A DNA stretch of 40,257 nucleotides. Origin: Gemmatimonadota bacterium (GTDB taxonomy: Bacteria; Latescibacterota; UBA2968; UBA8231). Position numbers and translations under genes: made by a program. Below are positions 1 through 40,257 of the stretch, in pieces. The stretch spans positions 1 through 40,257 of the forward strand of contig PATE01000125.1 of assembly GCA_002712305.1 (NCBI GenBank), written 5' to 3'. Each line of letters begins with the position of its first letter. Within the stretch, counting starts at the first letter, position 1. A model generated the notes under the pieces. It made no database searches. It was not told the origin of the DNA and saw only the letters and a program-made list of their open reading frames with translations.

Positions 1-781
1 AGGTCGTAGTGCCCACAGCGGCGGCCAAATGGGCAGGGCCAGAATCATTACCGATCAGACACCGAATGTCGGCCAGCAGGCTGGCCAGCACCACCGGATC
101 CACGGCACTGATCGATGGCCATCGATCGGTAAGTGTTCGGAAGAGGTGTCCATTCTCAGACTCGGCAGGTCCCCGCAGCAGAACGACGGCGTGTCCGTGC
201 CTTTCGAGCCACTCTCCAAGCTGCAGAAAGTGTCCAGGTGGCCAGCACTTGCTGACCCCGCCGCTTCCGGCATGGATCACGACCACGTCCTCTGGATCTA
301 TGTTCGCATCGGCCCAGTGTTGCCGAGCGGCGGACCGTTCCTCGTCCGTCGGAGAGAATCTGGGGACACGGTCCTCAGGTCGAGCTGGGTCACACGGGGG
401 AAGCGGCGCCAGCAGGTGGTCGATCGTATGCTCGCGTCGTTCCGGGTTGGGACGCGGATCCCAGGTGACGATCTGGCCGGAGCAGGCCGCTTGTAGGCGG
501 TGGGCTAATCGTTCAGACGAGGAGGAATAGGCCACGATCCGGTCCGCCGATCTCAGCCAATCGGGGATCGAAGGTTCAGCCCCGTACAGCGCCGCCCCGA
601 TGGGGCCGTCCGCATCGACGAGATGGTCGGGCCTGGCCAGGCGACCTCGGTCCGGATGACCGATCCAGTACATGGGCTGGTCCGGACAAAGGCGGCGCAA
701 TCGGGCCACAGCCGGAAGCGTCAGCACATGGTCTCCAAGGGCGCCACCGCGCAGCACCACGAGGGCTGGGTTCAGCGCCAT
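1..781 (-). CDS. Glycosyltransferase family 9 (heptosyltransferase-like), partial
   Basis: The reading frame is open for 260 codons from ATG at 781 and runs off the left edge, so the C-terminus is missing. The N-terminus (residues 8-23, VVLRGGALGDHVLTLP) matches the nucleotide-fold opening of GT9 enzymes. Residues 243-257 (IGNDSGPAHLAAAVG) are the family's sugar-nucleotide-binding signature, and VVVIHAGSGG lies near residue 187. Members transfer heptose or related sugars from ADP-activated donors onto LPS core at the inner face of the cytoplasmic membrane. An ATG four bases upstream is in another frame and gives no recognisable protein. No clear Shine-Dalgarno precedes the start; instead a 7-bp hairpin (789-807) lies just upstream. 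The family is secure, the exact acceptor unknown. Confidence 0.88.
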   Translation of the reverse strand, partial: MALNPALVVLRGGALGDHVLTLPAVARLRRLCPDQPMYWIGHPDRGRLARPDHLVDADGPIGAALYGAEPSIPDWLRSADRIVAYSSSSERLAHRLQAACSGQIVTWDPRPNPERREHTIDHLLAPLPPCDPARPEDRVPRFSPTDEERSAARQHWADANIDPEDVVVIHAGSGGVSKCWPPGHFLQLGEWLERHGHAVVLLRGPAESENGHLFRTLTDRWPSISAVDPVVLASLLADIRCLIGNDSGPAHLAAAVGTTT

Positions 782-788
782 CCATTTT

Positions 789-807
789 GGGCCCTCATGA
801 AGGGCCC
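789..807. other. Short inverted repeat next to glycosyltransferase start
   Basis: GGGCCCT (789-795) pairs with AGGGCCC (801-807) across a five-base loop. It lies 8 bases upstream of the glycosyltransferase ATG and could mask its ribosome-binding region. No T-tract follows on either strand, so it does not look like a terminator. Confidence 0.4.
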
Positions 808-820
808 CCTCGCCGTGTTT

Positions 821-858
821 TAGGGGCATTACCTTGCGTCATTTGAAGGGTGCCCCTA
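821..858. other. Inverted repeat sharing a 10-mer with the zapA leader
   Basis: TAGGGGCA (821-828) pairs with TGCCCCTA (851-858), and inside it CCTT (832-835) pairs with AAGG (846-849). The loop carries GCGTCATTTG. The stretch 823-850 aligns with 8555-8583 at 22 of 29 positions, including ten identical bases (TGCGTCATTT). It sits between the divergent glycosyltransferase and rplC genes. On the minus strand it would be in the glycosyltransferase leader, on the plus strand upstream of rplC. Its function is unknown. Confidence 0.45.
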
Positions 859-935
859 CTTTCTACCGTTCTGGACTGGAATGATTTACGTGACACAATT
901 TACCCCACAAACGCTGTTGGAATGTGAGTAGAGAA

Positions 936-1556
936 ATGGCTGGTCTCATCGGCAAGAAACTGGGCATGACCCAGGTCTACAATGACAAGGAAGAACTCAT
1001 CCCCGTGACCGTTGTTGCGGCGGGTCCCTGTCCGGTCACCCAGGTGAAGACGGCGGAACGCGATGGCTATGCGGCCGTCCAGGTCGCCTTCGACGAGGTC
1101 CCTGAGCGCAAGGTGAACAAACCGATGGCAGGCCATCTCGCAAAGGCGAAGGTTTCACCTCACCGCCAGTTGAAGGAATTCCGCAACGAGGTCGACGGCA
1201 TCGACTACGAGATCGGTCAGGTCTTGGACGTGACCCAGTTCGAAATCGGTGACAAAGTCAAGGTGACGGGGCGGTCGAAGGGTAAGGGCTTCGCTGGTGT
1301 TGTGAAACGATATCACTTCCGTGGTAAGAATGCGACACACGGAACCCCGGATCGAGTTCGCCACGGTGGCTCCATCGGTCAGGGCACCGACCCCGGCAAG
1401 GTGTGGAAGGGGAAGAAGATGCCCGGACACATGGGCGCCCGTCGTGTGACCACGGGAAGTCTGCAGGTTGTGAGAATCGACGGCGAACGCAATCTACTTT
1501 TCCTCAAGGGCACCGTGCCAGGCTCTTCTGACGGGTACATCACCATCGTTAAGTAG
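936..1556 (+). CDS. rplC: 50S ribosomal protein L3
   Basis: Primary 23S rRNA-binding protein of the large subunit that reaches the peptidyl transferase centre. The 206 residues start MAGLIGKKLGMTQVY and include TGRSKGKGFAGVVKRYHFRG and a loop with GSIGQGTDPGKVWKGKKMPG, all L3 hallmarks. The length is normal for bacterial L3. ATG at 936 is preferred; a GTG at 924 would add four residues without family support. The residue at the position of E. coli Gln150 (methylated by PrmB) is Thr. The gene stands alone: a glycosyltransferase points away on the left, and a strong hairpin follows on the right. rplC normally lies second in the S10 operon, so this is either a relocated single gene or an extra copy; the window cannot tell which. 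Confidence 0.95.
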   Translation: MAGLIGKKLGMTQVYNDKEELIPVTVVAAGPCPVTQVKTAERDGYAAVQVAFDEVPERKVNKPMAGHLAKAKVSPHRQLKEFRNEVDGIDYEIGQVLDVTQFEIGDKVKVTGRSKGKGFAGVVKRYHFRGKNATHGTPDRVRHGGSIGQGTDPGKVWKGKKMPGHMGARRVTTGSLQVVRIDGERNLLFLKGTVPGSSDGYITIVK

Positions 1557-1601
1557 CCTGTTTCAAGGCGCCAAGCCTGGATCACCAACTTCCAGCGATC
1601 A

Positions 1602-1645
1602 CCAACCTCAAAGCGGGGCTCTTTCGAGCCCCGCTTTGAGGTTGG
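1602..1645. terminator. Perfect 20-bp hairpin between convergent rplC and HIT gene
   Basis: Bases 1602-1621 and 1626-1645 are exact reverse complements around a TTTC loop. The hairpin lies 45 bases after the rplC stop and 36 bases after the stop of the convergent HIT gene, so it probably ends transcription from both sides. There is no U-tract on either strand. Confidence 0.75.
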
Positions 1646-1680
1646 GAGCAGGTCTTTCCATGCAGTGGGGAAGCACATCA

Positions 1681-2028
1681 TCAACCAGGTGGCCACTGTA
1701 GCTGCCGTCCCCCAAGTACATGGATGTGCAGATGGGGCACCTGCTGGCCACCATTGACTCCCGCATTGATCACACAACGATAACCGTCGTTGGCGATTCC
1801 CTCCTGTGCCGCCATTCTCTGCGCAACAACAAGCAGATGGCCCAGAAGCTGTTCGTCCTCAGAGGACGCAGTCTGGACGCCGACAATCGGTTTTCTTGGA
1901 ATCACCAGCATGTGAGTCGGTGCCTGCGGCGAGATATCCTTCAGGACGATGCAGTCGTCGTCCTGAAACAGAATCTCCCCCGGAATCTCGCCCTCCATGA
2001 TCTTTGTGAAAATACTTGCTTCGCTCAT
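1681..2028 (-). CDS. HIT-family nucleotide hydrolase (HinT-like)
   Basis: A 115-residue histidine-triad protein. The triad appears as HLHIH at residues 99-103, preceded by NAGVNGGQQVPH and followed by LGGRQLQWPPG, the canonical C-terminus of the HinT/PKCI group. The N-terminus (IFTKIMEGEIPGEILFQDD) is also typical. Relatives hydrolyse AMP-NH2 derivatives and aminoacyl adenylates in the cytoplasm, with the middle histidine as nucleophile. The start is ATG with GGGAG seven or eight bases upstream. It is divergent from the GT2 gene with only 25 bases between starts, so at least one promoter must lie inside the other gene. Confidence 0.93.
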   Translation of the reverse strand: MSEASIFTKIMEGEIPGEILFQDDDCIVLKDISPQAPTHMLVIPRKPIVGVQTASSEDEQLLGHLLVVAQRMAAQEGIANDGYRCVINAGVNGGQQVPHLHIHVLGGRQLQWPPG

Positions 2029-2053
2029 CCTCTATCTCCCGTAGGTTGGTTGT

Positions 2054-2815
2054 GTGAATCTGACGATTATCATCCCTGCCTACAACGAGGAACTCAGAGT
2101 CGTGAGCACGATAGATTCCGTGCGTCAGTTCCTCGACGATCGATCATGGACGTATGAGATCATCGTCGTCGACGACGGCTCGAAAGACGAAACGGCCCAA
2201 CGGGTTGAACAGGCCTGTACAACCCGCCAACATCTACGATTGGTCTGCGCAGAGAGCAATCAGGGAAAGGGTGCCGCTGTGCGCCTCGGTGTCGAACACG
2301 CCCATGGAGATATCGTCGGTTTCATCGATGCCGATGACAAGACTGATATCAGCGGTCTGGACGAGGTGTTTCGCCATTTGGATGATGGAGCCCAGATCGT
2401 AATCGGCGATCGAACCCTCGCCGACACCGCAATCCACGTGCAACGACGGGCCTATCGAGAACTGGGTTCGCGACTCTTCCGACGTTTGCTGCGATGGTGG
2501 ATGGGCCTGGGGGACTATCCGGACACCCAGTGCGGGTTCAAATTCTACCGAACCAACGTGTTGCGAGGACTCTACCAGAGAGCGCGCATCGACGGGTACA
2601 TGTTCGATGTGGAGTTGCTGGTCCTGGCTCATCAGGCACGCTATCGAATCGACCGCATCGGTGTGACCTGGCGCGACGATCCCGACAGCCGATTCCTACC
2701 GTTATCAGGTAGCTGGCGCAATATCCGTGAGCTGCTGCGTATCCGTCGGCTTCATGTGGATGAGTTGCCAGATCACGACCCATCGTCATTCGATTCGAGA
2801 CCTCCCACCAATTGA
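2054..2815 (+). CDS. Family 2 glycosyltransferase, dolichyl-phosphate sugar synthase-like
   Basis: A 253-residue GT-A fold protein. It opens with NLTIIIPAYNEE, has DDGS at 40-43, and the metal-binding motif DADD near 92-95. CGFKFYR and an RxxDPDSR segment follow, as in enzymes that move a sugar from a nucleotide donor to a polyprenyl phosphate. No membrane helices are visible, so it is the soluble catalytic type acting at the inner membrane face. The start is GTG with TAGG nine bases upstream; no earlier in-frame start is seen. The last 43 bases overlap the 3' end of the convergent MFS-HEAT gene. The donor sugar cannot be read from sequence. Confidence 0.88.
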   Translation: MNLTIIIPAYNEELRVVSTIDSVRQFLDDRSWTYEIIVVDDGSKDETAQRVEQACTTRQHLRLVCAESNQGKGAAVRLGVEHAHGDIVGFIDADDKTDISGLDEVFRHLDDGAQIVIGDRTLADTAIHVQRRAYRELGSRLFRRLLRWWMGLGDYPDTQCGFKFYRTNVLRGLYQRARIDGYMFDVELLVLAHQARYRIDRIGVTWRDDPDSRFLPLSGSWRNIRELLRIRRLHVDELPDHDPSSFDSRPPTN

Positions 2816-5100
2816 CTCAGGCGCTGTAGAGCAATGGCCACGAAGATCTCTCGTGCAGCCTCCAGGTCGAGTCTCGCCTCGCTGTCGAGAAAGTCTTCGA
2901 GGGCGAGGATCACGAGATAGATCGACAACACTTCATACGGGCGCCGACCGGTGGCCAGCAGTCCGTCCCGAATGATGCCGGCCACCTGTCGGGCCGCCTC
3001 CTCCAGCCATTCTAGATTGCCTGAGTCGAAAGCTCGCCGTAGACGATCGAAGGTCTCATCGAGTCCCTCCCGGGTCGTGGCTTCGATTCCCGCGCTTCGC
3101 TGCAGTGTCGTGCCTGCGCGTCGGACGATGCGTAGCAACGTGGAAGAGCGACGATCCTCATCCACCGACAGCAAGCGGTAGAATTCGCTATCCTCGCCGA
3201 TGGCAACGCAGACACTGTTGAGTAGCTGCAGACGCACGGCAGGGGATCGGAAGTCATCGAGGTGAATCAAGGTTGCCTTGATGACTCGATGATCGTTCAT
3301 GTGCGCTAGCACATCCACGAGGGTGGGAAAGGTGACCGGATCGAAGCTGCCGCCGAAGTGCCAGAACAGCAGTTCCTGAATTTCGGCGCCGCCAATCTCA
3401 CTCAATCCACGAATGGCGCTGATGCGCACGCGGGGATCTTCGTCATCGAGGGCCTCGATGAGTGGATCCACCCCACCTGCGTGACCCAACCGGCCGAGGG
3501 CTTCGGCAGCCTCAGAACGGATGTCGGACGAGCCGTCGACGAGTTCGCGCACGAGCGATTCCGTCGCCGCTTCTGAACCCGTGTCGCCCAGCGCCCGTGC
3601 CGCACTGCGACGCACCATGGGGCTTGCGTCGGCCAAAGCCTGGATCAACTGCTCGATCGCCAGTGGACTGCCCGAGCGTCCGAGGCCAAGGGCCGCGCGT
3701 GCTCGATGCTCCTGCCGGGAGGCGACATTGTAAACCGCCGTGTTATAGGTGTAGCTGAGCAGGTTGCCGCGGGCAAGGTGGGACAGAAGGTGACGGGACG
3801 TAATCGAACTACGATCGCTGACACGACTCAAGAGGAAGAGCGCTGGAACTCGACAGACGGCACTGATGAGAAAGATAATCTGCAGATGTCCGATGCTCAG
3901 ACCAGGCATCTGGAGGGTCACGCCGTCGAGACACGCGACAAGAACCGCACTCGCGGCCGGACCCAGAGCGCCGAGCAGATTCACCGAAGCCGACCAAGTT
4001 GCCAAGTAGTGTGGGCGCTGCGACCCGGCGGGCACCAGCCCGTAGAGAAGGGGAGTCACGGCGACGAGAATACCAGAGAAAATCAGCCCACTTACACACA
4101 ATGCCAGGGGGACGAACCAGAAGAACTCGGGTGTGTTGAAAACCCAGATGATGGGGATGAACGTGGCGGGAACCATCAAAATCTGCAGGACGGGTTTGCT
4201 GCCAAATCGGTCGACGAGCCCTGCCCAGAAACGATACCCGGCGATGCTGGTCACCATGAACAGGGCGTTGAAGATGGCGATCCACGTATAAGAGATCCCC
4301 AACTGCTCGAGCATGAACACACTGTACAGAGGTCCGCCGATGCCAATGGCGAAGGTCCAGGATCCGTAGAAAAGAACGGCACGACGAAAGTTTCTGTCTC
4401 GAAGTGGTTCGATGAGTCCGCCGGAACGACGTTCTGGCGCCGTTTCATCCTCCGCCGGTGGTGGCGGATGGGGTGCGCGAGCCAGAGCCAGATATCCGAG
4501 AAGTCCGAAGCCTGCTCCCAGGACGAAGACGATGTCGAACCCGGTCTGTTTGTTGGCTGCGTCGAAGCCATCGATGAATCGTGCTACCACGAACCCGGCG
4601 ACCATGGCGGCGATGGTGCTGAGGATCGTCTGCCGAGATGTAAAACGGGCCCTGATGTTCTCTGGAACGGTGTTCGCAACCCACGTGTTGTAGAAGGGTG
4701 CTATCACGTGGCCACACAGCAAGCCCGCGGCGACAAGAAACGCCAGGGCCTCGAGTCTCAGATGTGCGGCGAACAGGAGAGGGATGAGGGGCAGTGCGTT
4801 GCGCAAAAGGATTTCAGCGAAGCCGACGCCTACGACAAGGCGTTTTCGATGCCGTAGCCTCGACGCAGAAGCCGAAGCCAGGATCTGTACAGCCGCCAGC
4901 AGGTAGGCAACCGAGGTCAGCAGAGCGATGTAGGATTCGTCTGCTCCCAGATGAAGCAGATAACCGGTGAAAACGGCTGTGCCGATCCCGATCGTTTGAC
5001 CCCAAATACCCCACAAACCACTGGCGGTAATGAATCCGCGCATGGCGCGGTTCACCTCGCCCCGAGTCAGGCTCTGGCCGTCTTCATCTTCAGCGGACAT
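2773..5100 (-). CDS. MFS transporter fused to HEAT repeats
   Basis: 775 residues. Residues about 25-440 form a major-facilitator-type membrane domain: two blocks of hydrophobic helices separated by a charged loop rich in Pro and Glu near 210-230. Residues about 470-620 carry HEAT/PBS-lyase-type helical repeats (for example RAALGLGRSGSPLAIEQLIQ and RRSAARALGDTGSEAATESL). The last 150 residues are helical and charged without recognised motifs. The topology suggests a transporter with a cytoplasmic protein-binding scaffold. The substrate is unknown. It overlaps the GT2 gene tail-to-tail by 43 bases and is followed upstream by the dehydrogenase gene on the same strand, 115 bases away. No ribosome-binding site is obvious. 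The broken transporter at 12520-15789 has a similar membrane-plus-HEAT design but belongs to another family. Confidence 0.82.
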   Translation of the reverse strand: MSAEDEDGQSLTRGEVNRAMRGFITASGLWGIWGQTIGIGTAVFTGYLLHLGADESYIALLTSVAYLLAAVQILASASASRLRHRKRLVVGVGFAEILLRNALPLIPLLFAAHLRLEALAFLVAAGLLCGHVIAPFYNTWVANTVPENIRARFTSRQTILSTIAAMVAGFVVARFIDGFDAANKQTGFDIVFVLGAGFGLLGYLALARAPHPPPPAEDETAPERRSGGLIEPLRDRNFRRAVLFYGSWTFAIGIGGPLYSVFMLEQLGISYTWIAIFNALFMVTSIAGYRFWAGLVDRFGSKPVLQILMVPATFIPIIWVFNTPEFFWFVPLALCVSGLIFSGILVAVTPLLYGLVPAGSQRPHYLATWSASVNLLGALGPAASAVLVACLDGVTLQMPGLSIGHLQIIFLISAVCRVPALFLLSRVSDRSSITSRHLLSHLARGNLLSYTYNTAVYNVASRQEHRARAALGLGRSGSPLAIEQLIQALADASPMVRRSAARALGDTGSEAATESLVRELVDGSSDIRSEAAEALGRLGHAGGVDPLIEALDDEDPRVRISAIRGLSEIGGAEIQELLFWHFGGSFDPVTFPTLVDVLAHMNDHRVIKATLIHLDDFRSPAVRLQLLNSVCVAIGEDSEFYRLLSVDEDRRSSTLLRIVRRAGTTLQRSAGIEATTREGLDETFDRLRRAFDSGNLEWLEEAARQVAGIIRDGLLATGRRPYEVLSIYLVILALEDFLDSEARLDLEAAREIFVAIALQRLSQLVGGLESNDDGS

Positions 5101-5147
5101 CCGCTCTGACTCTCAAGAAAACTGCGCTGGTTCAGGAGGAAACGACG

Positions 5148-5219
5148 ATGGCAAGACGGACAAAGATACGGCAGACGCCGCATCTTGGGGTGGTGGACGG
5201 TCGTTCGTTCATCGGCTAG
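5148..5219 (+). CDS. Possible 23-codon small ORF with strong ribosome-binding site
   Basis: ATG at 5148 follows AGGAGG (5134-5139) at a spacing of eight bases and opens a basic peptide (MARRTKIRQTPHLG...) of 23 residues ending in TAG. It lies in the 115-base gap between two minus-strand genes and reads against both. I recognise no family. The good ribosome-binding site is the only evidence and could be chance. Confidence 0.2.
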   Translation: MARRTKIRQTPHLGVVDGRSFIG

Positions 5220-6169
5220 AAACCGCGAGCCTTGTCGACCAGATTGAGCGGCGTTTCGCCGCGCAGATATCGACGCAGATTGTCGCAGAAGAATTCGTGG
5301 ATCTTGCGAGGTCGATGTTGTGAGGCCCCCGCGCGGTGGGGGGTCAGGATGAGGTTCGGTGTGTCCCACAACGGACTGTCCGCCGGTAAGGGTTCCTGCT
5401 CGCAGACATCGAGACCTGCGCCGGCGATCAGGCCCTCTTCAAGTGCATGTATGAGGGCAGGTTCATCGATGATTCCACCGCGGCTCACGCAGATCAGATA
5501 CGCCGTCGGTTTCATCTGCGCCAATTGGTCGGCGCCGAGCAGATGGTACGTCTGCGGTGTGCGGGGGCAGCCTACGACGACGGCGTCGGATGAGGAGAGC
5601 AGCCATTGTAGACTATCGGGGTGCGGCGTCCGGATCTCATCGATATCGTCCATCGGTGCTTCGCGAACCGGATCGAGACCAAGGACACGCATGTCGTACC
5701 CACGCGCACGTTTGGCCGTCTCTTGACCGAAGCCGCCCAAGCCGATGAGCCCGAGGGTCATGCCAGTCAGTTCGATGACCTGGCCGCCAGCCCAGGCGCG
5801 CTCGCCCTTGTTCTGAACGGCGAGTCGAATCCCACGCGTCAAAGCCAGCAGCAGCGCCCAGGCATGTTCTCCGCCCTGTGGTGCGAACAGGCCCGCTGTA
5901 TTGGAGACCGTCACCTGCTCTCGTTCGATGATTTCCGGATAGAGGAAGTTATCCATCCCCGCAGAAAAGGATTGGATCCATCGTAGTTGATCCCCTGCGC
6001 GGGTCACGTTCTCGTTGAACAGGCCGAGCAGACACTCACATCCGGGTACCTGCTCGATGGCAGCTGCTTCGTCTGCCGCGTAGTACAGATCGTGACCGTA
6101 TTCGGTGGCGATCGTGCGTAGTTCGTCCACCTGTTCGTCGGTGAATGCGTAATGGACGAGGATCTTCAT
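5216..6169 (-). CDS. D-isomer-specific 2-hydroxyacid dehydrogenase
   Basis: 317 residues from ATG at 6169 (MKILVHYAF), which has GGAGAG just upstream; a longer frame to 6301 overlaps the kinase gene and is rejected. The NAD-binding domain shows GLGGFG in LIGLGGFGQETA. The expected catalytic residues are visible as Arg in CVSRGGIID, Glu in DVCEQEPLP and His in LTPHRAG. Members reduce 2-ketoacids to D-2-hydroxyacids with NAD(P)H in the cytoplasm. It begins 13 bases after the PfkB kinase and is probably co-transcribed with it. The substrate is not predictable; glyoxylate/hydroxypyruvate and phosphoglycerate are the usual options, and it is shorter than SerA. Confidence 0.92.
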   Translation of the reverse strand: MKILVHYAFTDEQVDELRTIATEYGHDLYYAADEAAAIEQVPGCECLLGLFNENVTRAGDQLRWIQSFSAGMDNFLYPEIIEREQVTVSNTAGLFAPQGGEHAWALLLALTRGIRLAVQNKGERAWAGGQVIELTGMTLGLIGLGGFGQETAKRARGYDMRVLGLDPVREAPMDDIDEIRTPHPDSLQWLLSSSDAVVVGCPRTPQTYHLLGADQLAQMKPTAYLICVSRGGIIDEPALIHALEEGLIAGAGLDVCEQEPLPADSPLWDTPNLILTPHRAGASQHRPRKIHEFFCDNLRRYLRGETPLNLVDKARGF

Positions 6170-6182
6170 GGGTCTCTCCGTT

Positions 6183-7196
6183 TCAGAGGGCCGCCGGTGG
6201 CGGGGCCGTTCCGGCCACGATGGCGTCAATGTGCTCCTCCATGCGTTGACCCAGTCGAGGGCCGTATGCCGATACGACGCAGGCGGCAGCATAGTTTCCA
6301 AGGGCGGCGGAGGCTTCCGGATTCAGGTCATGGCTCAGGCCATACAACACGCCTCCCGCGAAGGAGTCACCGGCGCCGGTGGTGTCCACTGCGGAAACTG
6401 CGTGACCGCCTACCAGGTCTTGCCCAGTCTGCGTACAGACAAGTGCGCCATCGGCACCACAGGTGACAAAGGCGCGTCCCACACGAGCCGCCAGGGCAGA
6501 GGCCGCCTCGCTGCGATCGTTAAGACCGGTAAACGCGATGGCTTCGTCTTCATTGCAGAAGAGCAGATCGACGCCACTTTCGAGCAGTCGCTCAAACCTC
6601 TCTTGAAAAGCGCCGACGACAAAGGGATCGCTGAGAGTGACCGATATGGCAACGTCCTGCGCGCGCGCCGCCGTGGCCGCCCGCTCGCATGCGGCGAATC
6701 CTTCGTCGGTGGTCAGGAGGTATCCCTCCAGATACACGAAACGGGCATTGGCGATCGTATCCTCGTCAATCTGTCCGGGCCCCATTTGGGCGCTGGCGCC
6801 GAGAAAGGTGTTCATCGATCGGTCCGCATCGGGGGTCACCATCACGAGGCACTGGCCCGTCGGTGTAGCAGGTAGAAAGACTCGGTCGCTGCTATCGACG
6901 CCGGCATCGCTCAGATCCTGACGGTAGAACGGACCCCAATCGTCATCGCCCACCTGATAGGCATAGAAGGATCGGCCACCAAAACGCGCGACCGTGATCA
7001 TCGTATTTGCCGCCGAGCCACCTGAGGCACTCAGAACCGGATCTGGCAGACTTGAAAGCACCTCTTGTCGACGCGTGTCGTCGACGAGCGTCATCACGCC
7101 CTTGTCGACACCCATCGCCGAAAGTGCATCCGGAGTGACGGAGTATTGAGTATCAACAAGGGCATGCCCGATCCCATACACATCGTACTGTGCCAA
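6183..7196 (-). CDS. PfkB-family sugar/nucleoside kinase
   Basis: 337 residues. The N-terminus has GIGHALVDTQ and the GGSAANT motif near residue 59. The C-terminal signature DTTGAGDSFAGG holds the catalytic Asp and the anion hole. The overall layout resembles adenosine kinase-like PfkB proteins that phosphorylate ribosyl or sugar hydroxyls with ATP. The start is TTG at 7196, set by AGGAGG only four bases upstream; no ATG nearby fits as well. It is first gene of a two-gene unit with the 2-hydroxyacid dehydrogenase. The substrate is not assignable from motifs alone. Confidence 0.92.
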   Translation of the reverse strand: MAQYDVYGIGHALVDTQYSVTPDALSAMGVDKGVMTLVDDTRRQEVLSSLPDPVLSASGGSAANTMITVARFGGRSFYAYQVGDDDWGPFYRQDLSDAGVDSSDRVFLPATPTGQCLVMVTPDADRSMNTFLGASAQMGPGQIDEDTIANARFVYLEGYLLTTDEGFAACERAATAARAQDVAISVTLSDPFVVGAFQERFERLLESGVDLLFCNEDEAIAFTGLNDRSEAASALAARVGRAFVTCGADGALVCTQTGQDLVGGHAVSAVDTTGAGDSFAGGVLYGLSHDLNPEASAALGNYAAACVVSAYGPRLGQRMEEHIDAIVAGTAPPPAAL

Positions 7197-7294
7197 GGTT
7201 CCTCCTGGAGATTGTGGTCGCTATAATTGTGCCGATGCCAAGATATGGGAGTACCCAGTCTCAGCAACCGCAACAGATCGGTTGGGTGGCGACC

Positions 7295-7324
7295 TTGCTC
7301 GCGTGCTGAGTCGACGGTTATATT
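7295..7324 (+). promoter_or_regulatory. Candidate infC promoter
   Basis: TTGCTC (7295-7300) and TATATT (7319-7324) are separated by 18 bases. Initiation near 7331 would give an infC leader of about 110 bases. Matches are fair but not perfect. Confidence 0.45.
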
Positions 7325-7443
7325 CCATCCTTGATAGGATCCATCCCAGATAGGAAGTGTCAGAGATAGCTATCCATGGGCGCGCACCCTGGCGACTACG
7401 CCTCAGGTGTGTACACACATCCACCCGACGGAGGGAAACCCCG

Positions 7444-7965
7444 ATCAGCAAACAGCAACAGTCGTTTACACGGATCAATGACTCGATTCGAGTGCCGCAG
7501 GTGCGTCTCATCGACGCCGAGGGCAATCAGGTTGGTGTCATCGACACGAGCAAGGCCATGGAGTTGGCCGACACCGCAGAATTAGATCTCGTCGAAGTCG
7601 CCCCGGAAGCCCGGCCTCCCGTGTGCCGGATCATGGACTTCGGCAAATACAGCTTCGACAAAGAGAAAAAGGCGAAGGAAGCTCGAAAGAAGGGACAGAG
7701 TCTGCAGATGAAGACGGTACGGATTCGTACCGCAAACATTTCAGCTCACGACCTCGAGTATCGCCTCGGACACATCCGCGAATTTATCGGCGCTGGCCAT
7801 CGCGTGAAGATCAGCATGCGCTTCTTCGGCAGAATGATGGCCTACAAAGATCGAGGACGAGAGGTCCTTGAGGATGTTGCCACGCAGATGAAGGATGTGG
7901 CGATCGTGGATCAGATGCCACAGATGGAAGGCCGTGAGATGTCGATGATTCTTCGACCTCAGTAG
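7444..7965 (+). CDS. infC: Translation initiation factor IF-3 with ATC start
   Basis: IF-3 binds the 30S subunit, blocks premature joining of 50S and proofreads the start codon. The 173 residues include the N-domain (RINDSIRVPQVRLIDAEGNQ), the linker rich in Lys, and the C-domain motifs KISMRFFGRMMAYKDRG and EGREMSMILRP. The start is read as ATC at 7444, eight bases after GGAGGG (7430-7435). No ATG, GTG or TTG gives a better N-terminus; the open frame upstream to 7357 encodes nothing IF-3-like and would ignore this site. Rare AUU/AUC starts are a known autoregulatory device of infC, because IF-3 itself discriminates against them. The usual partners rpmI and rplT do not follow; a terminator does. 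Confidence 0.93.
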   Translation: MSKQQQSFTRINDSIRVPQVRLIDAEGNQVGVIDTSKAMELADTAELDLVEVAPEARPPVCRIMDFGKYSFDKEKKAKEARKKGQSLQMKTVRIRTANISAHDLEYRLGHIREFIGAGHRVKISMRFFGRMMAYKDRGREVLEDVATQMKDVAIVDQMPQMEGREMSMILRPQ

Positions 7966-7987
7966 GCTTGCCGGCAAGCAGAACCGA

Positions 7988-8028
7988 AATCGCCCCCTGC
8001 ACCTTCTGGTGTGTGGGGCGATTCTTTT
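7988..8028 (+). terminator. Rho-independent terminator of infC
   Basis: AATCGCCCC (7988-7996) pairs with GGGGCGATT (8015-8023), and CACC (8000-8003) with GGTG (8008-8011) around a TTCT loop. TCTTTTC follows. It lies 22 bases after the infC stop. Confidence 0.85.
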
Positions 8029-8107
8029 CATGCAGACCCATCCGCTGCCGCCATTCGCACTGGCCGTCGCGCGAGTCCATCAGTTAGGGCGACGTTCCCA
8101 TCGAGGG

Positions 8108-8470
8108 TTACGAACTGTCTGCGTCGGTTCGATCCTCTTTGTCGGATGATTCCAGGGTCTGTGTGAATCGATCGATCCGCTCATCCGCATCGGCCAACAC
8201 CTGCTCGCGTCGCTGTTGGGCAATCAGCATCTCGTCGGCAATCTCCATCGCCGCGAGGATCGCCAGCTCAAGCGCCACTCCACGTCCGCGGTGGGAGGCT
8301 AATTTCCGCATCTTTTCGTCCAGATAGGCGGCGGCCTGCCGAATCTGATCGTCGTCGGTCGAAGAGCTCCCGATCCGGAAGGGCTGGTCGTAAATCTGTA
8401 CGATGAGGGGGGCACCCGAGGCACCCTGGGTGCCCGAACCTTCGTTAAGAGCCGTCATCGACGATGCCAT
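8108..8470 (-). CDS. zapA: Cell division protein ZapA
   Basis: ZapA binds and bundles FtsZ at the division ring. The core (VQIYDQPFRIGSSSTDDDQI, then AAYLDEKMRKLA, then LAILAAMEIADEML) follows the ZapA pattern: a small alpha/beta head and then a helix entering a C-terminal coiled coil, which ends in an acidic tail. 120 residues from ATG at 8470, or 116 from ATG at 8458; neither has a Shine-Dalgarno. A frame open to 8539 would run into the structured leader and is not favoured. It is transcribed alone, probably from the strong promoter at 8653-8681, and converges with infC. Confidence 0.85.
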   Translation of the reverse strand: MASSMTALNEGSGTQGASGAPLIVQIYDQPFRIGSSSTDDDQIRQAAAYLDEKMRKLASHRGRGVALELAILAAMEIADEMLIAQQRREQVLADADERIDRFTQTLESSDKEDRTDADSS

Positions 8471-8517
8471 CTGAATCGGGCTGGGAAGTTGACAAGATGG
8501 GCACCGGACGGGGGGAA

Positions 8518-8646
8518 CCGTACATGGAAATGAACGCAACGGGTAGTGCCCCTAAGGGCACCACCCGTGCGTCATTTAATGGGGGACTTCCGCGATCTCC
8601 CCTTACTCCCGGAAGCCCCCGCTACTGCGCGCATTACCACGTGGCG
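8518..8646 (-). ncRNA. Structured RNA leader upstream of zapA (candidate regulatory RNA)
   Basis: Read on the minus strand from the predicted start near 8646, ACGTGG (8642-8637) can pair with CCATGT (8527-8522) and close a two-hairpin domain. Hairpin 1 pairs 8611-8620 with 8581-8591 (five G-C pairs, a bulge, five more pairs). Hairpin 2 spans 8528-8577 and has about 20 pairs in four segments with small bulges and a CTAA-type loop. Sixteen bases before hairpin 1 stay unpaired. A C-rich stretch around 8509-8518 could pair with the 5' arm of hairpin 1 instead of its normal partner. No terminator lies before zapA, so it could be a 5' leader or a processed RNA. 6S RNA is an alternative, because ssrS neighbours zapA in some bacteria, but the fold is short for 6S and lacks its typical bubble. 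Confidence 0.5.
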
Positions 8647-8652
8647 GATCAC

Positions 8653-8681
8653 AATATATGGGGGCATTTTCTGGGTGTCAA
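8653..8681 (-). promoter_or_regulatory. Near-consensus sigma70 promoter for the zapA leader
   Basis: On the minus strand TTGACA (8681-8676) and TATATT (8658-8653) are exactly 17 bases apart. Two A-tracts (8695-8699 and 8705-8711), one helical turn apart, lie upstream of the -35 element and resemble an UP element. This is among the strongest-looking promoters in the window. Confidence 0.8.
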
Positions 8682-8935
8682 CCATCATCTTGCGTTTTTC
8701 AGTGTTTTTTTGCGAATGCCTAATACCTTCCAATGGAGGAATTGACGCCAATCGTCGTAACATGAAGATAATAAATAGGTTGCGAATTTGCATGGCGATT
8801 CTACGTCCCATCGTCGTTTCCGAAGTAAACCGGCTCCATCCGAGCGTTGCGCGAACCGAGGCGATGGCGGATCTTTCTCTCAGTGTCCCGCCGACGACGC
8901 CTGATAAGGTTTGTGGCGCATAAGGGGTTGTTTTC
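8682..8935. other. Intergenic region between zapA leader and FAD oxidase
   Basis: The first 30 bases hold the phased A/T tracts of the zapA promoter. A possible plus-strand promoter, TTGACG (8742-8747) and GATAAT (8767-8772), has a long 19-base spacer. AAGGGG (8922-8927) serves the oxidase start. An open frame across 8546-8923 on the plus strand has no coding character and overlaps the leader hairpins. Confidence 0.4.
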
Positions 8936-11833
8936 TTGACAGATACAAGGAACTCAGAGCTCTCACCGGCCATCGCCGAGAAACTTCGACACGGAGTTCG
9001 GGGTGACGTACGTCTCGATGACGTGGCCAGAGTCCTTTACGCCAACGATGCCAGTATCTATCAAATCGACGCGACTGGCGTTGTCGTCCCACATGACACC
9101 GAAGATGTGGTGCACTGTGTCCGCACGGCGGCCGAGGCCGGATTCTCCATCCTGCCTCGCGGTGGAGGAACCAGTCTGGCGGGTCAAACCGTGGGGGCGA
9201 GCCTCCACCTTGACTTCTCTCGCCACATGCGCCAGATCCTCGAATTGAATGCACAGCAGGGATGGGTCCGCGTACAGCCGGGTGTCGTGCTCGACGAATT
9301 GAACGCCTACCTGGCTCCCCATGGACTTCAGTTTGGTCCGGATGTCTCGACCAGTAGCCGAGCTAATCTCGGTGGGATGATCGGAAACAACTCCTGCGGG
9401 GCCCATTCGATCCTCTACGGCAAGACCATCGATCATGTACAGGAACTGACCGTCGTACTCGCCGATGGTACTGTCACATCGCTGGGGCCCATCGATGAGA
9501 CTCAGCGAGAGGCAGTGGCTCAGGGCTCAGGAGTCCTTGCCGAGGTCCATCGCACACTGCCCGAGATTCTGTCTGCCAACGAGCAGGAGATCCGCCATCG
9601 CTTCCCCGACGTCATGCGCCGCGTCTCAGGGTACAACCTCGACGCGATGCTTCCCCCTGCTCCTTTCGATGCCAGTCGGCTGATCGTTGGATCCGAAGGC
9701 ACCTTGTGTGCCGTAGTGGAGGCGAAGTTGGGGCTCGTACCGCGTCCACGCAGCAGCATCGTTGTGGCTTGCCACTTCGTCGATCTCGCCGAGGCGATGG
9801 AAGCGAATCTGGTGGCCCTGGAGACAGCACCGGCCGCTTCCGAGTTGATGGATCGCCTCCTTCTCGATCAGACAAAGAACCAACTGGAATACGCGCCGCG
9901 ACGACGGTTCCTGGTCGATGATCCCCACGCACTTCTGTTCGTCGAGTACTACGGAGACACGGACGAACAGCTGCATGAACGAGCAATCCATCTCGAGGGT
10001 CGACTTCGAGGCGCAGGTCTGGGGTATGCCTACGTGCGCGCCGAGCGAGCCGCAGACCAGAAAGACATGTGGGATCTACGCAAGGCGGGCCTAGGGCTCC
10101 TGATGGGCATGAGGGGCGATCCGAAGCCGACCAGTGGAATCGAAGACACCTGTGTCCCGGTAGAGCATCTACCTGAGTATGTACGTCGTGTCAGTCAACT
10201 GATGGCCGCCGACGACATCCCGGTCACGTTTTACGGACACGCCAGCGTCGGCGTGCTGCATATTCGTCCTGTTCTCGACCTCAAGAAGGCGGACGGGATC
10301 ACCATGCTCCGACGATTCGAAGAGCAACTCAGTGACTGGGTGCTGGAGTTCGGTGGAAGCATGAGCTCGGAGCACGGCGATGGTCTGGCCCGAAGTGAGT
10401 GGATCGAGAAGATGTTCGGCCCGCGTCTGGTCACGGCCTTCGCCGGTGTGAAGAGGGCCTTTGATCCTGAGGGTATCTTCAACCCCGGCAAGATCGTTGA
10501 TGCGCCGAAGATGGATGAGAATCTCCGCTATGGTTCGGACTACTCAACGTCCCCGATGGAAACCTTCTTCCATTTCGAGGAGGGTAGTTTCCAACAAGCT
10601 GTGGAGATGTGTTCGGGCGTGGGGCAGTGCCGAAAGACCCTGGTAGGGAGCATGTGTCCCTCCTTCATGGCCACCCTCGATGAGCAGCACAGTACCCGAG
10701 GACGAGCCAATGCCCTGCGTGCCGCACTGGATGGGCGTCTGAAGGATGGGCTCCATGGAGACGATCTGCATGAGGTCATGGATCTGTGTCTCGAGTGCAA
10801 GGCGTGCAAAGCAGAGTGTCCCTCCAGTGTGGACATGGCCAAGCTCAAGTATGAATACCTCGCACAACGTCATGAGCGCGCAGGGGTGCCCCTGCGGTCT
10901 CGCATCTTTGCATCGATTGCAGTTCTGAATCGATGGATGGCCCCGTTCTCCCGGCTCGTGAATCCAGTCCTGCGGAGTCGCCCCAATCGTTGGTTGATGG
11001 AGCGGCTCTTCGGTATCGATCGACGTCGGCGCATGCCGGCCCTGGCGCACCAGAGGTTCAGCAGTTGGTTCGCACGTCGGACCACTCCTGAGACGTCGAC
11101 TCGGGGAACCGTCGTCTTCTATTACGACACCTTCACCGAGTTCAACGAACCAGACGTGGGGCGTGCGGCCGTTCACTTGCTGGAATCGGCGGGATATCGT
11201 GTCGTGTTGCCCGAACAGCTGGGATGTTGTGGCCGGCCCATGATCTCAAAGGGGCTACTGAAGCAGGTGAAGCCTCAAGTTGCCGACAATGTGAAGGCCC
11301 TCGCTCTATACGTGGAGCGCGGTTGGCCCGTCGTGGGTGTCGAACCGAGTTGTCTTCTCGCCTTCAGAGACGACTATCTCGATCTGGCCCCTGACCGCGA
11401 GATGGCTCAAGCTGTGGCGGATAATGTGTACCTGCTCGATGAGTTCCTGGCGCGCTGTGATAGGGAACAGGAGGGAGGACTCGGCTACGAGTTTGACGAG
11501 ACGCCTCGGCAGGTTCTGCTACATGGGCACTGTCACCAGAAGGCCTTGGCCAACACCGCCGATACACGCCACCTCCTCGATCTTCCTCCTGCGTTCCAAG
11601 TGGAAGAACTGACCAGCGGCTGTTGTGGAATGGCGGGCAGCTTCGGCTACGAACACGAACACTATGACGTGTCGATGGAGGTCGGTCGGCAGAGAGTGTT
11701 CGAGCCTATTCTCGACGCGGACCCGGAAACACAAATTGCGATCGCGGGTACCTCGTGCCGTCACCAGATCGCCGACGCGACAGGAAAAGACGCCCGCCAT
11801 TGGGCGCAGATCCTGGCCGACGCGGTGAAGTGA
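8936..11833 (+). CDS. FAD-linked 2-hydroxyacid oxidase fused to Fe-S/CCG domains
   Basis: 965 residues, a GlcD-GlcF or YdiJ-type fusion. The PCMH FAD-binding domain (about 40-240) shows RGGGTSLAGQTVG and GGMIGNNSCGAHS, and the FAD-oxidase C-terminal domain runs to about 520. The iron-sulfur part follows: a degenerate Cys set (CSGVGQC...MCPS, near 560-570) and CLECKACKAECP near 618-628. Two cysteine-rich CCG segments lie near 763 (GCCGRP) and 895 (GCCGMAGSFGYE). Such proteins oxidise D-lactate, glycolate or D-2-hydroxyglutarate and pass electrons to the respiratory chain at the inner membrane. The start is TTG at 8936 with AAGGGG eight bases upstream. The downstream small gene may be co-transcribed. 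Substrate uncertain. Confidence 0.93.
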   Translation: MTDTRNSELSPAIAEKLRHGVRGDVRLDDVARVLYANDASIYQIDATGVVVPHDTEDVVHCVRTAAEAGFSILPRGGGTSLAGQTVGASLHLDFSRHMRQILELNAQQGWVRVQPGVVLDELNAYLAPHGLQFGPDVSTSSRANLGGMIGNNSCGAHSILYGKTIDHVQELTVVLADGTVTSLGPIDETQREAVAQGSGVLAEVHRTLPEILSANEQEIRHRFPDVMRRVSGYNLDAMLPPAPFDASRLIVGSEGTLCAVVEAKLGLVPRPRSSIVVACHFVDLAEAMEANLVALETAPAASELMDRLLLDQTKNQLEYAPRRRFLVDDPHALLFVEYYGDTDEQLHERAIHLEGRLRGAGLGYAYVRAERAADQKDMWDLRKAGLGLLMGMRGDPKPTSGIEDTCVPVEHLPEYVRRVSQLMAADDIPVTFYGHASVGVLHIRPVLDLKKADGITMLRRFEEQLSDWVLEFGGSMSSEHGDGLARSEWIEKMFGPRLVTAFAGVKRAFDPEGIFNPGKIVDAPKMDENLRYGSDYSTSPMETFFHFEEGSFQQAVEMCSGVGQCRKTLVGSMCPSFMATLDEQHSTRGRANALRAALDGRLKDGLHGDDLHEVMDLCLECKACKAECPSSVDMAKLKYEYLAQRHERAGVPLRSRIFASIAVLNRWMAPFSRLVNPVLRSRPNRWLMERLFGIDRRRRMPALAHQRFSSWFARRTTPETSTRGTVVFYYDTFTEFNEPDVGRAAVHLLESAGYRVVLPEQLGCCGRPMISKGLLKQVKPQVADNVKALALYVERGWPVVGVEPSCLLAFRDDYLDLAPDREMAQAVADNVYLLDEFLARCDREQEGGLGYEFDETPRQVLLHGHCHQKALANTADTRHLLDLPPAFQVEELTSGCCGMAGSFGYEHEHYDVSMEVGRQRVFEPILDADPETQIAIAGTSCRHQIADATGKDARHWAQILADAVK

Positions 11834-11879
11834 CGAGGCGACGCAACACAATCTCTTCACTCTCAACGAAAGATCCGAA

Positions 11880-12401
11880 ATGGCATTCAACGTCAAGGAG
11901 CGAGGGCGTGTCACTTACTACTATGGAGGTGACGCACCAACCCTTTCTGCTCTAGTGACCGAGAAACTGGACGGCGGCGATCTCAAGATCTATTTCGCCG
12001 GCCTCACCGGCGGACACTCGGCCAAAGGGGTGCTGAATCGAGACGAACTGGTCACGATGACGCCGAAGATCGAGGTGGAACTGGTGTTTCGAAGCTGGGA
12101 GAAGTGGCTGCAAGAGGCCGAGATCGTGGACTCGATCGAAAAGATCGACTTCGTCGAAGTCCATGCTTTCGCCTCACAACCCAAAGCGCCAGATCCTCGT
12201 CTCGATCCAGAGGGGTTTCTGAATGAACAGAAGCGCCTGTATGGGGAATACAGTGAAGCATACAGCGGCTTCTTTCGGGATCACATGTCACACACAGGCG
12301 TTCCCTCGCGCTTCACCGTTCATGTTGTCGACTTTCCGGACAAGGCGGCATCCTACGAGTTCTACAGCGTCGGACTCTACCAACCGGCCCTGCATACCTG
12401 A
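11880..12401 (+). CDS. Conserved-looking protein of unknown function
   Basis: 173 residues from ATG at 11880, 46 bases after the FAD oxidase and before a terminator, so probably its operon partner. I recognise no family. It is soluble, acidic and rich in aromatic residues, with no signal peptide or membrane segment. The middle (VELVFRSWEKWLQEAEIVDS) looks helical, and Asp-, Glu- and Tyr-rich stretches follow. Codon use is like that of its neighbours. A possible weak ribosome-binding site GAAAGA lies nine bases upstream. It might assist or regulate the oxidase, but this is only context. Confidence 0.65.
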   Translation: MAFNVKERGRVTYYYGGDAPTLSALVTEKLDGGDLKIYFAGLTGGHSAKGVLNRDELVTMTPKIEVELVFRSWEKWLQEAEIVDSIEKIDFVEVHAFASQPKAPDPRLDPEGFLNEQKRLYGEYSEAYSGFFRDHMSHTGVPSRFTVHVVDFPDKAASYEFYSVGLYQPALHT

Positions 12402-12434
12402 GCCGTTTGCCAGAGACTCAAGAGCCTGAGACCC

Positions 12435-12480
12435 AAGAGGGGGTCTGTACCATTCGGTGCAGACCCCCTCTTTCATATTC
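12435..12480 (+). terminator. Rho-independent terminator after the oxidase unit
   Basis: AAGAGGGGGTCTG (12435-12447) pairs with CAGACCCCCTCTT (12460-12472), extended inward by ACC/GGT around an ATTC loop. TTTCATATTCTT follows. It also separates this unit from the convergent broken transporter gene. Confidence 0.88.
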
Positions 12481-12519
12481 TTGCGAGATTCCCTTGCTCC
12501 TGTGACGAAGAATCCTGTT

Positions 12520-15500
12520 TTAGCGCCGGCGACCTTTGTCTCTGAGATGCAGACAGAGGGTGTGGATAAGACCTCTGAGCACGGTCGAGTGGGTGGCCAT
12601 GAGTTCGTAGAGTGCATCTCGATCGAGTGCAAGAAGCTGGGCGTCGTCGACGGCGGTGACCGAGGCGGAGTGGGGCTCCGGATCGAGGGTGGTCAGCTCT
12701 CCAAAGAGCTCTCCCGGTCCTAGTTCGACGAAGGTGTGCGTCTCATCGTGCACGCGGACCTTCCCGTCGGCCACGATGTACATCGTTCGTCCGAGGGCGC
12801 CTTTTTCGTACACAGGTGCCTCTGCAGCCACATCGAGTTGCTCGAGATAACCGGCAAGATCAGCCAGCACTTCTTCGGGTACTTCGGCGAAGATGCTGAC
12901 CGAGCGCAGGATCATCACCTTCTCGACCGTGAGGAACATGAGCGACTCCTTGTGGTCCTGAGTAGTTGTTTGTGTGAGCTGTTCTATCCATGCATCAGGA
13001 AAGGTGTCCCGTCGCGACGCGATCGATTCGTGCCAACCTTCGGGGGTTATTCGGCTCAAGGCCCAGGCGGCAGTCTGACGCACGAGTAGTTCGTCATCAT
13101 CGAGCGCTTCTACGACGACATCGGTCATCCCCTCCACGAGCAGCTTGTCGGTTGCGTACAGCGCGCACGCACGGATCCAGGGCTCGAGGCGGTGGCCACC
13201 CGGGACAATCATCAGTGCGAGACGCTGATCTCGTGCCATGCTCTGTTGTGGAAAATCTTCGTTCAACGACCGGCCCAGGGAAGTCTCGTTTCCTTCGAAC
13301 AGGCGCAGCAGGTGTCGGCGTGCGTCTCCGGTCAGGGTTGTTTCCAGAACCTCGAGGGCGTAGGCTCGCTGGTCGGCACTGGTGGCGAGTCTTTCGTCGG
13401 CGCGTTTGACATTCGAGCCACTGATGAAGGCGGACAGCAGCAGGCAGCGATGGCGGATCCCAGACAGCCGATGTCGAAGGCTGCGTTGCAGGGGCGCACA
13501 CTCGGAACCGCCCAAGTCGTTCAGTGAGGCCAGCACCCACACGGCGTCCGACAGTTCCTGCCACAGGATATCGTCGATATTGGCTCGATGGGCTTGGGAC
13601 CCTTTGAAGTCGGCCCGATCCAGCGCGTCGATGATGGCCGAGCGCAACCGACGGTCCTCCGAATCCATCCGCAGTTGGAGTGCTTCTACCGCGGCCTCAC
13701 CGCCGAGTTGCCCGCAGATCGCAGCGATTCGTGATCGAACATGGACAGGACGTTCCTGATCCGACAGGGCATGGATCAACGTGGGCAATACCTGTTCGCC
13801 ACTAGGCGACCAGGGCAGACGCGGCAGCGCGATGCAGGCCGATGTGATCGAGGCTGGCCAGGACATCCGGCCACAATCGAGGCGAAGAGATCTTGCCCGC
13901 TGCCACCAAGGCCTCCGTCCGCACCGTCGCATCTGGATCGGTCAGCAAGGGTCTCAGGTGCCGGTAGAATCCTCGATTTCCCACATCGCCTAGGACATGG
14001 GCGGTACGCACACGTTCCGTGGGATCTGCCGATCGTTCCAGGGCGAGCAAGCGTTCGCCCGCGACAAGGATTCCATCGACGCCCCCTGTACGCAGCAAAC
14101 CGATCATCGCCGCTTCTGCAATCAAGGGAGAGTCGGCATTGATGAATGGGCTCAGATCGTCGACGGCATCCGCTTCGGCGCTGGCGGCCAGCGCCAACAG
14201 CAGCGCTGTCTGCACTCTGGGCTCTTCCTCGGTGTCAATCTGGGCGCGGATGGCGCGTTCCAATTCAGGTGTGTCGCTCAGTGCCAGCCGCCGAGCGACC
14301 TCGCGTCGAACCTCAGGATGGGGATGGGTGATGAGCCCCTCGGACAGTTCGCTCACGGATACGTCGAAACGAGTTGTGAGCAGGTCGAAGGAGTACAGAA
14401 CCTCGTGGGGACGTTGGCTGGTCAGACGCGAGCGCAGGACCTGCTCCATTTCCGAATCGTCGCGACTTAGCGATACACCTTCCAGGCGCCGATGCTGAAG
14501 AGCTTCGGGCAGCGCCCGGCGATAGCCACGATCCACCCAGGAAGAAACGAACTTCCACCCGATCAGCAGAGCCAGGGTCAACAGCACCAGCGGAAGCGGA
14601 CCATCTCCCACCGAGGCGGCCAGCAACACCAACAAGCCGGCAGCGGCGCCCGACGCGATCGGTCCCACGACGCCGTCGACGGCCACCTGCGTTGCCAGGC
14701 GTTAATTGGATCGAAGAGGCTGATACAGCACGAGGAATGCGGGAGCCGTCAACGCGCCAAGCAGGACCAGGTCAGTCACCTTCGCGGCCACGGCAAACCA
14801 GAACAGAACACTCGTATTTATTGTCGTGGCCAGCACAACAAGACTTCCGGTCACACAAAGGGTGAGTGCCTGGCGGCGCGGGCGCATGGCCCGCGCAATC
14901 CCGTAGCGGCTGATGACCGGACCCGTGACGAGGGTCAACAAGAGAAAGGTCAAACTCTGGGCCACGCCGAGGAGGATACCAAACAACTGCGCCAGATCAT
15001 CTTGCCCGTGGATCTGATCCCGGGCCTGGTTCAGGAAGGCGAAATCGATGAGGCGATGACTCGCGACGCCGACCAGTGAAAGAACAAAGAGGGATCGAAC
15101 ATAGGGATGCCGACCCAGAGCGATGACCCCCGTGTCGGTCTGCGGGTCGTCCTCTTCTTCGCCCCGTCGTAAATGTTTCGCATGACCCCGCGCACAATCG
15201 CCTGTAGCACGACGATGGCGCCACCGATTCCTGCTGCCGACAGCAGCAGAAGATTCTGCGTGCCTACGATGGCTACGATCATCGGCGTGGCAAGTCCCCC
15301 ACCACAGTAGCGAGCAACTCCCCTGATCCGATCAGACCGAAGAGTCGTTTTCCCTGGCGCACGTTGAAGACCTGCCCCGCAATTCCCCACAGCTCCACAC
15401 TCAGAAGCGCTTTGCTCACGGCTTGAAAACCGAGCAGCAGAAAGGCCGGCCATGCAGCCTGAGTCAGGTCGAGGCCAAGCGCAATAACAGAAGGCAGCTG

Positions 15501-15789
15501 AGGATGCTCAACAGCAGACCGGTAAAGACGTGGGACACATTCAGCCGTCGCCGTGCTTGACGATAGAGCACCCCCGCCAGCACGCCGAGCAGAGCAGAGC
15601 AGACACGACATAGGCGTAGGGGAGAGCTTGTGCGGGTAGGTGGGCAAGAAACAGGGTATTGGCGGCGACGTAGAGCAGGACGATGGCGATGCCAACAAAC
15701 AGCGAGTGGATCCACAGCAGCAGGAGGGGGCGCGCCTCGTCCGGTTCGACACGCAGGAACTGCAGCAGGGCGGAAGGCTGAGTCGGCAT
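12520..15789 (-). pseudogene. Broken nucleotide transporter-like gene with HEAT and cNMP-binding domains
   Basis: Joining frames recovers about 1,090 codons: an N-terminal NTT/Tlc-like membrane domain (ELWGIAGQVFNVRQGKRLFG and GSGELLATVVGG are typical), HEAT-type repeats, then a cyclic-nucleotide-binding domain (EKGALGRTMYIVADGKVRV, LGPGELFGELTTLD) near the C-terminus. Lesions, in reading order: an extra AGAGC unit at 15591-15600; a one-base loss near 15480; a one-base loss in the C-run at 15296-15300; a one-base loss near 15180; an in-frame TAA at 14704-14702; and a one-base gain near 13802. The rest is open and well preserved, including 14701-13802 and about 13800-12520, which could still make HEAT or HEAT-cNMP fragments. 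Neighbouring genes have no such lesions, so recent decay is more likely than poor sequence, but read errors cannot be excluded. The start is ATG at 15789, 11 bases after dinB. Confidence 0.82.
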
Positions 15790-15800
15790 TGCGGCTGAGG

Positions 15801-16955
15801 TTATCCCACCGCTCCGAATCCACCAAACAGATCCAACTGCACACCTCGTTGCATATCGGGGAAGCCGGAGACGCCGAGCCCAAGAAGCCGCACGCCCCGA
15901 TCTGCCGCATGGGTCCGCTTCAGCAATTGGTTCGCTATCTGCTGAATGGGTTGTTGTGTGTCCAGATAGAGGCCGTGCGACTGAGACCGCGTGATCGTCT
16001 CAAAGTCCGGGTAGCGCACCTTAATCGTCACGACACGTCCTCGAAGCTGTTGCCGCTGCAAGCGCATGGCCACGTCCTGGCTGAGGTCCTCAAGAGCCTG
16101 CTGCATCTGTGGCAGATCGTGGACATCGTCGCCGAAGGTCGTCTCAGCACTCAACTGCTTTGGGTCGCGCTCTGTGTGGACGGGTGAGTCGTCGATGCCC
16201 TGGGCCCGTTGCCACAGCTCAGAACTGCGGCGACCAACGTGCGGAGCCAGTTGGGGAGGCGAACTGGCGGCCAGTTGTCCTACCGTATCGATCCCGACCC
16301 GACGCAGTTGCTCGCGCGTGACCTTGCCGACACCGGGGATCACCTCCACGGGCAGGTCGACGAGGAACTCTGTGACTTGATGCGGCATGACCACGACAAG
16401 ACCATCGGGCTTGCGCAGATCACTGGCGATCTTCGCCAGGAATTTGTTCGGTGCCACGCCAGCAGACGCCGTCAACTTCAATTCCGATCGAATCTCGCCC
16501 TTAATCATACGTGCAACACGGTGTCCGAAGGGGATGTCCGCCTTGTTGTACGTGACATCGAGATAGGCCTCGTCGAGAGCTACAGGCTCAACGAGATCGG
16601 TGTATTCATGGAAGATGTCGTTGATTGCCCGCGACACGCCTCGGTACTTTCCGAAATCGGGTGCAACGCGCACGGCCTGCGGACACAGCCGCATCGCCGT
16701 TCGCATGGGCATGGCACTGCGTACCCCACGCTTGCGTGCTTCGTAGGAGGCGGCCGCCACAACACCCCGTCCCTCGGGATCACCACCTACCACAACGGGT
16801 CGGCCGCGCAACGATGGCGTGTCGCGTTGCTCGACGGATGCATAGAAGGCATCCATATCGATGTGGATGATCTTGCGATTCTGGGCCTTTGCCGGAGGTG
16901 ACTCGGCCCCTTCCACCGGATCGGTCACGAAGTGCGAGACCTTGGTGTCGGGCAT
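15801..16955 (-). CDS. dinB: DNA polymerase IV
   Basis: Y-family translesion polymerase, 384 residues. The palm carries Asp33 in HIDMDAFYASVEQ and the acidic pair in LDEAYLDVT near 127. SAGVAPNKFLAKIASDLRKP and the helix-hairpin-helix region VIPGVGKVTREQL follow, then the little-finger domain. The C-terminus has QLDLF, a beta-clamp-binding motif, seven residues before the stop. About 27 extra residues precede the usual N-terminus, so the true start could be internal. It begins three bases after ygfZ and reads with it; the broken transporter follows after 11 bases. Confidence 0.95.
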   Translation of the reverse strand: MPDTKVSHFVTDPVEGAESPPAKAQNRKIIHIDMDAFYASVEQRDTPSLRGRPVVVGGDPEGRGVVAAASYEARKRGVRSAMPMRTAMRLCPQAVRVAPDFGKYRGVSRAINDIFHEYTDLVEPVALDEAYLDVTYNKADIPFGHRVARMIKGEIRSELKLTASAGVAPNKFLAKIASDLRKPDGLVVVMPHQVTEFLVDLPVEVIPGVGKVTREQLRRVGIDTVGQLAASSPPQLAPHVGRRSSELWQRAQGIDDSPVHTERDPKQLSAETTFGDDVHDLPQMQQALEDLSQDVAMRLQRQQLRGRVVTIKVRYPDFETITRSQSHGLYLDTQQPIQQIANQLLKRTHAADRGVRLLGLGVSGFPDMQRGVQLDLFGGFGAVG

Positions 16956-16958
16956 GCT

Positions 16959-17939
16959 TTAGTGCATCGGAAGATCGACGATTTGGCACATGTCCTGCCT
17001 GCCGTCGATCTCGAGTTCCGTCTTTGGATGGGCGTGTGCGTTGCGGACGTATCCGAGTCCGATTCGTCGCTGCTCAGGATGCTGTGCTGCAGAGCAGACA
17101 TATCCAACGTCTTTTCCGTCGTGGAGGAGGCGATCGTTTTCGCTGGCACCATCTGGAAGAAGGAGTCCTACCAGGCTCTGCTTGACCTTGTCATAGGCCT
17201 CGAGACGAGCGATGACTTCTTGGCCGATGTAGCAGCCCTTGTTCAGGTCAACGGCGCCAGAGAGTCTGGCTTCCCATGGGTTGTGCGCATCGCTCAATTC
17301 TGCGCCACGCAACGGGACACCCGACTCGATTCGGTGCACGTTCCAGGCGGCTTCTCCGACTGGAATGGCCCCGTCATGGACGAGTCGTTTCCAGACACGC
17401 GAGATCTCGGTTTCGGCGCCCACAAGTCGAACCGTGTCAACACCGGCCCATGTGAGCCGCGCTATCATGAGGTCAAGGTCGTCGGAGGTCGTGTCGTCGT
17501 GACACGGGATGCCCTCAAGAAACCGATGAGCTTCGGGGCCGAGAAGCTCGATCATCGTTTCTCCGGTGGCGGGAAGGCAAAACTCGATGTCTTCGGAAAA
17601 GATGTATCGATCGAGCCACTCCGGCAGTGTGTGGGGTTCGCCAGGGCCCAACACCAACAATGTTGACTCCTCTGTCACGCGGCAAAGGTCGGCCCGTTCA
17701 ATGATCCTGCCCCGTGCGTCGGCAAAGACCACCTCCACATGCTCGCCGAGATCCCTGCTATCGACCGCATTCGTACACATCCGTTCCAGGAAATCTAGAT
17801 GGTCCCTGCCACGAAGGGTCAGCCAGTGCCAATCGCTGACGTAGTGTATGGCCGCCCCGTGACGGATCGCCCTCAACTCGGTGGCGATATCCCCGTCGTT
17901 GTCGGGCGGCGAAGGTTCGATGAGATCGGAAGATGGCAA
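16959..17939 (-). CDS. ygfZ: Folate-binding protein YgfZ (iron-sulfur cluster maintenance)
   Basis: 326 residues with the diagnostic KGCYIGQE motif at about 230-237 and a GcvT-like fold. YgfZ/IBA57 proteins use tetrahydrofolate and help build or repair certain Fe-S enzymes in the cytoplasm. The first 20 residues are not conserved-looking. The start is read as TTG at 17939 with GAAGAG upstream, which is only moderately secure. dinB follows after three bases, so the two share a transcript. The Fe-S-rich oxidase at 8936-11833 is a possible client, by inference only. Confidence 0.9.
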   Translation of the reverse strand: MPSSDLIEPSPPDNDGDIATELRAIRHGAAIHYVSDWHWLTLRGRDHLDFLERMCTNAVDSRDLGEHVEVVFADARGRIIERADLCRVTEESTLLVLGPGEPHTLPEWLDRYIFSEDIEFCLPATGETMIELLGPEAHRFLEGIPCHDDTTSDDLDLMIARLTWAGVDTVRLVGAETEISRVWKRLVHDGAIPVGEAAWNVHRIESGVPLRGAELSDAHNPWEARLSGAVDLNKGCYIGQEVIARLEAYDKVKQSLVGLLLPDGASENDRLLHDGKDVGYVCSAAQHPEQRRIGLGYVRNAHAHPKTELEIDGRQDMCQIVDLPMH

Positions 17940-18098
17940 CAGGGCGTTCTCTTCAATCCGGGAGATACAGTCACCGGGTCGTGGTGTTGGTGGTCAGATC
18001 TGCCGCCCAGAAGCTATTGGTGCCCTCGCAAAGCGGCAATGTCGTGCGCGTCGGTTTGGGTTAACGACTGACACGTCGCGTCCTGTGCCACACCTGGA

Positions 18099-18140
18099 GA
18101 GGTTGCGGACCTCGAACTACGCGAGGTTGCGGACCTCGAA
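18099..18140. repeat. Duplicated 18-bp segment at the sbcC stop
   Basis: The same 18 bases occur at 18099-18116 and 18123-18140, a 24-base period. The second copy encodes the last residues of SbcC; the first lies just past its TAG stop. Each copy contains GAGGT...ACCTC and can form a small hairpin. It looks like a tandem duplication of the gene end. Confidence 0.8.
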
Positions 18141-21100
18141 TTCGGAACCTCGGTCCGGTCGTTTCGTAACCTCGATCTGCGTGGGAAACGCGTTTTTCAG
18201 TTCCTCCAGATGCGTGACGACGATGACCTTGTCGAAGTCAGCACAGATACTGTGGATGGACTCTTTGAGCTGTTCCAGGCCGGCCCGATCCTGTGTGCCG
18301 AAGCCCTCATCGATGATGAGGGTCCGTAGCTGTGTCCCGGCCCGGCGAGCCAGGACTTTCGACAGCGCCAAGCGCAGCGCGAAATCGGAACGGAATGCCT
18401 CGCCGCCGGAGTACAGATCATAACTGCGTTCACCGACCTCGTCGGAGATCTTCACATCGAGAGTTTCTCTGCTGCCGCCCCCCTTCAGGTCGCGGATTGA
18501 CTCGATCGTGAGCTGAATTCGATTCTCCGTCAGCCGCCGCAGGATCGCGTTGGCCTCCTCTTCAATCTCAGGAATTGCGTGCTCGATGATCAGGGCTTGG
18601 ATTCCATCCTTGCCGAAGGCCTCCACCAGTTGCTGATGCAGCCAGACCTGAGCCTGCAACTGCTTTCGTTCCTGACGATCCTGTTTGATCGTCTCCGCCA
18701 GTCCGGAAAGATGTTCGGCGCGGGTCCGAAGAGCGCCACGACGCTCCAGCAGGCCATCCCGTTCTGCGCGTCGATGTGTCACCGCTTCCAAGGCCTGGGC
18801 GCATGCCTGCTCCACTCCGGCAAGCTCTGCAAACAGTCTATCCCGCTGAGTCTGACGTTCACTGAGTTCACGCTGTCGCTGCTGTAGGCGCGTTCGCTCT
18901 TCACGCTGCAACTGCTCTTGTTTCAAGGTCTGGTCACGACGCGACCTGGCAGAACGTAGACGCTCCAACTTCAGTGGCGCATGCTGACGCTCTTCCACCT
19001 GGCCTAGCAATTCGACGTGCCTGGCTTCGTCGAAGTTGATGTTGGCGATTTCATTTTCGAGATCGGCCAGCTGCTCCTGCGCCTTGGGGGCAAGGGTGGC
19101 GGACCGCAACTGATCGGACCCGGCCTCGACCTGCGCCGCAGCCGTCTGGGCCTGTCGCTGGGCACGCTCCTGTTGCTGGCGCGCTTCCTGCAATAGCTGA
19201 CGACGCGTCTGTGCATCAGGGTCGTCGGCGGTCGCTTCTGCCCGCTCAAGGCGTGCTGCATCGTAGTCCACATCCGCCATGGCGGTGATCGTCTCCGTCA
19301 GTTGGGCACGAGCCTCGACACAATACTCCTGTTCGTTCAACTGGCGACGGGTCTTCTCGATTTCCAGGACAAAGTCGCTGGAGGCACGAATATGCTCCTC
19401 AAGCGCGTGTTGCCGGCTCTGCAGCCTGGCCACTGCCTGCTGTGAGGCGGCAACCTGCTCATCCACCTTCGCCAGCTCCAAGAGGCGTTTGTGGTGGACG
19501 ACCAATTCTTCCTGCAGGCGCTCTGTTTCTCCAACTGTGGCAGCGTTTTGCAGGATCAGTTTCTCCTGCTGTGACCGGTGATCTTCTTCGATGTGACGCC
19601 GATGTTCGTCGTCCAGATCGGTGCCACACAGTGGGCAGGATACTTCGTCCTCGATCGAGAACTCGGCGTGGATTCGTTTGAGCTGCTCCATTTCCTGTGC
19701 CAGTGCACGCCTCTGCTCCTGTCGATGCGCCAGTCGCGTTCGCAGCTGCGCCTCGGTCTCGCCGAGCTTGTTGCGTTCGTGGGCCTGGTTGAGGAGCGCC
19801 GCCAATTTCGCCTGTGCTTTCGTCATTTCCTGGTCCAGGCGGGGACCCTCCTTGTGCACCTTTCTGGTGACCTTGGTTCGCTCTGTCTCAACCCAGTGTA
19901 ATCGCTCTCTGAGTCTCTGCTGCTCTACATCGATCTCATGTTCCAGTTTCTGTCGGCGCTGGGCCAGTTGTTCCCAGGCGCGGCGGTGCTCTCGCTGGCG
20001 CGCCACCTGATCTCGCGCCTGGCTGACCAGAAGCCAAGCGGCCTCGATGTCAGCTGTTTGGTCGATGAGGGTCTGGCAGCGGGCCTGTTCTTGTTCTGCA
20101 GCGGCTCGACGTTCCTTCCACATGGCCAACTTCTGTTCGACCTCGTGCCGCGCCGCATCGATTTTTCGTTGGGCGTCAGATCGTTGATGCTGAAGCGATT
20201 GGATCCTCGTCCGGTGCTCGTCGCTGTCACGCAAGGCTCCCTGAAGGGAGACCAACTCCTCTGCCGCCGCTTCAATGTGTGACGCTTGCTCTAGCAGCTG
20301 AGAATCCTCCTTGTTCTGTTCCAGGAAGCGGGATTCCTCTACCTCGAGCTTTCGCATGGCTTCTGCTACGTCTGCCTGACCCTGCTTGTCCCATTTCTGC
20401 TCACGTCGCAGCAACTCGGCATGACTGAGGCGCTCCTGCCAGGTCGTCCTCTCGGCCTCGGCGGTGACCAGCTGCTGTCCGGCTTCTTCCAGCTGTTTCG
20501 TCGCCTGTGTCAACTCCGCCTCCACTTCCCGACGTGTCGTCAGGGCCTCGGTGGCATCATCGATTTTGCGATCGAGATGCAGGACACGCTCATCGAGGTC
20601 AGCGAGCTTGCGGCGCGCAGCATCCTGGAGACGATCGTAACGGCCGACGCCGAGAATGCGACCTAGAAGCTGTTTTCGTTCGCGGGGACTCTTGCGCGTG
20701 AAGGCGTCCGCCTGGCCCTGCAAGAGAAAGGCAGAGTTTGTGAAGGTGTCGTAGTCCATGGACAGAAGGTCATCGATCCGCCGTTGGGTCACGGTCGGCG
20801 AGCCAGCCTGTGTCAGAGGACGAAACTGGTCGCTCACGGGGTCGAAACACTGCAGCTCCAACTCGGAAAGACTCGAACGCGGACGGCGGCGGAAGGAACG
20901 AAGAACACGATATCGATCACGATCGAGATCGAAGGTGAATTCCACCGACATATGTGTGCTTCCAAGGCGCAGCAAACCCTCATCGGGCTTGCGGTCGTGG
21001 CGACCCTTTCGCGCCTGACCCCACAGCGCGTAGGTGATCGCATCGAGGAGGGCAGATTTACCATTGCCATTGTCTCCGCTCAGGCAGGCCACGCGGAAAC

Positions 21101-21173
21101 CAGTGAAGTCCAGAGACTGCGGTTGTTCACCATAGCTGAGAAAGTTGCGCAGGGTAAGTGTGACCGGAATCAT
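18117..21173 (-). CDS. sbcC: Exonuclease subunit SbcC (Rad50-like ATPase)
   Basis: 1018 residues. The N-terminal ATPase half has NFLSYGEQ and Walker A GDNGNGKSA near 34-42. Two long coiled coils rich in Gln, Arg and Glu flank a zinc hook, CPLC near 512. The C-terminal half has the signature LYSGGEAFRSDFALRLALSK and Walker B TLIIDEGFGTQD. With SbcD it forms the nuclease that opens hairpins and trims protein-blocked DNA ends. The start ATG overlaps the sbcD stop (ATGA). The stop lies inside a short duplicated segment. Size and domain order are normal. Confidence 0.97.
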   Translation of the reverse strand: MIPVTLTLRNFLSYGEQPQSLDFTGFRVACLSGDNGNGKSALLDAITYALWGQARKGRHDRKPDEGLLRLGSTHMSVEFTFDLDRDRYRVLRSFRRRPRSSLSELELQCFDPVSDQFRPLTQAGSPTVTQRRIDDLLSMDYDTFTNSAFLLQGQADAFTRKSPRERKQLLGRILGVGRYDRLQDAARRKLADLDERVLHLDRKIDDATEALTTRREVEAELTQATKQLEEAGQQLVTAEAERTTWQERLSHAELLRREQKWDKQGQADVAEAMRKLEVEESRFLEQNKEDSQLLEQASHIEAAAEELVSLQGALRDSDEHRTRIQSLQHQRSDAQRKIDAARHEVEQKLAMWKERRAAAEQEQARCQTLIDQTADIEAAWLLVSQARDQVARQREHRRAWEQLAQRRQKLEHEIDVEQQRLRERLHWVETERTKVTRKVHKEGPRLDQEMTKAQAKLAALLNQAHERNKLGETEAQLRTRLAHRQEQRRALAQEMEQLKRIHAEFSIEDEVSCPLCGTDLDDEHRRHIEEDHRSQQEKLILQNAATVGETERLQEELVVHHKRLLELAKVDEQVAASQQAVARLQSRQHALEEHIRASSDFVLEIEKTRRQLNEQEYCVEARAQLTETITAMADVDYDAARLERAEATADDPDAQTRRQLLQEARQQQERAQRQAQTAAAQVEAGSDQLRSATLAPKAQEQLADLENEIANINFDEARHVELLGQVEERQHAPLKLERLRSARSRRDQTLKQEQLQREERTRLQQRQRELSERQTQRDRLFAELAGVEQACAQALEAVTHRRAERDGLLERRGALRTRAEHLSGLAETIKQDRQERKQLQAQVWLHQQLVEAFGKDGIQALIIEHAIPEIEEEANAILRRLTENRIQLTIESIRDLKGGGSRETLDVKISDEVGERSYDLYSGGEAFRSDFALRLALSKVLARRAGTQLRTLIIDEGFGTQDRAGLEQLKESIHSICADFDKVIVVTHLEELKNAFPTQIEVTKRPDRGSEFEVRNLA

Positions 21174-22405
21174 TCCGTCCCCCGCAACTGATTGGCCACA
21201 TCCGCTTCCAGTTCCTGTGCCAACTGACGCAGCGATGCGGCATGCGGCTCCAGGTCGGGGCGATTCTCCAAGTACTTGTCGAGCGCTTCGCGAGTAGACA
21301 GATCCTGCCGCAGTGTCGCGCGTCGATGACGCTCGCGCGGCGCCACGGTTGGAATCAGGCCGGCCACCACGTGGGCTGGAGCAAGGGCCTCGCGAATCCG
21401 TGCGGTATCGAGTGGCGCGCTGCCCGCATCAACGGCGTATCGACACCGTACGATGGCGCCGTCGATCTCGGCGGTATCGATGGCCTCCAGGAGCTTCTCT
21501 GTCAGATCTTCATCACCGCGGGCGTCCACGTCGATCGTGACCATGGGGCGCGCTGGCGAGGCCACAAACTCCACCTGTGTCTGCCTTGTTGTCGTGCCAT
21601 CTATCGACACGACACACCCACCTTTCTGTTCTCTCTCTTCACCGAAGTCCACGCGTTCGATACTGCCTGCATAAACGACAGGTGGCGTATCGGTGAGCTT
21701 CTGGTGGCGGTGAACGTGACCGAGGGCTACGTAGTCAAAGGCCGGATGGGCCAATTGCCCCGTCAGCAAGGTGGGGTCATTGCCCACCAAAGCCGTACGT
21801 TCAGCTCCCGAATAGGTCGCTTCGGCAGCCGCTACATGGGCCAGCAACACCGACGGGATCGCTTCATCGACTTCCGCAGCCATGCTCTGGATCTGGGACG
21901 CACAGATTCGCCGGATCTCTCGCTGGATCTGCTCTGGGGGAAGGGTGCGGTAGTCATCGAGGGTTTTCAGCCAGTGGCGGGTCGGCCAGGGCAGCGCGGC
22001 AATCTGCAGAGGGCCCGCCGTGGTCTCGATGCGCTTCATGCCAGGCTGTCTGAAGATGTGAGTGAAGGGAACATCCAAGGCGCTGAACACATCCACCGAA
22101 GTCGCCCGTCCCACGGCTGCCGGCGTATCATGGTTGCCGACCACCAGCGCCACCGGGATCTCAGCTTGCTGAAGTCGTCGCAGTTGCTGAGCGAACTCCC
22201 GCTGCCACGTAGGATTCGGCGTTGGGGTCCGATACACATCACCGGCCAGCAACACGGCATCGAGTTGCTCGTCTATGGCGTGATCGAAGAGACTTGCCAG
22301 GCACTGCAGGAAGTCCATCAGCCTCGAGTGCAGCCCCGTGGCTGGGTCGAGACGGCCGTAGTTTTCGGTGCCGAGATGAAGATCGGCCAGATGCAGTAGA
22401 CGCAC
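21170..22405 (-). CDS. sbcD: Exonuclease subunit SbcD (Mre11-like)
   Basis: 411 residues of calcineurin-type phosphodiesterase. The metal-binding motifs are in order: DLHLG at 8-12, GDVYR near 55, GNHD near 94 and GHVH near 225. It is the nuclease half of SbcCD and overlaps sbcC by four bases, indicating translational coupling. The start is GTG at 22405 with AGGA five or six bases upstream; a small hairpin (ACAGG...CCTGT) covers this site. Its promoter must lie in the 170 bases before the greA promoter, but I see no convincing one. Confidence 0.96.
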   Translation of the reverse strand: MRLLHLADLHLGTENYGRLDPATGLHSRLMDFLQCLASLFDHAIDEQLDAVLLAGDVYRTPTPNPTWQREFAQQLRRLQQAEIPVALVVGNHDTPAAVGRATSVDVFSALDVPFTHIFRQPGMKRIETTAGPLQIAALPWPTRHWLKTLDDYRTLPPEQIQREIRRICASQIQSMAAEVDEAIPSVLLAHVAAAEATYSGAERTALVGNDPTLLTGQLAHPAFDYVALGHVHRHQKLTDTPPVVYAGSIERVDFGEEREQKGGCVVSIDGTTTRQTQVEFVASPARPMVTIDVDARGDEDLTEKLLEAIDTAEIDGAIVRCRYAVDAGSAPLDTARIREALAPAHVVAGLIPTVAPRERHRRATLRQDLSTREALDKYLENRPDLEPHAASLRQLAQELEADVANQLRGTE

Positions 22406-22573
22406 AGGGATCCTGTCCAGAGGCCATCCATTTCAGGATGCCAGATGCACGAAGAGGAGGACAGGGGAGAGATAGAGCGGCAACGAGGGGGTCGTCACCG
22501 TGACGTGGGCTAATGTAGAGGGCCAATCGAACCCGCGAAAGCGGTGTTTTTCTCAATCCATACCCCCCTTTGC
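22406..22573. other. Intergenic region between divergent sbcD and greA
   Basis: Apart from the sbcD ribosome-binding site, it holds a weak hairpin CCGC-GAAA-GCGG followed by TGTTTTTC on the plus strand (about 22534-22552). No gene would use that terminator from the left. No coding frame or other structure is evident. Confidence 0.35.
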
Positions 22574-22602
22574 TTGCCCAGAGACGGCCTCAAGGCTATA
22601 TT
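22574..22602 (+). promoter_or_regulatory. greA promoter
   Basis: TTGCCC (22574-22579) and TATATT (22597-22602) have an exact 17-base spacer. Transcription would start near 22609, before the leader terminator. Confidence 0.75.
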
Positions 22603-22630
22603 GGGGCAGTCATTACCTGATCATCACCAT

Positions 22631-22668
22631 AGCGGAAGCGGCCCCCTGAGCCACGCTTCCGCTTTTTG
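22631..22668 (+). terminator. Rho-independent terminator inside the greA leader (attenuator)
   Basis: AGCGGAAGCG (22631-22640) pairs perfectly with CGCTTCCGCT (22654-22663), followed by TTTTT to 22667. It sits about 25 bases after the predicted start and 65 bases before greA. Most transcripts should stop here and yield an RNA of about 60 bases. E. coli greA has a comparable arrangement (GraL). Confidence 0.85.
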
Positions 22669-22732
22669 TATACCTGAACATGCCTGCGCGACGCTGTCTC
22701 GTTGCGTGTCGCACGGAGGGTGAAGGATCACA

Positions 22733-23203
22733 ATGTCCGACGTCTACTTGTCGCGCGCCGGGGTGCAGAAGCTCCAGGATGAACTCAAGGAGCTCAAAAC
22801 CAGCGAGCGTCCCACGGTCCGAGCCGCCTTGCAGCGAGCGCGGGAGTTTGGCGATCTGTCAGAGAATGCCGAGTATTCCGCCGCCAAGGAGCGGCTCATG
22901 TTTCTCGAGCAGAGGATTGCCAAGCTCGAAGAAACCCTGAGCCGTGCCAGGCTTATCGAGAACGAGAATATCCCCGATGACAAGGTGTACATCGGAGCCA
23001 CGGTGGAGTTGAAGGATCTGACGAAGAAGAAGGGGCTGACCTACACCCTGGTTTCCCCAGAGGAAGCGGACTTCGAAGAGGGCAAGATCTCCACGGTCTC
23101 ACCCATCGGCAAGGGACTTCTTGGCAAGGAGGAGGGGGACGAGGTAGAAATTGAGGTCCCCGCCGGCAAGCTGCACTACAAGATCCTGAAGATCTCCCGC
23201 TGA
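22733..23203 (+). CDS. greA: Transcript cleavage factor GreA
   Basis: GreA inserts its coiled coil into the RNA polymerase secondary channel and triggers cleavage of backtracked transcripts. The 156 residues have the N-terminal coiled coil with DLSENAEYSAAKE, carrying the acidic tip residues (Asp, Glu), and an FKBP-like C-domain with SPIGKGLLGKEEGDEVEI. Length and motifs are normal. The start is ATG at 22733 after GGAGGGTGAAGGA. It is a single gene with its own promoter and a terminator in its leader. Confidence 0.97.
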   Translation: MSDVYLSRAGVQKLQDELKELKTSERPTVRAALQRAREFGDLSENAEYSAAKERLMFLEQRIAKLEETLSRARLIENENIPDDKVYIGATVELKDLTKKKGLTYTLVSPEEADFEEGKISTVSPIGKGLLGKEEGDEVEIEVPAGKLHYKILKISR

Positions 23204-23299
23204 CAGAGTTGGGCCCCCAGTCCCGCCGCCGTATTCCGCCCTACCGCGAGATTCCTATGCGCCCTTACCCAGCGTCCTCCGAGCGCTGACAGGCTCGCC

Positions 23300-25726
23300 T
23301 TGAACCCGTCCAATGACATCCTCGCGGCCGAGCAGCAACTGTGGCGCGACGCCCTCGCACTGATCGCCGAAATGCCCGATCCCCTACATGTAGGGGTCGC
23401 TCATCTGGCGGAGTTGGTCCGTGCGCATATGGCGGTGGATCGGTGTGATATCCTGTTGCTCGATCCGCGACGAGACGAGTTGGTTCTGCAACAGACCGAC
23501 GGTCCGGCTGCCGACCGCCTCAAGGTAGGGGACGGGATCACAGGTCTGGCAGCCCTGCAGCGCAGAACCCTCCACGTGCCCGAGATGGATCGTGATCCGA
23601 GATCTGTCGATCTCGGAGACGGCCATCGGTACAACAGCATCCTCGCTGCCCCCGTGATCGCCGGCGAGCAAGTCGTTGGAGTTCTGAATCTACAGACCTA
23701 CAAAACGCGTCACTTCGAGTCGGCGGAAATCGTTTTCGTGGAAAGAGTTACGTGCCCTCTTGTGATGTTGTTAGTCAATGCATGGCGCTCGCAGGGTGAC
23801 CTGTCCCAGCGCAACAGTCAGATCCAGGCCCTCAACGAATTGGGGCAGGCGATGAACAGCGGATTGGGGATGGACGAGTCCCTCGAGTTGATCGCCACCA
23901 GAGCCGCCGAAACCCTGTCCGCGCGTGGATCGGCCATCCGCCTCCTGGTCAGTGATGGGACCCTGGCCCTGGCCACTCTGTACACGATCGACGAGGGGTC
24001 GGTGGACACGACCTACGAGAAGCGGATCGCGGAGTTTGTCGCTGCCACAGGCGAGCCCATCCTGATCGACGACCTGCGCACGGACCAGACGCCCGGTCGG
24101 TTGGGGTCCTCTCTGGTGTGCGTGCCACTTGTCCTCGAAGAGCGAGTTGTGGGCACCCTGACCCTCATGGACAAGCTGACGAGCGGCTCCGGACGTCGGC
24201 TGTTCACCGATGACGACGTAAGTGTCCTGTTTGCCCTCTCGAGTCAGATTGCGGCTGAAATCGAGGATATCCGTCTGACCACCCGCCTGCAGGAGTTGGT
24301 GCGAAGTGAGCGGCAGCAGGGGCAGCAACTCCGTGCGCTGTATAACCGGTCCAGGGCGCTGCTCGAGTCCATCTCAGATGGTCTGCTCGCCATCGACCGG
24401 GAAGGCACCGTCCAGGAGGCCAACACGGTTGCCCGACGAATCCTGGGTCGTCGCGCCGAGGGGATCGAGGGGGCACCCGTCGAGCGTTTCGTGGATGACT
24501 CGCCGCCACTGACCCAATGGCTCGAGCGGGGTGATCAATTCTCGAGTCGCGTTGTAACGCTGGTTACTCGAGAGGGCAAGGTGGCGGCCATGGCGAATCT
24601 GCAGCCCGTCCACGATGAAGAGCAGAATCCCACGGGCGCCGTACTCACTTTCAGAGAGATGGGGGAGGTGGGCAGGCTCGTCAACCGGGTGATCGGCGTG
24701 CAAAGGACATTCACCTTCGATGACATTCTCGGCGAGAGTCCCGTCATCGAGAAGACGAAGGAGCTGGCGCGGGTCGCGGCCGGCACAGCCTCAAATATCC
24801 TCATCCAGGGCGAAACCGGTACCGGCAAGGAGGTCTTTGCGCAGGCCGTCCACAACGCCAGTGCCTTCAGCGAGGGACCATTCCTCGCCGTCAACTGTGC
24901 AGCCCTGCCCCGTGACCTGATCGAGAGCGAGTTGTTTGGCTACGTCGAAGGAGCATTCACTGGAGCCAGTCGCAAAGGCAGGCTTGGGAAATTCGAGTTA
25001 GCCAGCGGTGGATCACTGTTTCTGGACGAGATTGGGGAAATTCCCCCCGAGGTTCAGGTAAAGCTCCTTAGAGTGTTGCAGGAGAAGGCGATCGTCCGTG
25101 TTGGTGGAGACCGAACTATTCCGGTAGACTGCCGTCTGATCGCTGCCACGAATCGAAATCTGCACCGTGCGGTGACCGAGGGGATCTTCCGCCAGGACCT
25201 GCTCTATCGCCTAGATGTCATCTCGATCGAGGTTCCGCCGTTCCGGGAGCGGCCTGGAGACCTGCCGATCTTCGTCGATCGTTTCCTTCAAACCTATGCG
25301 GAGCGCAACGGCAAGATCATCGAAGGCATTGAGCCCGAGGCGCTTGCTCGCCTCGCGGCGTATACGTGGCCCGGGAATGTGCGTGAGGTCGAAAACGTGA
25401 TCGAACATGCCGTTGCTCTGACTCGGCAGCGATGGGTAGCGGTGGGCGATCTGCCCCAACTCCACAGTGCAGGCGAAGAGCACGCACCCGGTCTGCTCTC
25501 GACGCCGGTGGGCTCCGCCGAAGGGGCAGTGGGTCTCGAAGGCGCTGTCCGGCGTCACGAGGCGGCCCAAAGGGCGATGTATCTTGAGGCCCTCAAGGCC
25601 GCTGGGGGTGAAATCAATCGTGCTGCGGAATCTCTCGGCATGAGTCGTGCCACGTTCTATCGGCATCTGCGCAAACACGGGCTCAAGGCGATAGTGTCGA
25701 GAATGAGATACGAAGCGCATAATTGA
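23300..25726 (+). CDS. Sigma54-dependent transcriptional activator (GAF-GAF-PAS-AAA-Fis)
   Basis: 808 residues. Two GAF-like sensory domains (about 15-155 and 185-335) are followed by a linker helix and a PAS-like domain (about 350-460). The AAA+ module has Walker A GETGTGKE at 504-511, GAFTGA at 551-556, Walker B GGSLFLDEIGE and an Arg-finger region RQDLLYRL. A Fis-type helix-turn-helix (INRAAESLGMSRATFYRHL, about 772-790) ends it. The protein should bind enhancers and drive open-complex formation by sigma54 polymerase in response to a ligand or redox signal. The start is TTG at 23300 with a weak site; an ATG at 23371 is an alternative. No sigma54 target (GG-N10-GC) was identified nearby. 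Confidence 0.95.
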   Translation: MNPSNDILAAEQQLWRDALALIAEMPDPLHVGVAHLAELVRAHMAVDRCDILLLDPRRDELVLQQTDGPAADRLKVGDGITGLAALQRRTLHVPEMDRDPRSVDLGDGHRYNSILAAPVIAGEQVVGVLNLQTYKTRHFESAEIVFVERVTCPLVMLLVNAWRSQGDLSQRNSQIQALNELGQAMNSGLGMDESLELIATRAAETLSARGSAIRLLVSDGTLALATLYTIDEGSVDTTYEKRIAEFVAATGEPILIDDLRTDQTPGRLGSSLVCVPLVLEERVVGTLTLMDKLTSGSGRRLFTDDDVSVLFALSSQIAAEIEDIRLTTRLQELVRSERQQGQQLRALYNRSRALLESISDGLLAIDREGTVQEANTVARRILGRRAEGIEGAPVERFVDDSPPLTQWLERGDQFSSRVVTLVTREGKVAAMANLQPVHDEEQNPTGAVLTFREMGEVGRLVNRVIGVQRTFTFDDILGESPVIEKTKELARVAAGTASNILIQGETGTGKEVFAQAVHNASAFSEGPFLAVNCAALPRDLIESELFGYVEGAFTGASRKGRLGKFELASGGSLFLDEIGEIPPEVQVKLLRVLQEKAIVRVGGDRTIPVDCRLIAATNRNLHRAVTEGIFRQDLLYRLDVISIEVPPFRERPGDLPIFVDRFLQTYAERNGKIIEGIEPEALARLAAYTWPGNVREVENVIEHAVALTRQRWVAVGDLPQLHSAGEEHAPGLLSTPVGSAEGAVGLEGAVRRHEAAQRAMYLEALKAAGGEINRAAESLGMSRATFYRHLRKHGLKAIVSRMRYEAHN

Positions 25727-25786
25727 GATTTGCAGTCTAACTTGCTTTGCTGAGTTGGATTACGTTCAGTTTTCCGAAGGTGGGTG

Positions 25787-25800
25787 TCGCAATATTGCGA
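25787..25800. promoter_or_regulatory. 14-bp perfect palindrome, possible operator
   Basis: TCGCAATATTGCGA is self-complementary and lies about 195 bases before the zinc-binding-repeat gene and 60 bases after the sigma54 activator stop. A repressor or dimeric regulator could bind it. I see no well-spaced promoter to pair it with. Confidence 0.35.
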
Positions 25801-25994
25801 TTGTACACGTTGCCATAGCTGACGGTTTCTGGCTCACGAACGGGTTAAAGAGAAGTCTGTAATGGATGGGAAGACAACAAGTTAGAGGTATCTATGGGCG
25901 CGGTTCACGTTTTCGAACCATGTGGCAACCTCTCGTAGGCATGGAAGTTGCGTTGCTTCTGCGAAACATCTCAACGCACGCCAAGGTAACACCC

Positions 25995-26375
25995 ATGTCT
26001 ATTCAGGCTGATATCTGTCGAGCTGGCCACTGCCAGCGCGACGCGCAAACCGCCGGCTACTGTCCTCGTCACTACCAGCAGATCCGGCGTCATGGCCGCC
26101 TGACCCCCGAGCGGGAATACGCAACCCGCGGTCAGCAGTGCCAGGTCGAGGGCTGTCAAAAGTCACAGATCGCCAAGGGGTTGTGTTTCCGTCACTACCA
26201 GCAGAAGCGTCGATATGGTCGACTAACCCCCGAGCGCGAGCGCGCGTATGGGCGCATAGGTTGTCAGGTGATAGGGTGTGAAGAGGCCCACTCCTCGCGT
26301 GGTTTCTGTAAGCGCCACTACATGAGCGAGTACTACGTCCCCCTGAAACACATGCAGCCGGCACAGGCGGCATAA
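25995..26375 (+). CDS. Small protein with three C-x4-C-x9-C-x2-H-Y repeats
   Basis: 126 residues from ATG at 25995 (MSIQADICRAGHC). Three repeats share the spacing C-x4-C-x9-C-x2-HY; the first two continue with QQ-x-RR-x-GRLTPERE, the third is shorter. The Cys/His set suggests one zinc ion per repeat, and the basic tails suggest nucleic-acid binding. Similar single motifs occur in HNH endonucleases and phage proteins, but no nuclease domain is present. An open frame reaches 25866, but the extra 43 residues are not conserved-looking. The 270-base leader contains a palindrome and a hairpin (GGTTC...GAACC near 25900). A terminator follows. Function unknown. Confidence 0.7.
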   Translation: MSIQADICRAGHCQRDAQTAGYCPRHYQQIRRHGRLTPEREYATRGQQCQVEGCQKSQIAKGLCFRHYQQKRRYGRLTPERERAYGRIGCQVIGCEEAHSSRGFCKRHYMSEYYVPLKHMQPAQAA

Positions 26376-26400
26376 TAAGCCCACTGGTTGTCGATCCAAG

Positions 26401-26447
26401 GAGCCTCGTTCGAGCATCCGATGCTGGCGAACGGGGCTCTTGTTTGT
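26401..26447 (+). terminator. Rho-independent terminator after the zinc-repeat gene
   Basis: GAGCC and CGTTCG on the left pair with CGAACG and GGCTC on the right, and AGCAT pairs with ATGCT inside. The stem ends at 26439 and TCTTGTTTGT follows. It starts 25 bases after the stop codon. Confidence 0.85.
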
Positions 26448-26497
26448 ACCGCTCGGCAACCGATGCGCCATCCTGCGGTGGGGCAGGGAGTTGCGTG

Positions 26498-26526
26498 TTG
26501 ACAGATTCGTGACCGGGATCTATGTT
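26498..26526 (+). promoter_or_regulatory. Promoter of the tRNA-secE-nusG region
   Basis: TTGACA (26498-26503) and TATGTT (26521-26526) are 17 bases apart. Initiation would fall near 26533, about 45 bases before tRNA-Gly. It is the only near-consensus promoter I see before the tRNA, rpmG, secE and nusG series. Confidence 0.8.
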
Positions 26527-26576
26527 TCCCAGTCTGTATCTGGGCAGTAGGGCAATCAGAGCTCGAGCGGAGTTGT

Positions 26577-26653
26577 GCGGGAGTAGCTCAGTTGGCTAGA
26601 GCGCGAGCCTTCCAAGCTCGATGTCGCGGGTTCGAGTCCCGTTTCCCGCTCCA
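26577..26653 (+). tRNA. tRNA-Gly (anticodon TCC), CCA encoded
   Basis: A full cloverleaf: acceptor GCGGGAG pairs with TTCCCGC, with a final G-U. The anticodon stem CGAGC/GCTCG holds the loop CTTCCAA with anticodon TCC at 26611-26613, and the T-arm has GGTTCGAGTCC. Discriminator T and encoded CCA end at 26653. A small hairpin (26683-26698) lies in the spacer before the next tRNA. Confidence 0.96.
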
Positions 26654-26773
26654 TGTATTCTGCCGATGTCTTGGTGCGTGTGCGACGCTCTGGCGTCGTG
26701 CTTCATGAGTTGTGCGCTGTGTCGGCAATGGCAGTTTGGCATCCCTACCGACGTACATCGAGGCAAGACACGA

Positions 26774-26849
<76 letters not shown>

Positions 26850-26924
26850 GTTCCAGTGGATCTCGACCAACAACCATCAGCAGGGCGGGCGTCGTCGACC
26901 CAATGCCGACGTGAATAGAGAATC

Positions 26925-27074
26925 ATGCCCCGCGAACAGGTTACGCTCGAGTGCGAGGAGTGCAGTCATCGGAACTACAAGGTGACGAAGAATCGCCAGG
27001 TGACGGAGAGAGTAGAACTTCGGAAATACTGTCGACACTGCGGCCGACATACCGTGCATCGTGAGAGCCGCTGA
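26925..27074 (+). CDS. rpmG: 50S ribosomal protein L33
   Basis: A 49-residue protein (MPREQVTLECEECSHRNY...) between tRNA-Thr and tRNA-Trp. CEEC near the N-terminus and CRHC near the C-terminus form the four-cysteine zinc site of the C+ type of L33. KNRQVTERVELRKYC matches the family core. It binds 23S rRNA near the E site. L33 before tRNA-Trp and secE is a classical order. The ribosome-binding site is weak (ATAGAGAATC). Zinc-dependent bacteria often keep a second, zinc-free copy elsewhere, which this window cannot show. Confidence 0.95.
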   Translation: MPREQVTLECEECSHRNYKVTKNRQVTERVELRKYCRHCGRHTVHRESR

Positions 27075-27118
27075 TCCGCATTTGCTGTAGCAGAGAGTAG
27101 TACCAAGCAAGATTCGTT

Positions 27119-27194
27119 AGGCCTGTAGCTCAATTGGTAGAGCACCGGTCTCCAAAACCGGCGGTTGCAGGTTCAAGTCCTGCCGGGCCTGCCA
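27119..27194 (+). tRNA. tRNA-Trp (anticodon CCA), CCA tail encoded
   Basis: Acceptor AGGCCTG pairs with CGGGCCT. The anticodon stem CCGGT/ACCGG encloses CTCCAAA with anticodon CCA, and the T-arm has GCAGGTTCAAGTCCTGC. Discriminator G and encoded CCA end at 27194. It lies 41 bases before secE, as in many bacteria. Confidence 0.97.
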
Positions 27195-27235
27195 CTTTCG
27201 CAGGGTTCACACGTTGGAGAGGTTGTCAGCGGGGG

Positions 27236-27424
27236 ATGTGGGAGAAGCTCAAGACGTTTCTCATTGATGTACGTGGCGAGTTTGGCCGGGTAATCTGGCC
27301 AACGCGCGACGAACTCGTCAATTCGACGACGGTCGTCATCGTATTTTCCATCGCCTTCGCCATTTTCATCGGACTGTTCGACCTGGTTCTGTCGTTCGTC
27401 CGGTCGATTATCCTCTCCCTGTAA
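27236..27424 (+). CDS. secE: Preprotein translocase subunit SecE
   Basis: A 62-residue, single-span SecE. The amphipathic N-terminal helix (FLIDVRGEFGRVIWPTRDEL) is followed by one transmembrane segment (about 28-58). It clamps SecY in the inner-membrane translocon. This is the short form common outside enteric bacteria. ATG at 27236 is chosen; an upstream frame to 27134 runs through tRNA-Trp. GGAGAGG lies about 15 bases upstream, rather far, and GGGGG is directly adjacent. nusG follows after 36 bases. Confidence 0.95.
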   Translation: MWEKLKTFLIDVRGEFGRVIWPTRDELVNSTTVVIVFSIAFAIFIGLFDLVLSFVRSIILSL

Positions 27425-27460
27425 CCGTTGCGTAGCGACGCAGAATAGGGCGATTCGTTC

Positions 27461-28009
27461 ATGGCCGTTCACTGGTACGCGTTACACACGTATTCCGGGC
27501 ACGAGAACAAGGTCAATACCTATCTCGAGACGCTGATTCAGCAAGGCGCCGCAGACGGTGCCATTGTGAAGGTCGTCGTGCCGACGGAGGAAGTGGTGGA
27601 AATGCGAGGCGGCAAGAAGACGGTGTCGAAACGCCGCTTTCTGCCAAGCTACGTCCTGGTCGAGATGGACATAACCAAGGACGCGTGGCACGTGGTGACC
27701 AATGTGCCAGGCGTGACGAATTTCGTCGGTCCTGCTCGCAAGCCGGCACCGCTGACGCAGGAAGAGGTCGATCACATTCTGGGCCACGCCGATCGGCGCA
27801 AGTCTCAGGAGGTCGAGGACATTCCCTATATCGTCGGTGACCAGGTGAAGGTTAATGACGGAGCCTTCAAGGACTTCATCGGTACGGTTCAGGAAGTCAT
27901 CCCCGAAAAGCGCAGGCTCAAGATCATGGTCAGCATTTTTGGCCGCGGAACACCCGTCGAGCTTGATGTGCTCCAGGTCGAGGTCGTCGACGAGACAGTG
28001 GCGAGCTGA
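27461..28009 (+). CDS. nusG: Transcription elongation/antitermination factor NusG
   Basis: 182 residues. The NGN domain opens with HWYALHTYSGHENKV and includes RFLPSYVLVEMD and NVPGVTNFVG. The C-terminal KOW domain starts near 128 (GDQVKVNDGAFKDFIGTVQEV). NusG binds the RNA polymerase clamp and links it to Rho or to S10. AGGGCG lies some ten bases before the ATG. The gene is in the standard secE-nusG-rplK order and probably co-transcribed. Confidence 0.98.
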   Translation: MAVHWYALHTYSGHENKVNTYLETLIQQGAADGAIVKVVVPTEEVVEMRGGKKTVSKRRFLPSYVLVEMDITKDAWHVVTNVPGVTNFVGPARKPAPLTQEEVDHILGHADRRKSQEVEDIPYIVGDQVKVNDGAFKDFIGTVQEVIPEKRRLKIMVSIFGRGTPVELDVLQVEVVDETVAS

Positions 28010-28093
28010 GCCGGGTGAAATCCTTGTCCATCGAGTTGTGGGCGTACCGAGATAGCAACGACATGCAAGCAAGAAGAGGACGGTAGAGTAGCG

Positions 28094-28519
28094 ATGGCAA
28101 AGAAGGAACTGGCGCAGATCAAGTTGCAGATTCCCGCCGGTCAGGCCAGCCCGACCCCGCCCGTAGGTCCGGCTCTTGGTCAGCATGGCGTGAACATCAT
28201 GGAGTTCTGCAAGGCCTTTAACGCCACGACGCAGGACAAGGGGGGGCTCATTATCCCCGTGGTGATCACAGTCTATGCCGACCGCAGCTTCACCTACATC
28301 ACCAAGACGCCACCGGCGGCCGTATTGCTGAAGAAGGCCGCGAAGATCGAAAAGGGATCGGGTGTGCCGAATCGGGACAAGGTTGGAACGGTGACGCAGG
28401 CACAATTGCGTGAGATTGCCGAGTCCAAGATGGAAGACCTCAACGCCGATGACCTTGATGCGGCTGCTCGGATGATTGCCGGCACGGCTCGTAGTATGGG
28501 TCTGGTCGTCGAGGGATAG
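28094..28519 (+). CDS. rplK: 50S ribosomal protein L11
   Basis: 141 residues, the normal length. The N-domain has the Pro-rich loop [27 protein letters not shown], split here by no insertion, and the C-domain binds the GTPase-associated region of 23S rRNA ([17 protein letters not shown]). The N-terminus [15 protein letters not shown] is typical, including lysines that PrmA methylates in E. coli. It begins 84 bases after nusG; in many bacteria this spacer carries the L1 repressor site. rplA follows after 26 bases. Confidence 0.98.
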
Positions 28520-28545
28520 AGACAGGAACAACAGAGAGAATCGAC

Positions 28546-29247
28546 ATGGGAAAGCGTGGTAAGAAATACGCACAGTCCGTCGAGTCCTACGAGCGCAGTG
28601 AGCCGCAGACCCTCGAGGATGCCGTCAAGATCCTTAAGGAGATGCCCGTGCGGAAGTTCGACGAGACCGTGGAGCTCAACTTCTATCTCGGCATCGATGG
28701 TCGGCAGGCAGACCAGGCTCTGCGCGGAACGGTGATGCTACCCAACGGCACGGGCAAGGAAGTGCGTATTGTCGTGATCACACAGGGTGAATTGGTCGCC
28801 CAAGCCGAAGAAGCCGGTGCAGATCATGTTGGCGCCGCCGACTTGATCGCTAAGATCGAAGGCGGCTGGCTCGACTTCGATCTCGTGATCTCCTCACCGG
28901 ACATGATGGGCCAGGTTGGAAAACTCGGCAGGGTCCTGGGTCCTCGGGGCCTGATGCCGAACCCGAAGACCGGTACCGTGACACGCGATGTGGGACAGGC
29001 TGTCACCGAAGCACGCGCAGGTCGGGTCGAGTATCGGGCCGACAATAAATCTGGCAACAATGCACAGGCACCCATCGGCAAGCTCTCCTTCACCGAAGAG
29101 GCACTCGTTGAGAATGCCCAGGCACTGTCCAACGCTATTCTACGCGCTAAACCTGCGTCGACGAAGGGCTCATTCATCCGCAAACTGATTCTGTCTTCCA
29201 CCATGGGGCCGGGCATCCGTATCGATCCTGGCGCTCTGGCTGCGTAA
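28546..29247 (+). CDS. rplA: 50S ribosomal protein L1
   Basis: 233 residues, normal for bacteria. [15 protein letters not shown] opens it, and the hallmark segment [20 protein letters not shown] lies near 125-145. The C-terminal RIDPGALAA is also typical. L1 forms the mobile stalk that releases deacylated tRNA from the E site, and it commonly represses its own operon by binding a leader that mimics its rRNA site. rplJ starts only 24 bases later. Confidence 0.98.
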
Positions 29248-29271
29248 GACTCCTTTCTGAAGAGCACTGAT

Positions 29272-29805
29272 ATGCCCACAGCACAAAAGGTCGATGCTGT
29301 TTCGGTCTTGTCTGAGAAAATGACGAGCGCCGGTGCGATCTTCCTCGCCGATTTCAATGGAATCGACGTCGCCTCGGTCACCGAGTTGCGTCGTTCGTTG
29401 CGCAAGGCCGGCATCGAGTATCAAGTCGTTAAGAATCGACTGGCAAAACTCGCCGCCGCCGATGCGGGACTCGAGGTCTTGAAGGACCATTTCGAAGGGC
29501 CCACTGCAATGGCCTTCGCCGCCGACGATCCTGTCGAGCCGGCGAAACTGCTGCAGAAGTTTATCGATGACGGCGGCAAGCTGGCCATCAAGACCGGGCT
29601 CGTCGACGGTCAGGTCCTCACGCCCGAAGCGGTCAGCCAATTGGCGAAGCTGCCTTCACGCGAGGAACTGATCGGCAAGCTCCTCGGTTCGGTCCAATCG
29701 CCCCTGTTTGGGCTGGCTTCAGTGCTCAATGGACTAATGCGCAATCTCGTCGGCGTGGTCAGCGCCATCGAAAAAGAGAAGAGTGGAGCCGGCGGCGACG
29801 AGTAG
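29272..29805 (+). CDS. rplJ: 50S ribosomal protein L10
   Basis: 177 residues. The N-terminal domain binds rRNA ([24 protein letters not shown], with KNRLAKLAA), and the C-terminal helix near 150-175 carries the L12 dimers. It anchors the stalk that recruits translation GTPases. The start ATG lies 24 bases after rplA, leaving no room for the long L10(L12)4-binding leader seen before rplJ in many bacteria. rplL follows after 70 bases. Confidence 0.97.
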
Positions 29806-29875
29806 TCGCTGATCCGATTTCCTATTTGAAAACAACCAGAAACACGACCAGAACGATCAAACGGAGGACTCAGAA

Positions 29876-30283
29876 ATGAGCGAAGAGGAAGTCAGCGTCA
29901 GCCCCAAGGTGGGCGAGATCATCGAGACCATCTCTGGTCTCACAGTTCTTGAATTGGCTGAGTTGGTCAAGGCCCTCGAAGAGAAGTTTGGTGTTTCCGC
30001 TGCAGCGCCAGTGATGATGGCCGGTGCTGCGCCCGCAGGGGATGGTGACGGTGGCGAAGCTGTCGTTGAGAAGGATGAGTTCGACGTGGTGCTGACTGGT
30101 GTAGGCGACAAGAAGATCCAGGTGATCAAAATCGTCCGTGAAATTACCAGTCTAGGACTGAAGGAAGCGAAGGCTCTCGTCGACGAGGCACCGAATCCGG
30201 TAAAGGAAGCTGTCTCGAAGGCCGAGGCCGAGGAAATCCAGGGCAAGTTGACCGAGGCGGGTGCCACGGTCGAGATCAAGTAG
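29876..30283 (+). CDS. rplL: 50S ribosomal protein L7/L12
   Basis: 135 residues, slightly longer than the usual 120-130. The N-terminal dimerisation helices ([20 protein letters not shown]) are followed by an Ala/Gly hinge enriched in Gly and Asp ([11 protein letters not shown]). The conserved C-domain has [20 protein letters not shown], which contacts IF-2, EF-Tu and EF-G. GGAGG lies nine bases before the ATG. It is followed by a 312-base spacer before rpoB that contains a large hairpin. Confidence 0.98.
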
Positions 30284-30595
30284 TCAAACAACCATTCGAA
30301 CACACGGACAGACGTCGTTTTTCGCAGACGCCATTGCATGGGGTGGTGGCGCTGCGCTCCAAACCCACAACGACGACCCGACCGCAACGATCATCGAATA
30401 CCACGCTCGTTAGCGAAAGCTCATGGAAGACCGGGGGCGGTGAGCCCTCAGGTGTTTCCGTGAGCTTTCACCATATCCCGGTGCAGCGTCCTGTATCCAC
30501 ATGATGCGCATCGCGATTGACGTTTCAGTTCAAATATCGCGCGGATGTCTCCGTGGCGTAGTCCACGGGACTCGGGTGACCAAAGGAGCCAGACC
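30284..30595 (+). promoter_or_regulatory. rplL-rpoB spacer with long hairpin
   Basis: GAAAGCTCATGGAA (30415-30428) pairs with TTCCGTGAGCTTTC (30456-30469), 14 pairs including one G-U. Inside, GGGGGC can pair with GCCCTC. No T-tract follows, so it suits partial attenuation or RNase III processing, as known for the E. coli rplL-rpoB spacer. AAAGGAG at 30582-30588 serves rpoB. The rest shows nothing coding. Confidence 0.6.
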
Positions 30596-34417
<3,822 letters not shown>

Positions 34418-34483
34418 CCGGAGCTCAATCGGATCAGGAACCGTCAGGTTCCCGACCAAAACGCGACCACCAAGGGGTAGCAC

Positions 34484-37400
34484 GTGCTTAAGACTCAGAA
34501 CTCCAGAAAGCCAACGGACTTTGATTCCATCCGGATCCAGCTGGCCTCACCCGACACGATCCGTTCGTGGTCACACGGCGAGGTAACGAAGCCGGAGACG
34601 ATTAACTATCGCTCCTTCAAGCCGGAGCGGGACGGTCTATTCTGCGAGCGCACCTTCGGTCCCGTGAAGGATTGGAATTGCCACTGCGGCAAATACAAGG
34701 GGATCCGATATCGCGGCGTCGTCTGTGACCGATGCGGTGTCGAGGTCACTCAGGCGAAGGTGCGTCGTGAGCGCCTCGGCCACATCGAACTGGCCGTTCC
34801 CGTCTCTCACATCTGGTATTTCAAGTCCTTGCCGTCACGAATCGGCGCGCTACTCGATATCTCGATGCGCAATCTTGAGCGCGTCCTCTACTACGAGTCC
34901 TATGTCGTGTCCGATCCCAAGGATATCGAAGGGCTCGAAAAGATGTCGTTGCTCACCGAAGAGGAGTTGATGGAACATCGGGAGCAAGGACATGATCCGG
35001 TTGTCGGGATGGGTGCTCCCGCCGTGCGTGACCTGCTCGCTTCGATCGATATCGAGGAGCTGTCCGCTGAGTTGCGCGCTCGTGTGCGCATGGAGACCTC
35101 TATTCAACGGAAGCAAGAGGCCTTGAAGCGACTCAAGGTGGTGGAGGCCTTCCGGCAATCTGAGAATCGTCCCAATTGGATGATCCTCGAAGTGATTCCG
35201 GTCATCCCACCCGATCTGCGTCCCTTGGTCCCCCTTGAGGGTGGTCGATTCGCCACGTCAGATCTCAACGATCTGTATCGGCGTGTCATCAATCGCAACA
35301 ATCGCCTCAAGAAGCTGATCAGCATCAAGGCTCCCGAGGTGATTCTGCGCAACGAAAAGCGGATGCTGCAGGAAGCCGTCGATGCGCTGTTTGACAACGG
35401 ACGTCGTTCACGTGCCGTCCGTGGCGACGGCAACCGCTCGCTGAAATCTCTGTCCGATCTGCTGAAGGGTAAGCAGGGCCGTTTCCGTCAGAACCTGCTC
35501 GGCAAACGCGTCGATTACTCCGGTCGTTCGGTTATCGTCGTCGGCCCGGATCTAAAGCTGCACCAATGCGGACTCCCTAAGAGCATGGCTCTTGAGCTGT
35601 TCAAGCCCTTTGTCATTCGGAAGCTCGAAGAAAAGGGTCTGGTGCAGACCGTGAAGAGCGCCAAGAAGCTCGTCGAGCGCGAACGTGCAGAGGTCTGGGA
35701 CATTCTCGAAGAGATCATCGAAGATCACTGCGTCCTGCTAAACCGCGCCCCAACTCTCCATCGACTGGGAATCCAGGCCTTCCAGCCCATTCTGGTCGAA
35801 GGCAAGGCGATTCAGTTGCACCCCTTGGTCTGTGCCGCCTTCAACGCCGACTTTGATGGCGATCAGATGGCCGTTCACGTGCCTCTGTCTTTCGAAGCGC
35901 AGATCGAGGCTCGTCTGCTGATGCTGTCGTCGCAGAATCTGCTCAAGCCCGCAGACGGCGAACCGGTGATCATGATGGATCCGAAGGACATCGTCCTCGG
36001 TGCCTACTTCTTGACGAAGGTCAAGTTTTCAGACGCTGAAAAGACGGACCGACGCTTCTCCAGCACCGCCGAAGCCAGAGCCGCCTACGAGTCCGGCAAA
36101 CTCACTCTGCATCAGCCGGTGAAGGTTCGTATCGCCGGTGAAATCGTCGATACGACGGCTGGTCGAATCATTTTCAACGATGTCCTGCCCGATAGTATGG
36201 AGTTCATCAACCGAAATATCGACAAGGCCGACATCAAGCGAATTGCCGGTGAAGTACATCGCCACCTCGGCAATCGCCAGACGGCCGAAGCCGTCGATCG
36301 CATGAAGTCTCTCGGGTATCAGTGGGCGACGTTGTCGGGTGTGAGCGTCGCCGTCGATGACGTAGTCGTCCCGAAGCAGAAGGACGAGATCATCGGTGAG
36401 GCCATGGGCGAGGTCGACAAGGTGAAGGATCAGTACGCCAACGGCATCATCACCGACGGCGAACGCTACAACAAGATCATCGACATCTGGACCCACGCCA
36501 CCTCAGGTGTCTCTCGCGCCGTTCAACGCGCACTCGAGGAAGCCGAAGAGGGTTTCAATTCGGTGTACGTGATGAAGGACTCCGGAGCTCGTGGTTCGGA
36601 AGACCAGGTGAAGCAGCTCGGCGGCATGCGCGGACTGATGAACAAGCCGCAGAAGAAGTTGACGGGCGCCGTCGGAGAGATCATCGAGACGCCGATCATC
36701 GCCTCTTTCAAAGAGGGACTGTCGGTTCTCGAATACTTCATTTCCACACACGGCGCTCGCAAGGGACTCGCAGACACGGCTCTGAAGACGGCCGAGGCAG
36801 GTTATCTGACCCGGCGCATGGTTGATGTTGCCCAAGACGTTGTGATCAGCGAACTGGATTGCGGCACCCGCCAGGGGATCTGGATCGGCGCCCTGAAGGA
36901 TGGGGAAGAGATTGTCGAGCCTCTGGCAGAGCGCATCGTCGGGCGCGTGCTGCTCGAAGACGCGGTCGATCAAGATGAGAAGGTCGTGATCAAGGGGGGC
37001 ACCCTGCTTGAGGAGGCCGATGCGAATGCCATCGCGTCGGCAGGATTCGAGCAAGTGCGAATCCGTTCAACACTTTCCTGCGAATCGCAACGCGGCGTGT
37101 GCGCCTATTGCTATGGCCGGAATCTGGCTTCGCAGCGCATCGTCAACATCGGCGAAGCCGTGGGTGTGATCGCCGCCCAGAGCATCGGTGAGCCGGGCAC
37201 TCAGTTGACGCTACGCACCTTCCACATCGGCGGCACGGCAAGTCGTATCGCCGAGCAGTCGCAGATCACCGCTCGTCGTGACGGCACCGCAGAACTGGTT
37301 AACGTCATCACCGTTGACCATCCCGAGTTGGGTCGCGTGGTGACGGGTCGCAACGGCGAACTTCAGTTGCTCGATGAACAGAATCGCGTCCGCCACCGTA

Positions 37401-38578
37401 TGGCGGTTCCCTACGGATCCGTACTCAAAGTCGAGGATGCGGACGAGGTCGATGCATCCGATGTGATGTATGAGTGGGATCCCTACAGCAACCCGATCGT
37501 CACCGATCGCCCAGGAACGGTCAAGTTCATCGATATCATCGATGACGTGACTATGCGGTCCGAGTTTGACGAAAGCACAGGTATGAGTGCCCGTGTCATC
37601 GTCGAACAGCGAGACCGGAGTCTGAGCCCGGCCATCGAGGTTGAGGGACCCGATGGCAAGCGCTCCTACATCATTCCGACCGGTGCTCGACTGCTGATCG
37701 ACGATGGTGCGCAGATCAGCCCCGGGACGACGCTGGTGAAGATCCCGCGCGAGCGTAGCAAGACACGTGATATCACAGGCGGTCTGCCTCGTGTTGCTGA
37801 ATTGTTCGAGGCTCGACGTCCAAAGGAACCGGCAGTGATCTCCGAAATCGACGGCGAGGTCAGCTTCGGCGGCCTGGTGCGCGGCAACCGAGAGGTCTTC
37901 GTGACGTCCGCTGACGGGGAAGAGCGCAAGTATCTGGTACCCTACGGCAAGCACCTCAGAGTGCATGAGGGAGACCAGGTCGTGGCCGGTGAACGTCTGT
38001 CCGAAGGCGCCGTGAATCCTCACGACATCCTTCAGGTACAGGGGGTTCACAAGGTGCAGGAATACCTGGTCAACGAGATCCAGGACGTCTATCGCCTGCA
38101 GGCTGTGGAGATCAATGACAAGCACATCGAAGTGATCGTGCGTCAGATGCTGCAGAAGGTGAAGATTCTCGATCCGGGTGACACTAACTTCCTCGAGGGG
38201 GAAGAGGTCGACAAGATCCGTTTCAATCGAGAAAACGAGAAGGTCATCGGCGAAGGCGGCGATCCAGCGACCTGCCAACCGATTCTGCTCGGCATCACTC
38301 GAGCGTCCCTGCGAACGGACAGCTTCATCTCTGCCGCCTCCTTCCAGGAGACAACGAGAGTGCTCACCGAAGCTGCCGTGCAGGGCAAGGTGGACCATCT
38401 GCGTGGCCTGAAGGAGAACGTGATCATCGGTCGCCTGATCCCTGCTGGGACCGGTTCGGGGCTCTACAGACAGGTTCGGTACGACGACCTGGCACCGGAG
38501 ACCGATTCGGGCAATGGCAGCAACGGAGACCAGTTGCCCGACTACGACGCGTCCACGGAGGCTGTGGTCGGAGAATAG
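34484..38578 (+). CDS. rpoC: RNA polymerase beta' subunit
   Basis: 1364 residues. The N-terminal zinc site is at Cys66, Cys68, Cys81 and Cys84. The catalytic NADFDGD is at 454-460 and holds the Mg-binding aspartates. The trigger-loop region includes [21 protein letters not shown], and a second zinc site contains [11 protein letters not shown] from 866. No large insertion interrupts the conserved regions. The start is GTG at 34484 with AAGGGG six bases upstream. Several long reverse-strand open frames inside it are codon-bias shadows. A nested terminator follows the stop. Confidence 0.98.
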
Positions 38579-38579
38579 A

Positions 38580-38625
38580 CCGCTACTCGCTACGGCGAGT
38601 CACCTCGCTTTTTCGCGGGTAGCGG
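38580..38625 (+). terminator. Nested terminator after rpoC
   Basis: Inner hairpin GCGAG-TCAC-CTCGC (38595-38608) is followed by TTTTT. It is enclosed by an outer stem CCGCTACTCGC (38580-38590) and GCGGGTAGCGG (38615-38625). The two stems could form in turn, giving termination and then 3'-end protection if read through. It begins two bases after the rpoC stop. Confidence 0.75.
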
Positions 38626-38922
38626 CCCAATGCTGAAGCACGAGATCAGGGGTTGATTTTGTGCTTCAGTACGTGGCTTTGGCTAGCCGATGATGTGGCA
38701 TTGGCTAGCATTTGAAACGGTCTGTGACAGAGGCAGTTAAGCTTGTCACAATCGGTCCGCCTGCTGTTGACGATTTATGAAATTGTATTTAGCTTTTGAG
38801 ATTATCGTATTTCGCGCTACGCGCGGTTGTGGCGGGGCAGAAACCCAGCTACAACCGCGTGTGTCTGCGAGCTAAGTATTGCCTGCGTTTTCTCACGCAC
38901 AAAGCCAGATGGAGTCGGGTTC
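38626..38922 (+). promoter_or_regulatory. rpsL leader: repeats, inverted repeats and probable promoter
   Basis: This AT-richer gap holds, in order: CTGAAGCAC/GTGCTTCAG (38633-38641, 38661-38669); a direct repeat GTGGCTTTGGCTAGC (38673-38687) and its one-mismatch copy (38695-38709), 22 bases apart; TGTGACA/TGTCACA (38723-38729, 38744-38750); and a possible promoter TTGACG (38767-38772), 17 bases, TAGCTT (38790-38795). A 12-pair hairpin (38822-38833 with 38848-38859, GGG/CCC inside) and TGCGT/ACGCA (38884-38899) follow. They suggest an operator region and a structured leader for the rpsL-rpsG-fusA operon. Confidence 0.5.
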
Positions 38923-39294
38923 GTGCCGACAATCAGTCAGCTGATTCGCAAGGGTCGTCAGAAGTCCAAGAAGCGCACCGATTCGCCGGCCTTGCTGGGT
39001 TGTCCACAGCGCCGAGGGGTCTGCACGCGAGTCTACACGACGACGCCGAAGAAGCCGAATTCGGCCTTGCGGAAGATGGCTCGCGTGCGTCTGACGACGG
39101 GCCAGGAAGTCACCGCCTACATCCCTGGCGAGGGCAACAATCTGCAGGAACACTCCATCGTCCTGGTGCGCGGTGGTCGCGTGAAGGATGTCCCTGGAGT
39201 TCGCTATCACATCATCCGCGGCGTCCTCGATGCCAGCGGCGTCGCCGAGCGCAAGCAGGGCCGTTCAAAATACGGCGCTCGACGTGCTCAATAG
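38923..39294 (+). CDS. rpsL: 30S ribosomal protein S12
   Basis: 123 residues, the usual length. [20 protein letters not shown] and [11 protein letters not shown] are conserved decoding-centre segments. The lysines at the two classical streptomycin positions (in TPKKPNSA and in RVKDVPG) are retained, so sensitivity is predicted at this protein. The start is GTG at 38923 with GGAG eight bases upstream; the frame upstream to 38827 lies in the leader. It is first in an operon with rpsG and fusA. Confidence 0.98.
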
Positions 39295-39316
39295 ATCCCG
39301 AGAGAGCAAGTAATCC

Positions 39317-39787
39317 ATGTCGCGCAGAAGACGAGCCGTCAAGCGTCCGATCGTTCCCGATCCGAAGTTCAACAACGCCCTGGCGGCTCGATTCATTAAC
39401 TGCATGATGAAGGGAGGCAAGAAGAGCGTTTCAGAGCGCACCTTCTACTCCGCCATCGACATGGTTACCGAGCGATCCGATCAGCAGGGTCTCGACATCT
39501 TCCTGAAGGCCGTCGAGAACTGCAAGCCCATGGTGATCACGAAGTCTCGCCGTGTCGGCTCCCAGACCCTGCAGATACCCCTTGAAGTTCGACCCGAAGA
39601 ACGCACGACTCGTGCCATCAAGTGGATCATTCGCTTCGCCAGAGAGCGCTCCGAGCGCACGATGGCTGATCGCCTGGCAAACGAGTTGATCGCCGCCGCC
39701 AATGGTGAAGGTGGGGCAGTGCGTGCACGTGACGAAGTGCATCGTATGGCTGATGCCAACAAGGCATTCGCCCACTACCGCTTCTAA
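39317..39787 (+). CDS. rpsG: 30S ribosomal protein S7
   Basis: 156 residues, standard for bacteria. SRRRRAVKRPIVPDPKFNN opens it, and the C-terminus MADANKAFAHYRF is typical. S7 nucleates assembly of the 30S head and lies at the E-site mRNA exit. The spacer to rpsL is 22 bases with GAGAG before the ATG. In E. coli S7 represses the str operon through the S12-S7 spacer; here that spacer is too short for the same element. Confidence 0.98.
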   Translation: MSRRRRAVKRPIVPDPKFNNALAARFINCMMKGGKKSVSERTFYSAIDMVTERSDQQGLDIFLKAVENCKPMVITKSRRVGSQTLQIPLEVRPEERTTRAIKWIIRFARERSERTMADRLANELIAAANGEGGAVRARDEVHRMADANKAFAHYRF

Positions 39788-39839
39788 CCCTAGAAATCCC
39801 CCACTAGTTTCGCACCACTCCGGATAGGACGTATCAGAG

Positions 39840-40257
39840 TTGGCCAGACAGCATAGCATCGAGAATACGAGGAATATCGGTATCGCCGCCCACATCGACG
39901 CGGGCAAGACGACGACGACCGAGCGGATCCTCTATTACACGGGCCGATTGCACCGGATGGGCGAAGTCCATGATGGCAATGCCACCATGGATTGGATGGA
40001 GCAGGAGCGTGAGCGGGGCATCACCATCACTTCCGCTGCCACTGCCTGCGAATGGGGTGATCACCGTATCAACATTATCGACACTCCCGGCCATGTCGAC
40101 TTTACAGCCGAGGTCGAGAGATCGCTTCGCGTTCTCGATGGGGCGGTTGGCGTCTTCTGTGCCGTGGGCGGCGTTGAGCCACAGTCCGAGACCGTCTGGC
40201 GGCAAGCAGACCGTTACGAAGTGCCCCGAATCGCATTCGTCAACAAGATGGATCGAA
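39840..40257 (+). CDS. fusA: Elongation factor G, 5' part
   Basis: 139 complete codons; the gene runs off the right edge. The GTPase motifs are present: G1 [10 protein letters not shown] (16-25), G2 within [11 protein letters not shown]3 DTPGHVDF and G4 NKMD at the end. EF-G drives translocation and, with RRF, ribosome recycling. The start is TTG at 39840 ([18 protein letters not shown]), with AGGA ten bases upstream. No better ATG is near. It follows rpsG by 52 bases. Confidence 0.96.

What the first reader, a model, noticed from the sequence alone, without database searches (positions are those of the whole stretch)
936..1645. rplC stands alone, away from the S10 operon
L3 is encoded as a single gene with its own end hairpin, flanked by unrelated genes. 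In most bacteria rplC follows rpsJ and precedes rplD. Relocation would uncouple L3 from S10 operon control; a second copy would be equally unusual. The residue equivalent to E. coli Gln150 is Thr.
Basis: partly seen in the sequence, partly recalled or inferred. Interest (0 to 1): 0.52.

Follow-up and report, generated by a model that had tools for sequence, protein, structure and literature searches.

The report
Ribosomal protein L3 gene moved house
In one family of uncultured bacteria the gene for ribosomal protein L3 has left the ribosomal operon where nearly all bacteria keep it and stands alone tens of kilobases upstream, a real and inherited rearrangement rather than an assembly error.

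Summary
The finding is real. rplC (window 936-1556 +, 206 aa, TIGR03625 268.6 bits) is the only L3 gene found in its genome. The S10 operon lies on another contig and reads tuf-rpsJ-[8 bp]-rplD-rplW-rplB..., with no rplC. It is a trait of one family of Candidatus Latescibacterota. Of 25 family genomes, 23 have rpsJ directly followed by rplD; two cannot be scored. In all 20 where rplC was found it sits at one conserved site, with a convergent HIT gene behind it. Of 39 other genomes of the phylum, 36 keep rplC in front of rplD and 3 cannot be scored. A large same-genus contig and two single-contig genomes show the same order, so a chimera is excluded. One genome of another phylum (G104) also lacks rplC between rpsJ and rplD. 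Vertical relocation is favoured; replacement by a foreign copy is not excluded (L3 AU p 0.25-0.62). Thr at the 'Gln150' position is ordinary. The family has also moved infC out of infC-rpmI-rplT. Loss of single genes from this cluster is a known kind of event; seven literature searches showed no report of it for rplC.

The parts
936..1556 (+). rplC, ribosomal protein L3 (206 aa), sole copy found in the genome, relocated
   Evidence: TIGR03625 268.6 bits; one PF00297 hit in the genome
782..935 (.). intergenic region between the divergent GT9 gene and rplC; should hold the rplC promoter
   Evidence: GT9 is divergent; no sigma-70-type match here, so the promoter is inferred from gene orientation, not seen
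1602..1645 (+). perfect 20-bp hairpin between convergent rplC and HIT genes, probable (bidirectional) transcription end
   Evidence: a strong hairpin plus T run stands at this place in 16 of 20 family loci, the window being one of the 20 and not among the 16
2..781 (-). glycosyltransferase family 9 gene, divergent neighbour
   Evidence: PF01075; directly upstream of rplC in 19 of 20 family loci, 3.2 kb away in the other
1681..2028 (-). HIT (histidine triad) protein, convergent neighbour
   Evidence: beside rplC in 20 of 20 family loci (19 plus the window)
2054..2815 (+). family-2 glycosyltransferase, second gene downstream
7444..7965 (+). infC (IF3), ATC start codon, also separated from rpmI-rplT in this family
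   Evidence: PF05198 and PF00707; start codon; rpmI-rplT-pheS on contig C4 without infC
27119..40257 (+). tRNA-Trp, secE-nusG-rplKAJL-rpoBC-rpsL-rpsG-fusA(start): the cluster that leads to tuf-rpsJ-rplD on contig C136
   Evidence: ORFs, tRNAs; fusA breaks off at the contig end and goes on at the end of C136. The join itself is inferred; gene names are read from the translations

Best explanation
In the common ancestor of one family of Candidatus Latescibacterota, rplC was copied or moved out of the S10 operon to a site between a GT9 gene and a HIT gene, upstream on the same strand. The operon copy was lost cleanly, so rpsJ and rplD now abut. Since then L3 has been made from a one-gene transcription unit with its own promoter and end hairpin, and L3 supply is matched to the other ribosomal proteins without a shared mRNA. 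Shown: single copy, clean rpsJ-rplD junction, one conserved site, gene orientations that exclude cotranscription with the neighbours. Inferred: promoter, termination, loss of any shared control, and descent of the gene from the family's own rplC rather than from a donor.
For: One L3 gene in the genome. In the own genome rpsJ and rplD are 8 bp apart. Family: rpsJ-rplD adjacent in 23 of 25 genomes, not scorable in 2 (G042 broken up, G060 no hit); rplC found in 20 of 25, always elsewhere; not found in 5 draft genomes of 75-87% completeness. Same site in 20 of 20 (plus the window; GT9). On six shared contigs rplC lies upstream of rpsJ on the same strand at about 31, 41, 45, 91, 113 and 120 kb (coordinates). 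Rest of the phylum: 36 of 39 with rplC in front of rplD, 3 not scorable because the contig ends there. Descent: mean L3 identity of the family to families f2, f3, f6 is 53%, against 46-49% to the other-phylum sets. A tree with the phylum held together is not rejected (p 0.622; p 0.346) and in the first set had the higher likelihood.
Against: Free L3 trees do not join the family with the rest of the phylum, while L4 trees do with 97/93 and 100/98 support. In the loop after the Gln150 position the family has Gly-Lys in 20 of 20, while the 20 other L3s of the phylum have Ser-Arg (19) or Ser-Lys (1). The best single match outside the phylum (58.2%) is a little above the best inside it but outside the family (56.9%). 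No promoter match was found. The window's own hairpin lacks a T run. The empty target site could not be found in sister families.
Confidence: 0.68

Rival explanations
1. Xenologous replacement: the family's ancestor took up a foreign rplC as a stand-alone gene at the GT9-HIT site, and the native copy in the S10 operon was then deleted.
For: Free L3 trees leave the family outside the phylum's core group (15 rows, 95/86) while L4 places it inside. The loop signature differs from every other sampled member of the phylum. [quoted passage not shown]
Against: No donor group appears: the family sits in an unresolved fork. AU tests do not reject the phylum (p 0.622 and 0.346) or the class (p 0.248) as one clade. 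Family f7, which keeps the normal gene order, falls outside the core too, so the L3 tree loses true members. Mean identity to f2, f3, f6 is higher than to any other sampled group.
Confidence: 0.26
2. Assembly or binning artefact: a chimeric contig near 860-1650, or a foreign contig binned with the genome.
For: The window is a whole contig of a 146-contig draft and rplC begins 936 bases from its end.
Against: Same local order in 19 further genomes, among them a 285,585-bp contig of the same genus that also carries rpsJ-rplD, and two single-contig genomes. The L3 tree puts the window's copy with its genus at 100/99.
Confidence: 0.01
3. The stand-alone gene is a second, divergent L3 and the operon copy is merely missing from a draft assembly.
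For: Completeness of the own genome is 90.9%.
Against: rpsJ and rplD are on one contig and 8 bp apart, so there is no gap for an operon copy to hide in. One L3 in each of the 20 family genomes that have it, including two held as a single contig.
Confidence: 0.01
4. Selected co-relocation: rplC and infC were both brought upstream of the secE-rpoBC-str-S10 cluster, which frees two control points of translation (L3 supply, IF3 supply) from their operons. This can be true together with either origin of the gene.
For: infC is apart from rplT in 23 of 23 scorable family genomes and next to it in 22 of 22 genomes of families f2-f4. infC lies within 9 kb downstream of rplC, same strand, in 7 genomes including the window.
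Against: A shared position can follow from chance or from a rearrangement hot spot. In genus g3 the two are tens of kb apart (G047, G050, G051). No expression data.
Confidence: 0.1

Closest known systems
[quoted passage not shown] PMC8046335, passages read)
   Same: One or two essential genes leave the operon cleanly, flanking genes stay joined, a copy elsewhere takes over.
   Different: rplC does not occur in that paper's text (0 occurrences); here the change marks a whole family of another phylum.
Ribosomal protein S4 (rpsD) outside the alpha operon (PMC3087516, passages read)
   Same: A core ribosomal protein gene stands outside its operon in large clades.
   Different: There the authors argue for horizontal transfer; here transfer is not shown.
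Canonical S10 operon rpsJ-rplC-rplD-rplW-rplB
   Same: The other genes read from the own operon are in the usual order.
   Different: rplC is missing and lies upstream, alone.
   Same: tuf-rpsJ-[19 bp]-rplD-rplW-rplB without rplC.

Membership tests
Bacterial ribosomal protein L3 (uL3, rplC) | Full-length match to the bacterial L3 model | tested here: met
   TIGR03625, residues 3-204, profile 1-201 of 202, 268.6 bits against cut-off 142.9
Bacterial ribosomal protein L3 (uL3, rplC) | Works in the ribosome | not testable with these tools
   Sole copy and conserved in 20 family genomes, so presumably essential; no experiment
S10 operon member | Lies between rpsJ and rplD on one strand | tested here: not met
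Gene translocated out of the S10-spc cluster (kind described in PMC8046335) | Single gene removed, operon otherwise intact, one copy elsewhere | tested here: met
   family-wide
Gene translocated out of the S10-spc cluster (kind described in PMC8046335) | Origin by intrachromosomal copy rather than long-distance transfer | tested here: inconclusive
   Trees and AU tests
Monocistronic transcription unit | Flanking genes oriented so that cotranscription is not possible | tested here: met
   HIT convergent in 20 of 20, GT9 divergent next door in 19 of 20
Monocistronic transcription unit | Own promoter and terminator | tested here: inconclusive
   No sigma-70-type match; hairpin plus T run strong in 16 of 20, weak in 1, not found in the window, G061 and G058

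The most novel reading that the evidence does not exclude
The family's ancestor broke two of the most conserved translation operons and put rplC and infC, as lone genes, in one neighbourhood upstream of the secE-rpoBC-str-S10 cluster. This replaced operon-level control of large-subunit assembly (L3) and of initiation (IF3) with separate control of each.
Probability: 0.12. Interest if true: 0.6.

Novelty: new variant of a known kind. Interest (0 to 1): 0.4.

Why it matters
The rpsJ-rplC-rplD order is among the most stable gene orders in bacteria: 69 of 69 and 53 of 54 loci of other phyla that I checked have rplC in front of rplD (three genomes are in both sets). L3 binds early in 50S assembly (recalled, not looked up), so a clade that makes L3 from its own transcript is a natural test of whether synthesis from the shared S10 mRNA is needed for balanced L3 supply. 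It is also a clean marker of the family, and a caution for pipelines that take S10-operon synteny for granted.

Tried and rejected
Chimera and missing-operon-copy readings were rejected (see rivals). Foreign origin of L3 was tested with two outgroup sets. The first was biased, because its outgroups were found with peptide patterns of this very L3; the second was drawn mainly by L4 from two other phyla. Neither decides. Rows left out of the second tree set: f10_G016, ten of the 20 family L3s, about every second locus of the two phyla, and 20 of the 28 first-set outgroups.

Empty target site: 15 regions around HIT genes in families f3 and f4 hold none of the family's neighbours apart from distant 2HADH matches, so the site before the move was not found. 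Rfam: nothing in the window besides three tRNAs and nothing in nine further loci. Some of my own queries were read in a wrong frame and gave nothing or nonsense: GT9 (redone), the infC survey (not redone), the window's fusA (corrected).

Full report
Observation. The gene at 936-1556 + encodes a complete bacterial L3 (TIGR03625, 268.6 bits). Upstream lies a divergent GT9 gene (2-781 -), downstream a convergent HIT gene (1681-2028 -) and a family-2 glycosyltransferase. Between rplC and HIT is a perfect 20-bp hairpin at 1602-1645 (z -7.75), without a T run.

The other side of the story. The window is the whole contig C125 of a 4.77-Mb, 146-contig genome, 90.9% complete. PF00297 finds one L3 and PF00573 one L4, on contig C136. 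C136 reads fusA(end)-tuf-rpsJ-rplD-rplW-rplB-rpsS-rplV-rpsC-... (gene names read from the translations). rpsJ ends 8 bases before rplD begins. There is no rplC and no gap in which it could hide. The window ends inside fusA and C136 ends inside fusA, so the two contigs are probably neighbours with a short gap; there is no exact end overlap of 11 bases or more. If so, rplC lies about 42 kb upstream of rpsJ on the same strand, which matches the 41 kb seen on one contig of the same-genus genome G059.

Family-wide trait. I searched the same 64 genomes of the phylum (own genome included) for L3, L4 and S10. Family f1 has 25 genomes. In 23, rpsJ and rplD stand side by side; in G042 the region is broken up and G060 has no hit. 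rplC is found in 20 of 25, always elsewhere, and once each; the five without a hit are drafts of 75-87% completeness. Six of the 20 have rplC and the S10 operon on one contig (G046, G047, G050, G051, G058, G059), and in all six rplC is upstream on the same strand at about 31-120 kb. Of the 39 genomes in families f2-f10, 36 have rplC directly in front of rplD; G003, G017 and G026 cannot be scored because the contig ends there. The phylum name comes from these titles and from the NCBI taxonomy.

One site. In 19 of 19 further family loci the HIT gene follows rplC in convergent orientation, as in the window (in G041 the contig ends within HIT). The GT9 gene is divergent directly before rplC in 19 of 20 loci including the window; in G042 it is 3.2 kb away. 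pyrK and pyrD lie further upstream in most loci where the contig reaches that far. So the move most simply happened once, before the family diversified, and rplC is not cotranscribed with either neighbour. A strong hairpin with a T run follows rplC in 16 of 20 loci, a weak one in G063, none by this test in the window, G061 and G058. A purine-rich ribosome-binding stretch precedes the ATG in 16 of 20, not in the window, G059, G060 or G063. No sigma-70-type promoter match was found, and no Rfam leader in any region scanned.

Other phyla. Of 80 named loci found with this L3, the 11 of the family have neither S10 nor L4 beside rplC. Of the other 69, L4 follows in 69 and S10 precedes in 68; the exception L071 begins within the gene. 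That set was picked by L3 similarity. A second set, picked by L4 from two other phyla, gave 54 loci from 56 genomes searched: rplC precedes rplD in 53. The exception is G104, where tuf-rpsJ-rplD-rplW-rplB run on without rplC. Its rplC was not located. Thus departure of rplC from the operon is rare but not unique.

Origin of the gene. With 68 L3 rows, the free tree leaves the family in an unresolved fork outside the rest of the phylum, while L4 joins it with the phylum at 97/93. Held together, the phylum's L3s gave a tree 7.26 log units better (p-AU 0.622). With the second outgroup set the family again falls outside a core of 15 rows (95/86), and so does family f7, which has normal gene order. 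The phylum as one clade costs 2.84 log units (p 0.346) and the class 5.11 (p 0.248); L4 gives the phylum 100/98 but the class only 62/31. Mean L3 identity to f2, f3 and f6 is 53%, to the other-phylum sets 46-49%; the best single match outside the phylum is 58.2%, the best inside it but outside the family 56.9%. Against vertical descent: 20 of 20 family L3s have Gly-Lys where the 20 other L3s of the phylum have Ser-Arg or Ser-Lys. I put vertical relocation at about 0.68 and foreign replacement at about 0.26.

The Gln150 remark. The position holds Thr in 20 of 20 family L3s, Ser (18) or Ala (2) in the other 20 of the phylum, and Gln in 4 of 28 outgroups. A residue other than Gln is the rule here. 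That E. coli Gln150 is methylated is recalled, not looked up.

A second displaced gene. infC (7444-7965 +, ATC start) has no rpmI-rplT behind it. On contig C4 rpmI-rplT-pheS stand without infC (rpmI and pheS named from the translation). In the 47 genomes of the class, infC and rplT are neighbours in 22 of 22 of families f2-f4 and in 0 of the 23 family-f1 genomes that have both. Seven family members have infC within 9 kb downstream of rplC (and the window).

Literature. PMC8046335 (passages) describes single-gene losses from this cluster (rplJL, rpmJ, rpsN, secY, rpsD) and does not mention rplC. [quoted passage not shown] PMC2481283 (passages) has rplC in the Leptospira locus. The searches (listings seen) showed no report of a relocated rplC or of this trait in Latescibacterota; the library holds open-licence papers only, and the survey by Coenye and Vandamme (2005), cited in PMC2837039, was not read.

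Noticed in passing
window 7444-7965 +; L282 (G000:C4): infC (IF3, ATC start) has left infC-rpmI-rplT in the whole family: apart from rplT in 23 of 23 scorable family genomes, adjacent in 22 of 22 genomes of families f2-f4.
   Followed up: partly
L281 (G104:C123), 276-1227: A genome of another phylum has rpsJ-rplD without rplC, presumably an independent case; its rplC was not located.
   Followed up: partly
L251 (G078) and L026/L233 (G064): rplC and rplD are about 450-750 bases further apart than usual, as if something lies between them.
   Followed up: no
G009:C160 and G009:C263: This family-f7 genome shows two S10-L3 starts, one with a partial L3; duplication or mixed strains.
   Followed up: no
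window 2773-5100 -, 12520-13932 -, 13802-14686 -: Three HEAT-repeat proteins, one fused to a major facilitator transporter and one to a cyclic-nucleotide-binding domain.
   Followed up: no
window 25866-26375 +: Small protein of repeated Cys/His units just before the tRNA-secE-nusG cluster, with only sub-cut-off Pfam hits.
   Followed up: no

Follow-up and report, generated by a model that had tools for sequence, protein, structure and literature searches.

The locus examined here raises the question of what precedes an additional zapA gene in an uncultured Latescibacterota bacterium, and whether it encodes a stable or regulatory RNA rather than a plain leader, as an original prediction made from the letters had proposed. 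The region was examined within a window, meaning the whole stretch of 40,257 nucleotides that was analyzed, and was compared with related genomes. Homologues under very strong constraint were found in 25 genomes, which supports a stable or regulatory RNA. The features of the locus are as follows, in window coordinates.

8108..8458, minus strand: zapA, an extra paralogue (PF05164, by Pfam); the start may be 8470 instead
8528..8577, minus strand: hairpin 2, found in the window's genus only (folding, alignments)
8575..8645, minus strand: core conserved RNA of ~70 nt (covariance model, 90.7 bits here; start inferred from promoter spacing)
8582..8620, minus strand: hairpin 1, an 11-bp stem plus 2 inner pairs (pair table, inter-genus identity)
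8637..8644, minus strand: palindrome CCACGTGG at the RNA 5' end (alignments)
8653..8658, minus strand: -10 hexamer TATATT, after a 17-base spacer (promoter search)
8676..8681, minus strand: -35 hexamer TTGACA (promoter search; kept across all 25 relatives)
8695..8711, minus strand: two A-tracts ~11 bp apart (8711-8705 and 8699-8695), UP-element-like (read from the sequence; function inferred)

Promoter and structure of the core RNA

Between positions 8100 and 9000, TTGACA-17-TATATT was the sole promoter-like site (0.4 in shuffles), with 11 of 12 consensus matches and, as read from the sequence, the same orientation as zapA. This bears out the minus-strand promoter that had been claimed, and the two A-tracts described as lying one helical turn apart were likewise confirmed. 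Across the relatives the -35 hexamer reads TTGACA in 24 of 25 and TTGACT in one. It was also noted that in L016, L020, L023 and L004 the promoter is flanked by an inverted-repeat pair such as CAATATATTG, situated 5' of the -35 hexamer and across the -10 hexamer. Among the genomes scanned this repeat was strong in L016, L020 and L023 and was not encountered in others, the window included, nor was it seen in the window's genus; in the genera that carry it, it is possibly an operator.

The order of elements downstream of the -35 hexamer is shared among the relatives. TTGACA is followed by a spacer of 16-17 bases, TATATT or a similar hexamer, a palindrome (usually CCACGTGG), a GCGCGCA-like segment and GGGGGCTTCCGGGA..AAGGGGAGATCGCGGAAGTCCCC; a T-run comes next in most genomes. 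Alignments of genus g5 revealed that the 5' palindrome had been replaced or extended by other palindromes, such as TTGCACGCGTGCAA. The core structure is a single terminal hairpin in ~70 nt, the loop of which includes the invariant AGGGGAGATC (8603-8594), and the predicted RNA length was 67-70 nt in all parsed genomes but one, with constant promoter spacing. The T-run 3' of hairpin 1 was present in most relatives and was weak or absent in G000 (the window's genome), G020 and G021.

The RNA from 8655 to 8500 was found to fold at -76.7 kcal/mol, compared to -59.7 +/- 4.0 for shuffles (z -4.29; 0 of 200 as good), and both the G-C-rich hairpin and the 50-base hairpin that had been described do exist. 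Prefix folds of many genomes, though not of all, contained an alternative CUUCC:GGGAG pairing, and across the relatives they revealed no conserved antiterminator.

Distribution across Latescibacterota

We found that a DNA search with positions 8500-8655 matched all 25 genomes examined from the window's family, which are Latescibacterota MAGs from seven genera. Every genome examined from one order of the phylum carried the element. With a 70-position covariance model of the core, each of the 25 family genomes yielded a single locus, in the expected orientation (62-99 bits), and there was no match in 39 other genomes of the phylum (22 of the same class and 17 of other classes). Matches on the opposite strand at the same hairpin are echoes of the palindrome, and the window's genome has one additional weak match, which is the terminator of groEL.

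A pattern scan of ~85,000 species returned Latescibacterota/Handelsmanbacteria records, some of which were labelled Gemmatimonadetes or simply bacterium, along with nine weak hits. The matches outside of Latescibacterota (L069, L072, L073, L075, L081 and L084-L087) were weak and lacked the promoter and tail context, several of them reading as sigma-factor-like coding sequence, and were judged to be due to chance. It was noted that one carrier of the element, CAMAVQ010000019.1 (L056), is titled Gemmatimonas phototrophica; this public label looks wrong because the record agrees with a genome from the window's own family. In the window and ten relatives, no Rfam family was identified at the curators' threshold, and the matches below it were at chance level. 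Searches of openly licensed papers yielded no description of an RNA preceding zapA in Latescibacterota and none of RNA control of zapA through termination. Judged from sequence comparison, the core RNA is a previously uncatalogued RNA family of an uncultured phylum.

Association with an additional zapA copy

The core RNA precedes zapA in all 24 genomes with downstream sequence, while the contig of the 25th ends. Beyond zapA, and convergent with it, lies infC, which in some genera gives way to a gene judged by eye to be SulP-like. The other side of the RNA is occupied by a FAD/FeS oxidase gene in divergent orientation. Three tRNA genes were also observed at window positions 26577-27191 on the plus strand. 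We agreed, judging by eye, with the earlier statement that zapA has no recognizable Shine-Dalgarno sequence. In the g3 genomes only ~22 nt separate the hairpin from the ATG, and therefore there is no room for a second promoter before zapA.

The family genomes were found to hold further zapA-like genes. At least G000, G011 and G022 possess another zapA elsewhere in the genome, in what appears to be the canonical pheT-zapB-like-zapA array (pheT and zapB-like named by eye), and the RNA-linked zapA is therefore an additional copy. Among the best zapA matches in the other orders of the class, no similar RNA was found before the gene, which in most cases either has a short leader or comes after a gene for a ZapB-like coiled coil.

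Sequence constraint on hairpin 1

We sought to characterize how strongly the element is constrained. The mean identity between genera was 93% for the 38-nt hairpin (minimum 85%), 71% for the 5' part, 56% for the zapA coding sequence and 47-50% for the flanks, so that the RNA element is under stronger sequence constraint than its protein-coding neighbor. Of the 13 hairpin pairs, ten are invariant and three vary on one side yet stay paired, with 0 of 286 cells broken. No two-sided (compensatory) change in the hairpin was found across the family alignment. Such an absence had been named beforehand as counting against the RNA, and it did occur; however, it is uninformative since a helix that hardly varies can be neither proved nor disproved by it.

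Hairpin 2 and the closing helix in the window's genus

Hairpin 2 comprises 50 bases in ~20 pairs (-37.2 kcal/mol; z -8.5) with AAATGA/TCATTT at its base and a U-rich 3' arm that ends in TCATTT. It was considered as a dispersed repeat and this was rejected, as it is single copy. In G000 and G020, both from the window's genus, hairpin 1 is no longer followed by a T-run and the sequence there reads ATTAAAT, and from these sequences it is possible that hairpin 2 serves as a replacement terminator. Relative to the start of the hairpin, identity between this pair is 92-98% over the stretch of about -60 to +100 and only 54-63% outside of it; in this genus, g1, the conserved block takes in hairpin 2 and then ends. 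Because identity drops outside of this block, the conserved unit of the window's genus is ~125 nt, near the limits that were originally proposed.

The original prediction further described a closed domain of about 115 nt, in which ACGTGG pairs with CCATGT. This pairing can form, but conservation of the closing helix is lacking: the other member of the window's genus has GTATGT in place of CCATGT, which breaks one pair and weakens another, so that two of the few substitutions between G000 and G020 fall in this helix, and its 3' strand does not exist in other genera. The closed domain was thus unsupported as a unit. What is shared among the genera is the first ~70 nt up to hairpin 1, hairpin 2 being specific to the genus. 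Likewise, the C-run (~8515-8510) suggested as a competitor for hairpin 1 is not conserved in other genera.

Possible roles of the RNA

From the conservation, location, promoter, hairpin and T-run, we infer that this lineage-specific, promoter-proximal RNA of ~70 nt could well be a transcription attenuator of the downstream zapA paralogue, a reading in which we place about even confidence. RNA polymerase would start at the strong sigma-70 promoter and make a short RNA, and in most genomes it would stop at hairpin 1 and its T-run. A G-C-rich hairpin with a U-run before the gene, by which an attenuator is recognized, was indeed found in most relatives. Because no separate promoter is visible for zapA, the gene would be transcribed only by those polymerases that pass the stop. 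The invariant loop of 16-18 nt and the 5' segment may bind a putative factor, be it a protein, an RNA or a small molecule, by which the level of read-through is set, while the terminated RNA would be abundant and could act elsewhere too. In the window's genus, where the T-run is gone, the very stable hairpin 2 with its U-rich 3' arm appears to take over the stop. The core RNA probably determines the amount of zapA produced. From its position the RNA family seems to gate a gene of cell division, and it provides a defined element for gene control in Latescibacterota.

Alternatively, the terminated ~70-nt RNA may act in trans, its invariant loop engaging a protein or other RNAs, with zapA merely receiving leftover read-through. 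The strong promoter, defined length and terminator, invariant loop and single copy would all suit such an RNA, as would the known precedent of a small RNA beside zapA, the 6S RNA of proteobacteria (PMC7641849). However, in the 80 sites examined that match the loop's complement exactly over 11 bases, no target gene recurs between genera, recurrences being within-genus only, the reversed control for this pattern being biased because it contains the rare CTAG. Pairing of the loop to the 16S tail was no better than for shuffles either: an anti-Shine-Dalgarno duplex of AAGGGGAGAUC with the 16S tail was rejected, its energy being matched by 26-42% of shuffles. We regard a trans role as a tentative possibility, and the cis role is ranked slightly above it because the element never occurs away from zapA. 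A broader proposal, in which this Latescibacterota order has in the RNA a new and abundant regulator that acts through its invariant loop on a core machine, such as RNA polymerase or the division apparatus, couples its own level to the extra ZapA and could stand in for 6S RNA, is speculative and in our estimate doubtful.

The textbook-like hairpin and T-run could also be no more than an ordinary intrinsic terminator or a DNA element, kept by chance or because drift is slow, and the same outer stem does recur after groEL. This is an unlikely explanation given that loop and stem are conserved between genera so far beyond zapA itself, and the groEL terminator, used as a control, had no match in any of the other 24 family genomes; termination alone therefore does not explain the conservation of hairpin 1. 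The zapA neighborhood had also suggested 6S RNA as possible with a poor fit, and that doubt was upheld. That no Rfam 6S was found in this class would leave a place for 6S RNA or a shortened local equivalent, but the RF00013 model matches neither the locus, nor the genome, nor the class, and a core of ~70 nt with one terminal hairpin contrasts with a rod of ~160-200 nt with a central bubble. Full-length 6S-like matches below threshold do exist elsewhere in the phylum, and we consider a 6S identity very improbable. These matches (L120 at G056:C35:15051-15226, and L121-L123; 22.7-33.5 bits) occur in four genomes from other classes and are probably divergent 6S RNAs that Rfam misses. A leader peptide gene is more improbable still: the window core is open as ATG CGC GCA GTA GCG ... 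TGA, but from genus to genus the frame is shifted by one-base indels located in the loop and the 5' segment, and every one of the six frames has a stop in 8-15 of the 25 genomes.

Comparison with known systems

In proteobacteria, 6S RNA follows zapA in the zapA-ssrS-ygfA neighborhood and is ~184 nt long (PMC7641849). The RNA described here resembles 6S RNA (RF00013) as a noncoding RNA linked to zapA, and differs from it in that it precedes the gene and is far shorter. It also shares with the CsrA sponges of the CsrB/RsmY type a pair of GGA motifs in the region of the hairpin loop (GGGA..AAGGGGAGA), whereas it possesses only one hairpin. A role as a CsrA sponge was rejected, as a csrA product was found in just 9 of the 25 genomes and was absent from the single-contig genomes G011 and G012. 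CsrA is patchy in the family, these nine genomes being spread over five of the seven genera.

Within the window's genome, the closest likeness to hairpin 1 is the groEL terminator (L147/L159, G000:C35 ~14722-14779), which has nearly the same outer stem (GGGGGCTTCCG/CGGAAGCCCCC) and a T-rich tail. Its loop, however, is short, and it is unconserved even within its genus. The preferred reading as an attenuator finds its counterpart in attenuators and terminator-ended 5' leaders, which have the same arrangement of a promoter, a short structured leader, an intrinsic terminator and a gene for which no separate promoter is evident. Unlike known attenuators, the leader in Latescibacterota has no recognized aptamer, T-box or leader peptide and no conserved antiterminator; as a target zapA is unusual, and the terminator hairpin and its loop are nearly invariant in sequence.
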